Of a stretch of DNA of 61,068 nucleotides, positions 1-61,068 are shown piece after piece. Numbering within the stretch: position 1 is the first letter of the stretch; every line of letters begins with the position of its first letter. The notes beneath the pieces are model-generated. The model was given only the letters and a program-made list of their open reading frames with translations, was not told where the DNA came from and ran no database searches. Source of the DNA: Prevotella sp. (lineage in GTDB: Bacteria > Bacteroidota > Bacteroidia > Bacteroidales > Bacteroidaceae). Where the stretch lies: contig JAFYDA010000057.1 in NCBI GenBank assembly GCA_017545045.1, positions 1 through 61,068 on the forward strand. Direction: 5' to 3'. The position numbers and the translations under genes are program-made.

Positions 1-6
1 ATTTTA

Positions 7-3000
7 TTAATAAAGTGGTTTCGGTGAACGTGAATGATTGTGAACAGCTTTGGTTCGACCCAGTGGCGTAATCGTCAGATTATCGAAATATGGTGTGCTC
101 ACCCGGCGTTGCTGCAGGGGTGCCATGATGCCTGCCATACCATGCTGATAGCGATCGGACGTGGCTCGAACCACCTGTTTGCCATCAACATAGCCGGTGA
201 TTTCGTCTCCCTCGAAACGCAGCTTCAGGTTGTGCCACTTTCCAGCAGTAATGCCCTGCACCTGTGCGCTGTCAAGCACATATTCGCCACCCACTTCGAT
301 GTCCTTACGGGCAAGTATGAGTGCCTGTTGCTCAGCATCGCCTATCAGCTCCTTTTGGTCGAGTTTTCCACGAGTTATATAAAGCTGGCACAGCCCGTGC
401 TCGTTTATCTTCAGATAGTAGCCCTTGGCCCAAACGCCATAGCCCGAGCCTACATCGCAGATACGCCCCATCACAGCGGCCTCGTCCTGAGGATTCAGCA
501 GCACATCGGCACTCACCTCGTAGTCGGTCCATGCCTCATCACCAATAATCGAGTAATGGTGCCACTCGGGTGCCCAACTGAGCGTGTGCTCACCAACAGT
601 TTGCTGCAGGCATGTGCCCGCCATGCCACCTGGTGCCTGGCGCAGCTCAAAGCATCCGATGATATCGGCCATATAATGAGGCAGATAGCCCCATTTTGAG
701 AGATGGTCATAATCCTCGTAGTTATCAACGTAGGGGATGGGGAACGAAGCAGGTGCAGGCACGCCAGCATAACTCCCCTTCTGCTGCCCACTGGTGGTTG
801 AGAGAGAATAAACACAGGCTGGATCTAACGTCATTGTTAAACTACGTGCCCGGGGCAACATATCGGCCTGACGCACAAACTGCTCCTGCTCGTTACTACG
901 CCACACGCAGAGTCTGGCTCCAGAAAGTTGTTTGGGCAAACTGATGCGTACTGTTTGCGGAGTGGTAGCATCTTTGGTTTCGATGATGATACTGTAGTCG
1001 TTGGTAGCCGGATTGCGCAGCATGCACATCGTACCACCTCCATAAAGTTTCAGGCAGCCATCATCAACGTATTGCCACCCAACCTCGGTAAACTGTCCGT
1101 AATGCGCATATCCCCAAAGCGATTCGCGCACGCTATAGTTACCACTCCATGGCTGTTGTGCTATCAGCATCGGGGGATCCTGACTATAAGGCTCCAATGG
1201 ATAGGTGGCGCCTATGTCGTACCAGTTGATAACCTTTGTTGCACCACTCACAATATAGTTCTCGTTAAAGCACTTCACGATAGTAATCAAACAGTCGAAC
1301 CCTTTGCGATACACGTGATCCTCGCTGTTCCAGATGGGTTTTCCCATCTTTTCGGCCATCGATCGCTGCTCGGCAGTAAGCGGTATCTCGCTGAATGTAT
1401 GGGCACTCACAGCATAGATAGCATCGCGCAACTCGGGGTCGCGCTCCATGTCTTTCATAAAATCCATCTTATTGGCTCCCCAGTTGTCGAAAGCATGAAG
1501 TTTTACGTTCTTAAATCCGCGCTCGTTCATGGTGCGGCGCAGCATCTTGGCAAAGTCGTTGCTCCACCCTTTCTCGTTATGGCAGCCAATGGCATTGAGT
1601 TCGAGCCCGTACTGCTGGCGCAAAGCTGTGAGCCAATCTACATAATAATCGGCCATGTGCTGCGACCAGAAATCGCCCACCCATCGCGGTGCACTCCAAC
1701 CCGTGGCATCAAGGTCGAGCTGGGGATTGCGGCTCTTGGCTTCGCGCAGCACCCACCAGGTATAGCCACGCTGAGCATCGAAATCGCCAAGATAGTGACT
1801 GTGCGAGGGCATGCTGCCCTGGGTACTGTTGCCATCGCCAGGAATCTCAACCAGCAACGAGCTGACCGAGGCGCCAAACTTGGGCTTATACACCAGGTCT
1901 AAAATCTGAGAGCGCTGGGGCTCGGGATAGTCTTTCAGCAGCACCGAAGTGGCGCCGCCACCATTAACGGCACCGATGCCATCGAACTTTTTCCCTTTGA
2001 GGGCCGACTGTATGCGTACCTGCTGCACGCGTGCTTTTGCTTTCGAAGCATAAGGTGTTTCGGACTTGGAAACGACCAGCTCGGAACCGAGGAACTGCTT
2101 CCAGAAATCGGGTGTATTGTTACTACCGAAAAGGAATGGTCCGGTCCAAGGAGCCACGTACAGCCATTTGGCGCCATCGCGCATCATGGCCTCGGCACTG
2201 GGCAGACAATCGCATTCGGCCAGCGCCAGCATCTTGTGGGGATATTTCCGGCTTAACAAATCATACTGCTCCTTATAGCTGCCATGATTAGTGGAGATAT
2301 GATACTGATCGCGAGCTACTATATCCACAAACTGATCGCCAGGATACCAGTCGTCGTCATCGAGTTCAGAGGTCCACACATAAATCAGGTTGTGCACGCC
2401 ATGACTCATCAAGTAACGCTGCATGAACAGATACAGCTGCTTGAAGGTGCTGGCACCATCACTACCCCACCAGAACCATGCGTTGCCACCACGGTTGGTA
2501 TTGCCAGCAGCCTCGTGAAACGGGCGCCAGATAATGGGGATGCCCTGCTTCTGGTAGTGAAGCAGCAAGCTGGTGATACGCTTCAGATCACGCATCAGCA
2601 CAGCATTCTCTGGCGTGCCTTGCTGCAGCGCCCTGCGCGGCGAGAATGTGGTGCCGCTTTGTGGTGTTTTGGCAGCCGAAGGCGTATAGAACGAATAGCC
2701 CTTGCTATCGGTCATCAACGTATCAACAGGCACACTCCAATGCCAAATAAAGCCTACAATACCCCCCGACTGATACCAATCCTTGGCTGTATCGGCCAGA
2801 TAGTTGACATGCTCCAGTCTGAAATGCTGGAAATCGAAGATATTCACTGCTGGATACTGACCTGTGCGTTTGCTTACTTCGTCGGCATCGGTCGTGTTAT
2901 AATCCCATCTGGCCTGACAACCAGACAATACCTTTTTGCCCCAAACATCGTTTCGCAGATAGTTGTACAAGCCAACAACCTGTTTGGTGGCTTTCTTATC

Positions 3001-3081
3001 TATCGGTTTTGGGGCTATCTGTGCCGACAGATGCAGCAGCGGCAGCACACTTAATAATAAAATACCACAAAATCTTCTCAT
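7..3081 (-). CDS. Secreted bifunctional glycosidase, GH26 mannanase-like plus GH59 galactocerebrosidase-like
   Basis: Two catalytic modules sit in one secreted chain. Numbering here runs from the longest frame (start 3108). A signal peptide ends near residue 30 (LLHLSAQ). GH26 spans about 37-345, with the acid/base in WRPFHE (E199) and the nucleophile in ALAECD (E298). GH59 begins about residue 374 with FDGIGAVNGGGATS, closely recalling animal galactosylceramidase; likely acid/base is E512 (CHNEKG) and nucleophile E596 (WNSEDH). The C-terminal 250 residues resemble the beta-sandwich/lectin part of that family. I chose the start at M10 because a TATATTTG promoter box at 3096-3103 lies inside the longer frame. 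Family membership is confident. The substrate, a beta-mannan carrying beta-galactosyl groups or two separate glycans, is inference. Confidence 0.85.
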   Translation of the reverse strand: MRRFCGILLLSVLPLLHLSAQIAPKPIDKKATKQVVGLYNYLRNDVWGKKVLSGCQARWDYNTTDADEVSKRTGQYPAVNIFDFQHFRLEHVNYLADTAKDWYQSGGIVGFIWHWSVPVDTLMTDSKGYSFYTPSAAKTPQSGTTFSPRRALQQGTPENAVLMRDLKRITSLLLHYQKQGIPIIWRPFHEAAGNTNRGGNAWFWWGSDGASTFKQLYLFMQRYLMSHGVHNLIYVWTSELDDDDWYPGDQFVDIVARDQYHISTNHGSYKEQYDLLSRKYPHKMLALAECDCLPSAEAMMRDGAKWLYVAPWTGPFLFGSNNTPDFWKQFLGSELVVSKSETPYASKAKARVQQVRIQSALKGKKFDGIGAVNGGGATSVLLKDYPEPQRSQILDLVYKPKFGASVSSLLVEIPGDGNSTQGSMPSHSHYLGDFDAQRGYTWWVLREAKSRNPQLDLDATGWSAPRWVGDFWSQHMADYYVDWLTALRQQYGLELNAIGCHNEKGWSNDFAKMLRRTMNERGFKNVKLHAFDNWGANKMDFMKDMERDPELRDAIYAVSAHTFSEIPLTAEQRSMAEKMGKPIWNSEDHVYRKGFDCLITIVKCFNENYIVSGATKVINWYDIGATYPLEPYSQDPPMLIAQQPWSGNYSVRESLWGYAHYGQFTEVGWQYVDDGCLKLYGGGTMCMLRNPATNDYSIIIETKDATTPQTVRISLPKQLSGARLCVWRSNEQEQFVRQADMLPRARSLTMTLDPACVYSLSTTSGQQKGSYAGVPAPASFPIPYVDNYEDYDHLSKWGYLPHYMADIIGCFELRQAPGGMAGTCLQQTVGEHTLSWAPEWHHYSIIGDEAWTDYEVSADVLLNPQDEAAVMGRICDVGSGYGVWAKGYYLKINEHGLCQLYITRGKLDQKELIGDAEQQALILARKDIEVGGEYVLDSAQVQGITAGKWHNLKLRFEGDEITGYVDGKQVVRATSDRYQHGMAGIMAPLQQRRVSTPYFDNLTITPLGRTKAVHNHSRSPKPLY

Positions 3082-3095
3082 AAATATTTTTTTTG

Positions 3096-3126
3096 CAAAT
3101 ATAGTCAATTATTTTAAAACTGCAAT
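3096..3126 (-). promoter_or_regulatory. Promoter of the GH26-GH59 gene
   Basis: On the minus strand TATATTTG (3096-3103) matches the Bacteroidetes -7 form TAnnTTTG, with ATTG (3123-3126) 19 bases upstream as an imperfect -33 box. The predicted transcription start near 3089 leaves a leader of about 8 nt before the ATG at 3081. Confidence 0.6.
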
Positions 3127-3135
3127 TCTTTTAAC

Positions 3136-3174
3136 AAAAAAAAGGGAGAGTGCCAAACACTGGGGCACCCTCCC
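3136..3174 (-). terminator. Rho-independent terminator upstream of the GH26-GH59 promoter
   Basis: Arms GGGAG and GTGCC (3144-3154) pair with GGCAC and CTCCC (3164-3174) with one internal mismatch. On the minus strand the stem is followed by eight T (A run at 3136-3143). It would stop transcripts arriving from the SusC fragment side and insulate the glycosidase promoter. Confidence 0.7.
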
Positions 3175-3214
3175 CCAAACCTAAATCTAAATTAAATACT
3201 AACAAACCATTATT

Positions 3215-3421
3215 TTAACTCAACGTACAAGTATCAGCACAACTCTCACAGCTGTATTCAACCTGGTTTTTGATGTAAACACGGATACGGTCGCCCACCT
3301 TCGAATCGGGTTCGAGCATAATTTTGGGGTTCGTGCCACCTGCCACACGTACCTCTTTACTAAGATAGCCCACAAACGAAAAAATTCTTCTATATTCAAA
3401 AATAAAATCAGATATTACCAA
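3215..3421 (-). pseudogene. SusC/RagA N-terminal domain fragment
   Basis: A 68-codon frame contains FVGYLSKEVRVAGG followed by KIMLEPDSKVGD. This is the signature end of the carboxypeptidase-regulatory-like domain that precedes the TonB plug in SusC proteins (typical form: YIGYKTQEV..., LKEDTKxLDEVVV). Everything expected before it (signal peptide, rest of the domain) and after it (plug, barrel) is missing; the last 25 residues do not look like a SusC plug and end in CESCADTCTLS. I read it as the remnant of a SusC gene, probably once part of a locus with the adjacent GH26-GH59 gene. It could instead be a small protein that reuses the motif. A terminator follows at 3136-3174. Confidence 0.5.
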
Positions 3422-3501
3422 GCTGTCACTATATATTTATAAAGGTAAAAATGTCGTGATTAAATGAGAGAAATGAGAGCTCACAGACTTCTTTTCACGT
3501 G

Positions 3502-3621
3502 GAGCCTCCGCAGAATTACAGGGAGCCTCCACAGAAAAGTCCCACGGCCTGGGAAAAATGTCCCAAGGCCTGGGAAAAACACGCGGAGGCTCCACAGAAA
3601 TCTGCGGAGGCTCCTTTACAC
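3502..3621. repeat. 21-bp-periodic palindromic repeat array (left copy)
   Basis: GAGCCTCC occurs at 3502 and 3523. Its complement GGAGGCTC occurs at 3585 and 3606, again 21 bases apart. Between them lie two 21-bp units, GTCCCACGGCCTGGGAAAAAT-type, at 3539-3559 and 3560-3580. The outer arms are inverted, so the array could fold into a cruciform or hairpin. The same GAGCCTCC family recurs at 25730-25864. Confidence 0.8.
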
Positions 3622-3660
3622 AAACAGGAACAATTGCACAAGGATTTTCAAAAAAAATAT

Positions 3661-3755
3661 TTGACTGAAATTTGACTACTGAGAATCAGACAATTACAAA
3701 GATTTGACTATAAATCGACCACAGATTTGACTATAAATTGACTGTAAAATTGACT
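3661..3755. repeat. Six helically phased TTGACT boxes
   Basis: TTGACT starts at 3661, 3672, 3704, 3727, 3738 and 3750. The spacings are 11, 32, 23, 11 and 12, close to multiples of one helical turn, and several copies extend to TTGACTATAAAT. This could be a binding array for a DNA-binding protein on one helix face, or a decayed tandem repeat. It lies just downstream of the mutarotase gene. Confidence 0.6.
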
Positions 3756-3779
3756 ATAGAATTGCTTGAAAAGAGGTTG

Positions 3780-4157
3780 TTAGTCGTACAGTCTGAAGAT
3801 TTGTTCCATGGGTTGCCACTTCTCATCGCTGCGGGCATCGGCGGAACAGCCTTGGAACTTCGACACGAAGGCTTCCCACTCAGCCTGACGGGGCAGTGTG
3901 GCAAGCCGGTCCATCGCCTCACTCCAATTGAAATCTGCCGGCGTATCGACAATCATCACCAGCTTGCTACCCAGCATGTAGATTTCCATCTCGAGGATGC
4001 CTACAGCCCTGATGCCGTCGCGCACCTCTTTCCAATGGAATTCCTCGGAATGCCATTTACGGTATTGTGCCACGAGGTCGGGGACTTCACTGATTTCCAG
4101 GAACTGGACATAGCGTTTCAGTTTGCCTGCCGATATTTTCTGAACATATCCTTCCAT
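3780..4157 (-). CDS. L-rhamnose/L-fucose mutarotase family protein (DUF718)
   Basis: A 125-residue cytoplasmic protein of the RhaM/RhaU family, which interconverts alpha and beta anomers of 6-deoxy-hexoses such as rhamnose or fucose. Family features visible are the N-terminal RYVQFLEI strand, YRKWHSEEFHWKEV with the conserved Tyr/His/Trp environment, GILEMEIYMLGSKLVMIVD in the middle, and PRQAEWEAFVSKFQG at the end. Length matches the family (about 105-125). It is the last gene downstream of the SusC/SusD run but is separated from it by a terminator at 4184-4219, so it may be expressed by read-through or separately. Its presence hints that the imported glycan contains a deoxy-sugar; that link is inference. 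Which sugar it acts on cannot be told. Confidence 0.85.
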   Translation of the reverse strand: MEGYVQKISAGKLKRYVQFLEISEVPDLVAQYRKWHSEEFHWKEVRDGIRAVGILEMEIYMLGSKLVMIVDTPADFNWSEAMDRLATLPRQAEWEAFVSKFQGCSADARSDEKWQPMEQIFRLYD

Positions 4158-4183
4158 ACATGTATCGTTTATTGTTGAAGTAG

Positions 4184-4219
4184 AAAAGAGGCGGACACCA
4201 CACGATGTCTGCCTCTTTT
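4184..4219. terminator. Bidirectional terminator between SusD and the mutarotase
   Basis: AAAAGAGGCGGACA (4184-4197) pairs over 14 bp, with one wobble, with TGTCTGCCTCTTTT (4206-4219). T-rich tracts lie outside both arms. On the minus strand it follows the SusD stop codon by about 20 bases. Confidence 0.75.
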
Positions 4220-4238
4220 CTTTTATGTAAACGGGGTA

Positions 4239-6116
4239 TCAATAACCGATCTTTCCCTTCCAGCGCAGATACCAGTTACGCTGGTCGGCCAGCTTGTTGG
4301 CTACAGCAGCCATGGAGCCGCGGTCGGCTTCGCCAAGACGGGCACCGATAATCTGGGCCATTGTCTGACCAGGATTCTGCTGACGCAAAGCATAGCGCAT
4401 GATGTCGTAGAAGCGTGTTCCCTCGAAAGCAAACTCCAGTGCGCTCTCGTTCAGGATCAGGCTGTCGACATAAGCCTGCTGCTCCTGCACAAGTTGCAGT
4501 GGGTCTGGACCAGGTATCATAGCCGTATCGTTGAGCAGTTTGTAATGCTCGTTAAAGGGAGTCCAGCCGGAACCACGAGAATGGATACCCATCATGTTGT
4601 GGTTAGCAGAAGCCTGACCTACGATATCCATGACATCGGCCACGCCGTAACGAGTGTCGTTGAAGTCGAACTGGGCAATGAACAAAGAGTCGGACTTATC
4701 CTCTGTCATGTAATAGGGGATGACTTTGTTCTGTATGCTCCTGTTGCTCAGGCCCTGGGACAGAATCTGATAGGCCATACGAGGGAAGCCGCCCATGTTC
4801 AACGCCTCAGCCATGCGGAGGTAGACCATCATACGGCGATAAATGTGGACGTTACGGGAAATACGCTTATTCGTCCTCTCATCAGAGAAGCCCCACTTTC
4901 CGATTTCCTGAGTCTCAATGCGCTCGCCAGTCATATTATCGCGATGGAAGCTCTCGGACCAGACTTGCGAAAGACGGAGGTCACCAGAGCGGTGCTCGGT
5001 AAGTCCGGCAGGCGAATAAATCCAGCTGAATCCGTCTCTTGAAGGATGGCAGTAAGCCTGAGACTCAGAGATGTTCATCAAGCGCTTCGACGGCTCAATG
5101 CTCACCTTATAGTTGTTGGCCTCACACGATGAGAAGAGGTTGCACAACTCGCTGTAGTGACCATCGGCACGGAGGGAGTCGCCGGCAATCATGCTGATGA
5201 GCTCGGCATTTTCGCCCACGCTCTCCGAATAGTTGCTACTCATATTTCGCATGGTAATCGACTGCCATGTAGAGCTGCCAACAGACCACATGATGTAAGA
5301 CAGATCAGTAGGATAGGCAGAGTTCTGACCGTTGCGCTCATTGATATACTTGTAGTAGTTCAACGCAGCCTGACGGTAGTCCTCCTTGCTGCCCGTAACA
5401 GTGGCACGCCACAGATAGAGGTCACCGCGCACAATGCTCAGGGGGAAGAAGAGCAGCTTGGACTCTACGCTGGCGAACTGACCTTCAATCTTGCGATAAC
5501 CCGGAAATTCCGTGTTGTAACGCTCGGGGATAGAGGCCAGGTCGTTGATGAAATACGAACAGACGGTCTGCAGGTCGGCCTTTGCGCCGGTCTCAGCCAG
5601 TTCGGCAGCTTCGCGGCTCAACAGGGGCTCCGTCACGAAGGGGACATTACCATAGTTAAGAACCAGCTGCAGATAAGTCCATGCACGGATAGCCTTGACA
5701 GCTGCATACTCCTTCATGAAAATATTCTCATTGCGGTTACTCTTGAGGGCCGTATCAACATGCGCAACAAAATAGTTACAGTTGTTGATAACAGCATAGT
5801 AGTCGCTGGGAGCATTATACATGTTGTCGTCGCCCATATTGAAATTGGCCATGTCGCGCAGGTCGCTGCTGGCCTGGTTGGTCAACGATACCAAGTCGCC
5901 ACGCACTTCACCCAGCAGGATGGTGCGGTCAGCCAGGGCTTGCAACTTTTGTAAGATACCCGTCACGGAATAGATGGTGTCGACGGCATTGTTCAGATGT
6001 TCCCTTTCAGCATAGAGTACATCTTCAGACTCCTGTTCGAAGAAATCCGCACATGAGGAGAAAGCGCCTATGCCTAAAATGATGCTGATGAAAATATAGA
6101 TACGTTTCATATTCAT
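4239..6116 (-). CDS. SusD/RagB-family outer-membrane glycan-binding lipoprotein (second pair)
   Basis: A surface lipoprotein that caps its SusC partner and binds the glycan. A lipobox GAFSSC ends at about residue 22 and is followed by ADFFEQESED, an acidic stretch typical of surface-exported lipoproteins. The SusD fold is recognised from the tetratricopeptide-like helices (AVKAIRAWTYLQLVLNYGNVPFVTEP), the central variable part, and the C-terminal ESALEFAFEGTRFYDIMRYALR, the SusD_RagB signature. Length (625 residues) is at the upper end of the family. It starts 8 bases after the SusC gene, so it is clearly co-transcribed. The substrate cannot be deduced. Confidence 0.93.
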   Translation of the reverse strand: MNMKRIYIFISIILGIGAFSSCADFFEQESEDVLYAEREHLNNAVDTIYSVTGILQKLQALADRTILLGEVRGDLVSLTNQASSDLRDMANFNMGDDNMYNAPSDYYAVINNCNYFVAHVDTALKSNRNENIFMKEYAAVKAIRAWTYLQLVLNYGNVPFVTEPLLSREAAELAETGAKADLQTVCSYFINDLASIPERYNTEFPGYRKIEGQFASVESKLLFFPLSIVRGDLYLWRATVTGSKEDYRQAALNYYKYINERNGQNSAYPTDLSYIMWSVGSSTWQSITMRNMSSNYSESVGENAELISMIAGDSLRADGHYSELCNLFSSCEANNYKVSIEPSKRLMNISESQAYCHPSRDGFSWIYSPAGLTEHRSGDLRLSQVWSESFHRDNMTGERIETQEIGKWGFSDERTNKRISRNVHIYRRMMVYLRMAEALNMGGFPRMAYQILSQGLSNRSIQNKVIPYYMTEDKSDSLFIAQFDFNDTRYGVADVMDIVGQASANHNMMGIHSRGSGWTPFNEHYKLLNDTAMIPGPDPLQLVQEQQAYVDSLILNESALEFAFEGTRFYDIMRYALRQQNPGQTMAQIIGARLGEADRGSMAAVANKLADQRNWYLRWKGKIGY

Positions 6117-6124
6117 ACGGTAAA

Positions 6125-9100
6125 TTAGAGGTTAATTTTAACACCGGCTACGATAGAACGGCTCATTCCCAGACGACCCAGGTCGATGCCTTGACCAATA
6201 ACACTTGAAGTCATAGAGAATTCTGGATCGCTGCCTAAGTACTTGGTGAAAGTCAACAGGTTGTTGCCCTGAATCCAGAACTGGAATCCCTGGATATACT
6301 CAGAGTTGACAGGCAGGTCATAACTTAACGTAGCTGTCTTCAGGCGCAGATAGGAACCATCCTCAATCCAACGGTCGCTAAAGCGCGAATTACCCATTGG
6401 ATCCTGGAAGCTGATGCGCGGAATATCGGTCTGCTGATCCTCAACCTGCCAACGGCGCAAGAGTGCTGTCGTCTGGTTCAGGAAGCGGCTTCCGCCTTCC
6501 AGCTGCGAACGCATATAGTTATAGACATCGCCACCAAGAGAATAGTTGAACCGCACGTCAAGCTTGAAGCGCTTCCATGCTACAGAGGTGAAGATGTTTC
6601 CATAGACATCGGGATTAGGATCACCGATAATGGTGCGGTCAGCCTCGGTAATCATACCGTCGTTGTTCAAGTCGGCAAAATGGATGTCACCAGCCTTGAA
6701 GTAGTTGCGGTCAATACCGTTTTCGGCCAGGAAGTAGAGACCGTTGGGGTCTGTCGTTCCTGCTGCCGTGGCAGCCTGCGTACTGCTGAACACGCCGAGG
6801 CTCTTGTAACCGTAGAACGCATTGGCAGCCTGGCCAACCTGAGTACGGATGGTAGCACCGTAGAGCTCGTTGTCAACATACTGAGCACCCTCGGGCAGTT
6901 CGGTAATCTTATTCTTGTAATGTCCGGCGCTGGCACCAATCTGCCAATGCCAGTCTTTCAAAGCCAGCAACTTGGCGGTAAAGCTTACGTCGAAGCCTTC
7001 GTTCTGCAACTTACCACCGTTAGACCAGTTCATGTCCAAACCGCTGAGGTAACCCAGTGACTGGTATGTGAGCAGGTTGTTGGTCTTAGAACGGAAGTAG
7101 TTGAAGTTCACGCCCAGGCGATTGTTCAGGAAACTCGACTCCAAGCCGACATTCAGACGCTTGGTGGTTTCCCACTGAATGGTCGTGTTACCAATACCGG
7201 CGAACGACAATCCCGAGATAGCCTTCAGGAACTGTGAAGCGCGGAAGTAACTGCGTGAGGCATAGTAGTCGATGTCGTCGTTACCCGTGATATCGAAGCC
7301 AACAGAGAGACGCAGGTAGTTAATGCCCTTGACACCAGCCATCCACTTCTCATTGCTCATGACCCAAGCAGCCTGCACGCCGGGGAAGATGGCCCACGGA
7401 GCGGAGAAGAGCTTGATGTCGCCACCCTCGCTACCGAAGCGTGAAGAACCGTCAACAGTGAAGTTGGCCTGCAAGTAATAGCGGCTCAGATAATTGTACT
7501 CAGCCTGCAGATACCAGGAGAGTGAATTCCAGTTCTCGCTGACGCCACGCACATCCTTGTCCTGAGACGTCATGAACGGCGTCTTATCACTACCGGTATT
7601 GTAACTCAACTGAGAGTTCGTGGTGAAGCTCTCCCAGTTAATACGTGCACCGGCAAAGGCATGAATGTAGTGAGCACCGAAGCGATTGCTCCAGTCAATG
7701 CGGGTATCGCTCTGGACGGAGTTCTGCTTCGAAGCCAAAGAGCGGACTTCATTCTGACGGGTACCGCCTAAACTGGTGACATAGTATGAAGGTGTACCGT
7801 TGATAGGAATGTAGTACATTTCGTTGGTATTCACCAAGTTGTAGCTGAAGTGCTCGCTGACAAAGAGATGACTGTTGAACTCGTACTTCGGCGTAATCGT
7901 CAGATTCAGCATCGAACTCTCGTAACGGTTCTTGTTCTCAGCCTCAGCATACTGGTTAATAGCGGCGGGGTTACCCAGCTGCCAGTTGTAACCACTGTAA
8001 TTGGCCAGTGCTTCCTTCAAGTATGATTCCTCTTCAATGTCGTAGTGAATATCGGAGAAACGACCATGTCCCGTCTCATCGTGACCATAGCTGTAGGCAC
8101 TCATGAAGGGGCTCTTCACGTATGCCAGGAACGCCGGTGACGTGGGCGTGCCCTCTTCATAGCCTGCGGGAGCTCCGTCGTCACGGATGTCGCGTGTCTG
8201 GTTGCCAAAAGAGGCATCGAAACGGACACTCAGTCGCTGAGACAGCGAAATATCGGTATTAAAACGGACATTCAGACGGTCCATGTCATTATAGCGGAGC
8301 GGACTCTGAGCCGTCATGTAACCCACTGACAGGTTGTAGTTGGCCACAGCATCACCACCTTCGACATTGATACCATAATTCTGCGTCATGGCAGTATGGT
8401 AGACATAGTCTTTCCAGTCGGTTGACTGGTGGTACTGATCATAATAATAGTAGTCCTTGTCCTCGTTCAGGAACTTGAACTTACGGTTCTGCGTGTTCGT
8501 CGACTTCAGCATTTCAGATGCATAGCTACGATACTGGTTAGCATCCATCACAGAAATGTACTTCGGCTTGAACACTACGCCGGCTGAAGCGGTGGCAGTA
8601 ATGCGGGTAGCCATCGACTTATTGCGGCGCGTCTGGATGAGAATCACACCATTGGAACCCTTGGAGCCATACAAAGCCGTACCGTTACGCATCACGGTGA
8701 CTTTCTCGATATCGGCAGGATTCAAGTTCGTCAGAACGTCATTGTAGAATCCGTCATGCAAGAGTTCACGGCCATACTGCTGGTCGACGATGACACCATC
8801 GATGACCACAAGGGGCTGTGCGTTGACATTCAGCGAATTCAGACCCTGGATATACATTACGCTACCCACGCCGGGAGTACCGTTGTGGGACACGGTATAG
8901 ACCTGGGCACCCAACTGCTTCTGGATCTCATCCTTGATGTTAATGGCATTAGTGAACTTGAAGTCTGAAGTCTGATAGTCACCGCGGACATTAACCTGTT
9001 CCTGATACTCGGCAAGGAACGTGGTAGGATAGAGCGCCACAGTCTGCTGCTGCTCCGACTCCAACAAGCCCTGACGAACCGGGTTGAATTCAGGAGTGTT

Positions 9101-9400
9101 CACATAAATGGCACTGGCGAATACCGGCAGTTTCAACTCATAGCTACCGTCATCCTCAGTGAGCACACTGTAGCCGTCAATCTCAGCGGCGCGCACAATG
9201 GCACCAGCCACCGGCTTTCCTGTCGTTGCGTCAAGAACCTTACCCTTGACCGTGCGCGTCTCATAATTCTGCTTCTTTACTGTCAAAGTTCGCTTAGGCT
9301 TAACGAAGTCCAAGTCTTCTTCGTCTGTATCGTCCTGTGCAAACACACTCAACGGGAAAGCCACCAGCAGCGAAAATCCAAATAAGATATATCGTTTCAT
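6125..9400 (-). CDS. SusC/RagA-family TonB-dependent transporter (second pair)
   Basis: Outer-membrane beta-barrel importing ligands captured by SusD using TonB energy. Order seen: signal peptide to SVFAQ (about residue 22), an acidic linker, a carboxypeptidase-like regulatory domain (VKGKVLDATTGKPVAGAIVRA, about 50-135), a plug domain with SVMYIQGLNSLNVNAQPLVVIDG and VMRNGTALYGSKGSNGVILI, then the barrel ending in MSRSIVAGVKINL with a terminal Leu. The linker from the regulatory domain to the plug lacks the usual LDEVVV and reads LAEYQEQVNVRGDY, a mild divergence. It is preceded by a FAS1 lipoprotein gene 31 bases upstream and followed by its SusD. Confidence 0.95.
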   Translation of the reverse strand: MKRYILFGFSLLVAFPLSVFAQDDTDEEDLDFVKPKRTLTVKKQNYETRTVKGKVLDATTGKPVAGAIVRAAEIDGYSVLTEDDGSYELKLPVFASAIYVNTPEFNPVRQGLLESEQQQTVALYPTTFLAEYQEQVNVRGDYQTSDFKFTNAINIKDEIQKQLGAQVYTVSHNGTPGVGSVMYIQGLNSLNVNAQPLVVIDGVIVDQQYGRELLHDGFYNDVLTNLNPADIEKVTVMRNGTALYGSKGSNGVILIQTRRNKSMATRITATASAGVVFKPKYISVMDANQYRSYASEMLKSTNTQNRKFKFLNEDKDYYYYDQYHQSTDWKDYVYHTAMTQNYGINVEGGDAVANYNLSVGYMTAQSPLRYNDMDRLNVRFNTDISLSQRLSVRFDASFGNQTRDIRDDGAPAGYEEGTPTSPAFLAYVKSPFMSAYSYGHDETGHGRFSDIHYDIEEESYLKEALANYSGYNWQLGNPAAINQYAEAENKNRYESSMLNLTITPKYEFNSHLFVSEHFSYNLVNTNEMYYIPINGTPSYYVTSLGGTRQNEVRSLASKQNSVQSDTRIDWSNRFGAHYIHAFAGARINWESFTTNSQLSYNTGSDKTPFMTSQDKDVRGVSENWNSLSWYLQAEYNYLSRYYLQANFTVDGSSRFGSEGGDIKLFSAPWAIFPGVQAAWVMSNEKWMAGVKGINYLRLSVGFDITGNDDIDYYASRSYFRASQFLKAISGLSFAGIGNTTIQWETTKRLNVGLESSFLNNRLGVNFNYFRSKTNNLLTYQSLGYLSGLDMNWSNGGKLQNEGFDVSFTAKLLALKDWHWQIGASAGHYKNKITELPEGAQYVDNELYGATIRTQVGQAANAFYGYKSLGVFSSTQAATAAGTTDPNGLYFLAENGIDRNYFKAGDIHFADLNNDGMITEADRTIIGDPNPDVYGNIFTSVAWKRFKLDVRFNYSLGGDVYNYMRSQLEGGSRFLNQTTALLRRWQVEDQQTDIPRISFQDPMGNSRFSDRWIEDGSYLRLKTATLSYDLPVNSEYIQGFQFWIQGNNLLTFTKYLGSDPEFSMTSSVIGQGIDLGRLGMSRSIVAGVKINL

Positions 9401-9431
9401 AAATCTTTCTTTCTATTTAGTCATGTGAACA

Positions 9432-11243
9432 TTATCGTTGAATTATCCAAGCTCCTACAGGATGGTTGTCGCTCGGTACTCCGTGTGGCATCACCCAAAT
9501 GTAAGGAACTTCCTCAGGTACGTACAACGTTTCATGAGGCACAAGGAGGATACAGTCAATGCGCATGGTACGGGTGTACTGCTTGTTACGCTGTTGAGCG
9601 TTGCTTACACGCGTCTCTACCTTCAGCGTCACCTGCAGGTCTTCGTCATCTACACCATAGGTGCAATAGTCGAACTTATAGTCCTCTGCCAACAGCAGAT
9701 AGTCAATAGAGTCGGCTTTAGTGGTGTAGGTATCACCCAGCACCTCAGCATCCCGGCCAGGAGCCTTCAGCGTGCAACGCAGGATGGTCGGAACGCGCTG
9801 CTCGGCAGTAGCGTTACTGTCGTTGGCCAATGCCGGAACAGTGACGAGATAGATGTCATAGCCAATGTTGGAGAGCACATTCCTCAACGTGAATGTCACT
9901 GAATGGTTCACATTTGAGAAAGCAGGCGTAAACTCGACGAAAGCATTGTCCCAAATACGACCATAGAAATTCCTCATATCGGAATTGACAATACGCTGAT
10001 TGATGTCGATGGTACTGACGGAGTCGCCCTTGTCGACCACCTTACTGGTCTCCTTGATGCTGTTACGGCCCTCGGCCTGGATAATGCGCCACTGATGGAA
10101 GCTCATCAGTTTGTCAATATTCCACTGAGTAGCCTTGTGTACCTGACCGTTACTGCAAGGAACGATGTCATCAGCACTCTGATTCAGCACGCCAAAAGGA
10201 GAATCCAGCGGACGACGGTATTCATAGTACTCAAAAGGCAGACCTCCCCACGAAGCAAGGCGCATGGTGTAGTTACGGATACAGCTCTCTGACATGGCAG
10301 AGTCAGGCAGCGTAGCATCTGTATTGAAGGTACGACTGAAAGCCGTTCCGTTGATAATGGCCAGACGCGGCTGTGTGTAAGCCATGGAGTCGCGATCCTT
10401 ATAAGAAGGAGGATAGTTGAAATAGGGCTCATACTCCTCTATCAGCTGCTTCCATGTCGCATTCGTAGGAGCAAGGAAAATATAAGTACTGTCTTCTGTA
10501 TTCAACTGAGCATTGATCTGGCTGAAAAGTTCGTTACGCTGCGTAAAGACAGAATCCAGATACTGGGTCTTACCGTCGACGATACTACCTGCAACACTGC
10601 GCTCAGGCACAAATACTTTGTAATAGTAATGACTATTGTAGAAGAAACTGCGCAGACTGTCAAGATCAGGGTCTTTGCGCATGTACTCAAATACATTAGG
10701 CAGGAATTCAACCTTGTTCTTCAGCGTGAAGAGAACACCATTGCCATAAAGCTGGTTCTTGGTGAGCATCTCCACACCATCGATATTGTTGCCACCCAGA
10801 ACAGCATACTTACCGTTCATCAGCACAATAGAATCACGGCTGGCCGGCGACACGGAGTAGTTATACAAAGCCATGTGGTTTTGGATAAACTCCTTGATGA
10901 CGGTATTGTCCTCCTCTGTCACCTTGGCAGCATCCTGAGCCTTATATTCGCTAATCAGAGCTGCGGCCTCTTCGCTGCTGAAGTTGTCATTCGTAGGAGC
11001 GAAAACGGTGAACACCTGACTGCCATTGAGGTTCTTGGCATAGTCGCACTCCTCAATCACCTTGGCAAAATTGCTCAGGTTAGGATTACTCTTGATAGCC
11101 TGCCACAACGTGCCCTCATGCATATTACCACTTCCGAGACTCTCGTAGTGGTCATCCCACGTATCGGTGCAGGCCGTGAGGGCTGCGGCAATGCCGCAGC
11201 ACATCAGACCGACACTCAATACCTTATTTATCTTTGTAATCAT
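9432..11243 (-). CDS. Fasciclin (FAS1) domain lipoprotein, 603 residues
   Basis: A surface lipoprotein: the lipobox ALTAC ends at residue 25 and is followed by acidic TDTWDDHYE. Two FAS1 modules are visible. The first has FAKVIEECDYAKNLNGSQ followed by VFTVFAPTNDNF and later FIQNHMALYNYS. The second has YIFLAPTNATWKQLIEEYEP. FAS1 domains are known from adhesion proteins of many organisms and mediate protein-protein or protein-glycan contacts. The C-terminal 170 residues form an extra beta-rich part with no family I can name. The gene sits between another FAS1 gene and a SusC gene, in the position where SusE/SusF-type binding proteins occur, so an accessory ligand-capture role is inferred. Confidence 0.85.
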   Translation of the reverse strand: MITKINKVLSVGLMCCGIAAALTACTDTWDDHYESLGSGNMHEGTLWQAIKSNPNLSNFAKVIEECDYAKNLNGSQVFTVFAPTNDNFSSEEAAALISEYKAQDAAKVTEEDNTVIKEFIQNHMALYNYSVSPASRDSIVLMNGKYAVLGGNNIDGVEMLTKNQLYGNGVLFTLKNKVEFLPNVFEYMRKDPDLDSLRSFFYNSHYYYKVFVPERSVAGSIVDGKTQYLDSVFTQRNELFSQINAQLNTEDSTYIFLAPTNATWKQLIEEYEPYFNYPPSYKDRDSMAYTQPRLAIINGTAFSRTFNTDATLPDSAMSESCIRNYTMRLASWGGLPFEYYEYRRPLDSPFGVLNQSADDIVPCSNGQVHKATQWNIDKLMSFHQWRIIQAEGRNSIKETSKVVDKGDSVSTIDINQRIVNSDMRNFYGRIWDNAFVEFTPAFSNVNHSVTFTLRNVLSNIGYDIYLVTVPALANDSNATAEQRVPTILRCTLKAPGRDAEVLGDTYTTKADSIDYLLLAEDYKFDYCTYGVDDEDLQVTLKVETRVSNAQQRNKQYTRTMRIDCILLVPHETLYVPEEVPYIWVMPHGVPSDNHPVGAWIIQR

Positions 11244-11274
11244 AATTATCTTTTTTCAATTATCTGTTATCTGT

Positions 11275-13443
11275 TTACAGGTCATCTTCCATAGCGCCAT
11301 CGCTGTCTACACCATAAACGCTCTTCGGAACCATCTCCCAGAAGTCGAACATGAACTCGTTGTTATTACCCTGCTTACCATCGGAAGCCACGCGGAAACG
11401 CACGTAGTGGGGCTTTGTGGCATCGATGTAGCCTTGGTAAACAATCTTGCGGTGGGTACGCTCGTTACCTAAGAAGTAAGACTTGTTACCACCGGAACCG
11501 AAGTGATACATGCTTCGACCGTCACGATAGACACCAAGGTTCTTGAGAGTCTTCTGTTCCTCAGCCTTCTCTTCATCGGTCTTCTTCTTGTAGTCACCCA
11601 AGGACTCGTCGATGACGTAACGGTCACCCAGATAGGCCTCTGAGTTCAGGAACTTTGTCATGTCAACAGGGATTCCCTGAGGCACACCATCAAAGTAGCT
11701 CTGCATGACGCCACGGGTCTCGATAGCGCAGTAGCCTAAGCGCATCTGCCAGTCACCGCTGTAGGGTACGGGCGGGATGCGGAACGTCATGTCGTAGTCA
11801 CCGAAGAGGTTCCACTCATCACCCTGCCACGACCAGAAGTTACAGTGGGGACGACGCATCACCAGCTTACCGTTGTTATTGATGGTCACACCATCAAGAT
11901 AACCTTCGGGGAAGTAGTAGTTCTTACCGTTCTTAGGCTCGTTAGAGTCATCAGGCGTACTGTTCGGGTCGTCAACAGTGTAGTTACCCTTCAGACGCAT
12001 GTCGTTGGTCATGACCTCAGGCCAGATGGTCGAGAAGTCCATACGGATACGCTGGTTCTGCACCTTGTTCTGCACGTCGTAGCTGAACACCACGAGGTCG
12101 TCAACATAGAAATAGTGACCATTCAAGGCATCGTGGTTATACTCTGTCTCCACAGTATTGTCAACCAAAGCACCACGGAATTCATACTCAGGAGCTGCAT
12201 AGCGGCGGTTGATGAAGTGGCGGTTCACATAGGCAGCGTCAGCACCACGGCAGTCGTTGCCTTGCTCATCCTTGTTCATTGTGAGCTGCTCTATCTTCAG
12301 CATGGTCCAAGGCAGAAGCGTTGGATACCAGTCAATGGGGTTGATAAGCTTCGTATCAAATCCGAAGGCTTCTTTCGTCTCCTTGCAGACCAAGGCCGTC
12401 AGATCGCTGGTGCCCGGCACATAGCGAGTCATGATGTGATACTGCATGAAACGGTGCAGCGGGTTGACGCTGTCTGTCAGATTCTCAAAGCTATGACCAG
12501 CAGCACTTACGTCGCCAGGATAGACGGGGTCATATATCTTGCAGGCCAAATCATAGAGTGCGCGCAGATTACCATTGGCCGTGGAGATACCATACTCCTC
12601 GAACTTGGCTTTATAAACCGAGTCAGTCTCCACAAAGGCAGTAAAGCCATACTTACGCTTGCTGGGAGCCCATCCCACCTCATTCCAGGTGTGCGACTTG
12701 TAATAGTACTTAGGATGATCCCTGAAGTGATAATCAGGATCCTCAACCAGAAGAATCTGCTCGCGGACACCTGAAGCGACCAGTCCCTCATAGAAAATAC
12801 TGATAAGGGGATTGTCGCGCAAGATATCAGCAATATAGCTATTAGATTTCTCTATCACCATGTTCACAGGCTGAATGATACCGTTCTCAACGGAGTCGTT
12901 CTGGTGAACGATGATGGGGTTCTCACCCTTCTCATCATACAGGGTGTCACTGAAGAGGATATGAGCTGTTCCCTCCAGGAATACAACTGCATTGCTGTCA
13001 TTGTCAACACCCTGTGAGGTTGCCAGATAACGTCCCAGCATGTTTGCCGTAATCAGGCGGTCCTGATCCATCTCAAACGTGGAGTACATATTAGCCACCA
13101 AGTGGGTACGGGCAATGGTATCGCAGTCGGCGTCCGACAACTGATCGACACTCTGCAGCCCACGTTCTTTCAGGTACTCCTGAACTGCTTTGTTAGAAGG
13201 TAGGAAACAGGTGTACTGTCCGTAAGTGGAAAGCAAGTCCATCAGCTTGGCACGCTCCACAATCTTCGAAAAGTCGCTGTATTGTGCACGGTTCCTGATA
13301 TAGTCGCTCATCATCTCACCTGTAAACGTGTAGAAGTTCTGAGTGTCTGGCTCGTCAGAGCAACTTGTCAGCGGCCCCATGGCCAATGTAGTGGCCAGAG
13401 CCAAAAGTGCTACTCTTATTTTTCTCTTAATATTCATAGTCAT
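11275..13443 (-). CDS. Fasciclin (FAS1) domain lipoprotein, 722 residues
   Basis: Surface lipoprotein: lipobox PLTSC followed by SDEPD. The N-terminal third has FAS1 hallmarks (FSKIVERAKLMDLLSTYGQ, then YTCFLPSNKAVQEYL, then RTHLVANMYST). A second FAS1-like stretch follows (YIADILRDNPLISIFYEGLVASG). The C-terminal half is rich in Trp, Tyr and Asp (NFWSWQGDEWNLFGDYDMTFRIPP) and ends in a segment suggestive of a ligand-binding beta-sandwich (RKIVYQGYIDATKPHYVRFRVAS). Co-transcribed after the first SusD (19-base gap) and before the next FAS1 gene. M1 or M3 could be the start. Glycan binding is inference. Confidence 0.8.
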   Translation of the reverse strand: MTMNIKRKIRVALLALATTLAMGPLTSCSDEPDTQNFYTFTGEMMSDYIRNRAQYSDFSKIVERAKLMDLLSTYGQYTCFLPSNKAVQEYLKERGLQSVDQLSDADCDTIARTHLVANMYSTFEMDQDRLITANMLGRYLATSQGVDNDSNAVVFLEGTAHILFSDTLYDEKGENPIIVHQNDSVENGIIQPVNMVIEKSNSYIADILRDNPLISIFYEGLVASGVREQILLVEDPDYHFRDHPKYYYKSHTWNEVGWAPSKRKYGFTAFVETDSVYKAKFEEYGISTANGNLRALYDLACKIYDPVYPGDVSAAGHSFENLTDSVNPLHRFMQYHIMTRYVPGTSDLTALVCKETKEAFGFDTKLINPIDWYPTLLPWTMLKIEQLTMNKDEQGNDCRGADAAYVNRHFINRRYAAPEYEFRGALVDNTVETEYNHDALNGHYFYVDDLVVFSYDVQNKVQNQRIRMDFSTIWPEVMTNDMRLKGNYTVDDPNSTPDDSNEPKNGKNYYFPEGYLDGVTINNNGKLVMRRPHCNFWSWQGDEWNLFGDYDMTFRIPPVPYSGDWQMRLGYCAIETRGVMQSYFDGVPQGIPVDMTKFLNSEAYLGDRYVIDESLGDYKKKTDEEKAEEQKTLKNLGVYRDGRSMYHFGSGGNKSYFLGNERTHRKIVYQGYIDATKPHYVRFRVASDGKQGNNNEFMFDFWEMVPKSVYGVDSDGAMEDDL

Positions 13444-13462
13444 CTCTATTCAAAGTTCTACG

Positions 13463-15244
13463 TTATTTGGTCTTCTCATAACTGGTACTTTCACCACTGC
13501 CGAAGGCGGGATTAGGCACAAGATTACGGTTCACCTTCATTTCCTCATTATTGTAAGGCCAGAAGATGGCATCCATCTTCTTGAAGAAGTTCAGGGCGAA
13601 CTGCTTGTTGACGTCATCACGTCGCTGAGAAGCGGTAATGACGGCTTCCGTATTACCGGCACGCATGCAATAGCGAACCAGATCATACCAGCGCTTACCC
13701 TCAAACATCAGCTCGCGCTGACGCTCACGCTGTACAAGCTCGTCCATCAGGTTCTTGGTCGTATAGTCACCGAGCTTCAGGGTGTCGGCATCGGTAATCT
13801 TCGACTGTTCCTTGCAGATAGAGCGCTTGTTGATGGCGTTCACCAACTTAAAGGCTTGGTTCAGCAAAGGACGGTTGTTGGCAATAATGGCAGAGTCACT
13901 ACCCTCCTGCATCTTCTGGCAGAGTGCCTCAGCCTCCAACAGCATGATGTCGGGCAGACGGTAGATAATCCACTTCGATCCATTGTTGCTGGAACTGAAC
14001 AGTGAATATTCCACCTTTGGTGCCGTTGTATTAGAAGCATTCGTGGCATCAATCTCCACACTCTGAGCAGCAAACTTCTTGATTTCCTCCTTGTCAGCAT
14101 CACAGTTCTGATACAGGCGAGCATCAATCTTCTTATTCTTGTCATCGAAAATGACTCTGCCCGAAGTGGTGGAGATATCTTCTGTCACTGCTGTCGACGG
14201 AGATAGCAGACCTTTCGTTGTATTACTGCTACCATAGAGCGAGGTAATAGCCGAGTTGTTAGGATACTGGTCGGAAGAACTTGGTGAGTCGTTATAGCTC
14301 AACTCAAAAATGGTTTCCTTGCTTGCACCAGTGACAAAGATCGACCTATAGGCCTCACCGAATCTGTTACCAGTCAGGTTATCAGCCACCAAGGGATAGC
14401 CGTTCAGGCGTGCATCCATCAGCACAGTGGCCGAACCACTCTGCCTCTTTCCGTTCTTCTGACGGTTTTCTTCCTCTATTTCCGTCAGATTCTGAATGAC
14501 CAGCTCTGCATAGCGGATGCAGTTGTCGTAGTCCTTCTTCCAGAGATACATCTCACAAAGCATTGCATAAATGGCATTCTTCGTGATGCGTCCCGTCTGA
14601 TAGAGCGGCTTATCCTCTGGATAGCGGTTCACGGCGTCATCCTTAATGCTCTCCAAATCCTTAATCAGGTTGTCGAGCACTGTCTCAAACGGCGTAGCGG
14701 GTAAGTCCATCACCTGGTTATCGTCCGTAAATGCCTCCGTTGAATAAGGTACATCTCGGAAGGTACGAATCAGGTAGAAATAGCACAGGTCACGCAGGGC
14801 AGACACCTCAGCAACGGTTGCCTTCAGGTCGCCATCAGTATATCCTGGGTCAATGGCAGCCACGCCTGGTGCATACTTCAAGACCGTGTTACAACGGTTA
14901 ATCACATCATAGAAGCCATCCCAGGTCGTGTAACCATTCATGGCCGTAATGTTCTCTTTCAGGATGTTGTACAGGTTGACATCGTTGTTGATATTCTCAC
15001 CTGACATGATGTTGTCGCTGCGTACTTCGCCCCAGATCATCATACGCTTTCTGACTCCATCGGCTAAGAGTGCCGAATAGCAGCCACTGACGACATTGTC
15101 GACGTCGGCCTTCTCATTCCAGAAATCTTCAAGCACAATCTCACTCGTTGACTTGATTTCCAGATAATCGCCACAGGAAACCATGCCAGCGGCTAAGCAG
15201 ACAGCACCTATTATATTATAATATGTCTTTCTCATAATCTTCAA
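13463..15244 (-). CDS. SusD/RagB-family lipoprotein (first pair)
   Basis: Glycan-capture lipoprotein paired with the SusC gene 25 bases upstream. Lipobox GMVSC then GDYLEIKSTSE, a very common SusD start. Helical repeats include VVSGCYSALLADG, WDGFYDVINRCNTVLKYAP and EVSALRDLCYFYLIRTFRDVPYSTEAF. The C-terminal signature is QRERQRELMFEGKRWYDLVRYCMR, and the protein ends around an IFWPYNNEEMKVNRNLVPNPAF segment, typical of full-length SusD proteins (593 residues). The start could be M1 or M4. Confident family call; ligand unknown. Confidence 0.95.
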   Translation of the reverse strand: MKIMRKTYYNIIGAVCLAAGMVSCGDYLEIKSTSEIVLEDFWNEKADVDNVVSGCYSALLADGVRKRMMIWGEVRSDNIMSGENINNDVNLYNILKENITAMNGYTTWDGFYDVINRCNTVLKYAPGVAAIDPGYTDGDLKATVAEVSALRDLCYFYLIRTFRDVPYSTEAFTDDNQVMDLPATPFETVLDNLIKDLESIKDDAVNRYPEDKPLYQTGRITKNAIYAMLCEMYLWKKDYDNCIRYAELVIQNLTEIEEENRQKNGKRQSGSATVLMDARLNGYPLVADNLTGNRFGEAYRSIFVTGASKETIFELSYNDSPSSSDQYPNNSAITSLYGSSNTTKGLLSPSTAVTEDISTTSGRVIFDDKNKKIDARLYQNCDADKEEIKKFAAQSVEIDATNASNTTAPKVEYSLFSSSNNGSKWIIYRLPDIMLLEAEALCQKMQEGSDSAIIANNRPLLNQAFKLVNAINKRSICKEQSKITDADTLKLGDYTTKNLMDELVQRERQRELMFEGKRWYDLVRYCMRAGNTEAVITASQRRDDVNKQFALNFFKKMDAIFWPYNNEEMKVNRNLVPNPAFGSGESTSYEKTK

Positions 15245-15269
15245 TTTTCTTTTTCAGTCTTCAATGCCT

Positions 15270-18200
15270 TTAGAAATCAAACGTGACACCCAGTGTGTAA
15301 GAACGTGAACGCGGCGTCTGAGACCAGTCAATAGCGGGATCCTCACCACCGAATGCGATATCCGGGTCAACACCAGAGTACTTGGTCAGCACGAACGGGT
15401 TGTTGATACTGGCATGGAACCTGATTGCATTCAAGCCGATAGCCTTCACGATTTTCTTGTTGAGAGAGTATGTCAGCTGTGCATAGCTCATACGCAGATA
15501 GTCACCATCCTCAACGAAGCGGTCGCTGATCAGTGTATTGTAGTTGCTGGTAGAACCGAACATAGCTCGAGGGATGCTGGTCACGTCGCCTTCCTTACGC
15601 CAGCGGTAGTTCACTGCCTGACTCTGGTTGTCGTTACCAGTCATAGCTTCTGCCTGCAGACGGGCCTTGTTGATAATCTTATTACCCAAACGATAGGTAA
15701 ACTGTGTGTTCAGACGCCAGTCGCCATAGTTGAACGAGAAGCCGAAACCACCAGTAAGTTTAGGCAGTGACGAGCCTAAGTAGGTAATATCGAGGGCGTT
15801 AATCTGGCCGTCGTGGTTGATATCTTCATAGATGGCATCACCACCATTGAAACCAGGATAAGAACCGTCGTGACCCGTACCGTCGACACGATAATCATAA
15901 CGCATGCGCAGAGGCACGTTATTGGCGTCAAGGATGACCTGACCGTCAGCGTTTACAGCGACAGGAGCCGTTTTACCAGCTGCCTTGAACTCATTCCAGT
16001 AAGCATATATCTGCTCCTGAGTCATGCCTGCAACAGCATTCTTGAAGGTGTTGTAGTTATACTGATAAACACCCTTGTACTTGAAGCCATAGATAGCACC
16101 GAACGGATTGTGCAGCTGCACACGACGCAGCGTCTCACCGTTGGCATAGCCATAAGTAGAGTTCTTGTTTTCCAGAATGTACTCATCCATCTCCAGGATT
16201 TCGTTGCGGTTGTTACCGAAGTTAGCGTTAACATCCATTGAGAACTTACCAGCCTTGACCACGCGGTTAGAGTTGATATGGAACTCCCAACCCGTGTTAC
16301 GCATCTTACCGTTGTTATGATAAGGAACTGTGGTAAAACCAGAGTTCGATGGTATACGGAAGTTGGACATCAACATGTCCGAACGCGTAGTGCTGTATGC
16401 CTCGATGGTCAGGTTCAGACGACCGTCGAAGAATCCTAAGTCGATACCGCCATTGTAGCTCGTGATAACCTCCCACTTCATGTCAGTCAGACGGATATTC
16501 AACGGCTTCACACCAGGCATATCAATATATGTCGTATTGGTGGAACCGTACTTAGAAGTGTACAGGTAGTTCTGCCCCGGCTGGTTACCGTTACGTCCCC
16601 AACCTGGACGTATGGCGAAGAATGATAGTGCGGGCTTCAGTTTCTGCATCCACGGCTCGTCACTGATAATCCACTTCAACGACACCGAGGGGAAGTAACC
16701 CCAACGGTTACCGGGACCGAACTTAGTCGTACCGTCAATACGGACGGTGGCATCAAGGACGTAGCGGCCTTTATAGGCATAGTGTCCAGAGAACGTGTAA
16801 TACATGGAACGTGACTGGCCGTAGCTGGAGCTGGGCTTGTCAATCAGACCGCCTGCAGCAGGACGGATGATAGCACCGTTTGTTGAAGGCAGGCCGTAAC
16901 CTGATGTGGACTGGCTGCTTGAAGAACCTGTGTTCAACTCAAAGCGTCCCAACAGCATGGCCTGATGATCCTTGTTCTTGAACGAAGGCGTCAGCGTCAG
17001 AGAATGCTTGGTATTGAAATTCACGCTCTTAGACGACCCCGTCGAAGAGGTGTTCACCTTGTCTTCCCAACGCACGGTCTTCAACTCCTGTGGATAGAAC
17101 GAATCGGTGTAATAGTTTGAAATATTCATGTAGACCGATCCGCGGTAGTCCAACTGCCAGTGGTCCTCGTCAAGTCCCAGAAGACGATAGTTCATCACCA
17201 GTTCGGGGTTCATGTCATAATTACGCGACTCGTTCTTAGCCAGATGAGCTGATGCCACGGGATTAACGTAAGTACGCTGATCGCTGGCAAACACTTCTGA
17301 ACCGATGTAGGGTCCGCTCTGAATCATGTTGTAATACTTGTCGGTGTTCTCACCTGTGACAGGATCCTTCTCATAGATGCTCATGTTAGGCATCTTCTTC
17401 AGTGCGATGGCCAACAGGTCGTCAGAGTTGCGTTCGTTCTTGGTATAGGTCAGTGCGAAGTTCGTCTGCACACGGATACGCTCACTGACATTATAGTCCA
17501 AGTTAACACGGGTAGAGAAACGGTTGAGTCGCTGCTCAATCATGGTACCCGTCTCATGGTCGTAACCGCCACTGATACGGAAGGTAGCTTTCTCACCACC
17601 ACCACTGATGGTCACATAGTGGTTCTGTCGCAGACCAGTCTGCGTGACGGCATCACGCCAGTCGGTGTTGTCGCGATACTGTCGCCACTCTGAGAAGCCA
17701 CCCGTCTCGTCCAGATAGTTGATTTCCGGAATGCGGTTCTGGTCAGAGGCGTTGTCATCCTGACGGGGATTGAAGTAAGCCTCCTTCAGCATCATCGTGT
17801 AGTCGTCACCGCTCAGCAGGTCATAACCCTTGGGCTGATGAGTGGCAGTAAGACGCAGCTGGTAGGTCACATGCGGACGTCCACGGACACCACGCTTGGT
17901 TGTCAGCTCGATGACACCGTTACCACCTTGCGAACCATAGATGGCACAGGCGGCAGCATCCTTCAACACGTTGATAGAAGCAATATCCTCAGGGTTGATG
18001 TTCAGCAGTTCTGCAAATTTCTCATTATTGGCACCTTGCATGTCGAATCCTGAAAGGTCTACATTACGGATATTACCGTCGACCACAATCAGCGGGTTCG
18101 AATCTGTCAGCGTTGACAGTGAACCGGCACCGCGCAGACGCATGGTAGAACCAGATCCAAGGTCACCAGAATTACCGATGATGTCAAGACCTGCGATACG

Positions 18201-18659
18201 ACCCTGCAGAGCCTCGTCCACAGAGGTGATACCCAGACCTTCGAACTCCTTCATGTCAATCTTCTGAGAAGCATAGGATATTTCGCGCTCGGGAATGGGA
18301 AGACCGTTACCTTGTGCACGTTTCTTCGACTTCACCACCACTTCCTTAATCTGAGTGGCAGAAGACATTGTCAAGTTGAAAGTCGTTTTGTTAATAGGCA
18401 ATATCACCGTCTTCAAACCTACATAGCTGAAGCGGATTTTGTCCTTCGGATTCTTCACTTTCATGGTGAAATTACCGTTCAAGTCGGTAAGAGCAGAATT
18501 GATGATACGTCCTGTACCGTCAATTTCGCATACCGTGGCACCCATCAGCGGTCCCATGTCGTCACTCAACGTACCGTGAACCGAAGTGATGGTCTGTGCA
18601 CTGACCGTGGTAGCAGCTATCAGTGCCAGTGTCATGATGATGGTTTTTAGTATTCTCAT
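15270..18659 (-). CDS. SusC/RagA-family TonB-dependent transporter (first pair)
   Basis: Outer-membrane importer. Signal peptide to VSAQ (about residue 22), carboxypeptidase-like regulatory domain (VHGTLSDDMGPLMGATVCE ... FSYVGLKTVILPI), then IKEVVVKSKKRAQG, and a plug with VDEALQGRIAGLDIIGNSG, STMRLRGAGSL, PLIVVDGN and INVLKDAAACAIYGSQGGNG. The barrel carries an internal calcium-like loop (DINHDGQINALDITYLG) frequent in this family and ends RSYTLGVTFDF with terminal Phe, the usual signal for outer-membrane insertion. 1129 residues. It starts 18 bases after a FAS1 gene and is followed by its SusD. Confidence 0.96.
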   Translation of the reverse strand: MRILKTIIMTLALIAATTVSAQTITSVHGTLSDDMGPLMGATVCEIDGTGRIINSALTDLNGNFTMKVKNPKDKIRFSYVGLKTVILPINKTTFNLTMSSATQIKEVVVKSKKRAQGNGLPIPEREISYASQKIDMKEFEGLGITSVDEALQGRIAGLDIIGNSGDLGSGSTMRLRGAGSLSTLTDSNPLIVVDGNIRNVDLSGFDMQGANNEKFAELLNINPEDIASINVLKDAAACAIYGSQGGNGVIELTTKRGVRGRPHVTYQLRLTATHQPKGYDLLSGDDYTMMLKEAYFNPRQDDNASDQNRIPEINYLDETGGFSEWRQYRDNTDWRDAVTQTGLRQNHYVTISGGGEKATFRISGGYDHETGTMIEQRLNRFSTRVNLDYNVSERIRVQTNFALTYTKNERNSDDLLAIALKKMPNMSIYEKDPVTGENTDKYYNMIQSGPYIGSEVFASDQRTYVNPVASAHLAKNESRNYDMNPELVMNYRLLGLDEDHWQLDYRGSVYMNISNYYTDSFYPQELKTVRWEDKVNTSSTGSSKSVNFNTKHSLTLTPSFKNKDHQAMLLGRFELNTGSSSSQSTSGYGLPSTNGAIIRPAAGGLIDKPSSSYGQSRSMYYTFSGHYAYKGRYVLDATVRIDGTTKFGPGNRWGYFPSVSLKWIISDEPWMQKLKPALSFFAIRPGWGRNGNQPGQNYLYTSKYGSTNTTYIDMPGVKPLNIRLTDMKWEVITSYNGGIDLGFFDGRLNLTIEAYSTTRSDMLMSNFRIPSNSGFTTVPYHNNGKMRNTGWEFHINSNRVVKAGKFSMDVNANFGNNRNEILEMDEYILENKNSTYGYANGETLRRVQLHNPFGAIYGFKYKGVYQYNYNTFKNAVAGMTQEQIYAYWNEFKAAGKTAPVAVNADGQVILDANNVPLRMRYDYRVDGTGHDGSYPGFNGGDAIYEDINHDGQINALDITYLGSSLPKLTGGFGFSFNYGDWRLNTQFTYRLGNKIINKARLQAEAMTGNDNQSQAVNYRWRKEGDVTSIPRAMFGSTSNYNTLISDRFVEDGDYLRMSYAQLTYSLNKKIVKAIGLNAIRFHASINNPFVLTKYSGVDPDIAFGGEDPAIDWSQTPRSRSYTLGVTFDF

Positions 18660-18677
18660 ACGTTAAATCCTCCTCTC

Positions 18678-21437
18678 TTATTTTTTAAGTGCCTCTTTCA
18701 CTACTTCTCTCCAGGGCTTCATCGTATCCGAGAACAGCACGCCGTCAATCTGATGAACGACGACATCGCTACCCATGAACAGGCGTTGGTTGTTACCAGC
18801 ACCCTGGAACCAGTACTCACGGCAGATAATGTTATAAAGTCCAGGCTTTGTCACCACATTGCGGACGTTACCAATATTGTCGGTAACGGTCAGCGACGTA
18901 GCAGTCGACTTTGCTGTCAAAGGATAGAAGCGACCAGTCGTCAAGTTACGCTTCATGCTCTCATACTTGCCGGGATGTGTCGGGTCTACGGCCATACCCA
19001 CGGCCAGCGAGTTATCCTGCACATGGTAACGTACAAAGTCAGTCACAATACCCTTAATAGCTGTTTCAACTTTCTTTCTGATGGTGGCACGGTCGCCGAG
19101 TTCATACCATCCTTCTTTCAGGCATATACTGTCGATGACCTCGTCATCGTCACCCATTTCCAGTTCCTTGTCGGTAGGCAAGTATCCGTCAGCCTGCAGC
19201 TTTCGGATGCTCTCGTTCGTGGGAATATACACCGTATAATTATAGTTGTCAAACAGTTTGAGGTTCTTGTTGGCTTTTGCAGCCAGACCAGGATTATACT
19301 TGTTGCTCAGCTTCTGTGTCAGCAGGTCGCAATAGTCATTTTCCAGAATGGTCAGGAAAGCCGAGAACGCCTCATTCTTCTGCAAGGTCATATAAAGAGA
19401 ATTCTGAGCGGTCATCGGCACCTCTGTCTCTATCTGATATGACACACCATTGTATTTCGGATAACGCTGTACTGACGGTATTGGACGATCGTTGTGCTCA
19501 ATCTGCCAGCCGCCTTCGAATACTAACTGACCGTCGGCACCTTTCGTCACACGAATCATGTTGCCGCCTTTGGTCTTGAAGTAATTGATGTTCTCGCCGA
19601 TATAGTCCTCCAACGTCTTGGTCTTGTCGGGAATGACGATGATCAGTTCATTCATCAGGTTTTCAAGCAGGGACTTGATGACATCATTACCCACCTGTCG
19701 CTGCTTAGGCGTATCACTGTACTTGACAATGTTACCATCCTTATCAACCGTTGTCTGATAACGGATGGCCTGCACACGCTGTGCAAAGCCTTTCGTCATG
19801 TCGTAGCTAAACTCTATCAGGTCGGGAGACTCTACCGTTGCGCTGTCGGCACCACTCTGGTCTTTCAGCTGCATCTCTGTACCATAGGAAGAAGGATCGA
19901 GCGTGGTCAGCATGGCGTTGTTCGTAGGAATAATCAGCGCATATTTAGAGTCCATAGACAGCAGATAAGGCAGGAAGTTCAGTTCGGCAACAGCCTTACC
20001 GGTCTCACCGCCACTCAGTGCCCAATAGATGACGTTCATGGTAGATGCGTGTGCCAGTGCCGGATAGGCCACCGACGAATACTCGGCAGGTGTAAACACC
20101 TTATTGGTCAAGTATACCACACCGTTACAACCCATAAAGCACGAGTCGACATCAGCCGTGGTGATACCTAAGGACTCCTTGGCATCGTTCAACACATTGG
20201 CGAACTTTGTAGGCACAGCCTCCGAGAATGTCGACAACATGTTCACTCTGAGAAGTTTCGACAGGGTAGCATCAGGAATGGAGTCCCATACCTTATACTC
20301 GTCCTGGAGGTCGCTTCCCTCACCGTTCCACCATGCCTCCAATGCCTCATTCGTAGGAACGATCATGGCACCAGCGTCGTAGTGCAGGTCATTGTTGTTG
20401 GCAGAGTTGGCGTCGATATACTGGTTCCAACCCGGGTCGAAACTCAACGAGCCCTTTACGGGATCACCGTTCGGGTCGCGCTCCAAAGCGTTGCCACCGG
20501 CCGAACGGTCGCTGAAGTAACGAAGCACGAAGACGGAGTCCTCATTATTATAAATACGGTTATACTCACGCGTGAGTGAAGCATCATAGTAAGGAGCCGA
20601 GAAGCGGTCCAACAAATGACTCCACAACGACATGTTGGCATGTGAGCGGATGATTTCAGCCATGTTGGGCGACGACTCGATGACACCCGACACTTTCTGG
20701 ATGTAACCATTCTTACACGTGATGTCACGTTCAACCACCTTCTTGCCATTCACCCATGCGTCAGCAATGCTGGTAGAACCGCCATTGGTAAGCACCATCA
20801 GGTCTTCGTCCTTAATTTTGTTATACTGCATGTAGGCAGGCAGGAAGTGGATCATCGGTGCTGCCGTAGCGTCCTTGAACAATGGCATAGCCTTACCGCG
20901 CTCCCTGAACTCATCCCAGTAGATGGTGTTAGGCATCTTGTCTACAGGCATGACATACACTGAGTCGTAAATACTCAATGCCGTCTCACGGCGCATTGTA
21001 CGTCCCTCTTCAGGAGTGGCAGCGTCACCCTGCGCCTTGGCATTCGACATCAACTCAATCAGATACGCATTGTTAATCATTGAGTTGTTCAACAATAGCT
21101 TCTTCTGTGCAGTAGACAATTGCCCATAGTTCCTGACGCCCCAAGAGTTTGTCTTGAACCATACGTCGTACGCACTGTCGGAAGCCGCAAACAATGTCTT
21201 AGAACCCGTGTGACTGAACACCTCTTTCAGGCCCAAGTCATCGATGAGCTTCAAGGTGGTAGTGTAAGTACCCTCATCTTGTAAGCGCTCATAGATGGAG
21301 TTGCCTAACCACGACGGCTGGCCGGTAAGTATCAGGTCGTTGTCCTCACAGGACGTTAGTGACCAGACACCCATCAGCAAGCCGCAAGCAGCCAGTGCCA
21401 CTCGTCGTCCTTGTCTTACGATTTGTCTTTGTTTCAT
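18678..21437 (-). CDS. Multi-FAS1 surface lipoprotein, 919 residues
   Basis: First gene of the packed SusCD run. Lipobox WSLTSC then EDNDLI. Four FAS1-type motifs can be placed: KTLFAASDSAYDVWF (about residue 80), AMIVPTNEALEAWW (about 355), YALIIPTNNAMLTTL (about 490) and YTVYIPTNESIRKLQ (about 725), the last followed by the conserved FVRYHVQDNSL. It therefore looks like an array of four fasciclin modules on a lipid anchor, much longer than its two FAS1 neighbours. No catalytic motif was noticed. Probably a cell-surface adhesin or an extended ligand-binding component for the adjacent importer; that role is inference. No TAnnTTTG box was found directly upstream, so promoter type is unclear. 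Confidence 0.82.
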   Translation of the reverse strand: MKQRQIVRQGRRVALAACGLLMGVWSLTSCEDNDLILTGQPSWLGNSIYERLQDEGTYTTTLKLIDDLGLKEVFSHTGSKTLFAASDSAYDVWFKTNSWGVRNYGQLSTAQKKLLLNNSMINNAYLIELMSNAKAQGDAATPEEGRTMRRETALSIYDSVYVMPVDKMPNTIYWDEFRERGKAMPLFKDATAAPMIHFLPAYMQYNKIKDEDLMVLTNGGSTSIADAWVNGKKVVERDITCKNGYIQKVSGVIESSPNMAEIIRSHANMSLWSHLLDRFSAPYYDASLTREYNRIYNNEDSVFVLRYFSDRSAGGNALERDPNGDPVKGSLSFDPGWNQYIDANSANNNDLHYDAGAMIVPTNEALEAWWNGEGSDLQDEYKVWDSIPDATLSKLLRVNMLSTFSEAVPTKFANVLNDAKESLGITTADVDSCFMGCNGVVYLTNKVFTPAEYSSVAYPALAHASTMNVIYWALSGGETGKAVAELNFLPYLLSMDSKYALIIPTNNAMLTTLDPSSYGTEMQLKDQSGADSATVESPDLIEFSYDMTKGFAQRVQAIRYQTTVDKDGNIVKYSDTPKQRQVGNDVIKSLLENLMNELIIVIPDKTKTLEDYIGENINYFKTKGGNMIRVTKGADGQLVFEGGWQIEHNDRPIPSVQRYPKYNGVSYQIETEVPMTAQNSLYMTLQKNEAFSAFLTILENDYCDLLTQKLSNKYNPGLAAKANKNLKLFDNYNYTVYIPTNESIRKLQADGYLPTDKELEMGDDDEVIDSICLKEGWYELGDRATIRKKVETAIKGIVTDFVRYHVQDNSLAVGMAVDPTHPGKYESMKRNLTTGRFYPLTAKSTATSLTVTDNIGNVRNVVTKPGLYNIICREYWFQGAGNNQRLFMGSDVVVHQIDGVLFSDTMKPWREVVKEALKK

Positions 21438-21576
21438 ACGTTTTTAGGTTTTTATTATTAATGATTTATATATTGTTTTGTCGATTGTTTTCTATTCCAG
21501 TGTTTCGTTTAAAGTGTTTTTCTCGTAGTATATTTATATATATTATTAAGGTACGCGTACATTATAAGAAAATAAA

Positions 21577-21613
21577 GGAACCGGAGACAGGTCAAAAACC
21601 CCTCTCCAGTCCC
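21577..21613 (-). terminator. Terminator of the 1285-residue surface protein gene
   Basis: On the minus strand an 11-bp stem forms between 21613-21603 and 21587-21577 (two wobble pairs), followed by TTTATTTTCTT. It lies 55 bases past the stop codon of the upstream gene and ahead of the FAS1-SusC run. A perfect palindrome GTACGCGTAC sits nearby at 21551-21560 and could be an operator. Confidence 0.7.
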
Positions 21614-21667
21614 TTTTATAGACTCAGATTGTTAGTATCTGCATTAAAGATTTCAATCTTCCAGTTC

Positions 21668-24600
21668 TTACTTGATGACAACCTTCTGTACCTTCACGCT
21701 ACCGTCGGCAGCAATGCGCTTCACCAGTGCAACACCCTTACCAGGCTTGTTGATGCGAGCACCATTCAGGTTGAAGAACTCAACCACCTTGGCAGCCATC
21801 TCAGCAGTCTCAATGCCAGAAGCGTCACCGCTGACAGCCTGCTCGCTGTTCTCACCGAAGTAGTAGAGCTTGAAGTCGTCTGCAACAACCCAGCTGTTGG
21901 TCTTCTCCTCAGCCTTCTTGATACCGATGGTCAGCACGCCGTCCTCACCTACCTTGGCAATCACGCTGTTGGTGTAGACGCCCTCGTTCATTTCGATGGC
22001 ACCCTTACCGCTTACCAGTGAACCAGGCAGATAGTAGGTCACATCATCAACAGTATATTCGGTCTCACCTTCGTAGCCATAAGAGTCAGCCAGAGTCTCA
22101 CCAGCCTTCATCAGGTTGGCAACAGGAGCAGCGTAGACAGTGCTGTCACCGTCAACGGCATAGAGGTAAGCCATCGTAGCGTTCTCGTCAGCCTTCCAAG
22201 CGGTGTAGTTCTCAGCGTTGTCACCAATACGGCACCATGCGTCGACAGTCACCTTATAGGTTCCCTTCGGCAGGCCCTTGATGGTCTGCGACATATCAAA
22301 TGCACTCTGCCAGAACTCAATAGCGAGAGCACCCTTCTGAGTGTCGTCGTTACCCAGGTTACCGGCGTTGTTCCAGCCAGCAGAAGAGTTCATGCCGTCA
22401 GCATCCTCGAAGCTTGCAGACTTGATAACGCCTGTGCACTCCACGGGATTAGCATCGCTAGCCTCAGCCATGTTGCCGGGCATAGCCAGCTGAGTGATCA
22501 TGAGATCAATCTCATTCATCAGACCCTCAACCTCGTCATCAGCGAACTCGTGGTTCTCGATACCGTTGTTGATCTTGTTAAGGAGTGTGCCAGCCTGAGT
22601 CTTGACAGCAGCATTCTCTGACATGCCAATTGCATTCTCCAGGTTGTCAGCACTGCTCTTCAGCTTAGCAAACAGGGCGGTAGATTTGATGATAGACTCA
22701 GAGAGGTCATAAACGTCAGACAGGATAGCGAACATAGCCTGACCGTCAGCAGCCTCAGCAGCCTGCTTCTTCAGCTCATCAGCAGCAGCATGTACGTTCT
22801 TACCCATAGGAGCAGAGAGGTCGAGCTTATCCAGTTCCTCGTCGAGGATGGGCTTAACAATCTCAGCAGTCGGAGTGCGATAGGTCAGTTTGAAGTTATC
22901 CCAGATACACCACCAATCCTGGTTGGAATTCATCTTCACACCAATGCGGAACTTGTCGCCTTCCTTAGAAATCAGACCGTAGGCAGTCGTCTTGTACATA
23001 CCCCAGCCGAAGCACTGGGCAGCACCACCCATTGAGTTCGGGTACAGATAGCCATTGATGTCCTCAGAAGTCCAGCTTTCCACTGTGGTGTACTCATACT
23101 CCTCACCAGTCTCCTCGTTGATAGGACGGGTCTCAGAGTAAACGCTCGGGAACTGGCTCATAGCACTGTTCATATAGAGGTACACGGGAGAGGTGTATTC
23201 GCCACCCAGCTCGTCGCCACGGTTGTAGCCACCAACTTCGCAACGTACGTAACCCTGAACATCAAGCTGGTACATACCGACGGGCAGATTCTCGATTTCC
23301 TGCCATACATCCCAGTTGTAACGATGCCATGCCTCGAAGCAGTAGTTCATATAGCCCAGAGCACCCTCCATCAGTTCCTTATTGCTCTGTCCGAGAGGAC
23401 CACGGGTGATGTTGCCACCAGTACCGGCGTCAATTGTCCAACCTTCAGCCTTACCAGAGTCGATATCCTTATCCTCGTCGAAGCCAGGATTGGTGATATA
23501 GGTTGTCATGTCCTTGCCATCGTAAATATCCAGCTTAGACTCATCAATGACATCCTTAATCATCTTTTCAATCTTAGCGATCTCAGCCTCCAGGTCCTCG
23601 TTCGCGAGAGAGTGCTTCTCAAGAATATCCAGATACTCACCCATGCTCTCATCCACATAGTCAGAAAGGGCATCGATAGCCTTCAGGCCAGCATATTCCT
23701 CCTTAATAGCAAATGACTGACCCTTAGCAACTGCATCCTGCCAATCCTTCCACAGAGACATGTTCTTCTCCAGAGCCTTGAAAGTGGTGTCGATGTTACC
23801 AAGAATAGCGCTCACCTCGTCGAAAGAAGAAGCGGTGAGGTCACCAGAATAAGCAGCCTTATAGTCGGTGAGATAGCTCTCGGTATAGACGACGCCCTCT
23901 TCGGGATTGTAGTCGCTGAAGTTCTTCAAAGCCTCAGTCAGATAGAGCTGTGCAGCGTCAGCACCTGTACCATAATAAGTCAGAGAGAAGGTGTCGTAGC
24001 AGCTCCAGTTGTCCCAAGTACCCTTCATTGAGGGGTTCTTCACACCAATACGGAGTGTATCACCGTCGTTCACACCGATCAGAAGCTTGGTGTCGTAGTA
24101 ACCCAGTTCTGCAAAAATGCGGAATCCAGAAGGATCGTTAGGAATATAGTACGTAGTACCTGTCTCTTCATCCGTGTCGGTTGTGAAACCACCGCTCACG
24201 CCCCAAGATGTGTTCGAGCCGTCGGGAGCTTCAGTAACCATGGGTGCAAAAGCGTAGTTGAAGGGCACTTGTGTCTCGTTTCCGTTGACCACAGCATAGA
24301 GCTTGGAAGCCGGAATGACACCATTCTGCATATCAGTCCAGTGGCATCGCCACATGGTCTGGGCACCTACTGCATAGACACCAGCGGGCAGACCCTCGAT
24401 ATCCTGATACATGTCGAACGTAGCATTCCATGTCTCAGCCACGTTGGCGGGACCATGAGAACCACTACCTACCATGTTGGGAGAAGTACCGCTCCAACCA
24501 GAAGCACTGGCACCGTCGAAGTTCGGGTTCACAATCTTAGCGCTCATGTCGGCGGGATTCTCCACAGAAGCGTGGCTCTTACCCCATTCCACCAGTGCAT

Positions 24601-25525
24601 TGTTCAGTTCTTCCAGAGCCTTCTTCAGGTCTTCAGCCGTAGCAGTGCCGTTAGCATAGACAGCGTCAAAGGCTTCTGTCTCTTTGAAGCCTTTAGACTT
24701 GGCGTCATCCAACTGCTTCTTCAGGGCCTTACGAGCGTCAATGATAGCGTTGATGGCTGTCGTTGCGTTCTTCAGGTCTTCAGAAGTGCTGGCCGTGTTC
24801 TTATAGATAGCCAACTGAGCGTCGATGTTAGCACCTAAGCTCTCTGCTTCTATCAAAGCAGTCTTCAGACTCATGGCATCGCCATAAGCAGCCACAGCAG
24901 CGCTATAGGCCTCATAGTCAGCCGACTCCTTGAAAGCCTGATAAGAATCCATGGTCACGAACTTCCAGTCAACGGCACCCTCTTCAGGAGTAATCATATA
25001 CAGGCGAGAGTCTGTATAGTCACCCTTCCAGCCGATATACTTGCCTTCATAATCGGGCACGTCGGCAACGAGAGCCACATTCTGGATACGATAGGCATCG
25101 CCCACCTTGGTCACCGACCAAGAATAGTTGCCCTGATCAGCATGGTCTACCCATGTAGAGCCGCCGTCATCAGTAAACATGTTCTTGTAACCTAAAACAC
25201 GGTCGGGGTGCTGGCAGTCATCCCAGAACTCATAAGAGCCTTCGGGAGCATCTACCTCGGTAGAAGTTTCGAACCATACCTCATAGCCGAAAGAGGCGAT
25301 ACTGGCACGGGTGCTCCACTCATTGCCACTGGCAAAGAACATCTTGGCTGCGGGATTGTAAAGATAGTAGTGAGTATCGCCTTCGTCGAACTCAACATCC
25401 GTAAACTCCAGACCCGTAGGCGCAGGAATAGTCCAGATGCCATCGGGCACTTCAGCCATTACATTGGTTCCCATAAGAGCCAATGCGCTCAAAACGAGTA
25501 GTTTTGAAAATTTCATAAGCTTCAA
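21668..25525 (-). CDS. Large secreted repeat protein with three beta-sandwich modules and a C-terminal sorting-like tail
   Basis: Signal peptide to NVMAE (about residue 25). An N-terminal domain (about 30-200) has YYLYNPAAKMFFASGNEW and DGGSTWVDHADQGNYSW. Three similar modules follow, each starting N-P-x-F-D or similar, then a glycine-rich turn, then xxFDMxQxIxGLPxGxYxV: KIVNPNFDG (about 335), YITNPGFDEDKD (about 650) and SASFEDADG (about 1035). They resemble galactose-binding-fold carbohydrate-binding modules. Alanine-rich helical linkers like FIVAR repeats separate them. The last 45 residues (FFNLNGARINKPGKGVALVKRI...VQKVVIK) look like a Type IX secretion/Por sorting tail. No catalytic centre recognised. 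It precedes the SusCD run but has its own promoter and terminator. A surface glycan-binding role is inference. Confidence 0.7.
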   Translation of the reverse strand: MKLMKFSKLLVLSALALMGTNVMAEVPDGIWTIPAPTGLEFTDVEFDEGDTHYYLYNPAAKMFFASGNEWSTRASIASFGYEVWFETSTEVDAPEGSYEFWDDCQHPDRVLGYKNMFTDDGGSTWVDHADQGNYSWSVTKVGDAYRIQNVALVADVPDYEGKYIGWKGDYTDSRLYMITPEEGAVDWKFVTMDSYQAFKESADYEAYSAAVAAYGDAMSLKTALIEAESLGANIDAQLAIYKNTASTSEDLKNATTAINAIIDARKALKKQLDDAKSKGFKETEAFDAVYANGTATAEDLKKALEELNNALVEWGKSHASVENPADMSAKIVNPNFDGASASGWSGTSPNMVGSGSHGPANVAETWNATFDMYQDIEGLPAGVYAVGAQTMWRCHWTDMQNGVIPASKLYAVVNGNETQVPFNYAFAPMVTEAPDGSNTSWGVSGGFTTDTDEETGTTYYIPNDPSGFRIFAELGYYDTKLLIGVNDGDTLRIGVKNPSMKGTWDNWSCYDTFSLTYYGTGADAAQLYLTEALKNFSDYNPEEGVVYTESYLTDYKAAYSGDLTASSFDEVSAILGNIDTTFKALEKNMSLWKDWQDAVAKGQSFAIKEEYAGLKAIDALSDYVDESMGEYLDILEKHSLANEDLEAEIAKIEKMIKDVIDESKLDIYDGKDMTTYITNPGFDEDKDIDSGKAEGWTIDAGTGGNITRGPLGQSNKELMEGALGYMNYCFEAWHRYNWDVWQEIENLPVGMYQLDVQGYVRCEVGGYNRGDELGGEYTSPVYLYMNSAMSQFPSVYSETRPINEETGEEYEYTTVESWTSEDINGYLYPNSMGGAAQCFGWGMYKTTAYGLISKEGDKFRIGVKMNSNQDWWCIWDNFKLTYRTPTAEIVKPILDEELDKLDLSAPMGKNVHAAADELKKQAAEAADGQAMFAILSDVYDLSESIIKSTALFAKLKSSADNLENAIGMSENAAVKTQAGTLLNKINNGIENHEFADDEVEGLMNEIDLMITQLAMPGNMAEASDANPVECTGVIKSASFEDADGMNSSAGWNNAGNLGNDDTQKGALAIEFWQSAFDMSQTIKGLPKGTYKVTVDAWCRIGDNAENYTAWKADENATMAYLYAVDGDSTVYAAPVANLMKAGETLADSYGYEGETEYTVDDVTYYLPGSLVSGKGAIEMNEGVYTNSVIAKVGEDGVLTIGIKKAEEKTNSWVVADDFKLYYFGENSEQAVSGDASGIETAEMAAKVVEFFNLNGARINKPGKGVALVKRIAADGSVKVQKVVIK

Positions 25526-25629
25526 GTTTTTGTTAATTAATAAAAAAGTTAATATAAAAAATAAAGTTAGTACTATATCTCAACCATAGCCTCACAGCGA
25601 TTTAGGCCGCAAAAGCGCGGATGATGGTG

Positions 25630-25661
25630 CAAAGTTAAACAAAAAAATTTAATAACAGAAA
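25630..25661 (-). promoter_or_regulatory. Promoter of the 1285-residue surface protein gene
   Basis: TAACTTTG (25630-25637) with TTTC (25658-25661) exactly 20 bases upstream on the minus strand, one mismatch from the -33 TTTG consensus. It predicts a leader of about 100 nt. Confidence 0.65.
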
Positions 25662-25729
25662 CTTTTTTTCCAAAAAATTTCTTTAAAGTGTGGTTTTAAC
25701 AATCAGTAGAGCCGATATGGAAATATATA

Positions 25730-25864
25730 GAGCCTCCACAGATTTCTGTAGAGCCTCCACAGATTTCTGTAGAGCCTCCGCAGAATTCTGTAGAGCCTCC
25801 GCAGAATTCTGTAGAGCCTCCGCAGAATCACAGGGAGCCTCCGCAGAATCACAGGGAGGCTTCC
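25730..25864. repeat. 21-bp tandem repeat array (right copy)
   Basis: GAGCCTCC starts at 25730, 25751, 25772, 25793, 25814 and 25835, an exact 21-base period, and the array closes with an inverted GGGAGGCTTCC (25854-25864). The consensus unit is GAGCCTCCgCAGAatTCTGTA, with CAGAATTCTG itself palindromic. Because 21 is a multiple of three, the minus strand stays open and would read heptads such as EALQNSA; I treat this as a by-product. Confidence 0.88.
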
Positions 25865-26081
25865 ATATAACAAATTCGTAAACCTCTGATAAACAAGAGT
25901 GTAGAATTTTGTTATTTTCACCTCGTTTTAGGGCGTTGTAAGCCCTAATCCAATGCTCCACAGAAAATGGTCTTCAAATCCACTCAGGACAGTCTCCTGA
26001 CACGTTTGTTCTACGAAACCCAGACCTGGACAAGGAAGTAACGACATTTTGGTTTGTTATTTTTACGCTTAAATGTTATAA

Positions 26082-26102
26082 ATCCGTAAAAAAATTACGG
26101 AT
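26082..26102. promoter_or_regulatory. Operator-like inverted repeat at the ATPase promoter
   Basis: ATCCGTAA (26082-26089) and TTACGGAT (26095-26102) form a perfect 8-bp inverted repeat with a 5-A spacer. It occupies the position where a -33 box would sit for the TACATTTG at 26118. This fits a dimeric repressor site; no candidate repressor gene is adjacent. Confidence 0.5.
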
Positions 26103-26117
26103 ATTCTTTTTTTTTTG

Positions 26118-26125
26118 TACATTTG
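26118..26125 (+). promoter_or_regulatory. Promoter -7 box of the ATPase/RloB-like pair
   Basis: TACATTTG matches TAnnTTTG; no good -33 box is present. The predicted start near 26132 excludes an in-frame upstream ATG at 26115 and supports translation from 26151. Confidence 0.6.
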
Positions 26126-26150
26126 CAGCAGAATCAACAAAGAAATAGTT

Positions 26151-27254
26151 ATGCTTATCAAATTTGCTGTAAAGAACTTCCGAGGTTTTGCTGAGAGAAT
26201 AGAGTGGGATTTGTCCCATCCCAGTAATTATGAGTTTAACAAATATGCTGTTAAAGATGGCATTATCAAGAATGGTATCATATACGGTCCTAATGGCTCT
26301 GGAAAGTCAAATTTTGCTTTGGCAATCTTCGACATTGTCTATCATTTGACGCAAAAATTCAAGAAAGGGGACTTCTATAAAGACTACGTGTATGGAGGGG
26401 ATCCAAAAGGAAAAGTTCTGTTTGAATATACCTTCAAGTTCGGTTCTCAAATTGTGGAATATAGCTACGGCAAAAATATGCTCGGCATGCTGTATGCAGA
26501 ATCATTGTCAGTCGACGGTGTAAATGCGTTTAGACGCGAGTTCGACAAATTAGAACTTGACGGAAAGCAGTTCCCCATCAATGCAGATGCCAAAAAGAAT
26601 CTTCAGGCTAATGCGAACAATATCTCCATTGTAAATTATCTGCTTACTTCTTATCCTCTATCCAAGAGCCACTATCTTATTCTCTTGCGTGATTTTGTTA
26701 ATTCTATGTTATGGTTCCGCAGTCTCAAGGCCAATGAGTATATAGGATTAGATAATAGTATTACGCAATTAGACGAATACATCATTCAAAACAAATTAGT
26801 AGAGGATTTTGCAGTATTTCTTAAAAATGTCAGTGGTCAAGACTTTATATTCGTAAAGCCTAATTCCACCGATAAGTTTCTTGCATGTAAATTCAAATCT
26901 GGAATTGTATTGTTTGATGATATCGCCTCTACTGGTACTCTTTCGCTAGAAGTCCTCTATTACTGGCTAAAGAAAATGAGCAATGCTTCATTCGTTTTCA
27001 TTGATGAATTTGATGCCTTCTATCACTTCAAATTAGCTTTTGAGGTTTGCAAGCAGCTGTTCAATCTCAACTGTCAGGTGTTTACGTCATCACATAATAC
27101 TTATTTGATGACTAATGACTTGCTACGACCAGACTGCAACTTCATTTTGCAGGACAATACAATCAAACCACTACAAGCCTGCACAGAAAAAGAACTCAGG
27201 TTTGGACATAACATAGAGAAAATCTATAGAGCAGGAGCATTCCATGTTGAATAA
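26151..27254 (+). CDS. AAA-type ATPase, RloA/AriA-like (candidate defence sensor)
   Basis: A 367-residue ATPase beginning MLIKFAVKNFRGF, the usual first strand of AAA_15/AAA_21 (SMC/ABC-like) ATPases. The Walker A is GPNGSGKS (about 46-53). The Walker B is FVFIDEFDAF (about 280-289), followed by the H-loop region VFTSSHNTYLMTN. The middle is a helical insert. Such ATPases act with a partner nuclease or TOPRIM protein in anti-phage systems (RloA/RloB, PARIS AriA/AriB, Septu, Retron-linked pairs). It overlaps the next gene by 11 bases, so the two are translationally coupled, and both lie next to a restriction-modification pair. It is AT-richer than the carbohydrate genes on either side, suggesting transfer. 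The defence role is inferred from family and context. Confidence 0.8.
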   Translation: MLIKFAVKNFRGFAERIEWDLSHPSNYEFNKYAVKDGIIKNGIIYGPNGSGKSNFALAIFDIVYHLTQKFKKGDFYKDYVYGGDPKGKVLFEYTFKFGSQIVEYSYGKNMLGMLYAESLSVDGVNAFRREFDKLELDGKQFPINADAKKNLQANANNISIVNYLLTSYPLSKSHYLILLRDFVNSMLWFRSLKANEYIGLDNSITQLDEYIIQNKLVEDFAVFLKNVSGQDFIFVKPNSTDKFLACKFKSGIVLFDDIASTGTLSLEVLYYWLKKMSNASFVFIDEFDAFYHFKLAFEVCKQLFNLNCQVFTSSHNTYLMTNDLLRPDCNFILQDNTIKPLQACTEKELRFGHNIEKIYRAGAFHVE

Positions 27255-28035
27255 CGAACTACATCTTTTCGTATTTGAGGGTGTTCGGGCAGAATCGAAA
27301 TATGTAGATATGCTCGAACAGAATTTCCTTGGGAAAAGGATCTCTGTTAAGTGTGTCTACGATGCAGAGATTTATCAACTCTACAAGGTCCTAAAAGAAG
27401 AGGAATCTGATTTTGATCTGGTTGAACTATTAAAAGAGCGAAACAAAGAGAATGCGAAAATCTTGAGAGACTACAATCGAGACAGTTTTGCATACATTTA
27501 TCTTTTCTTTGATTATGATGCCCATTCAACGCTTGCGGACGATGACAAGATAGCGGAGATGCTCGATTTCTTTGATAATGAAACTGAAAATGGTTTGCTC
27601 TACATCAGTTATCCGATGCTTGAAGCCATTCGCCACTATAAAGACATGCAGAGTTTCAAGGAACTTACTGTCAAATGCAAACGTGCCAACTGTCCATATA
27701 AGGATGAATGTGACGAAGTAGAAGCATGTTTGAAGGAACCCCACTATAAGAACGTTTCGTCCTCACAATGCCAGCCTCAACTCACCAACATCAACAAATA
27801 CACAAAAGAGGTATGGCAAGAACTGATTCGTGCCCATGTTTCCAAGATGAATTATCTGGTACACGATGTTTTTGAGTTGCCTATACGAATAGAGTCGCAA
27901 AGTGTGATATTCAGCAAGCAACTGGAAAAGCATATCAATCACAAGTGTCCTAAAGTCGCTGTGCTTAGTGCTTTTCCAATTTATGTGTTAGATTATTATG
28001 GAGTTGAAACGCTAAAAAAGAAATTAAAAGAATAA
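27244..28035 (+). CDS. RloB/TOPRIM-like protein with a four-cysteine insert (candidate effector)
   Basis: A 263-residue protein with a TOPRIM-like layout: LFVFEGVRAESKY (E12, E17) and YLFFDYDAH (D90, D92), then YPMLEAIRHYK, which occupies the place of the N-P-C-F-E motif of RloB proteins. These acidic residues would bind metal for nuclease action. Unusual is a cysteine cluster C145, C150, C156, C162 (C-x4-C-x5-C-x5-C) that looks like a small zinc-binding insert. The gene overlaps the ATPase by 11 bases. The pairing resembles RloA-RloB and, more loosely, PARIS, in which the ATPase holds the TOPRIM effector until a phage trigger appears. I cannot assign it to a named system. ATPase plus TOPRIM pairing is fairly clear; toxicity and zinc binding are inference. 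Confidence 0.7.
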   Translation: MLNNELHLFVFEGVRAESKYVDMLEQNFLGKRISVKCVYDAEIYQLYKVLKEEESDFDLVELLKERNKENAKILRDYNRDSFAYIYLFFDYDAHSTLADDDKIAEMLDFFDNETENGLLYISYPMLEAIRHYKDMQSFKELTVKCKRANCPYKDECDEVEACLKEPHYKNVSSSQCQPQLTNINKYTKEVWQELIRAHVSKMNYLVHDVFELPIRIESQSVIFSKQLEKHINHKCPKVAVLSAFPIYVLDYYGVETLKKKLKE

Positions 28036-28039
28036 CAAT

Positions 28040-28156
28040 ATGGACAAAGAACCTGGTTACGAGTACGAAGTCCGTATCTATATGAGATTAGGAAAGAAAA
28101 AGAATATTCATAAAAATTGTGCGTTTTCACAAATTTTTTGTACTTTTGCGACATAA
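28040..28156 (+). CDS. Small 38-residue frame after the RloB-like gene
   Basis: A start codon 5 bases after the preceding stop opens a 38-codon frame beginning MDKEPGYEYEVRIYMRLGKK and ending just past the next gene's promoter box. The first 20 residues look protein-like, while the rest is AT-driven, so it may be the truncated start of a lost third gene in the cluster. No family recognised. Confidence 0.25.
   Translation: MDKEPGYEYEVRIYMRLGKKKNIHKNCAFSQIFCTFAT
28141..28148 (+). promoter_or_regulatory. Promoter -7 box of the restriction-modification pair
   Basis: TACTTTTG fits TAnnTTTG; ATTG 21 bases upstream (28116-28119) is an imperfect -33 box. The start codon at 28168 follows after about 12 nt of leader. 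It separates the res-mod transcript from the ATPase pair. Confidence 0.6.
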
Positions 28157-28167
28157 ACACCTAATAA

Positions 28168-31017
28168 ATGTTTTATAAACTCATAGAAAAGAAACGCAAC
28201 GAGTGGCTTGCATCTGAGGACTGCACCATCAAGGAACTGCTGCAGTATATCGTACAGCGGGGCATGATGCGCGATGCTCAGTTAGAGGCCATCAAGACAT
28301 ATCTGTTTCTTAAGATAGCCTGCAAGAATCAGCCCTTGTGGAGGCTCTTTGCCGATGGTGTGTTCAACGATACCAACATCGGGCAGGTGGAATTGACAGA
28401 GGCAGCCCGACAGGTATTCAGCACCAACAAGGCTGCTGTGGCTTTGTTCCAATATTCGCGCCTACACGACAAGAGAGGCAAGCAACTCGCTCCAGAGTTG
28501 GAGCACTATATCAAACAACATGCCGACGAGATAGACTACGAGACGACCTTCCAGAAGATATTCTACGATGTCACCTACACCGACTACCTCTTTAGTCTGC
28601 CTATGGGAGCTGGCAAGACTTACCTAATGGCTGCTTTCTTCTATCTTGATTTGTACTTTGCTCAAAACGAGCCAGAAAATCCAAGTTTTGCTCATAACTT
28701 CATGGTGATGGCTCCTTCTGGTTTGAAGTCTTCAATTGTACCCAGTCTGAAACATATCAAGGAGTTTGATCCTTCTTGGATTATTCCAGAACCGACAGCG
28801 ACTCAGTTAAGGCGCCTCATAAAGTTTGAGATTCTTGACGAGCAGAAGACAGCCAACAAGAGCAATCAGATTAAGAATCCCAACGCCCAGAAAATCAACA
28901 ACCATCAGCCATTAGAAGATTTGATGGGATTAGTGGCTATCACCAATGCAGAGAAAGTCATATTGGATCGCTTCTCAACAGACCAAGACCCCAATCTTTT
29001 TTCAGAAGAAGAATTGAAACGCATAGAATTAGCCAACGAACTGCGTGAGATTATAGGCAATCTGCCTAATCTGGCTATCTATATTGACGAGGTACACCAT
29101 GCTGCTGATGGTGAAATAAAACTTAGGCAGGTGGTGAATAAGTGGACAGAAAACAACACCTTCAATTCTGTTCTTGGCTTCTCTGGCACTCCATATTTGG
29201 AGAGTGCCGAGCGATTAAGTTTCTCAGAAGAGTTCTCCATCAGGAATACAGACTTGGCAAATGTTGTTTACTATTATCCTCTGATTGAGGGTATTGACAA
29301 CTTCCTGAAGAATCCAGATGTTAAGTTTACGGATAATGACACAGAGACGATCGTCACCAATGGTGTTAAAGAATTCCTCGAAAAGTATGGTGAGTTGGTT
29401 TATGCGAACGGAACTTGTGCAAAGTTGGCCATCTATTGTGGTCAGATAGAGACTTTGGAGGAAATCATTTATCCGTTAGTGGCAGAAATAGTTTCTACAT
29501 ACGGACTGAATCCAACCGATGTCATTCTGAAATATCATGGTGGTAACAAAGATTATCCGCAGCCGGAAGGCTCTGAGACAGCATTTGCATCGTTAGATAC
29601 AACCATATCCAAGATAAAGATCATACTGCTTGTTCAGATTGGTAAGGAGGGATGGGACTGCAAGAGCTTGACGGGCGTCATACTTCCACAGAAAGGCGTA
29701 TGTCCTACGAACATGGTGCTGCAAACAAGTTGCCGATGCCTGCGCCAAGCGGTGAAGAATAGTAAGGAGACGGCACTTATTTGGCTCAACAAGTTTAATG
29801 CCGATAAGCTGAATCGCCAGTTAGAGCAACAGCAGAACATCACGTTGCAAGAGTTCAGCAACAAATCTTCTTCTGGCACAAAGATGATTGAGCGTTTCTC
29901 TCGTATGGAATACATGAAAGTGCCTCCCATTGACTTCTATCAGCTAAAAGTTAGCTACGAAACACTCATCGTGGATGATGCCAACGATCCTGCAAAGCGA
30001 CTCCGAGATGACCGTATGCTGGTACTTTCGGATATATCTCTGGTACATCAGCAGGATATGGAGGGCAAGGAGATTAAGACTTATGAGCAGGAAAACGAAG
30101 AGAACGTAAGAACGTCATTCTTCTGGTGGCTACAACAGATAGCAAAAGAGAGTTTTGGTACATTGACGGTATCAGACCTCAAATCGTGCGAGAAGGAATT
30201 AAAAGAAATCTTCGCTAAGATTACAACAGAGAAAGAAGGAGCCACTATTGAGAACAACAAGTTTAATCATCAGCGCATCCGTTCTTTGATCCGTCAATCT
30301 TTTGCACCTATACGTGATTTCAAAGTGACGGAAGAGGTGGTGCCAGAGCAAGCTAATCTCTTACAGATAGAGAAACTCATCTCTCCAGTTGAAGATAGTG
30401 AAAAGTTCTATCCTAACCAGCAAGCAGTGAATGAGATTGTAACATGGGATACGAAACCACCTCAGCAGGAATTAACCCCAGAGCAAAAGACCAAGATAGA
30501 TGAATTGGAAGCAATGGGCATAGACGTATCTGCTCTTCGTAATCCTAAACCAGACCCGCATCCTGAACGCAAGCAGACCTATCACTATCTGCCATACAGG
30601 TTTGACAGTGGGCTAGAGATGCGTTTCCTTTCAGAAGAAATAATTCCGCTCATCAAGGATAAGGGCCTTGAAGTCTATTTTAATGGTGACGATACGCTGA
30701 CAGAGTTCAAAATAAACTGCTATGCGAAGTCGGGTAATAAATGGCAGTACAGAGGTAAATATGTGCCTGATTTCCTGTTGATTAGTCGCAATGAGGCAAG
30801 ACAGATAGACAAAGTTATCATCATTGAGACCAAAGGTGAAGGCTTTGCTGCAAAGTTCAAGGATCGCCTTGACTTCATGCAGAATGAATTTGTTCAGAAG
30901 AATAATGATGTTTTCGGATACAAACGCTTCGACTTCCTTTATCTGGAAGATATACTCTCTGCAGAACAGCGTAGGAAGAAAACCATCCAGGCAATCAACG
31001 ACTTTTTTAACATGTAA
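28168..31017 (+). CDS. Type III-like restriction endonuclease/helicase subunit (Res)
   Basis: A 949-residue superfamily 2 helicase-nuclease. Motif I is LPMGAGKTYLM (about 143-153), motif II YIDEVHHAAD (about 304-313), motif III LGFSGTPYLE, motif V IGKEGWDCKSL and motif VI QTSCRCLRQ. Near the C-terminus, VPDFLL (about 865) followed by IIIETKGEG (about 884-892) forms a PD-(D/E)xK nuclease centre, as in Type III Res subunits. It would cut DNA after ATP-driven translocation or diffusion, with the methyltransferase giving specificity. The next gene, the methyltransferase, starts 12 bases downstream. Gene order res then mod is the reverse of the classical mod-res order. All motifs look intact. Confidence 0.9.
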   Translation: MFYKLIEKKRNEWLASEDCTIKELLQYIVQRGMMRDAQLEAIKTYLFLKIACKNQPLWRLFADGVFNDTNIGQVELTEAARQVFSTNKAAVALFQYSRLHDKRGKQLAPELEHYIKQHADEIDYETTFQKIFYDVTYTDYLFSLPMGAGKTYLMAAFFYLDLYFAQNEPENPSFAHNFMVMAPSGLKSSIVPSLKHIKEFDPSWIIPEPTATQLRRLIKFEILDEQKTANKSNQIKNPNAQKINNHQPLEDLMGLVAITNAEKVILDRFSTDQDPNLFSEEELKRIELANELREIIGNLPNLAIYIDEVHHAADGEIKLRQVVNKWTENNTFNSVLGFSGTPYLESAERLSFSEEFSIRNTDLANVVYYYPLIEGIDNFLKNPDVKFTDNDTETIVTNGVKEFLEKYGELVYANGTCAKLAIYCGQIETLEEIIYPLVAEIVSTYGLNPTDVILKYHGGNKDYPQPEGSETAFASLDTTISKIKIILLVQIGKEGWDCKSLTGVILPQKGVCPTNMVLQTSCRCLRQAVKNSKETALIWLNKFNADKLNRQLEQQQNITLQEFSNKSSSGTKMIERFSRMEYMKVPPIDFYQLKVSYETLIVDDANDPAKRLRDDRMLVLSDISLVHQQDMEGKEIKTYEQENEENVRTSFFWWLQQIAKESFGTLTVSDLKSCEKELKEIFAKITTEKEGATIENNKFNHQRIRSLIRQSFAPIRDFKVTEEVVPEQANLLQIEKLISPVEDSEKFYPNQQAVNEIVTWDTKPPQQELTPEQKTKIDELEAMGIDVSALRNPKPDPHPERKQTYHYLPYRFDSGLEMRFLSEEIIPLIKDKGLEVYFNGDDTLTEFKINCYAKSGNKWQYRGKYVPDFLLISRNEARQIDKVIIIETKGEGFAAKFKDRLDFMQNEFVQKNNDVFGYKRFDFLYLEDILSAEQRRKKTIQAINDFFNM

Positions 31018-31029
31018 ACAAATAAAGCT

Positions 31030-33078
31030 ATGGCTATAAAATACGTTCCCTATTTCCCAAATACGCTTGAAGGACAGGCGATATTAGATAACTTTGTGCG
31101 CACAAAGCGAGTGCTACGTTATCGAGACAACGATCAGGTAATAGACCGCATCCAGCGAGGTATGCCCCTTTATGAGATGGAGCTAAAAGAGCAGATAGGT
31201 AAGAATCCCAATCATAATATGGTCATACGAGGCGAGTGTCTGTCTGCTTGTGCTTATCTGAGAGATAAAGGAATCTTTGTGGACCTTATCTATGTTGACC
31301 CCCCTTTTGCCAGTGGTGCTGACTATGCCAAGAATGTGTATATACGTCGCAATCCAAAAGTGGCAGCAGCCATTGCACAGGCAGAAAGCGAACTTGACAT
31401 CGAAGAGCTAAAAGCTTTCGAGGAAAAGATGTATGGTGACGTGTGGGATAAAGAGCGTTACCTGAATTGGATGTATGAGAACCTTATGGCTATAAAAAGC
31501 ATTATGAGCGATAACGCATGCATATATGTACATCTGGATTGGCATATAGGTCATTATGTTAAAATCTTGTTGGATGAAATATTTGGTGAGCAGAATTTTA
31601 TAAACCAAATAACTTGGAAAAGGAATTTCGCTCATGGTGACACAGGCCAGGGAGCACAACATTTTGGAAGAATATCTGACTATATTTTCTTATACAAGAA
31701 ATCAGACGACTTTGTGTTTAATGGTGGATATTCACCCTACACAGAAGAATATATAAAAAAAGTATTCAAATATGAAGACCCTGATGGCCGTCGTTGGCAA
31801 TCTCTCCCAATCACTGCACCAGGTGGAGCTTCAAAAGGGAACCCATATTACGAGTTTATGGGTGTTTATAGGTATTGGCGATTTGCTCAAGATAATCTTG
31901 AAAAGATGTTGGCAGCAGGAAAGATATATCAATCAGAACCTGGTAAGGTTCCAAGGCAAAAAGGATATCTTGATGAAAGTCCTGGAATTCCCCTCCAAGA
32001 TATCTGGGATGATATCCCCGCAGTTCAAGGTCAAGCTATTGAATATGTGAATTATGCAACTCAAAAGCCCGAAGCCCTGTTGGAGCGTATCATCAAAGCC
32101 AGCAGTAACGAAGGTATGCTTGTTGCAGATTTCTTTGGCGGCAGCGGAGTGACTGCTGCTGTTGCCAACAAGTTAGGCCGCAGGTTTATCCATTGCGACA
32201 TCGGTATCAATAGTATTCAGACTGCACGTGACCGTCTGTTGGCTGACAAAGCCGAGTTTGATGTGTTTGAAGTAAAAGACGGGGTGTCGCTCTATCGCAA
32301 TCCTGTTCAGACGATGGATAAGCTCAGAAGCCTCATTCAAGGCTTACGCAATGAGGATGCTTTGGATAAGTTCTGGGAAGGCAGCATCGTTGATACCAAA
32401 TATGGCATGATGCCCGTCTATCTGCCTAATCTGATGGACAGTAGTACCCGTCTGCTTGATAAAGTTCTGATGAATCGCATTATTCGTGAGGCTTTACCTG
32501 ATCTTCCTGCCGACACCCAGCGCGTCATCGTATATTATATCGATATCACAGATAAGCAGGAAATAGAGCAGTTCATCAAAGAGGAGAACAATCAGACCAC
32601 AATCGAAATAGAACTTCGAGATCTGAAGCAAGTGCTTGATGAAGTAGTAATAGAAGATGAAGCCGAATGGGAGGTCTCTGAAACTCACGATGGCCTTTGG
32701 GCTGGATGGAAGGTTGAAATCAAGGTTTTCCACAGTGACCGTGTTCTCCGTAAGATAGAAGAAGTAAACCTGAAAGCCCAGCAGCAAGTGCTACAGCAGA
32801 AGGCTAAGGGTAAAGAAAAGAAGTTCAAACCTATCGTCATCAGCGACGAGGGATTAGAAACCATCGAATGGATCAGTCTTGACTGTACCAATGCAGACAA
32901 ACAGGCTCCCTGGCAAAGTGATACAGAAATCAAGATTGACCGTCTGGGCTATGTTATCCGCAATGGCGTGAAGACCCAAGACTTCTGGGATGCCACCATC
33001 AAGTGTGACAATAAACCCCTCCGCATGAAAATACGCAATATCTGCGGAGACGAGACGGTCTATATGATTGAGTTATAA
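31030..33078 (+). CDS. Type III-like DNA methyltransferase (Mod)
   Basis: An adenine-N6 or cytosine-N4 type methyltransferase of 682 residues that should protect host DNA and set the specificity of the res product. The catalytic motif IV is VDPPF (about 88-92) and precedes the AdoMet motif I DFFGGSGVTAA (about 366-376), the order of the beta class typical of Type III Mod proteins. The target-recognition region lies between them (about 130-340) and the last 270 residues form a long C-terminal domain rich in charged residues. Lower GC than the flanking glycosidase genes. Both active motifs are intact, so the system is probably functional. The recognition sequence cannot be predicted. Confidence 0.9.
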   Translation: MAIKYVPYFPNTLEGQAILDNFVRTKRVLRYRDNDQVIDRIQRGMPLYEMELKEQIGKNPNHNMVIRGECLSACAYLRDKGIFVDLIYVDPPFASGADYAKNVYIRRNPKVAAAIAQAESELDIEELKAFEEKMYGDVWDKERYLNWMYENLMAIKSIMSDNACIYVHLDWHIGHYVKILLDEIFGEQNFINQITWKRNFAHGDTGQGAQHFGRISDYIFLYKKSDDFVFNGGYSPYTEEYIKKVFKYEDPDGRRWQSLPITAPGGASKGNPYYEFMGVYRYWRFAQDNLEKMLAAGKIYQSEPGKVPRQKGYLDESPGIPLQDIWDDIPAVQGQAIEYVNYATQKPEALLERIIKASSNEGMLVADFFGGSGVTAAVANKLGRRFIHCDIGINSIQTARDRLLADKAEFDVFEVKDGVSLYRNPVQTMDKLRSLIQGLRNEDALDKFWEGSIVDTKYGMMPVYLPNLMDSSTRLLDKVLMNRIIREALPDLPADTQRVIVYYIDITDKQEIEQFIKEENNQTTIEIELRDLKQVLDEVVIEDEAEWEVSETHDGLWAGWKVEIKVFHSDRVLRKIEEVNLKAQQQVLQQKAKGKEKKFKPIVISDEGLETIEWISLDCTNADKQAPWQSDTEIKIDRLGYVIRNGVKTQDFWDATIKCDNKPLRMKIRNICGDETVYMIEL

Positions 33079-33151
33079 TCCTATCAATAATGCTATCAGA
33101 TTAGGCAAAGATCACAAACTCCATTTTAATTGGTACCAGTCACACTGAAAA

Positions 33152-35062
33152 TCAGTACTCTAACACCAGCGACTGACGGGGCTTCAGAGTGAGATCGCCG
33201 GACAGGTCGTAATAACGGCCTGTCAGCACGTCGCGGGCACGGGTGGTGCTGCCGATGACCTCGCCATAACGTTTCACCTGCATGGTTGCAGGCTTCGACG
33301 TACCATTAAGGACGGTAAGTGCAGTCTTGCCTTCATACTGACGGGCAATGACATAGACGCCCTCAAAGGGGATGAACTGCGTCTGCCGACCACGGGTGAT
33401 GACGGGGTTGTTCTGGCGCCAGTGCAGCAGACGGCTCAGCCACTGGAACATCGACTGCTCGGCACGGGAACGGCCCTCGCGTGTGAAGGCATTGTGGCTG
33501 TCGCCGGGAAATCCGCCGGGGAAGTCCTTACGGACATTACCGTCGGTCACCTCCTTGGTGCCGTTCATCAGTATCTCCGTACCGTAATACAGCTGGGGTA
33601 TGCGGTTCACCGTGAGCAGTAGGGCGAGTGCCTGTTTCAACATCAGTGAATCCTTTCCATTGCCGAGGAAGCGGTCTGTATCGTGGTTCTCAATGAAAGC
33701 CATGACACTGGAGGGGTTCGGATAAAGGTAGTCGTAGACAAAAGAATTGTAAAGACGGTTCAGACCGTTCCACCATGCGTCGGTCTCCTCGTTCTTGGCC
33801 TGGTTGAGCTTGTCGAAGAAAGAGAAGTCCATGACGGTTGGAAGGTAGCTATTAGCGATGCCGGCAGCCAGGCGGCTGTTGGCCTGCCAGGCGGCGGTGT
33901 AGGCAGGCTCGGTGACCCATGTTTCGCCGACAGTGTTGAAGTGGGGGTACTCTTCGCTGAGCTCTTTCATCCAAGCGGACATGGCATCGGCATAAGCGTA
34001 GGGATAAGTGTCCATACGGATGCCGTCGATGCCAATAGTCTCTATCCACCACTTGGAGTTCTGAATGAGGTAGCGCATGAGATGCGGATTGTGCTGGTTC
34101 AAGTCAGGCATGGTAGGCACGAACCATCCTTCAACCGTCTCTTTCAGGTCTACTTTGGAGGCATACGGATCGAGGACGGGAGTCAGCTTGTAGCTGGTCT
34201 GGAGGTAAGAAGACGCTGACGTTCCCTGAGCCTCCGTCAACCATTCCGGCACGTTGAGCCAGTCCTTCGACGGCATGTCGCTGGTCCAGGGATGCTCAAA
34301 GCCACTGTGGTTGAAAATCATGTCCATCACCACTTTCAGGCCACGGTCGTGAGCCTCGTCCACCAGCCGACGATAGTCATCATTCGTACCGAATCGCGGG
34401 TCCACACGATAGTAGTTGGTCGTTGCATAGCCGTGATAGGTCGAGAAGTCATTGTCGCTATCAGGCGAATCGTTCTCCAGGACTGGTGTCAGCCACAGGG
34501 CTGTCACACCGAGCTCACAAAAGTAGTCCAAATGTTCGCGGATGCCGTTCAAGTCGCCACCATGGCGGAGTGAAGGCTTCGAACGGTCCTCCTTATAGGC
34601 TCTCATGCCCTTTACTTGCGGGTTATGTCCGACACCCTGTGCGAAGCGGTCCGGCATGAGCATGTAGAGCACGTCGGCATTCGTAAATCCATAACGCTTG
34701 TCACCACTCATCTCGCGTACCTTCAGCTCATAGGCGACAGACACGGCCTTCACCTTAGAATCAGACGATACGAAAGTGAGTTTCATCGTGCCAGGCTTAG
34801 CATCCTTTATATTCAGATAGACGAACAGGTAGTTGGGCGAGTCAAGGCGCACCAGACTATCGACGTGAACGCCAGGGTAATCTGTCTCCACGCGCTGTAT
34901 GTCGCGGATGCCCTTGCCGTAGACCATCAGCTGCACCTGCGGGTTTTTCATGCCGACATACCAGTCGGTGGGCTCAATACGGTCGATTGTCACTTTGCTT
35001 TTTGCTGCACTCATAGTAAGCAATTGTGCCACTAAGGCGGTTAATACTAATACTCTTTTCAT
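33152..35062 (-). CDS. susA: SusA-like neopullulanase/cyclomaltodextrinase (GH13)
   Basis: Periplasmic alpha-glucan hydrolase that shortens malto-oligosaccharides. Signal peptide to TMSAA (about residue 20). An N-terminal cyclomaltodextrinase-type beta-sandwich (ITIDRIEPTDWYVGM-like, about 24-120) is followed by the GH13 barrel with region I DMIFNH, region II GIRMDTYPY (nucleophile Asp), region III VGETWV (acid/base Glu) and region IV FIENHDTDR. A short C-terminal beta domain ends the protein. Length (636) fits Bacteroides SusA (about 620). It follows the pullulanase gene by 17 bases, so the two enzymes are made together: debranching plus linear cleavage. Unlike the classical sus locus, no SusB-SusG genes are adjacent. 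Confidence 0.9.
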   Translation of the reverse strand: MKRVLVLTALVAQLLTMSAAKSKVTIDRIEPTDWYVGMKNPQVQLMVYGKGIRDIQRVETDYPGVHVDSLVRLDSPNYLFVYLNIKDAKPGTMKLTFVSSDSKVKAVSVAYELKVREMSGDKRYGFTNADVLYMLMPDRFAQGVGHNPQVKGMRAYKEDRSKPSLRHGGDLNGIREHLDYFCELGVTALWLTPVLENDSPDSDNDFSTYHGYATTNYYRVDPRFGTNDDYRRLVDEAHDRGLKVVMDMIFNHSGFEHPWTSDMPSKDWLNVPEWLTEAQGTSASSYLQTSYKLTPVLDPYASKVDLKETVEGWFVPTMPDLNQHNPHLMRYLIQNSKWWIETIGIDGIRMDTYPYAYADAMSAWMKELSEEYPHFNTVGETWVTEPAYTAAWQANSRLAAGIANSYLPTVMDFSFFDKLNQAKNEETDAWWNGLNRLYNSFVYDYLYPNPSSVMAFIENHDTDRFLGNGKDSLMLKQALALLLTVNRIPQLYYGTEILMNGTKEVTDGNVRKDFPGGFPGDSHNAFTREGRSRAEQSMFQWLSRLLHWRQNNPVITRGRQTQFIPFEGVYVIARQYEGKTALTVLNGTSKPATMQVKRYGEVIGSTTRARDVLTGRYYDLSGDLTLKPRQSLVLEY

Positions 35063-35079
35063 ATCTTCTAGATTTTAGG

Positions 35080-37002
35080 CTATTCATGGAGGATGAGGGC
35101 CGACTGCGGACTGACAGTGACAGCAGTGCCACTGACGGTTCCAAGTCCATCTTCACTGATGCGGCCGTCGCGGCAGACTACAGTGTAGCTGCCGTCGGGA
35201 ACGGTGACGGCGACCGCTTCACGGCTGGCGTTGAGAATGACGATAATTTTTTCCCATTCCTTCTCGGCGTGATTAAGACAGAAAGCTACCGTGCCGTCTG
35301 GTGCATCAAGGAATTCCAAGTGCTGGCGTACAAGTTCTGCAGAGCCGAGTCGGAAAGCAGAATGGTGCTTTCTCAGCGCGATGAGGTCGCTATAGTATTT
35401 GAACACCTGAGGATATTTCTCCTTATGACTCCAGTCAAGTTGATTGATACTGTCGGGGGACTCAAAGCTGTTGTGCACACCCTGTTTCGTACGCAGCAGT
35501 TCCTCGCCACTCAGCATGAAGGGCACGCCCTGCGACGTGAACACCGCTGTCTGAGCCAGCAAATCAAGGCGAATCAGTTCTTCGTCGGTGATACCGGGGA
35601 CAGAAGCGCGAAGACGGTCAACAAAACACATGTCGTCGTGGCACGAGACGTAGGCCATCATCTGCGTAGGCTCCAGGGCGTAAGGTTCCTTTGAATAGTT
35701 CACCAGCGAGTAGTCCACCTGCGGATGAGCAGTCATTCCTGCAATGCCAGCCTTGATACTCTCTTTGAGTCCACCCATATCGACTTCGCACTTGCCATAG
35801 CCCGCACGGCCCAGCCAACCCTGCTTCGCATCATCGTCGAACGGACCGCGGAGGGCATCGCGCAGATCATCACTAAAAGCAGCAATACGGGGCATCTGTG
35901 GAATATTGGCCTTCACGCCAAGCTGTTCCGTAGGCAGGGCGCACTGGCCGGCACTCCACCCCTCGCCGTAAATGAAGATGGAAGGGTCGATGGCATCCAC
36001 TGCCTTACGGATCTCGTTCATCGTCTCGATGTCGTGACACCCCATGAGGTCAAAGCGGAAACCGTCGATGTGGTATTCATTCACCCAATATTTCACAGAC
36101 TCTATCATAAACCGACGCATCATCGGTTTTTCAGAGGCCGTCTCGTTGCCGCAGCCAGAGCCGTTGCTATAGTCCGACGGAGAACCGTCGGAAACAGGGG
36201 CGGATTTGCGATAGTAATAGTCTGGATACGTGCGCTGGAAATTGGAGTGTTCAATGTCGTAGGTGTGGTTGTAGACAACATCAAGGATGACGGCAATACC
36301 AGCACGATGAAGTGCCTGCACCATTTGCTTGAACTCGCGGATGCGGCAGAGAGGGTCTGCGGGATCGGTAGAGTAAGAGCCTTCCGGCACATTATAGTTC
36401 ACTGGATCATACCCCCAGTTATACTGCGGTATATCCAGACGTGTCTCGTCAACAGAGCCGAAGTCATAGCTGGGCAGAATGTGGACAGCGTTGATACCGA
36501 GCTCCGTCAGGTGCGCAATGGCCCACGGTTCGGAAAGTGCAAGGAACTTACCTGGATGACTGGCATCTGGACGGTTGACGGAAAAGTCACGATGGTGAAG
36601 TTCGTAAACAATCCAGTCAGCGTAGGAAGTGGGACGCGGACCTTTGTCGTCTGCCCATCCCTCGGGATCAGTCTCACGCAAGTCGACGACAACGCCTTGG
36701 CTGCCATTGACCGTGACGGCCTTAGCAAAGACACCAGGCGACGACTGGCCGTCCACCACAAAGACATAAGGCTGGCCCTTACGGTCGCCTTTCACCGTAG
36801 CCGTCCATATCGTCCCTGCAGGCGACATCGGCACGGTGTCCCCGCCAACGACGACAAGGCAGCGTGCCTCTGCGGGTGCAAACAATTTAAACACGGTCTC
36901 GCTTGCCGAGTAGGTCATTTCGTCAAAGCAGAACGCTTCCTCTTCAGGGCCTTGACAGGCCAGTAACATTGCTGATAAGCCAGCTATCATTAGTCGTTTC
37001 AT
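35080..37002 (-). CDS. pulA: Type I pullulanase lipoprotein (GH13_14-like)
   Basis: Cleaves alpha-1,6 branch points of starch, glycogen or pullulan. The lipobox MLLAC places the anchor at about Cys16. A short beta domain (about 30-110) precedes the catalytic barrel, which carries the type I pullulanase hallmark YNWGYDPVNYN. GH13 regions follow: DVVYNHTYD (I), GFRFDLMG (II, nucleophile Asp), IYGEGWSAG (III, acid/base Glu) and YVSCHDDM (IV, with the second position Cys-His-Asp-Asp). At 640 residues it is a compact form without extra carbohydrate-binding modules. The gene begins only 4 bases after patB, so it belongs to the upstream amino-acid/membrane gene run as well as to the susA pair. Confidence 0.92.
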   Translation of the reverse strand: MKRLMIAGLSAMLLACQGPEEEAFCFDEMTYSASETVFKLFAPAEARCLVVVGGDTVPMSPAGTIWTATVKGDRKGQPYVFVVDGQSSPGVFAKAVTVNGSQGVVVDLRETDPEGWADDKGPRPTSYADWIVYELHHRDFSVNRPDASHPGKFLALSEPWAIAHLTELGINAVHILPSYDFGSVDETRLDIPQYNWGYDPVNYNVPEGSYSTDPADPLCRIREFKQMVQALHRAGIAVILDVVYNHTYDIEHSNFQRTYPDYYYRKSAPVSDGSPSDYSNGSGCGNETASEKPMMRRFMIESVKYWVNEYHIDGFRFDLMGCHDIETMNEIRKAVDAIDPSIFIYGEGWSAGQCALPTEQLGVKANIPQMPRIAAFSDDLRDALRGPFDDDAKQGWLGRAGYGKCEVDMGGLKESIKAGIAGMTAHPQVDYSLVNYSKEPYALEPTQMMAYVSCHDDMCFVDRLRASVPGITDEELIRLDLLAQTAVFTSQGVPFMLSGEELLRTKQGVHNSFESPDSINQLDWSHKEKYPQVFKYYSDLIALRKHHSAFRLGSAELVRQHLEFLDAPDGTVAFCLNHAEKEWEKIIVILNASREAVAVTVPDGSYTVVCRDGRISEDGLGTVSGTAVTVSPQSALILHE

Positions 37003-37006
37003 ATTT

Positions 37007-38191
37007 TTAGTTATTATCCTTATGACATGACGCTTCTATCCTTTCCAGCGCCTCCATCAGCCGACTGCGCGGACAGGCGATATTCAGGCGGATATAGCCT
37101 TCGCCCGACTGCGGGCCATACATCGTGCCAGGATTCACCCATACATGAGCTTCCTTCATGATATGGTCGGCATACGCCTGAGATGTCATGCCCGTGGCCG
37201 TGATATCTATCCACGCCAAATAAGTGCCCTCCAATGGACGGACATGCCATTCGGGCAGCTTTTCTTCAGCAAACTGGCAGAGTGCCTGATAATTATCCCA
37301 CAGATAGAGATTCAATTCGTCTATCCACGCCTCGCTCTCGTTGTAGGCAGCAATGAGAGCCACTGGGCCGAAAGGATTAAGGTCGCACACCTCATTGATG
37401 TTAATGGCGCGGTCTATCCTACGACGCCATTCTGCCTGCGGACAGATGATGTTGGCCGTCTGCAGGCCTGCTATGTTGAATGATTTCGAGGGTGAGTTCA
37501 GAATAACGCTGTTCTGGCGGCACTGTTCGCTGACGGCGGCAAATGGAAGGAACTTATGCCCCGGCATGACGAGTTCGCAGTGTATCTCGTCGCTCACCAC
37601 CTTCACCCCGTGTTTCATACAGATGTCATTCATGTGCAACAGCTCTGCCTTCGTCCAGACACGGCCCGTCGGATTATGAGGGTTACAAAGCAGGAAGACG
37701 GTCGTTCTCTCGTCTGCGCATTTCGTCTCGAAGTCTTCCCAGTCTATTTCAAAACGGTTCTCTGTATGGTGGCATAGCCACAACAGACAGGACTCCAGGA
37801 CCTCGCATCCGTTGTTGCGGATGCTGGAGAAGAAACAATTATAGTCAGGCGACAGGATAAGCACCTTCTCACCTGGCACTGTCAGCGCCTTGATGACCAC
37901 AGACATGGCTGGCACCACGCCCGTCGTATAGAGTATTTCCTCACGCCGGATAGCCCATCCGTGACGACGGCGGAACCACGAGATGACGGCGGCGTAATAG
38001 TCTTCGCCAACATGAGTATATCCAAAAACACCATGCTCAGCCCGTTTCCGGATAGCCGCCTGTATCGCAGGTGCTGCCTTGAAGTCCATGTCAGCCACCC
38101 ACAGTGGAATCATGTCATCCGAAGAGCTTTCGTCCCATTTCACGCAGCCTGTGCCACGCCGTTCCACCAGTTCGTCAAAGTCGTATTTCAT
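37007..38191 (-). CDS. patB: PatB/MalY-family cystathionine beta-lyase or aminotransferase
   Basis: A cytoplasmic PLP enzyme of fold type I, class MalY/PatB, that splits C-S bonds of cystathionine or cysteine conjugates. Seen are PLWVADMDF near the start, TTGVVPAMSVVI, LCNPHNPTGRVW (PLP-phosphate and ring stacking region), VVSDEIHCEL and the PLP lysine in NSPSKSFNIAGLQ. The C-terminus has GEGYIRLNIACPRS. 394 residues is the normal length. The start overlaps the end of the DUF3737 gene by 4 bases (ATGA type). This patB-DUF3737 pairing is common in other bacteria. Whether it works mainly as a lyase or an aminotransferase cannot be told from sequence. Confidence 0.9.
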   Translation of the reverse strand: MKYDFDELVERRGTGCVKWDESSSDDMIPLWVADMDFKAAPAIQAAIRKRAEHGVFGYTHVGEDYYAAVISWFRRRHGWAIRREEILYTTGVVPAMSVVIKALTVPGEKVLILSPDYNCFFSSIRNNGCEVLESCLLWLCHHTENRFEIDWEDFETKCADERTTVFLLCNPHNPTGRVWTKAELLHMNDICMKHGVKVVSDEIHCELVMPGHKFLPFAAVSEQCRQNSVILNSPSKSFNIAGLQTANIICPQAEWRRRIDRAININEVCDLNPFGPVALIAAYNESEAWIDELNLYLWDNYQALCQFAEEKLPEWHVRPLEGTYLAWIDITATGMTSQAYADHIMKEAHVWVNPGTMYGPQSGEGYIRLNIACPRSRLMEALERIEASCHKDNN

Positions 38192-39042
38192 ATACTATTT
38201 CCTCTTACCTTTATCACGCAGTCATTTGGCTGTCGCACATTCTCGTCGATAGTCACGCTGCCGATAGAGTCGGCCACGATATGCCCTGAAGTCGGATTCT
38301 TGATGTTTTCTATATGTCCGCGGATGTCAGCCTCAACGGTGGAGTATTCGAACATGCGGTCGCAGGCAGCATCGATGGTGCAGTTCTCAAGCACCAGATT
38401 CTGTGTATAGCAAAGCAACTGCTCGCCTGCCAAGTGACAGTTTACAAGCCGCACGTTCTTAGAATGCCACGCCAAATATTCACCGTCGAGCAGTGAATCG
38501 TAAACCGTGACATTCTCGCACTCCCAGAACGAATCTTTGGTCACAATCTCTGCATGATGTATTTCCACGTTCTTACAGTACTGGAATACATACTTAGAGT
38601 CGCTTTTCAGTCCGTCAATAAAGATGTCTTGTGAAAACATAAAAGGATAGGTACCATCGTGAAGCGTGACGTTCTTCAGCCTAAGACCTTTGACGCGCCA
38701 GAACGTCTCGTCAGCATCCGTTATCTCCACATCCTCCAGCTCTACGTTCTTCATCTCACGGAAGAACTTAGGACCTTCGATGCGACAACGGCGCATCACC
38801 AAATCGTTAGTGTACCAGATGGCTGAACGTGAGCCTACGTCGAAGAAGCAGTCTTCTATCAAAGCACCGTCAACGTGCCACCACGGATATTTGCCGTAGA
38901 ACTTACAGTTCTTTGCCTCCATGTGCTGGCACTGCTTGATGCCGCTTTCGCCATCGATGATAGTGATGTTTTCCAATCTCAGGTCATGAGTGGCAAACAA
39001 CGGTCGCTCACCCCCGAATTGCTGATCTTTGATAAGTTGCAT
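38188..39042 (-). CDS. DUF3737 family beta-helix protein
   Basis: A 284-residue protein starting MQLIKDQQFGGERPLFATHD, the family's signature beginning. Short repeats of about 20 residues dominate, each a hydrophobic strand followed by Asn or Cys-rich turns (LRLENITIIDGE, MEAKNCKFYGK, ALIEDCFFDVG, LVMRRCRIEGP), which fits a right-handed parallel beta-helix. There is no signal peptide, so it is probably cytoplasmic. Function of the family is unknown. Its constant neighbour patB, overlapping by 4 bases here, suggests a link to sulfur amino acid metabolism, but that is only context. Confidence 0.88.
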   Translation of the reverse strand: MQLIKDQQFGGERPLFATHDLRLENITIIDGESGIKQCQHMEAKNCKFYGKYPWWHVDGALIEDCFFDVGSRSAIWYTNDLVMRRCRIEGPKFFREMKNVELEDVEITDADETFWRVKGLRLKNVTLHDGTYPFMFSQDIFIDGLKSDSKYVFQYCKNVEIHHAEIVTKDSFWECENVTVYDSLLDGEYLAWHSKNVRLVNCHLAGEQLLCYTQNLVLENCTIDAACDRMFEYSTVEADIRGHIENIKNPTSGHIVADSIGSVTIDENVRQPNDCVIKVRGNSI

Positions 39043-39045
39043 GTC

Positions 39046-39954
39046 TTATAGTTCTTTGTTTGTCTGCGCTTTTTTCGTCCGCACTTTAAAGCGGTCGAAG
39101 CCCTCGCCATAGACGCCAATGACGGCACTCTGCGACACAAAGGCATGAGGATCCAGCTCATTAATGATGCGGAATATCATGTCGCTCTGCCGGCGTTTGG
39201 CCAGAACGAAGAGCAGTTTCACATCCTTGCCCGAATAAAAACCCTGCGCATCGATAACCGTACATCCCCGATGCGGTTCGCGGTTGATGCGGTCACCTAT
39301 CTCACGGTATTTATCCGAAATAATGAAGAACTGCACTGAACGGCGTGACGACTCCACCACCTGGTCGATACAGAAAGCGGTGACGTAGAGCACGACGTAG
39401 CCGTAGATCACTTTCTCCCAGTCGCGCAGCACAAAGTAGGAACTCGAGATGATGATGACGTCACAAATCATGATGACACGCCCCAGCGATACGTCGCGAA
39501 ACTTATTGACAATGGCTGCTATGATGTCCGTACCACCTGTCGAGCCATTGTTGGCCAGTCCCAACCCTACTCCGCAACCGCAGAATACAGAGCCGATGAT
39601 GGCTGCCATGAAAGGCTGGTCACTGAGCAGATGGGCATTATAATGGTCGGCCACCAGACCGATGCTCACCGTCAGCACCACGACAGCATAGACCGTCTTC
39701 ACACAGAAACGCCATCCCAGCACTCGCAATGCCACCAAGAGCAGTATGACATTGATAGTAAAATAGCTTAACTGCACGGGGATGCCCGTCGCCCAGTAAA
39801 GAACAGATGACACACCAGCCACGCCGCCTGTCGTGATGTTGTTAGGCAAAAGGAAAACGCCCCACCCGATGGCATAGCTCATCATGCCGATAGTAATGAT
39901 AATATAGTCGCGCAACTCCTTTCCGAAGCCTGCTCTGGAGATTATTGCTGTCAT
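39046..39954 (-). CDS. YitT family membrane protein (DUF161 plus DUF2179)
   Basis: An inner-membrane protein with about five to six helices in the first 190 residues (IIITIGMMSYAIGWGVFLLP, LSYFTINVILLLVALRVLGW and others) including the family motif NNITTGGVAGVSSVL and the repeat motif GLGLANNGSTGGTDIIAAIVNK. A soluble C-terminal DUF2179 domain follows (CTVIDAQGFYSGKDVKLLFVLAKRRQ). I chose ATG at 39954 rather than the longer frame from 39999, because the promoter box at 39973-39980 lies inside that extension. First gene of the minus-strand run to susA (gaps of 3-17 bases or overlaps). Transport substrate unknown. Confidence 0.85.
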   Translation of the reverse strand: MTAIISRAGFGKELRDYIIITIGMMSYAIGWGVFLLPNNITTGGVAGVSSVLYWATGIPVQLSYFTINVILLLVALRVLGWRFCVKTVYAVVVLTVSIGLVADHYNAHLLSDQPFMAAIIGSVFCGCGVGLGLANNGSTGGTDIIAAIVNKFRDVSLGRVIMICDVIIISSSYFVLRDWEKVIYGYVVLYVTAFCIDQVVESSRRSVQFFIISDKYREIGDRINREPHRGCTVIDAQGFYSGKDVKLLFVLAKRRQSDMIFRIINELDPHAFVSQSAVIGVYGEGFDRFKVRTKKAQTNKEL

Positions 39955-39972
39955 TTCTTCACTATTTGCCTG

Positions 39973-39980
39973 CAAAGGTA
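39973..39980 (-). promoter_or_regulatory. Promoter of the YitT-patB-pulA-susA run
   Basis: TACCTTTG on the minus strand. It is part of a perfect 13-bp inverted arm (CCTGCAAAGGTAC) mirrored at the divergent miaB promoter. The leader is about 12 nt. Confidence 0.7.
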
Positions 39981-39985
39981 CGAAA

Positions 39986-40019
39986 TAATTCACATTCACA
40001 ATTCACAATTCACAATTAT
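39986..40019. repeat. Short direct repeats between divergent promoters
   Basis: About four tandem copies of ATTCACA(A) fill the space between the YitT and miaB -7 boxes. A similar AT-rich tandem (AATTATG) fills the divergent region at 48799-48838. Confidence 0.75.
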
Positions 40020-40023
40020 TTTG

Positions 40024-40031
40024 TACCTTTG
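40024..40031 (+). promoter_or_regulatory. Promoter -7 box of the miaB operon
   Basis: TACCTTTG preceded by AATTATTTTG. The right arm GTACCTTTGCAGG mirrors the YitT promoter. The miaB ATG follows at 40054. Confidence 0.7.
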
Positions 40032-40053
40032 CAGGCAAATAATAAAATAAGGA

Positions 40054-41397
40054 ATGAAAAAACTACTGATTGAGACCTACGGATGCCAGATGAACGTGGC
40101 TGATTCCGAGGTGGTAGCCTCGGTAATGCAGATGGCTGGCTACGAAACAACAGAGGATATAGACGAGGCTGACGCCGTGTTTCTGAACACCTGTTCAGTG
40201 CGCGACAATGCCGAGCAGAAAATCCTACGCCGTCTCGAAGCGCTCGATGCCATCAAGCGAAAGCGCAACCTGATCATCGGCGTTCTGGGCTGCATGGCCG
40301 AGCGCGTGAAGGAAGACCTGCTGCAGAACCATCATGCCGACCTCGTAGCCGGTCCCGACGCCTACCTGACACTGCCCGACCTCATCGCACAGGCTGAGAC
40401 AGGCCATAAAGCCATCAACATTGAGCTGTCGGCCGCAGAAACATACCGCGATGTCGTGCCGCAGCGCATCGGCTTAGGACACAAAATAGGAGGTTTCGTC
40501 AGCATCATGCGCGGCTGCAACAACTTCTGCCACTATTGTATCGTGCCCTATACACGAGGACGCGAGCGCAGTCGTGACGTGGAAAGCATATTGAGAGAGG
40601 TGCGCGACCTGCGCGACCGCGGCTTCAAGGAAGTGACGCTTTTAGGGCAGAATGTGAACAGCTATTCGTGGAACGAGGCAAACTCATTCCCACGACTACT
40701 TCGCAAAGTGGCGGAAGAGGCGCCCGAGATGAGGGTGCGGTTCACAACGTCACACCCGAAGGACATGAGCGACGAGACGCTGCAAGTGATTGCCGACATG
40801 ACGAACGTATGCCGACACATCCACCTACCCGTGCAAAGCGGCAGCAACCGCATCCTGCAACTAATGAACCGCAAATATACCCGCGAGTGGTATCTTGACC
40901 GTGTGGCCGCCATCCGTCGGATCATCCCTGACTGCGGCTTGTCGACGGACATCTTCGTAGGCTACCACAGTGAGACCGAAGAAGACCACCAGCTGTCGTT
41001 GTCACTCATGCGTGAGGTGGGCTACGATTCCGCTTTCATGTTCAAGTATTCTGAGCGCCCAGGGACCTACGCGTCGAAGCACCTGCCCGATGACGTGCCC
41101 GAAGAAGTAAAACTGCGACGACTCAACGAACTCATTGCCCTGCAGACGGAGATTTCTGCCCAGCAAAACCGTAAGGACGAAGGAAGAACCTTCGATGTAC
41201 TCGTAGAGGGATTTTCCAAGCGCTCACGTGAAAGGCTACGGGCAGGCGGGGCTGAGGCTCCGGGAATGCAGCTTTGCGGCCGCACGGAGCAGAACAAGAT
41301 GGTGGTGTTCGATAAGAACGGTCATCACATCGGCGAGACGGTACGCGTTAAAATCACTGGAAGTACAAGTGCAACACTGTTGGGAGAAGTAGTATGA
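40054..41397 (+). CDS. miaB: tRNA-2-methylthio-N6-dimethylallyladenosine synthase
   Basis: Radical-SAM methylthiotransferase that adds a methylthio group to i6A37 of tRNAs reading UNN codons. Three domains are visible: an N-terminal UPF0004 domain with three cluster-binding cysteines (ETYGCQMN, FLNTCSVRDNA, GVLGCMAER), a radical SAM domain with RGCNNFCHYCIVPYTRGRERSR (CxxxCxxC at about 154-161), and a C-terminal TRAM domain ending VRVKITGSTSATLLGEV. Length (447) is normal. It is first in a four-gene plus-strand operon; the ABC exporter start overlaps its stop by 4 bases (ATGA). Confidence 0.96.
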   Translation: MKKLLIETYGCQMNVADSEVVASVMQMAGYETTEDIDEADAVFLNTCSVRDNAEQKILRRLEALDAIKRKRNLIIGVLGCMAERVKEDLLQNHHADLVAGPDAYLTLPDLIAQAETGHKAINIELSAAETYRDVVPQRIGLGHKIGGFVSIMRGCNNFCHYCIVPYTRGRERSRDVESILREVRDLRDRGFKEVTLLGQNVNSYSWNEANSFPRLLRKVAEEAPEMRVRFTTSHPKDMSDETLQVIADMTNVCRHIHLPVQSGSNRILQLMNRKYTREWYLDRVAAIRRIIPDCGLSTDIFVGYHSETEEDHQLSLSLMREVGYDSAFMFKYSERPGTYASKHLPDDVPEEVKLRRLNELIALQTEISAQQNRKDEGRTFDVLVEGFSKRSRERLRAGGAEAPGMQLCGRTEQNKMVVFDKNGHHIGETVRVKITGSTSATLLGEVV

Positions 41398-43223
41398 AAG
41401 AATTCATGAATGTGCTGAGGCGCTTTGTGCCTCCCTATAAGAGATTCGTTGTCCTGTCGATTATTTTCAACATTCTGTCGGCGCTGCTTAACATCTTTTC
41501 ATTCGCAGCACTGATACCTATCCTTCAGATTCTCTTCAAGACGGGCGACAGCGTCACGGCAACAACCTTGATGGGGTGGGACGACGGTAGTCTGAAGGAT
41601 GTGGCAGTAAACAACATCTACTATTATATCAACCATTTCATCGCCGACATGGGCTCCACCACTACACTGCTCTTCATCGGCATCTTCCTCATCGTCACCA
41701 CACTGCTAAAGACAGGCGCCTACTTCATGGCCGCCGCCAGCGTAGTGCCCATCCGCACGGGCATTGTCCGTGACCTTCGAAACCAGCTTTATCACAAAAT
41801 CGTGAGCCTGCCTTTAGGCTTCTTCACCGAGGAACGCAAAGGCGACATCATAGCCCGCATGACGGGCGACGTGCAGGAGGTGGAGACCAGCATCATGTCA
41901 TCGCTCGACCTGATGTTCAAGAATCCCATCCTCATCATCTCCTATTTCACCACACTGATTGTCATCTCCTGGCAATTGACACTCTTCTCGGTGGTCATCA
42001 TCCCCCTCATCGGCTGGTTCATGGGGTGGATAGGCCGCAAGCTGAAAGCGCAGAGCATCAAGGCGCAAGCCCTGTGGAGCGACACGATGACCGTGGTAGA
42101 CGAGACACTCAGCGGACTCCGCATCATCAAGGCTTTCTGTGCCGAGGACAAGATGCGCCGCAAGTTCGATACGATTAACTCCACCTACCGCAACGACATC
42201 ATGTGGGTGAACATCCGCCAGAACCTGGGACATCCGCTCAGCGAGTTCCTCGGCACATGCATGATTGTTATCGTACTCTGGTTCGGCGGTGTGCTGGTGC
42301 TCAACAATCAGGCACTCTCCGGGCCCACCTTTATCTATTATATGGTAATCCTCTACTCCATCATTAATCCGCTGAAGGAAGTGTCGAAAGTGGGCTACAA
42401 CATTCCCAAGGGACTGGCTTCAATGGAACGCATCGACAAGATTCTAATGGCAGAGAACACCATCCGTGAGCCGGAACAGCCGCGCCATATTGCTTCGTTC
42501 GACCACCAGATTGAGTTCCGCGGCGTCTCCTTCCGTTATGGAGAACAGTGGGTGCTACGCGACATCAATCTCATCATACCAAAAGGCAAGACTATAGCTA
42601 TCGTTGGACAGTCGGGCTCAGGCAAGTCGACACTCGTCGACCTCATTCCGCGTTACTACGACGTACAGGAGGGCGAAGTACTCATCGACGGCATCAACGT
42701 GCGCGAACTCGGCATTACCGATTTGCGCCAACTCATAGGCAACGTCAACCAGGAAGCCATCCTTTTCAACGACTCCTTCCGCAACAACATCGTCTTCGGT
42801 GTCGAGAGTGCCACCGACCAACAGGTGGAAGAGGCTGCCCGTATTGCCAACGCCTACGACTTCATCATGCAGAGTGAGCACCAGTTCGATACCAACATCG
42901 GCGACCGCGGCAGCCGTCTCAGCGGCGGACAACGCCAGCGCGTCTCCATTGCCCGTGCCATTCTGAAGAATCCGCCAATCCTCATCCTTGACGAAGCCAC
43001 CTCTGCCCTCGACACTGAGAGCGAACGTTTAGTACAGGATGCCCTGGAACGGCTTATGAAGACTCGCACCACCGTGGCCATCGCCCACCGACTAAGCACC
43101 ATCCGCAATGCCGACGAGATTGTTGTCCTGCACGAGGGACGCATCGTCGAGCGGGGCACTCACGAATCACTCCTGGCCATTGAAGGCTATTACAAACGGC
43201 TTAACGACATGCAGCAGCTTTGA
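41394..43223 (+). CDS. MsbA-like ABC exporter (fused membrane and ATPase domains)
   Basis: A 609-residue half-transporter with an N-terminal six-helix domain (about 1-330; VVLSIIFNILSALLNIFSFAAL, TTLLFIGIFLIVTTLLKTG, LGFFTEERKGDIIARMTGDV) and a C-terminal ATPase. The Walker A is GQSGSGKSTLV (about 403-413), the signature LSGGQRQRVSIARA and the Walker B ILILDEATSALD, followed by an H-loop AIAHRLSTI. It would work as a dimer, flipping lipid-linked molecules such as lipid A-core or another envelope glycolipid. The overlap with miaB and the two LtaS-like genes that follow support an envelope role. MsbA itself or a multidrug exporter are both possible. Confidence 0.88.
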   Translation: MKEFMNVLRRFVPPYKRFVVLSIIFNILSALLNIFSFAALIPILQILFKTGDSVTATTLMGWDDGSLKDVAVNNIYYYINHFIADMGSTTTLLFIGIFLIVTTLLKTGAYFMAAASVVPIRTGIVRDLRNQLYHKIVSLPLGFFTEERKGDIIARMTGDVQEVETSIMSSLDLMFKNPILIISYFTTLIVISWQLTLFSVVIIPLIGWFMGWIGRKLKAQSIKAQALWSDTMTVVDETLSGLRIIKAFCAEDKMRRKFDTINSTYRNDIMWVNIRQNLGHPLSEFLGTCMIVIVLWFGGVLVLNNQALSGPTFIYYMVILYSIINPLKEVSKVGYNIPKGLASMERIDKILMAENTIREPEQPRHIASFDHQIEFRGVSFRYGEQWVLRDINLIIPKGKTIAIVGQSGSGKSTLVDLIPRYYDVQEGEVLIDGINVRELGITDLRQLIGNVNQEAILFNDSFRNNIVFGVESATDQQVEEAARIANAYDFIMQSEHQFDTNIGDRGSRLSGGQRQRVSIARAILKNPPILILDEATSALDTESERLVQDALERLMKTRTTVAIAHRLSTIRNADEIVVLHEGRIVERGTHESLLAIEGYYKRLNDMQQL

Positions 43224-45025
43224 AGAAACGAGTCCTCTATCTGGCGAAATTCTATGCTGTCACCGTAGCGGCATTCATAGTGGCAAAAGTAGTGTTCATG
43301 CTCTACAACGCTACGGAGTTGTCTGTGGGCGACGTGGCTGACGTACTGACACACGGACTGAGTCTCGACCTGTCCACAGCACTTTACGTGATGGCGGTGC
43401 CGCTGCTCGTTATGATGGGCACCATCTTCGCTGGCAATAACCGCATCATCCGGAGCATACTGACAGTTTACTATGCCGTAGTGGCCTTGTTGATTGCCCT
43501 GGCGGCAGTTGCCGATACCTGTCTCTACGAATTCTGGTTGTTCAAGCTCGATGCTTCTTGCCTACAATACTTGGAAACACCGACAGAAGCTATGGCCAGC
43601 GTATCAACGGGCTATCTCATTGTGCGTGCCTTGGCACTGGTAGTGGCAGTGGTCATTCTCTTCGCCATTTACCGCTGTATAGCCTTGAACATGACAAAGA
43701 GTCGCCACCGCATCATGGAACTGATTATCTGTCTGGCTTGCATACCGTTAATGGTCATCGGCATCCGCGGCGGATTAGGGGAATCGACAACGAACATCGG
43801 ACAGGTGTATTTCAGTGAACGGCAATTCCTCAACCACTCGGCCGTCAACCCCGTCTTCTCGTTTATGGCCTCTTTTGAAAAGACGGCTACGAACAACGTC
43901 ACCTATCACTTTATGGACGATGACGAGTGCCAGCGCATAGTAAGGAAGCTCTACAATACAGAAAGCCGCGGCTGCGACACATTGCTCACGACTAATCAGC
44001 CAAACATCATCATCATACTGTTAGAGAGCTGTGGTGGCACATTTACGGACATCGGCGGACACGGCGACGTGACGCCCAACCTGAACAAACTGAGCAGCGA
44101 GGGCATCTATTTCGCCAACTGTTACGGCAATACGTGGCGAACAGACCGCGGGACGGTATGCACCTGGAGCGGATATCCGTCGTTCCCTACAATGTCGGTA
44201 ATGAAGATGCCTTCGAAATCACGCTCACTGCCTAACTTAGCACGGACACTGCATGAAGAGCGGGACTACGAGACCCATTACCTGTACGGCGGAGACATCA
44301 ATTTCACGAACATGCGCAGCTATCTGATTGGTGGTGGTTTCAGTGAACTGACATGGATGAGCGACTACAGCCGCGAAGAGCAGCAGACATCGAAATGGGG
44401 CGTACGTGATGACATCACATTCGAAACCTTGCTCAACCTGACGAAGCAGATGAAAGAGCCGTTCCTCATTGGCTACTCTACACTGAGTAGTCACGCACCG
44501 TGGGATGTTCCTGTAAAGCAGTTTGACGACGAGGTGCTCAATGCGTTCTACTACCTCGACCAGTGTGTTGGCCACTTCATCGAAGACCTGCGCAAGAGCG
44601 ACAAGTGGGAGTCTACATTGGTGGTATTGCTGCCCGACCACGGCATACCCTATAAAGGCATTGACGAGACGCAGCCGCTGAAGAACCACATCCCGATGAT
44701 ATGGGTGGGTGGTGCCGTTAAGGAACCGCGACGCATAGAGCAGGTATGCAACCAGACCGACTTGGCTGCCACGCTGTTAGGACAGATGGGCATCAACCAC
44801 AGCGACTACACGTTCAGCCGCGACGTGCTGAGCGAGACCTATCAAGAACCGTTTGCCATCAACACCTACGACGACGGCTTTTCAATGTACGACAGCACAA
44901 GTTTCGTGAATTACGATTTCATCAGTAACCGTGTGGTGGCTTCTCAGGGTAATAACAACGAACGGCTGATACAACGGGCGAAGGCCATCCTGCAAGCTGC
45001 CTCAACAGACTTGAACGGAAGATAA
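43220..45025 (+). CDS. LtaS-like membrane phospho-transferase/sulfatase-fold protein (copy 1)
   Basis: An alkaline-phosphatase-superfamily enzyme with five N-terminal membrane helices (about 1-200) and a periplasmic catalytic domain. Metal and nucleophile positions are suggested by IIIILLESCGG, then GNTWRTDRGTVCTWSG with a candidate threonine nucleophile, and LLPDHGIPYKG near the end. Relatives transfer phosphoglycerol or phosphoethanolamine from phospholipids to envelope glycans. The start is unusual: the frame opens with TTG at 43220, overlapping the ABC stop as TTGA. The first internal ATG would cut into the first helix, so TTG is preferred. A decoration of lipid A or a surface polysaccharide is inferred. 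Confidence 0.8.
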   Translation: MKKRVLYLAKFYAVTVAAFIVAKVVFMLYNATELSVGDVADVLTHGLSLDLSTALYVMAVPLLVMMGTIFAGNNRIIRSILTVYYAVVALLIALAAVADTCLYEFWLFKLDASCLQYLETPTEAMASVSTGYLIVRALALVVAVVILFAIYRCIALNMTKSRHRIMELIICLACIPLMVIGIRGGLGESTTNIGQVYFSERQFLNHSAVNPVFSFMASFEKTATNNVTYHFMDDDECQRIVRKLYNTESRGCDTLLTTNQPNIIIILLESCGGTFTDIGGHGDVTPNLNKLSSEGIYFANCYGNTWRTDRGTVCTWSGYPSFPTMSVMKMPSKSRSLPNLARTLHEERDYETHYLYGGDINFTNMRSYLIGGGFSELTWMSDYSREEQQTSKWGVRDDITFETLLNLTKQMKEPFLIGYSTLSSHAPWDVPVKQFDDEVLNAFYYLDQCVGHFIEDLRKSDKWESTLVVLLPDHGIPYKGIDETQPLKNHIPMIWVGGAVKEPRRIEQVCNQTDLAATLLGQMGINHSDYTFSRDVLSETYQEPFAINTYDDGFSMYDSTSFVNYDFISNRVVASQGNNNERLIQRAKAILQAASTDLNGR

Positions 45026-45065
45026 GGGAAGAGTGAAAAGTGAATCATTTGCTACCGCGAAAAGA

Positions 45066-47015
45066 ATGAAGAAAAAAGTGTTCTTGCCATGGGTGGCGGT
45101 TGTATGGAACCTGCTGCTGGTCTATCTGGTCTATCAGATGGTCAGAGTAGAGTATCTGCTGGAGAACAGCAGCTATCTCAACTATACGACCGACACGTTC
45201 CTGGGCGGTCTGCTGTTCGACACATCAGCCATCCTTTACACCAACGTCCTCTATGTGCTGCTCCTTCTACTGCCCCTGCACTGGAAAGAAAACACACGCT
45301 ATCAATGCTGTTGCAAATGGCTCTTCATGGTGGTGAACGGCATCGCCACGGCCGTCAACCTCGCCGATTCTGTTTACTTCCAGTACACCATGCGACGGAC
45401 GACGACCTCCGTCTTCAGCGAGTTCTCCAATGAGGGTAACTTAGGCAGTATCATCGGTACCGAACTGCTGCGCCACTGGTATCTCGTGCTGCTATTCGTC
45501 ATCATAGTATTCATACTGTGGAAACTCTACATCACACCACGAACAGACGGACGCCACCTGCGTCCACTGTGGCGTTACTATACGATGCAGATCGTGGCGT
45601 TGCTGGTGTTCACGCCACTCTGCATAGCTGGTATGCGCGGTGGCTTCACAACGGCAGTACGTCCCATCACTATCTCGAACGCCAACCAATATGCCGCACG
45701 GCCCACGGATGCCGCCTTGGTGCTGAATACACCGTTTGCACTGATACGAACAGTGGGTAAAGATGTCTTTACCGTGCCCCATTATTTCGATGACAAAGAG
45801 CTTGAAGACATCTACACGCCCTTGCATGCCGGAAAATTCAAAGATTCCGGATTTTCCAAGAAGAACGTGGTGGTGCTCATCGTCGAAAGCTTCGGACGTG
45901 AGTATATCGGTGCATTGAACAAAAAACTGGACGGTGGCCGCTATAGGGGCTTTACACCTTACATCGACTCACTCATCAGCCACAGCACCACCTTCCGCTA
46001 TAGCTACTGCAACGGTCGCAAAAGCATCGATGGCATGCCCAGCATATTATCGTCAATCCCCATGTTTGTAGAGCCATTCATCCTAACACCAGCGTCCATG
46101 AACGACTTCACGGGACTGGCCGGCATACTGGCTGAAGAAAGTTACGAGACGGCTTTCTTCCATGGTGCCCAAAACGGCTCAATGGGTTTCCAAGCCTTTG
46201 CCCGCAAGACAGGCTTCCAGCGCTATTACGGACGTACAGAGTACGAGGCAGCTCGTGGCACGGATGATTTCGATGGCACATGGGCCATTTGGGACGAGCC
46301 ATTCTTACAATACTTTGCCGACGAGATGAGTCGCATGCAGCAACCCTTCATGACAGCCGTCTTCACGGCCAGCAGTCATCATCCCTTCGCCATTCCCGAT
46401 AAATACCGTCAGCAGTTCCCAGAAGGCGAGTTGGAAATCCACAAATGCATACGCTATACCGATATGGCACTGGGGAAGTTCTTTGAAAAGGCCAGCCGTC
46501 AGCCGTGGTTCAAGAACACAATCTTTGTGCTGACGAGCGACCACACCAACATGAGCAATCATGCCGAATACCAAACCGACCTCGGCGGTTTCTCATCACC
46601 TATTATTATATATAACCCCAGCCAGCCTACGGGTGAAATGCAGGAAAAAATAGCGCAGCAGATAGACATTCTGCCTACCGTTCTGGGCTTGCTGGACTAT
46701 CCAAAACCTTACTTCGGCTTTGGCATCGACCTTTTCAACACTCCTGCAAAAGATACTTGGGCTGTCAACTACCTGAATGGTATATATCAGTATGTGAAGA
46801 ATGGCTATGTTCTGCAGTTTGACGGTCAGCATACAACGGCCGTCTATCGGTTGGAAGACCAGCTGATGAAACATAACCTGATTTCTGATTCCGTAGCGGT
46901 AGCAGATTCTTCACGCTTCACACTTCACAACTCATTTAATAAGATGGAACGCGAACTGAAAGCCATCATCCAGCAGTATATGACGCGGATGAAGCAAAAC
47001 AGACTAACCCACTAA
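45066..47015 (+). CDS. LtaS-like membrane phospho-transferase/sulfatase-fold protein (copy 2)
   Basis: Same family and topology as the preceding gene. It has N-terminal helices (PWVAVVWNLLLVYLVYQMV, VLYVLLLLLPLHW, LVLLFVIIVFILWKLY), then a catalytic domain with VVVLIVESFGREYIGAL, GRKSIDGMPSILSSIP, TASSHHPFAIPDKY and FVLTSDHTNMSNHAE. At the position of the LtaS threonine in GKTSD it has RKSID, so serine is the likely nucleophile, unlike copy 1. I prefer ATG at 45066 over a GTG at 45033 because the extra 11 residues are polar and precede the natural MKKKVF start. It ends tail to tail with the acyltransferase gene; the stop codons interlock (CTAA). Confidence 0.82.
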   Translation: MKKKVFLPWVAVVWNLLLVYLVYQMVRVEYLLENSSYLNYTTDTFLGGLLFDTSAILYTNVLYVLLLLLPLHWKENTRYQCCCKWLFMVVNGIATAVNLADSVYFQYTMRRTTTSVFSEFSNEGNLGSIIGTELLRHWYLVLLFVIIVFILWKLYITPRTDGRHLRPLWRYYTMQIVALLVFTPLCIAGMRGGFTTAVRPITISNANQYAARPTDAALVLNTPFALIRTVGKDVFTVPHYFDDKELEDIYTPLHAGKFKDSGFSKKNVVVLIVESFGREYIGALNKKLDGGRYRGFTPYIDSLISHSTTFRYSYCNGRKSIDGMPSILSSIPMFVEPFILTPASMNDFTGLAGILAEESYETAFFHGAQNGSMGFQAFARKTGFQRYYGRTEYEAARGTDDFDGTWAIWDEPFLQYFADEMSRMQQPFMTAVFTASSHHPFAIPDKYRQQFPEGELEIHKCIRYTDMALGKFFEKASRQPWFKNTIFVLTSDHTNMSNHAEYQTDLGGFSSPIIIYNPSQPTGEMQEKIAQQIDILPTVLGLLDYPKPYFGFGIDLFNTPAKDTWAVNYLNGIYQYVKNGYVLQFDGQHTTAVYRLEDQLMKHNLISDSVAVADSSRFTLHNSFNKMERELKAIIQQYMTRMKQNRLTH

Positions 47016-47953
47016 CAGTTGTCAGGATGATCCTTGGCAATGACTTTGCCGTTCACCACCTCAAAACGCTTATTGAACTCCTCGCGGGTACGTGCCCAGC
47101 GGTTGTGGCTCCACAACCAGTATTCTGGTGCGCGTCGAATGCTCGCCTCAAGCATGGAGAAGTAGGTGTCGGTCAGTTCAAACTCCTTCATCTCCTTGGA
47201 ATTACGGGTAATCAGTTTAAACTCACCAACATAGTAACCACGGCGTACACGATGCATGTCGAGATAGAAAGCTGCATTGTCAAGCTTATTGACAATGCGC
47301 TCCGTACCTGTCAGTACGGGGGTGTCATGATGCAAGAAGTCCACCCAGTGATGGATGTTCACCCAGTGGGGCTTCTGGTCGGAAAGGAAACCTATAAGAT
47401 TAACCCGTTTCTCACTACGAAACTTTAGCAGTCGGCGCAGTGTTTCCTGCATGGGAATGCTCACAGAACCCTGCCGTTGGCGCAGTCGAAGGAACAGACG
47501 GTCAAAGCTCTCGTTCTCTATGGGATGGTAAATCTGTCCACACTGGGCACCTGGTATCAGCCAGAGTTGTAGCGAAGTAACAAACTCCCAGTTGCAGTAG
47601 TGGCCCATATAGAGCGTTATCGACTGTCCGCTACCTAATACCTCGTTGACGTGCTCTATTCCCTTAAACACCATACGCTTTCTCAGGTTCTTCTGGCTGA
47701 TGGTCATCAACTTCACCGACTCTGCGATATAGTCGCCGAAGAAATGATAGAATCCACGCTCTATTTTTCGCAGTTCAGCCTCACTCTTCTCTGGGAAAGA
47801 GGTGGCAAGATTCTGTCGAACTACCTTCTTGCGATAACCTATCATCCGGTAAAGGATGAGGTAGAGAAGGTCGGAAAGCAGATAATGCACCCAGAAAGGG
47901 AGCAATGAAAGCAGATACCAAACTGCCAAGACGAGGTAGTAGACAATCTTCAT
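47012..47953 (-). CDS. Lipid A-type lysophospholipid acyltransferase (LpxL/HtrB family)
   Basis: A membrane-anchored acyltransferase that adds a secondary acyl chain to a lipid A precursor. An N-terminal helix (YYLVLAVWYLLSLLPFWVHYLL) is followed by the catalytic HX4E motif in GHYCNWEF (H118, E123), and by FLSDQKPHW and TGTERIVNKLDNAAFYLDMHRV typical of the family. The C-terminus has RRAPEYWLWSHNRWARTREE, where WLWxHxRW is a strong family mark. 313 residues is normal. It is co-transcribed behind licD (7-base gap). Confidence 0.9.
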   Translation of the reverse strand: MKIVYYLVLAVWYLLSLLPFWVHYLLSDLLYLILYRMIGYRKKVVRQNLATSFPEKSEAELRKIERGFYHFFGDYIAESVKLMTISQKNLRKRMVFKGIEHVNEVLGSGQSITLYMGHYCNWEFVTSLQLWLIPGAQCGQIYHPIENESFDRLFLRLRQRQGSVSIPMQETLRRLLKFRSEKRVNLIGFLSDQKPHWVNIHHWVDFLHHDTPVLTGTERIVNKLDNAAFYLDMHRVRRGYYVGEFKLITRNSKEMKEFELTDTYFSMLEASIRRAPEYWLWSHNRWARTREEFNKRFEVVNGKVIAKDHPDNC

Positions 47954-47960
47954 ACGCTTT

Positions 47961-48776
47961 TTAGTCTTCTTTGTATTGTTGATAGGGATGCTCTAAATCC
48001 AGCAAATGGAAATTGTGCTGACGCTGGTGCTCACCGTCGGGAATGGTCATATAGTCGCCGTACTTCTTCGTCAGATAGCGGTGGTACTGTTCCACGCCCA
48101 TAGCGGTCATATCCTCAAACTGGTATGGCTGAGGCGTCCCAAGAACCTCCTTTGGAGTAGTTCCTCGCAGACCGTCGTCGTAGTCGGCCACCAGGCAACA
48201 TTGGTCGTAGGGATATTTCGTCAGTATCCGTCGGATAGCCGACTGCACACCGTCCAGTGTATAGAGCCGTCGACAAAGCAGCGGTATCCACGAACTGGGA
48301 CCGTGACCGTGCTTGTAAGGGTCGCGAAACAGCAGGTAGAGCACCCGTTTGTAATACTGATAACGGGCAAACTGCCATCGCTGTGCCAGCCATCCGTCTG
48401 GCACACCGTCAACAGGGAAAACGTCCAAATAGATACCACCAAGATATTTCAGGTGCATCCGCTCTATCAGCGTGGTACTACTGTCCTGTATCTTAGCAAA
48501 CGGCAGCGGATAGGAGTCGTCGTTCTCAGCACATACCATTTCGAACGGCTCAGGCAACCACTCCTGCTGATGAGCAATGAGCCGCTCATAGTCAGGGCGC
48601 GGCATGGCGATGTCAAGGTCGTCGTCCCAGGGAATAAAACCTTTATGGCGCACTGCGCCTATCATCGTTCCCGCCCAGATATAATAGCACAGGCCATGCT
48701 CTCGACAGGTCTTGTCTACGGCGCGCAGAATATCAAGAATTCGCAGCTGTAAGGGACGTATTTCGTAAAGTGCCAT
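47961..48776 (-). CDS. LicD family phosphotransferase
   Basis: A cytoplasmic nucleotidyltransferase-fold protein; LicD relatives move phosphocholine or similar groups onto glycans. Diagnostic motifs are LDILRAVDKTCREHGLCYYIWAGTMIGAVRHKGFIPWDDDLDIAMPRPDYERL (about 12-66, quoted here only as a guide to the LicD core) with the catalytic Asp pair in WDDDLDIAM. The last part, GGIYLDVFPVDGVPD, is also typical. It begins 13 bases from its promoter and precedes the acyltransferase. Together with the neighbouring GT2 and GT90 genes it suggests assembly of a phospho-substituted surface glycan. The donor group is unknown. Confidence 0.9.
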   Translation of the reverse strand: MALYEIRPLQLRILDILRAVDKTCREHGLCYYIWAGTMIGAVRHKGFIPWDDDLDIAMPRPDYERLIAHQQEWLPEPFEMVCAENDDSYPLPFAKIQDSSTTLIERMHLKYLGGIYLDVFPVDGVPDGWLAQRWQFARYQYYKRVLYLLFRDPYKHGHGPSSWIPLLCRRLYTLDGVQSAIRRILTKYPYDQCCLVADYDDGLRGTTPKEVLGTPQPYQFEDMTAMGVEQYHRYLTKKYGDYMTIPDGEHQRQHNFHLLDLEHPYQQYKED

Positions 48777-48789
48777 ATTTTATTGCTTG

Positions 48790-48797
48790 CAAAGGTA
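48790..48797 (-). promoter_or_regulatory. Promoter of the licD-acyltransferase pair
   Basis: TACCTTTG on the minus strand, 13 bases from the licD start codon, predicting a leader of only a few nucleotides. Confidence 0.65.
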
Positions 48798-48798
48798 A

Positions 48799-48838
48799 AA
48801 AATAATTATGAATTATGGATTATGAATTATGAATTATT
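48799..48838. repeat. AATTATG short direct repeats between divergent promoters
   Basis: Four to five tandem copies of (A)ATTATG(G) lie between the licD and GT2 promoters, the same architecture as 39986-40019. Confidence 0.75.
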
Positions 48839-48841
48839 TTG

Positions 48842-48849
48842 TAACTTTG
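48842..48849 (+). promoter_or_regulatory. Promoter -7 box of the GT2-GT90-GH97-GH43-GH3 run
   Basis: TAACTTTG preceded by AATTATTTTG exactly as at the miaB promoter. The GT2 ATG is at 48871. Confidence 0.65.
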
Positions 48850-48870
48850 TACCCAAAATAATAAAACGGG

Positions 48871-49752
48871 ATGGATAAAACGGCAAAATTCTCGATTCTG
48901 ATTCCTTCATGGAACAATCTCGCCTTCTTAAAACTATGTATTGAGAGCATCCGCAGAAACTCCGTCTGCCAGCACCAGATTATCGTGCATGTGAACGACG
49001 GCAGCGACGGCACACTGGAGTGGGTCAGGACTGAAGGGCTGGACTTTACGCACACCGAGCGGAACGTAGGCGTGTGCATGGCAATGAACATGATGAGAGC
49101 CAAGGTGCAGACCGACTATATATGCTTCTTGAACGACGACATGTACGTACTGCCCGGATGGGACGAAGTGTTGATGCAGGAGATAGCGTCGCTGCCCGAC
49201 AACCGTTTTTTCCTCTCGGCAACCACCATCCAACCTCACACAAAGGGCAACTTCATCATCGTGGCAGACTATGGCGACACGGTGGAGTCGTTTCAGGAAC
49301 AGCAATTGCTGCAGCACTATCGCGACTACCCGCTGCACGACTGGATGGGAGCCACTCTGCCCCCCAACATCGTACACCGCGACATCTGGGACTTGGTGGG
49401 CGGCTATAGTGTGGAGCTGACGCCCGGCATGTACAGCGACCCAGACTTCACAGCCAAGCTGTGGCTCTGCGGTATACGCTATATGAAAGGACTCTCGGCC
49501 AGCCGCGTCTACCATTTTGAGACCAAGTCGACGGGTCGTGTCAAGAAGAACAACGGACAGATGCAGTTCCTGATGAAATGGGGCATGACATCATCTACGT
49601 TCCGACGGCTTTACACTTATCGCGGACAGGCTTTTTCCCCCGAATTGATTGACAATCCCGTTGGCGGCAGCCGACTTAGGACACACCTGCTGCGCGGACG
49701 GCTTAAGGCACTGTGGTATATCATCCGTGGATCGTTCCGCCCAATCTTGTAA
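48871..49752 (+). CDS. Family 2 glycosyltransferase
   Basis: A GT-A fold transferase of 293 residues. It starts KFSILIPSWNNLAFLKLCIESI, then HVNDGSDGTLEWV and NVGVCMAMNMM, with the DxD-type motif in CFLNDDMYVLPGWDEVL (about 89-105). The acceptor-side region carries HDWMGATLPPNIVHRDIWDLVGGYSVELTPGMYSD. It probably adds a sugar to a lipid-linked glycan in the cytoplasm. It is transcribed divergently from licD and followed 2 bases later by a GT90 gene, which suggests the two act on the same glycan. Donor sugar unknown. Confidence 0.9.
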   Translation: MDKTAKFSILIPSWNNLAFLKLCIESIRRNSVCQHQIIVHVNDGSDGTLEWVRTEGLDFTHTERNVGVCMAMNMMRAKVQTDYICFLNDDMYVLPGWDEVLMQEIASLPDNRFFLSATTIQPHTKGNFIIVADYGDTVESFQEQQLLQHYRDYPLHDWMGATLPPNIVHRDIWDLVGGYSVELTPGMYSDPDFTAKLWLCGIRYMKGLSASRVYHFETKSTGRVKKNNGQMQFLMKWGMTSSTFRRLYTYRGQAFSPELIDNPVGGSRLRTHLLRGRLKALWYIIRGSFRPIL

Positions 49753-49754
49753 TT

Positions 49755-50747
49755 ATGGACCGCAGAAAATTAAACTATATGCTGCACAGCGGCAAGAACA
49801 GCAAGTTGAAGTTCTACGCCAGAAGCTATCTGAGGGAATATACCCCCAGGATATTTGCACGGCGGCAGCTAAACCGTCTTCTCCGCGAGGCAGAACGCAG
49901 TGCCGACCACGACTACATCATGCAGCGTGCCGACTATTATTGCAAACTGACTGCCGACAGCACCTACGACCACCGGAAATGGGACGACGAGGCCGTCAGT
50001 CTGCGCAATCAGCCTATGACAGGACAGAAAAGCTACTATTTCGACGCAATGGAATATGCCCGTTATTTCAACGGTCAGCTGAAGTGGATTCTCAGGCATG
50101 GCGATATTACTTACGTGCCTGAACTGCCTACCATTCTGAAGAGCCGCCCGATAGGCGATGACAACCAGAACTCCGTCATACTGAATCTCGACAAGGTGCG
50201 CCATTTCCTCTTTGTCAACGACCAAAAGGCGTGGCGCGACAAGCGCAACGTGGCCGTCTTCCGTGGCGACCTCGGCATTCTCAAGGAGAACCGGAATGTC
50301 TTTATGCGGCGTTTTGCCGACGGTCAGTCGCCACTGGTCGATGCTGCCTCCACCAACCGATGGGACGAGCACCCGGAGTGGCAGCAGCCGAAGCTGACCA
50401 TCGGCGAGCATTTGGACTACAAGTTCATCATGTCGCTCGAAGGCAACGACGTGGCATCGAACCTGAAGTGGGTCATGTCGTCGAACTCCATTGCCGTGAC
50501 ACCGCGCCTCACCTGCGAGACGTGGTTTATGGAGGGCACACTGCGGCCCAACTACCATTACATTGAGGTAAAAGACGATTTCTCCGACCTGGAGGAACGG
50601 CTCACTTACTATATAGAACATCCCGCTGAGGCCGAGGCCATCATCCGCCACGCCCATGAGTATGTGGACCAGTTCCGCAACAAGCAGCGCGAACGGCTTA
50701 TCTCACTGCTGGTACTGAAGAAATATTTTGAAATAACCAATACATAA
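49755..50747 (+). CDS. Family 90 (CAP10/LpsA-type) glycosyltransferase
   Basis: A 330-residue protein with GT90 features: VAVFRGDLGI (the conserved F/W-R-G motif), then DEHPEWQQPKLTIGEHLDYKFIMSLEGNDVASNLKWVMSSNSIAV, whose E-G-N-D-V-A-S-N-L-K-W core is diagnostic, and PNYHYIEVKDDFSDLEERLTYY near the end. GT90 enzymes include xylosyl- and glucosyltransferases of capsules and bacterial LPS core. I chose ATG at 49755 (MDRRKLNYML) because the longer frame overlaps GT2. The stop codon is directly abutted by the GH97 start. Confidence 0.9.
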   Translation: MDRRKLNYMLHSGKNSKLKFYARSYLREYTPRIFARRQLNRLLREAERSADHDYIMQRADYYCKLTADSTYDHRKWDDEAVSLRNQPMTGQKSYYFDAMEYARYFNGQLKWILRHGDITYVPELPTILKSRPIGDDNQNSVILNLDKVRHFLFVNDQKAWRDKRNVAVFRGDLGILKENRNVFMRRFADGQSPLVDAASTNRWDEHPEWQQPKLTIGEHLDYKFIMSLEGNDVASNLKWVMSSNSIAVTPRLTCETWFMEGTLRPNYHYIEVKDDFSDLEERLTYYIEHPAEAEAIIRHAHEYVDQFRNKQRERLISLLVLKKYFEITNT

Positions 50748-52547
50748 ATGTCTATGAAGAAATTTTTCTTATGGCTTGCTGTGGCAAGCCTGACTATGAC
50801 GGCGACAGCCCAGCGGCTGACATCGCCCAATGGCAAATTGTCTGTGAAATCAGAAAATGGCCAGTGGGTCATTGACTATCAGGGGCAGCAGGTGCTTACG
50901 ATGAAGGCTGCCGAAGCCGCCACGTCCCTGAAAGACATGAAACCCCAGTTCGTCAAGGCCGACTATCAGATGCTGTCAGGTAAACGGAGCCACTGCACCA
51001 ACGAGGCTAATGAGTATCGCATCGGTCAGATGACGCTCCGCCTCTATAACGACGGCCTGGCCTACCGCTACGAGTCGTCCGTGAAGGAGCAGGCTGCCTA
51101 CGTCATTCCCGAGGGCATGAAGCGCTGGATGATGCAGTGGACGGATGGTGCCGAGAACTTCTATCCGCTGATGACGTCGTACAAGGAGAAGGCGCAGCGG
51201 TCGTTCAGCGCGGTGTCGAAGGATGCCGACGGCAACTGCGTGCGCTGGAGCTTCCCGGCTTTGTTGGAACTGAAGGACGGCGTATTTGCACTGCTGACAG
51301 AAGCGAACATCGAGAAGGGACAGAGCGCCTCGTCAATGTACAACGAGGGCGAAGTGTATCGCGTGGTGGAAGACGAGAAGATTCCTGGCGGCATAACTGC
51401 AGGGCACTCACCATGGCGCGTGGTCATCATCGGCACGCTGGGCGACGTGGTGGAGTCGACGCTTGTCACCGATGTCAGCGAACCGTGCAAGCTTGAGGAC
51501 ACGAGTTGGATTCACCCAGGCGTGGTGTCGTGGGTCTATTGGGCCTACAACCACGGGTCGGACGACTATAACATCATCAAGAAATACACCGACCTGGCCG
51601 CTACGCTGCGTCTTCCCTACGTGCTGATCGACGCCGAGTGGGACAGAATGAAGGACGGTAAGACGGTTGAGGATGCCGTTGCCTACGCCAAGTCGCGTGG
51701 TGTGAAGCCGATGATATGGTACAACTCCTCGGTGGGCTGGATTGACGGTGCGCCAACACCTAAGTTCCGTCTGAACAAGCCCGAAGACCGCGAGAAGGAG
51801 TTCGCCTGGTGCGAGAAGATTGGCGTGGCCGGTGTTAAGATTGATTTCTTCAGCGGTGAAAACCAGAAGAACATGGACTATTGCATCGACCTCATGGAGA
51901 GTGCCGCCCGCCATCACCTGCTGGTCAACTTCCACGGTGCCACCGTGCCCCGCGGCTGGCAGCGCACCTATCCTAACCTGCTCTCGACCGAGGGTGTCTA
52001 CGGTGCTGAGTGGTACAACAACGTGCCGACCTTTACCGACAAGGCCGCCTCGCACAACGCCACGCTACCCTTCACACGCAATGTCATCGGCCCCATGGAC
52101 TATACGCCCTGCGCCTTCAGCGACTCACAGCATCCGCACATCACAAGCCACGCCCATGAGCTGGCACTGACGGCCCTCTTTGAGAGCGGACTGCAGCATC
52201 TGGCCGACCGTCCTGAGAGCTTCCTGGCTCAGCCGCAAGCCGTTCAGGATTTCCTGTCGGACTTGCCCGCCGCATGGGACGAGACGCGCTTCGTCAGCGG
52301 CTACCCCGGCGAAAGTTGTGTGCTGGCTCGTCGCAGTGGCAAGACGTGGTATGTGGCCGGCATCAACGGCACCGACAGCGAGAAGACCCTCGCCGTGCCT
52401 CTTGATTTTATCAAGGGAAAACACACTGCCACCCTGTTTGCCGACAGCGGTAGCAAGGAGCAGCCCTGGCGCATTGAGAGCGTCAAGAAACTGCCGGCAA
52501 CCGTCACCTGCCAGCCTCGCGGCGGCTTCATCTTTGTCATTAAATAA
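50748..52547 (+). CDS. GH97 retaining alpha-galactosidase-like enzyme
   Basis: A secreted or periplasmic enzyme with a signal peptide to TATAQ (about residue 22). GH97 has an N-terminal beta-super-sandwich (RLTSPNGKLSV onward), a catalytic barrel and a C-terminal beta domain. The barrel shows VLIDAEWD, MIWYNSSVGW, GVKIDFFSGENQ with the Asp used as nucleophile in the retaining subgroup, and STEGVYGAEW with a candidate acid/base Glu. The Asp points to the retaining alpha-galactosidase branch rather than the inverting SusB branch. 599 residues is slightly under the usual 640. It begins immediately after the GT90 stop codon. Substrate is inferred to be an alpha-galactosyl side chain. Confidence 0.88.
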   Translation: MSMKKFFLWLAVASLTMTATAQRLTSPNGKLSVKSENGQWVIDYQGQQVLTMKAAEAATSLKDMKPQFVKADYQMLSGKRSHCTNEANEYRIGQMTLRLYNDGLAYRYESSVKEQAAYVIPEGMKRWMMQWTDGAENFYPLMTSYKEKAQRSFSAVSKDADGNCVRWSFPALLELKDGVFALLTEANIEKGQSASSMYNEGEVYRVVEDEKIPGGITAGHSPWRVVIIGTLGDVVESTLVTDVSEPCKLEDTSWIHPGVVSWVYWAYNHGSDDYNIIKKYTDLAATLRLPYVLIDAEWDRMKDGKTVEDAVAYAKSRGVKPMIWYNSSVGWIDGAPTPKFRLNKPEDREKEFAWCEKIGVAGVKIDFFSGENQKNMDYCIDLMESAARHHLLVNFHGATVPRGWQRTYPNLLSTEGVYGAEWYNNVPTFTDKAASHNATLPFTRNVIGPMDYTPCAFSDSQHPHITSHAHELALTALFESGLQHLADRPESFLAQPQAVQDFLSDLPAAWDETRFVSGYPGESCVLARRSGKTWYVAGINGTDSEKTLAVPLDFIKGKHTATLFADSGSKEQPWRIESVKKLPATVTCQPRGGFIFVIK

Positions 52548-52574
52548 CAAAGCAAACTATTAATCATTACCTTT

Positions 52575-54242
52575 ATGAAAAAATTAGCCGTTTTTATGCT
52601 TTTAAGCATGCTATGCATTACAGGCATGGCACAGACCTTCAGTCCCGAACGCATCAAGAACCCGATGTTATGGGCTGACGTTCCCGACCCCGACGTCATC
52701 CGCGTGGGCGACACCTTCTATCTCGTCAGCACGACGATGCACCTGATGCCCGGTGCGCCCGTGATGGCATCGAAAGACCTGAAGAACTGGGAGACCGTGG
52801 GCTACATCTTCGACAAGCTCACTGACTCTCCCAAGTACGATCTGTCGTTCTCGCTGCCCCTTGACCAGCAGGAGGGCAAGGAGGGCGTAGGTACCGTCTA
52901 CGGCCGCGGACAGTGGGCCACGTCGCTGAAGTATCACGACGGTAAGTTCTGGGCCCTGCTGGCACCCAACGAGAGGGGAGCCATGGGCGACACCTATATC
53001 TTCACCGCACCAAAGGCTGAAGGTCCGTGGACCATTCACTCGCGCCTGCGCCACTTCCATGACGCCACGCTGTTCTTCGACGACGACGGCACGCCCTACG
53101 TCTTCTTCGGCACGGGCGAGATGTGCCAGCTGACACGCGACCTGAAGGGCGTCGTCGAAGGCTCACTGCGCCATTATTTCCAGCGCGAGGCCGACGAGCG
53201 CGGACTCCTTGAAGGCACCCGCGTCATCAAGCACAACGGCACCTACTACGCCCTGCTCATCTCTCACGTCTATGCCCCCGGCCGTCATCGCCGCGAGGTA
53301 TGCTACCGCACGAAGGACTTGAAGGGCACGTGGGAGAAGAACACCATCCTGGAGAGCGACTTCGGCGGTTTCTCCTACCTGGCACAGGGCACCATCGTCG
53401 ATACCAAGGAGGGCGACTGGTACGGCATCATGTTCCAAGACCGTGGCGGCGTGGGCCGCGTGCTGACAATCTCTCCCGTGCGCTGGATTGACGGCTGGCC
53501 GATGCTGGGCGACGAAAACTACAAGGTGCCCGACGTCGTGCGTCCCTATAAGAGCGGGCAACCCGTTACCGCCATCGTCTGTGCCGACGAGTTTTCCTCG
53601 TCGGAGCTGGGCCTTCACTGGCAGTGGAACCACAACCCCGTGGATGCCGCGTGGAGCCTCACGGAGCGTCCCGGATTCCTGCGTCTGAAGACCAGCCGCG
53701 TGGTGCCCAATCTCTACCTGGCTCCTAACACGCTGACGCAGCGCATGGAGGGGCCGACGTGCAGCGGCTACATCTGCATGGATCTCTCGAAGATGAAGGA
53801 CGGCGACTGTGCCGGCCTTACAGCCTTCAACGGCGACAGCGGTGTACTCACCCTGAAGAAGAACGGCAAGAAACTGACGCTTGAGATGAGCGAGCAGAAG
53901 GTGAGCCTCACCGACCAGGAGAAGGCCGTGACGAAGGTGGAAGAGAAGGTTGTGGAGACCGTCGACCTGACCAAGCAGGTCAACGCCAAGCAGCCGAAGA
54001 TATGGCTGCGCCTCGACGGCGACTTCCGTCCCGGTCAGCGCGGAGGCACCGATGCCGCCAACTTCTTCTACAGTCTCGACGGCGACCATTGGACGCAGAT
54101 AGGCACGAAGGACTACCGCATGATTTTCGACTACCGCCGCTTCTTCATGGGCTCGAAGTTCGGCATCTTCAACTACGCCACCAAGAAAGCCGGCGGCTAC
54201 GTCGACGTAGACTACTTTAAGTATCATTGTAACGAGAAATAA
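52575..54242 (+). CDS. GH43 family glycosidase (beta-xylosidase/arabinofuranosidase-like)
   Basis: Signal peptide to GMAQ (about residue 20). The five-bladed propeller starts NPMLWADVPDPDVIRVGDTFYLVSTTMHLMPG, containing the general-base Asp in VPDPD. A second Asp is in HDATLFFDDDG, and the acid is probably the Glu in LLEGTRVIKHNGTYY. The C-terminal 200 residues form the second beta-sandwich of long GH43 proteins (LHWQWNHNPVDAAWSL, FFYSLDGDHWTQIG). 555 residues. It sits between GH97 and GH3 (27- and 3-base gaps), forming a three-enzyme set for side-chain and oligosaccharide trimming of a hemicellulose or pectin. Confidence 0.9.
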   Translation: MKKLAVFMLLSMLCITGMAQTFSPERIKNPMLWADVPDPDVIRVGDTFYLVSTTMHLMPGAPVMASKDLKNWETVGYIFDKLTDSPKYDLSFSLPLDQQEGKEGVGTVYGRGQWATSLKYHDGKFWALLAPNERGAMGDTYIFTAPKAEGPWTIHSRLRHFHDATLFFDDDGTPYVFFGTGEMCQLTRDLKGVVEGSLRHYFQREADERGLLEGTRVIKHNGTYYALLISHVYAPGRHRREVCYRTKDLKGTWEKNTILESDFGGFSYLAQGTIVDTKEGDWYGIMFQDRGGVGRVLTISPVRWIDGWPMLGDENYKVPDVVRPYKSGQPVTAIVCADEFSSSELGLHWQWNHNPVDAAWSLTERPGFLRLKTSRVVPNLYLAPNTLTQRMEGPTCSGYICMDLSKMKDGDCAGLTAFNGDSGVLTLKKNGKKLTLEMSEQKVSLTDQEKAVTKVEEKVVETVDLTKQVNAKQPKIWLRLDGDFRPGQRGGTDAANFFYSLDGDHWTQIGTKDYRMIFDYRRFFMGSKFGIFNYATKKAGGYVDVDYFKYHCNEK

Positions 54243-54245
54243 GCT

Positions 54246-56864
54246 ATGAAACGCATTTGTTTCTTCATTGCTGCCATCAGCGGCAGCTGGCTGGTTCAGG
54301 CACAGACGCTGCCTTACCAGAATCCTAACCTCAGTGCTCACGAGCGCGCTGTTGACCTCTGCTCCCGCCTCACGCTGGAAGAGAAGGCCCTGTTGATGCT
54401 CGACGAGAGTCCCGCCATTCCCCGCTTGGGCATAAAAAAGTTCTTCTGGTGGAGCGAGGCCCTGCACGGTGCCGCCAACCAAGGCAACGTCACCGTGTTC
54501 CCCGAGCCTATAGCCATGGCATCGTCGTTCAATCCCGACTTGCTCTACAAGTGCTTCGACGTGGCCTCCACAGAGTTCCGCGCCCAGTACAACGAGCGCA
54601 TGCAGCGCGGCAGCGGTGAGGACGAGAAGTTCCACAGCCTCAGCGTTTGGACGCCCAACGTCAACATCTTCCGCGACCCGCGATGGGGACGCGGACAGGA
54701 AACCTACGGCGAGGATCCCTACCTCACTTCAGTCATGGGCACACAGGTGGTGCGCGGCCTGCAGGGGCCTGAGGATGCCAAGTATCGCAAGCTGTGGGCC
54801 TGCGCCAAGCACTACGCTGTACACAGCGGCCCTGAGTACACGCGCCATTCGGCCAACCTGACCAACGTGTCGCCGCGTGATCTGTGGGAGACCTATATGC
54901 CGGCATTCAAGACGCTGGTGCAGGATGCAAAGGTGCGCGAGGTGATGTGCGCCTACCAGCGTCTCGACGACGACCCTTGCTGCGGTTCGCAGCGCCTGCT
55001 GCAGACCATCCTGCGCGACGAGTGGGGCTTCCAGTACCTCGTCGTCAGCGACTGCGGTGCCGTCTCCGACTTCTACGAGTCGCACAAGTCATCGAGCGAT
55101 GCTCCCCATGCTGCCGCCAAGGCTGTGCTGGCCGGCACCGACGTGGAGTGCGGCTACGGCTATCCCTACAAGACTATCCCCGAGGCCGTACGCCGTGGCT
55201 TCATGACCGAGGCAGAGGTCGACAAGCACGTCGTCCGCCTGTTGGAAGGCCGCTTCGACTTAGGCGAGATGGACGACCCGTCGCTCGTGGAGTGGTCCAA
55301 GATTCCCTACTCTGCCATGTCTACCAAGCAGTCGGCACAGCTGTCGCTCGACATGGCGCGCCAGAGCATCGTGCTCCTGCAGAACAACCCCCTCCCGACC
55401 TCCCCGATGGGAGGCGACCAGGCGTCTGTCTTGCCGCTGAAGAAGAATGAGAAGATAGCCGTCATCGGTCCGAATGCCGACAACACCCCGATGATGTGGG
55501 GAAACTACAACGGTCAGCCTACCCACACCGTGACCATCCTTGATGGCATCAAGGCCAAGACAAAGAAGCTGTTCTACGCCAAAGGCTGCGACCTGACCTA
55601 CGACAAGGTGCTGGACTGCCTCATGGCCTCACAGTGCAGCTTCGAGGGCAAGAAGGGCATGAAGGGCACGTTCTGGAACAACCGCCAGATGGAGGGCAAG
55701 CCCGTCACTACGCAGTATTACACGCAGCCCTTGGCAGTCACCACCTTTGGTATGCACAATTTCGCCCCTGGCGTACAGCTTGAGGACTTCTCGGCCAAGT
55801 ACGAGACCGTCTTCACGCCTCAGGAGGCTGGCGAATACGTCGTGAATGTGGACGGCTGCGGACAGTTCGAGCTCTACATCGACGGCGAGCGCAAGTTCCG
55901 CCACCGCATCTGGCGCACCACGCCCAACAGCATTGCCATTCAGGCCGAGAAGGGACGGAGCTACAACATCGAGGTGCGCTTCTCACATGTACATACTTAT
56001 AATGCCAATCTGGCCATCAACATCGCCAAGGAATATCCCATTGACTACAACGAGACCATCGCCCAGCTGAAAGGCATCGACAAGGTGATCTTCGTGGGCG
56101 GCATCTCGCCGGCACTCGAGGGCGAGGAGATGCCCGTCGACATCGACGGATTCAAGGGCGGCGACCGCACGCACATTGAGCTGCCCGCCGTGCAGCGCAA
56201 CTTCCTCAAGGCGCTGAAGGAGGCCGGCAAGACCGTCATCTTCGTCAACTGCTCCGGCTCATGCATCGCCCTACAACCTGAGACAGAGACCTGCGACGCC
56301 ATCGTGCAGGTGTGGTACCCGGGACAGGAAGGCGGCACCGCCGTGGCCGACGTGCTCTTTGGCGACTACAACCCGTCAGGCAAGCTGCCCGTGACGTTCT
56401 ACAAGACCAGCAGCCAGTTGCCCGACTACGAAGACTACTCCATGAAAGGGCGCACCTACCGCTATTTCACCGATGCCCTCTACCCCTTCGGCTACGGCCT
56501 GAGTTACACACAGTTTGAGATGAAGAATGCGAAGGTGGAGAAGAAAGGCACAAACCCGACAGACTGGACGCTAACCGCTGAGGTGGCCAATACCGGCAAG
56601 CGCGACGGCACAGAGGTCGTGCAGCTCTATATCCGCGACCTGCAGGATCCCGACGGCCCGCTGAAGTCGCTGCGTGGCTTTGGACGCGTCGATGTGAAGG
56701 CCGGACAGACTGCAACGGCAGTGATGGAGCTCAGCAAGCAGTCCTTCGAGTTCTGGGATGCCGAGACCAACACCATGCGCGTAAAACCCGGCAAATACGA
56801 GATTCTCGTAGGCACCAGTTCACAGGACAAAAACTTCATACACCTGCAAATCACGCTGCCCTAA
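54246..56864 (+). CDS. GH3 beta-xylosidase/beta-glucosidase with PA14 insert
   Basis: Signal peptide to LVQAQ (about residue 20). The GH3 barrel has WWSEALHG, NIFRDPRWGRGQETYGEDPY, KHYAVHSG and the nucleophile Asp in LVVSDCGAVSD (about residue 268). The alpha/beta sandwich follows (LPLKKNEKIAVIGPNAD) and is interrupted by a PA14-like module (GTFWNN, VNVDGCGQFELYIDGERKF, about 470-600). It resumes at IVQVWYPGQEGGTAVADVLFGDYNPSGKLP and ends in a fibronectin-like domain. The layout matches xylan-active GH3 proteins of Prevotella. An in-frame palindromic segment occurs at 55391-55414. Last gene of its run. Confidence 0.93.
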   Translation: MKRICFFIAAISGSWLVQAQTLPYQNPNLSAHERAVDLCSRLTLEEKALLMLDESPAIPRLGIKKFFWWSEALHGAANQGNVTVFPEPIAMASSFNPDLLYKCFDVASTEFRAQYNERMQRGSGEDEKFHSLSVWTPNVNIFRDPRWGRGQETYGEDPYLTSVMGTQVVRGLQGPEDAKYRKLWACAKHYAVHSGPEYTRHSANLTNVSPRDLWETYMPAFKTLVQDAKVREVMCAYQRLDDDPCCGSQRLLQTILRDEWGFQYLVVSDCGAVSDFYESHKSSSDAPHAAAKAVLAGTDVECGYGYPYKTIPEAVRRGFMTEAEVDKHVVRLLEGRFDLGEMDDPSLVEWSKIPYSAMSTKQSAQLSLDMARQSIVLLQNNPLPTSPMGGDQASVLPLKKNEKIAVIGPNADNTPMMWGNYNGQPTHTVTILDGIKAKTKKLFYAKGCDLTYDKVLDCLMASQCSFEGKKGMKGTFWNNRQMEGKPVTTQYYTQPLAVTTFGMHNFAPGVQLEDFSAKYETVFTPQEAGEYVVNVDGCGQFELYIDGERKFRHRIWRTTPNSIAIQAEKGRSYNIEVRFSHVHTYNANLAINIAKEYPIDYNETIAQLKGIDKVIFVGGISPALEGEEMPVDIDGFKGGDRTHIELPAVQRNFLKALKEAGKTVIFVNCSGSCIALQPETETCDAIVQVWYPGQEGGTAVADVLFGDYNPSGKLPVTFYKTSSQLPDYEDYSMKGRTYRYFTDALYPFGYGLSYTQFEMKNAKVEKKGTNPTDWTLTAEVANTGKRDGTEVVQLYIRDLQDPDGPLKSLRGFGRVDVKAGQTATAVMELSKQSFEFWDAETNTMRVKPGKYEILVGTSSQDKNFIHLQITLP
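55391..55414. repeat. Palindromic element inside the GH3 gene
   Basis: CCTCCC (55391-55396) is repeated at 55399-55404 and then inverted as GGGAGG (55409-55414), giving a CCTCCC-CGAT-GGGAGG hairpin. In frame it encodes the odd loop NPLPTSPMGGDQAS, between LLQN and VLPLKK, where GH3 proteins normally have only a few residues. Confidence 0.6.
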
Positions 56865-56895
56865 TGTAAGCATTCTATCCGATTCAGGAAAACGA

Positions 56896-56924
56896 AGCCC
56901 CAGATGCGCTGTGCACCTGGGGCT
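56896..56924. terminator. Terminator between convergent GH3 and aquaporin genes
   Basis: AGCCCCAG (56896-56903) pairs with CTGGGGCT (56917-56924), with an inner TGC/GCA stem. On the minus strand it is followed by TCGTTTTCC, so it mainly suits the aquaporin side, about 45 bases after its stop codon. Confidence 0.65.
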
Positions 56925-56968
56925 GTCTGTATTGATAAGTATGAAATCAAAAGCTATTTGCGAAAGCT

Positions 56969-57646
56969 TTACTTTCCTGCGGGTTCAATCATCTTCCAGA
57001 TACCGGCAGCAAGGGCGCCACCCACCAACGGGCCGACAATGAAGATCCAGAGGTTGGCGAGTGCCGTGCCTCCCTGGAAGACAGCGGGTGCAATGGAGCG
57101 GGCAGGATTGACGGAAGTGCCGGTATAGCGGATGCACACCAGATGGACGAGAATCAGCGAGAGACCGATGGCCAGACCAGCGAAGTTATTGGTGGCACCG
57201 TTGGTCTTAGCCGTAGCCCCAAGCACTACGAGCACGAAGACACAGGTGAAGATAACCTCTGCCAGCAGTCCACCCATCACCGAGACGTTAGCCTGCAGGT
57301 CGTTGGCCCCCGTACCCTCCAGTCCAGGAACGTTAGCCGTCAGCAGGGCGAGGAGTGCCGAGCCGATAAAAGCGCCAATAACCTGGAAGAGCATGTACAT
57401 GCCACAGTCCTTGGCATCCATACGTCCACTGAGGAAACAGCCTAACGTGATAGCCGGATTGATGTGGCAGCCGGAGATACCGCCAATGGTATAGGCCATA
57501 GCCACCACGGCCAGACCGAAGGCAAAGGCCGTCCCTACCACAGCGGGAATATTATTAACAGGATCACAACCCAGGCTGACGGCTACGCCGCAACCCATCA
57601 GTACGAGCACCATCGTGCCCACCATTTCTGCTAAATACTTTTTCAT
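56969..57646 (-). CDS. aqpZ: Aquaporin/glycerol facilitator (MIP family)
   Basis: An inner-membrane channel of 225 residues with six helices and two half-helices carrying the hallmark motifs GCHINPAITLGCF (first NPA) and GTSVNPARSIAPA (second NPA). The selectivity filter near the second NPA has ARS with Arg, and the first half has CHINPA, both AqpZ-like, so water is the likely substrate. It ends PLVGGALAAGIWKMIEP. The gene starts 19 bases after the GH43 xylosidase stop and shows no promoter of its own, so the two seem co-transcribed. Why a xylosidase and an aquaporin are paired is unknown. Confidence 0.92.
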   Translation of the reverse strand: MKKYLAEMVGTMVLVLMGCGVAVSLGCDPVNNIPAVVGTAFAFGLAVVAMAYTIGGISGCHINPAITLGCFLSGRMDAKDCGMYMLFQVIGAFIGSALLALLTANVPGLEGTGANDLQANVSVMGGLLAEVIFTCVFVLVVLGATAKTNGATNNFAGLAIGLSLILVHLVCIRYTGTSVNPARSIAPAVFQGGTALANLWIFIVGPLVGGALAAGIWKMIEPAGK

Positions 57647-57665
57647 AATGCTTAATGTTTATAGT

Positions 57666-59231
57666 TTATTGTTCTGTGTAGTCGAAATAATCAAAGTCAG
57701 CATAGGTGCGGCCGTTGCCTGTGTAGTCGCGGTTCTTTGAAGCATACATGCCAAGCATGACGCCCGTGAAGCCGCCGACGACCTCGGTACTGAGCAGGGC
57801 ACAGTCCACTTTGCTGAATGTCTCATACTTTTCGCCTTCAAGGGAATAGTCGAAGTAATACATCTTACCGTCACTGCGCACGCGAAGCGAGCAGATCGTG
57901 TTGGGGATCTGGAGCGTCTTTTTCCTGAAACTGACGCTTTTCATCGTCATCTTGAGCTGGAGCGACATACCATTCTTACCCTGCACCAGACAGAAGTCGG
58001 CATGGCCGTCGTTGATCTGGTAGACAGTAAGGCCGGCTTCGTCGCCCGACAACGACTGCGTGAAGTCAAGGCGTGTCTCTGCCGTGAAGTCGGCACTCTC
58101 CTGCCGGCGACCGACGAACGTGGGATGCCGGTTATCCGTCAGGCTGCTCAGCGATGCCGTCAGGCGGAGCTTGCCACGGAGGCGTTCATAGCAGACAGAG
58201 TCCGGATTCTGGATATACACCCACTCAGGCCCTAACGGTTTGTCGAACGTGGTGCGGACATAGCGTTTCTGCAGCTGTGTCGTGGCAAACGGCACTTTCA
58301 CGTTCATCAGCGTATCGACGGGATGACCGCCATTGACCACAGGCCACGCACCCTCCTTCCATTCTACGGGAGCCAAGTAGGTCTCGCGCCCTAAGTGATG
58401 GTATGCGCCTCCATAGTTACGGTAAGCCAGAAAGACTATCCACCAGGAGCCATCCCCAGCCTGTACGAAGTCGCCGTGTCCCGTACCCTGGATGGGGTTC
58501 GTCTGTCCGGCCATGGAGCAATGAGTCAGCAGCGGATTATGGGGATTGGCCTCGTATGGACCGTCAATCTTCTTGCTACGGGCAATGGTCAGGCTATGCG
58601 CCATCTCAGTGCCACCCTCGGAAATCAGCAGATAGTAATAGCCATCCTTTTTGTACAGATGCGGACCTTCCGGATAGCGGCCACCCGTTCCCTGCCACAA
58701 GGCCTTGCCCGGCGTCAGCTGCTTGCCACTCTTGGGGTCTATCTGGCACAGCATGATGGTGTTGTCGGGATTGCTGACCATGTAGCACTTGCCGTTTTCA
58801 AAATACAGAGACGGGTCGATGCCCTGCTGCTCCAGCCATACGGGCTCGCTCCACGGTCCACGCGGGTCTTTGGCCGTCACCATAAAGTTACCGCCGTTGC
58901 CGACGTTGGTGGTAATCATGTAATAAGTGCCGTTGTGGTAACGGATGGTAGGCGCATAGATGCCTAACCATGACGTAGCGCCCTTGAGCGGCAGCTGCGA
59001 CTGCCGGTCGAGCACATTGCCAATCAGTTCCCAGTTCAATAAATCTTTGGAGTGATAGACAGGCACCCCAGGAAAGTACTGAAACGACGAATTCACAATA
59101 TAGAAGTCATCGCCCACTCTACAAATGCTGGGGTCGGGATGGTAACCTGGGATAATGGGATTACGATACTGTGCAGAAGCACTCTGTCCCATGATTATCA
59201 AGACTGTCACCAGTAACAGAATTCTTTTCAT
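57666..59231 (-). CDS. GH43 beta-xylosidase-like enzyme
   Basis: Signal peptide to SASAQ (about residue 21). The propeller begins YRNPIIPGYHPDPSICRVGDDFYIVNSSFQYFPG, a classical beta-xylosidase/arabinofuranosidase start with the base Asp in HPDPS. The second Asp is in GIDPSLYFENG and the acid Glu in RYPEGPHLYKKDGYYY. A C-terminal beta-sandwich (about 320-521; FVGRRQESADFTAETRLDF, GEKYETFSKVDCALLSTEVVGGFTGVMLGMYA) completes the XynB-like architecture. It has a consensus promoter and precedes aqpZ. A xylo-oligosaccharide substrate is likely. Confidence 0.92.
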   Translation of the reverse strand: MKRILLLVTVLIIMGQSASAQYRNPIIPGYHPDPSICRVGDDFYIVNSSFQYFPGVPVYHSKDLLNWELIGNVLDRQSQLPLKGATSWLGIYAPTIRYHNGTYYMITTNVGNGGNFMVTAKDPRGPWSEPVWLEQQGIDPSLYFENGKCYMVSNPDNTIMLCQIDPKSGKQLTPGKALWQGTGGRYPEGPHLYKKDGYYYLLISEGGTEMAHSLTIARSKKIDGPYEANPHNPLLTHCSMAGQTNPIQGTGHGDFVQAGDGSWWIVFLAYRNYGGAYHHLGRETYLAPVEWKEGAWPVVNGGHPVDTLMNVKVPFATTQLQKRYVRTTFDKPLGPEWVYIQNPDSVCYERLRGKLRLTASLSSLTDNRHPTFVGRRQESADFTAETRLDFTQSLSGDEAGLTVYQINDGHADFCLVQGKNGMSLQLKMTMKSVSFRKKTLQIPNTICSLRVRSDGKMYYFDYSLEGEKYETFSKVDCALLSTEVVGGFTGVMLGMYASKNRDYTGNGRTYADFDYFDYTEQ

Positions 59232-59258
59232 GATTCAGCCATCAATGGTTTGCGACTG

Positions 59259-59290
59259 CAAAAGTACGAAAAAAAAGCATACGTTCCAAA
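59259..59290 (-). promoter_or_regulatory. Consensus promoter of the GH43-aqpZ pair
   Basis: TACTTTTG (59259-59266) with TTTG (59287-59290) exactly 20 bases upstream on the minus strand. The leader is about 20 nt. Confidence 0.8.
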
Positions 59291-59301
59291 CTTTCCGGCA
59301 C

Positions 59302-59363
59302 AAAAAAAGGGGCTTCGCTAAGCCCCAACCTTTGTTAACCTTAAATCTAATACTATGAAAAAC
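59302..59363 (-). ncRNA. Candidate small RNA with its own promoter and terminator
   Basis: On the minus strand a full consensus promoter (59370-59401) is followed within about 60 bases by a terminator: GGGGCTT-AGCG-AAGCCCC (59309-59326) and seven T (59302-59308). No minus-strand frame of any size fits between them. The predicted transcript is about 62 nt with an unpaired AU-rich 5' half (GTATTAGATTTAAGGTTAAC) and a 3' stem. It lies between the GIN-domain gene and the GH43 promoter, all on the same strand. Read on the plus strand, the same DNA could instead be a decayed leader with ATGAAAAAC, but no plus promoter was found. Confidence 0.55.
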
Positions 59364-59369
59364 ACGGTG

Positions 59370-59401
59370 CAAAGTTAATTCGTTTTTTGCTTATACGCAA
59401 A
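59370..59401 (-). promoter_or_regulatory. Consensus promoter of the candidate small RNA
   Basis: TAACTTTG (59370-59377) and TTTG (59398-59401) separated by exactly 20 bases on the minus strand, a perfect Bacteroidetes sigma-type promoter. Confidence 0.75.
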
Positions 59402-59478
59402 TTTTGCACCTTTTTTATAGTGTAAACTCTACATTTTATTGACATAAATCAAAAGCTTTCTTGTTCTTTTACAACAAG

Positions 59479-60207
59479 TTACAGTTCTGAGATGCCGCCG
59501 ACGCCACTGCGTGACAAATTCTTTTCCTGAGGGTTGCCGCCATATTTCAGCGAACCGACACCGCTCACATCGCCCTTGATACTTTCCGTGGCGTAGCAAT
59601 TGATGCCGCCAACGCCGCTAACGATGGCTTTTACCGATTTGGCCGTGAGTTTCTCGGCTTTGATGCTGCCAACGCCACTGCACTTCAGGTCAGCACGTTC
59701 GGCTTCTCCCTTCAGTTCCATGCTGCCAACGCCACTACACTCTGCATCCAGACGGCCGACAACAAGTCCAGAGAGGAACATGGAGCCTACTCCTGAGTTC
59801 TCCACATCAAGCTCATCCGCCGTCAGACGGTCTATCTCCACATTGGCGACGCCCTCGTTCTCCAATTTCCTGAGAATAGGCGCATAGACGGTGATGTCTA
59901 CATTCGCCGCCTCGATGTTGACACTCTTCTTGAATTTCACGTCCAGTTCACGGTCCTTCACCTCGAAGCGGAACAAGTCAACATAGTTTTCCGGAGCCGA
60001 AAGGACTACCCGGTAATCTTCGTCCTTTCCCTGAATGAACTTCACGTTGGCCACCACGTCGACATCCACCTCTTCGAATGCCGGCTGGCGGTATTCCTTC
60101 TTCACGATCTTGCCGTCGGGTGCTATCCTACGGCCATCGCCAAAACTCACCTTGCATGCCGAAAGCATCAGTGTACACAACAATACAAAAAATACAGTCT
60201 TCTTCAT
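59479..60207 (-). CDS. GIN-domain (DUF2807) lipoprotein
   Basis: A 242-residue lipoprotein: lipobox LMLSAC then KVSFGDGRR. The GIN domain is seen in FEEVDVDVVANVKFIQGKDEDYRVVLSAPENYVDLFRFEV and the following regular beta-strands. The C-terminal half has six near-identical turns of the SGVGS type (ENSGVGSMFL, ECSGVGSMEL, KCSGVGSIKA, VSGVGGINC, VSGVGSLKY, RSGVGGISEL), about 20 residues apart, which fits a right-handed beta-helix ladder. The family is widespread in Bacteroidetes; its function is not established, though it is often called a putative adhesin head. No TAnnTTTG promoter was seen upstream. Confidence 0.85.
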   Translation of the reverse strand: MKKTVFFVLLCTLMLSACKVSFGDGRRIAPDGKIVKKEYRQPAFEEVDVDVVANVKFIQGKDEDYRVVLSAPENYVDLFRFEVKDRELDVKFKKSVNIEAANVDITVYAPILRKLENEGVANVEIDRLTADELDVENSGVGSMFLSGLVVGRLDAECSGVGSMELKGEAERADLKCSGVGSIKAEKLTAKSVKAIVSGVGGINCYATESIKGDVSGVGSLKYGGNPQEKNLSRSGVGGISEL

Positions 60208-60331
60208 CGCTTACTTACTTTTATTGATTGAACTTTTTATCAGTTAGACGTATAAAACGGGCCAGAAGTTGCAGCATGTTGAAAATTTTTTCGGGGCAGT
60301 GAGAAAAGAAAAAGAACAATGTGATAAATTC

Positions 60332-60418
60332 AGTCCGAAGGCGTCGGACTACCAGTCCGTAGCGGTACGGACTCACAGTCCGTAGCGGCGCGGACTCACA
60401 GTCCGCAGCCTTCGGACT
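60332..60418. repeat. Four tandem AGTCCG/CGGACT hairpins
   Basis: AGTCCG at 60332, 60354, 60377 and 60400 is each followed by CGGACT at 60345, 60368, 60391 and 60413. Every unit is therefore a 6-bp stem with a 7-8 base loop, repeated every 22-23 bases. The joining bases are CTCAC or similar. Confidence 0.9.
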
Positions 60419-60483
60419 ATTTCAAACAAGCGCCATTTTTTGACACAGTGCCTCCGTCTCGGCAAAAAAAAAGAATGAATTCT

Positions 60484-60514
60484 TTTGTTTTGCTCTCGAC
60501 TTTTCGTAACTTTG
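60484..60514 (+). promoter_or_regulatory. Consensus promoter reading into a stem-rich non-coding segment
   Basis: TTTG (60484-60487), 19-base spacer, TAACTTTG (60507-60514). Start predicted near 60521. Confidence 0.65.
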
Positions 60515-60520
60515 TAAGAT

Positions 60521-60643
60521 TTCTCAGCTTTTCTTTATATAAAGGCAGTTTAGGGGATTGAGGAAAAACTGGGTTACGAATTGGAGACCGTACTCAATTC
60601 CACATTCTGCTATAAACTGCATCAAAGAACACCCGACGCTGAG
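60521..60643 (+). ncRNA. Candidate structured non-coding RNA
   Basis: Beginning at the predicted start of the 60484 promoter, nested complementary pairs can be drawn: CTCAGC (60523-60528) with GCTGAG (60638-60643), GCAGTTTA (60545-60552) with TAAACTGC (60613-60620), and GAATTG (60578-60583) with CAATTC (60595-60600). No frame is open. There is no clear T-run terminator, and I do not recognise a known family (no SRP, RNase P or tmRNA core seen; 6S RNA cannot be excluded). A facing promoter at 60675-60706 could transcribe the other strand. Confidence 0.35.
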
Positions 60644-60674
60644 CCAGCAACCATTTGTGACTCATCATCGAGTG

Positions 60675-60706
60675 CAAAGTTACGAATAAGTGAGCAAAAT
60701 ACCAAA
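60675..60706 (-). promoter_or_regulatory. Consensus promoter facing the 60484 promoter
   Basis: TAACTTTG (60675-60682) and TTTG (60703-60706) with a 20-base spacer on the minus strand. Its TTCGTAACTTTG is a perfect 12-bp inverted copy of 60503-60514. Confidence 0.65.
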
Positions 60707-60868
60707 TTTATTTGAGTATTTTCGAACGTGAGTAACTTCGAGACATCGTCTCAAAGGTAATCATTTCTTTTTGAAAGAACCAAATCCAGACTCAACTTTT
60801 TCTTCTGAGCTTGCTCCTCGCTCACAAAGCAGATTGCGGCATCTTTACTGGCACTTGCCAAAAAGGTG

Positions 60869-60900
60869 CAAAGGTAAGAGGCTACGTCCTTCTATCGAAA
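60869..60900 (-). promoter_or_regulatory. Second minus-strand promoter-like site
   Basis: TACCTTTG (60869-60876) with TTTC (60897-60900) 20 bases upstream, one mismatch from consensus. Confidence 0.5.
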
Positions 60901-60938
60901 TAATATGCTGATTTTTCTTATGTTTCGTTTTATTTTAC

Positions 60939-60946
60939 TACCTTTG
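60939..60946 (+). promoter_or_regulatory. Promoter -7 box of the KilA-N gene
   Basis: TACCTTTG followed by a leader of about 24 nt before the ATG at 60977. No clear -33 box. Confidence 0.6.
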
Positions 60947-60976
60947 CACACATAATTCATAACAGATAGATTACCT

Positions 60977-61068
60977 ATGGCAAAGATTAATGTCCAGAAT
61001 ACAGAGATAACCGTCGTATCACACAATGACGATGACTACATTTCGCTGACCGATATGGCTCGTAGTCA
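60977..61068 (+). CDS. KilA-N domain protein, N-terminal part only
   Basis: The window ends inside this gene. The 30 visible codons read MAKINVQNTEITVVSHNDDD followed by YISLTDMARS. The I-S-L-T-D-M-A-R segment is the well-known start of the KilA-N DNA-binding domain found in phage antirepressors and in chromosomal proteins of Bacteroidetes. A recognisable promoter lies at 60939-60946. Prophage, defence or regulatory origin cannot be decided without the rest. Confidence 0.75.
   Translation, partial: MAKINVQNTEITVVSHNDDDYISLTDMARS

What the first reader, a model, noticed from the sequence alone, without database searches (positions are those of the whole stretch)
7..3081. GH26 and GH59 catalytic modules fused in one secreted enzyme
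Both modules keep apparent catalytic glutamates (E199/E298 and E512/E596 in the longest frame). GH59 is best known from animal galactosylceramidase, and its bacterial members are little studied. A fusion to a beta-mannanase suggests a two-step attack on a galactosylated beta-mannan, or GH59 members with plant-polysaccharide activity.
Basis: partly seen in the sequence, partly recalled or inferred. Interest (0 to 1): 0.75.

Follow-up and report, generated by a model that had tools for sequence, protein, structure and literature searches.

The report
Mannanase fused to GH59 beta-galactosidase-like enzyme
A Prevotella-like bacterium makes one exported protein that joins a plant-mannan-cutting enzyme to a relative of the animal enzyme lost in Krabbe disease, and gene neighbourhoods in related bacteria suggest that the second half trims beta-galactose from a plant cell-wall mannan.

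Summary
One uninterrupted frame (minus strand, 7-3081, 1024 aa) holds a GH26 module, a complete GH59 module and the GH59 lectin-like C-domain, with the catalytic glutamates kept. The fusion is not a private artefact: full-length orthologues occur in Prevotella sp. P6B1 (85% identity), RUG765 (85%) and Xylanibacter ruminicola SIG140 (99%), inside a polysaccharide locus with SusC/SusD genes, GH27 alpha-galactosidase and a second GH26. In relatives GH59 is mostly a separate gene, often in beta-mannan loci; 20 of 80 named loci show the opposite fusion, GH59-GH26, with another GH26. A syntenic locus without GH59 carries a GH2 beta-galactosidase-like gene. Best reading: an exported two-module enzyme for galactosylated (gluco)mannan, GH59 removing terminal beta-galactose, most plausibly the beta-1,2-Gal cap of eudicot beta-galactoglucomannan, so that GH27 can remove alpha-Gal and GH26 cut the backbone. 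Activity is inferred, not shown. GH59s outside this clade sit elsewhere (GH115/GH43 neighbours; GH28 or rhamnosidase-like partners), so the mannan link belongs to one clade. New variant of a known kind; no paper that I opened or saw listed links GH59 to mannan.

The parts
7..3081 (-). GH26-GH59 fusion gene, 1024 aa from ATG at 3081; stop at 7-9
   Evidence: full-length orthologues L089-L091
3019..3081 (-). signal-peptide-like N-terminus (residues about 1-21), no lipobox match
   Evidence: sequence; lipobox pattern scan; cleavage site is my inference
2140..3000 (-). GH26 catalytic module (residues 28-314)
   Evidence: PF02156 E 4.9e-38; same place
2512..2514 (-). GH26 acid/base E190 (WRPFHE)
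   Evidence: position; role assigned from the family motif (recalled)
2215..2217 (-). GH26 nucleophile E289 (LALAEC)
   Evidence: position; role assigned from the family motif (recalled)
2017..2046 (-). short linker (residues about 346-355): two stand-alone GH26 relatives end at about this point, and stand-alone GH59s have their signal peptide here
   Evidence: junction comparison with L085, L086, L061, L118, L096
1093..1986 (-). GH59 catalytic module (residues 366-663)
   Evidence: PF02057 E 9.5e-85; GALC best fold match, TM 0.82 by target length
1573..1575 (-). GH59 acid/base E503 (= GALC E182)
   Evidence: alignment; 92 of 92 rows; GALC role from PMC4445328 (passage)
1321..1323 (-). GH59 nucleophile E587 (= GALC E258)
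   Evidence: alignment; 92 of 92 rows; GALC role from PMC4445328 (passage)
382..660 (-). GH59 C-terminal lectin-like domain (residues 808-900)
   Evidence: PF21708 E 4e-12
3257..3309 (-). remnant of the IPT/TIG lipoprotein gene that precedes the fusion gene in L089-L091

Best explanation
The gene encodes an exported, bimodular glycoside hydrolase of a galactosylated (gluco)mannan utilisation locus. The N-terminal GH26 module cuts beta-1,4-mannosyl backbone bonds; the C-terminal GH59 module is a retaining exo-beta-galactosidase that takes terminal beta-galactose off the side chains of the same oligosaccharides. The most likely substrate is eudicot beta-galactoglucomannan (beta-GGM), whose side chain is beta-Gal-(1,2)-alpha-Gal-(1,6)-Man: GH59 removes the outer beta-Gal, GH27 of the same locus can then remove the exposed alpha-Gal, and the GH26s shorten the bare backbone. 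Shown: the fusion, intact catalytic residues, the repeated GH59-GH26 linkage and fusion. Inferred: both activities, the order of steps, the beta-1,2 linkage and a periplasmic site.
For: Domains and catalytic residues. Positions equivalent to GALC G48, T93, W135, N181, E182, E258 are identical in 92 of 92 rows, and W291 in 91 of 92, the window included; PMC4445328 credits W291 with specificity for galactose over glucose (passage). Nearest solved GH26s are beta-mannanases PbGH26-GH5A and BoMan26B. Orthologous locus in P6B1: SusD, SusC, SusD, TIG lipoprotein, GH26-GH59, GH27, GH26. Loci L061 and L063 hold between them epimerase, GH26-acetyl esterase, GH26, GH59 (alone or as GH59-GH26), GH27-GH26, GH36, GH130 and a sugar transporter. 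Reverse fusion GH59-GH26 in 20 of 80 named loci. Of tree-clade members with at least 7.9 kb held on both sides 29 of 34 have GH26 nearby, against 1 of 17 outside the clade. In 15 GH59 genomes that I picked, 35 of 46 GH26 genes lie within about 10 kb of GH59, fused ones included (my count). The syntenic locus L085 lacks GH59 and has a GH2 gene whose four best solved relatives are named beta-galactosidase; L086 has the same type of GH26 beside such a GH2; no GH59 match at E 1e-20 in either genome, 87% and 86% complete. The side chain of beta-GGM is established (PMC9614514, passages; PMC10735049, start of abstract and passages). The window's genome has a further mannan-type locus with GH26, GH130, a GH5 and an epimerase-like frame (epimerase by eye).
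Against: No activity or expression data. Two GALC contacts are not kept across the family: S261 is V here and in 72 of 92 rows, and the R380 position, R in the window, is R in only 16 of 92 and K in 41; these lie in less similar stretches, so alignment error is possible, but pocket specificity may differ from GALC. 13 of 64 clade members have no GH26 in the DNA held, five of them with at least 7.9 kb on both sides. GH59s outside the clade sit beside GH115 or GH43 or are fused to GH28, rhamnosidase-like, MGH1-like or esterase modules, so GH59 is not intrinsically a mannan enzyme. The GH2 replacement rests on two loci. In the window the gene is cut off from its locus: only a TIG remnant remains upstream, the contig ends downstream, and the GH27-GH26 stretch was not found elsewhere in this incomplete genome.
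Confidence: 0.6

Rival explanations
1. GH59 is a beta-galactosidase for arabinogalactan or pectin side chains, and its joining to GH26 only reflects co-digestion of mixed cell-wall material.
For: Outside the mannan clade GH59 lies beside GH115 or GH43 (L054 = L092, L153, L156) or is fused to GH28 or rhamnosidase-like modules (L155, L160). L137 (Phocaeicola plebeius, same contig as L067), with GH115 and GH43 neighbours, falls inside the mannan clade on the tree.
Against: Of 64 clade rows only L137 has a GH115 or L067-type GH43 hit in the DNA held, while 51 have GH26; fusion to GH26 exists in both orders with different GH26s.
Confidence: 0.2
2. The GH59 module has shifted to another glycosidic bond of the glucomannan itself (beta-glucosidase or beta-mannosidase), still exo-acting.
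For: GH30 enzymes and glucocerebrosidase follow GALC in the fold search; the S261 contact is lost and the R380 position varies in the family.
Against: W291, which PMC4445328 credits with galactose specificity (passage), is kept in 91 of 92 rows and six other galactose-site residues in 92 of 92; the syntenic GH59-less locus has a beta-galactosidase-type GH2.
Confidence: 0.08
3. The fusion is a chance product in one lineage or an assembly artefact without function.
For: The window lies in a 59%-complete draft and its locus is broken; a 99.8% identical copy in G197 has lost most of GH26 in frame.
Against: Same full-length fusion in three other genomes, including P6B1 on a 232 kb scaffold; the five GH26-GH59 rows form one clade, SH-aLRT 100.
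Confidence: 0.05

Closest known systems
GH59 galactocerebrosidase (mouse GALC, 3zr5/4ccc)
   Same: Full GH59 profile match, catalytic Glu pair, equivalents of G48, T93, W135, N181 and W291, C-terminal lectin domain, best fold match.
   Different: Bacterial, fused to GH26, orthologues placed with plant-mannan genes; S261 position differs; nothing suggests a lipid substrate.
Bacterial GH59 annotated as beta-galactosidase or galactosylceramidase, e.g. in bifidobacteria (PMC8151561, PMC8143103; passages) and an SLH-anchored Paenibacillus GH59 (PMC4765114, passage)
   Same: Same family; beta-galactosidase is already the usual annotation.
   Different: No mannan context or GH26 fusion is mentioned in the passages seen; I saw no test of their activity there.
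Prevotella bryantii PbGH26-GH5A and Segatella copri GH26|GH5_4
   Same: Bimodular GH26 enzymes of related bacteria; the P. bryantii GH26 is the closest solved relative; the S. copri one acts in a glucomannan locus (PMC12704710, passages).
   Different: Second module there is GH5; here GH59. GH59 does not occur in that paper's main text.
Bacteroides ovatus beta-mannan locus with GH36 (PMC5094572, search listing only; GH26 and GH130 recalled)
   Same: Enzyme set for backbone and alpha-Gal of galactomannan.
   Different: As I recall it, that locus has no GH59.
GH35 beta-1,2-galactosidase Bxy_22780 (PMC11739564, abstract and passages)
   Same: A Bacteroides enzyme for beta-1,2-linked galactose.
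   Different: Other family; its locus has GH144. The paper calls GH59 a family of galactosylceramidases.

Membership tests
GH59 | Match to the family profile over its cut-off, full length | tested here: met
   284.9 bits against 27, profile 1-294 of 294
GH59 | Acid/base and nucleophile glutamates at GALC E182 and E258 | tested here: met
   E503 and E587; 92 of 92 rows; numbering mapped by hand from the alignment
GH59 | GALC-like fold with lectin domain | tested here: met
   PF21708; Foldseek 3zr5 E 3.7e-43, TM 0.82 by target; model mean pLDDT only 61.6
GH59 | All GALC galactose contacts kept (bears on specificity; not a definition of the family) | tested here: not met
   S261 is V590 in the window; R380 is R712 here but varies in the family
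GH59 | Beta-galactosidase activity | not testable with these tools
   needs an enzyme assay
GH26 beta-mannanase | Match to the family profile over its cut-off | tested here: met
   131.7 bits against 20.2, profile 2-284 of 311
GH26 beta-mannanase | Catalytic glutamate pair | tested here: met
   E190 in RPFHE and E289 in ALAEC
GH26 beta-mannanase | Endo-mannanase activity | not testable with these tools
   inferred from nearest solved mannanases
Beta-mannan polysaccharide utilisation locus | SusC/SusD pair with mannan enzymes around the gene | tested here: inconclusive
   met in orthologous loci L089-L091; in the window the locus is truncated on both sides

The most novel reading that the evidence does not exclude
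A clade of Bacteroidota GH59 enzymes has become the dedicated beta-1,2-galactosidase for beta-galactoglucomannan, a recently described eudicot cell-wall polymer, and has been joined directly to a mannanase at least twice, in opposite orders and with different GH26 partners. This would give the Krabbe-disease enzyme family a plant-mannan role and supply a bacterial enzyme for removing the beta-Gal cap.
Probability: 0.45. Interest if true: 0.72.

Novelty: new variant of a known kind. Interest (0 to 1): 0.58.

Why it matters
GH59 is best known through animal galactosylceramidase; in the papers that I opened, bacterial members are only named beta-galactosidase or galactosylceramidase in surveys. 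The gene contexts give a specific, cheap prediction for one clade: a beta-galactosidase for beta-galactoglucomannan side chains. If right, it explains how rumen and gut Bacteroidota open a eudicot hemicellulose, gives plant biologists an enzyme where a fungal GH35 is now used (PMC9614514, PMC10735049), and gives a bacterial model of the GALC active site.

Tried and rejected
Frameshift or private assembly artefact: rejected because of L089-L091. Chance linkage of GH59 and GH26: with 1-5 GH26 genes per genome of about 2.5-3.7 Mb in 15 genomes, a random 22 kb stretch would hold one in a few per cent of cases (my estimate); observed 48 of 80. Family-wide mannan role for GH59: rejected, see the outside branches. 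A test whether more distant GH26 relatives (43-49% identity, nine loci L168-L176) also sit with a beta-galactosidase gave nothing: no GH59 hit, and no GH2 hit except a 24% one at the edge of L176. Weak GH59-profile hits in relatives (28 places in 15 of 60 genomes at E 0.001, all but the window's own at 20-69 bits) I took for kin families such as GH30 and dropped; the control set also rang in two genomes. The whole-protein model has a poor GH26 half (pLDDT mostly under 50), so I draw nothing about the orientation of the active sites. Alignment A3 misaligned GH26-only rows to GH59 and was discarded; A2 was used only for identities. In plasmids 0 of 21 matching records cover 80% of the protein.

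Caveats on counts: the 80 named loci are the best 80 of 174 and lean to close relatives; flanks vary from 0 to 10 kb; hits were taken at tblastn E 1e-12, so distant GH27 or GH26 count too; 35 further fetched loci (L053-L087) added 11 distinct GH59 rows, making 91, and the tree has 92 with the window. The 64-row clade was read off a quick tree (SH-aLRT 89) after the fact and rows are related, so the Fisher value is only descriptive.

Full report
What is there. The minus-strand frame 7-3108 is open throughout; from the ATG at 3081 it gives 1024 aa. Pfam finds GH26 (28-314, E 4.9e-38), GH59 (366-663, E 9.5e-85, whole profile) and the GH59 C-terminal lectin domain (808-900, E 4e-12), each over its cut-off. 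The N-terminus looks like a signal peptide without a lipobox. In GH59, positions equivalent to GALC G48, T93, W135, N181, E182 and E258 are identical in 92 of 92 rows and W291 in 91 of 92; S261 is replaced (V in 72 of 92) and the R380 position varies (R in the window) (numbering mapped by hand from the alignment). PMC4445328 (passages) names these as galactose contacts, as the two catalytic glutamates and, for W291, as the source of galactose specificity.

The fusion is real and inherited. The window is contig C2 of a 59%-complete draft genome, the stop 6 nt from the contig end. Full-length orthologues occur in L091 (Xylanibacter ruminicola SIG140, a MAG, 99%), L090 (Prevotella sp. P6B1, 85%, a 232 kb scaffold whose title bears no MAG or 'uncultured' label, so I take it for an isolate) and L089 (RUG765, 85%). 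A fourth copy, L088 (the contig of G197), is 99.8% identical in DNA over 2231 bases but has lost most of GH26 in frame, with different upstream DNA and a GH27 fragment downstream. On a quick tree of 92 GH59 rows the five form one clade (SH-aLRT 100). The junction is compact: stand-alone GH26 relatives L085 and L086 end at about the residue where the fusion has some ten linker residues, and stand-alone GH59s have their signal peptide there.

Where it belongs. In P6B1 the gene follows SusD, SusC, SusD and an IPT/TIG lipoprotein and is followed by GH27 and another GH26; L089 and L091 have the same order. The window keeps only a 53-base remnant of the TIG gene (3257-3309) and then an unrelated locus; the GH27-GH26 part was not found elsewhere in this genome. 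Whether this is a rearrangement or a misassembly is open.

How common. In 399 same-family genomes the protein gave GH59-part matches in 33 by my count, the window's included; 25 of the 33 lie in open frames of 681-767 aa, that is, separate genes or the truncated G197 copy. In a sample of 395 genomes of the phylum 3 match the GH59 profile at E 1e-30: the window's, one of its genus and one of another family.

The GH59-GH26 pair is recurrent. Of 80 named loci (the best 80 of 174), 48 have a GH26 hit in the DNA held, 34 GH27/GH36, 24 GH130, 25 the 2-epimerase; 4 have GH26 fused before GH59 (one truncated) and 20 have another GH26 fused behind it. Loci L061 and L063 contain between them epimerase, AraC regulator, GH26-acetyl esterase, GH26, GH59 (alone in L061, GH59-GH26 in L063), GH27-GH26, GH36, GH130 and a sugar transporter. 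In the clade that holds the window (SH-aLRT 89), 51 of 64 other rows have GH26 nearby, 29 of 34 among those with at least 7.9 kb on both sides; outside it 1 of 27, and 1 of 17. In 15 GH59 genomes that I picked, 35 of 46 GH26 genes lie within about 10 kb of GH59 (my count); in one of the 15 (G364) none does.

A natural replacement. G393 (L085) has the orthologous locus (SusD 83%, SusC 73%, SusD 78%, GH27 86%, GH26 75% and second GH26 55% identity to P6B1), without GH59 but with a GH2 gene whose four best solved relatives are named beta-galactosidase. L086 has a GH26 67% identical to the window's beside a GH2 60% identical to that of L085. Neither genome, 87% and 86% complete, has a GH59 match at E 1e-20. 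Two cases only, but they point to a beta-galactosidase role for GH59.

Mechanism. Beta-galactoglucomannan of eudicots carries beta-Gal-(1,2)-alpha-Gal on mannose of an alternating Glc-Man backbone; workers remove it with a fungal GH35 beta-galactosidase and a GH27 alpha-galactosidase after CjMan26A or GH5 mannanase (PMC9614514, passages; PMC10735049, abstract start and passages). The gene set here is the matching bacterial one: GH26, GH59, GH27. I therefore propose that GH59 removes the beta-1,2-Gal cap. This is inference from context; linkage, order and location are untested.

Limits. Outside the clade GH59 sits beside GH115 or GH43 (L054 = L092, L153, L156) or is fused to GH28, rhamnosidase-like, MGH1-like or esterase modules; L137 of Phocaeicola plebeius (same contig as L067), with GH115 and GH43 neighbours, even falls inside the clade. 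GH59 seems to be a general exo-enzyme for beta-galactosylated plant glycans, mostly used on mannan in one clade. The structure model confirms a GALC-like GH59 half but not the GH26 half.

Novelty. Ten searches of the held library showed, in titles and abstract starts, no paper linking GH59 to mannan or describing a GH26-GH59 protein. 29 papers hold both 'GH59' and 'mannan', 20 of them listed. I opened 15 papers, by outline or passages only, none in full; where they mention GH59 it is as a survey entry, as galactosylceramidase or beta-galactosidase, in a reference, or by accident of spelling. Subscription papers, CAZy itself and preprints were not searched.

Noticed in passing
L088 5187-7445 (G197:C23): Near-identical copy of the gene with most of GH26 deleted in frame, different DNA from 23 nt before the ATG upward, and a GH27 fragment downstream, in a genome classed in another genus: transfer, misbinning or misassembly.
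   Followed up: partly
window 3257-4157: The mannan locus upstream of the fusion gene is replaced: only the end of a TIG lipoprotein gene remains, then an L-rhamnose mutarotase-like gene (3780-4157) and another locus.
   Followed up: partly
window 4239-25525 (-): Two SusC/SusD pairs interleaved with three fasciclin-domain proteins (9432-11243, 11275-13443, 18678-21437), and a 1285-aa protein without a Pfam match at E 0.01 at 21668-25525.
   Followed up: no
window 26115-33078 (+): Four-gene restriction-type cluster: AAA ATPase, unknown 263 aa, ResIII helicase with a sub-threshold VRR_NUC match, N6/N4 DNA methylase.
   Followed up: no
L153, L155, L160, L094: GH59 fused to other modules: MGH1-like, GH28, alpha-rhamnosidase-like, and an N-terminal esterase.
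   Followed up: partly
L177 (G000:C83) 11415-17334: A mannan-type locus elsewhere in the same genome: GH5, GH26, GH130 and an epimerase-like frame (by eye).
   Followed up: partly
L061 12949-15180: GH27 alpha-galactosidase fused to a GH26: the same type of GH26 module is attached to GH27 in some genomes and to GH59 in others.
   Followed up: partly
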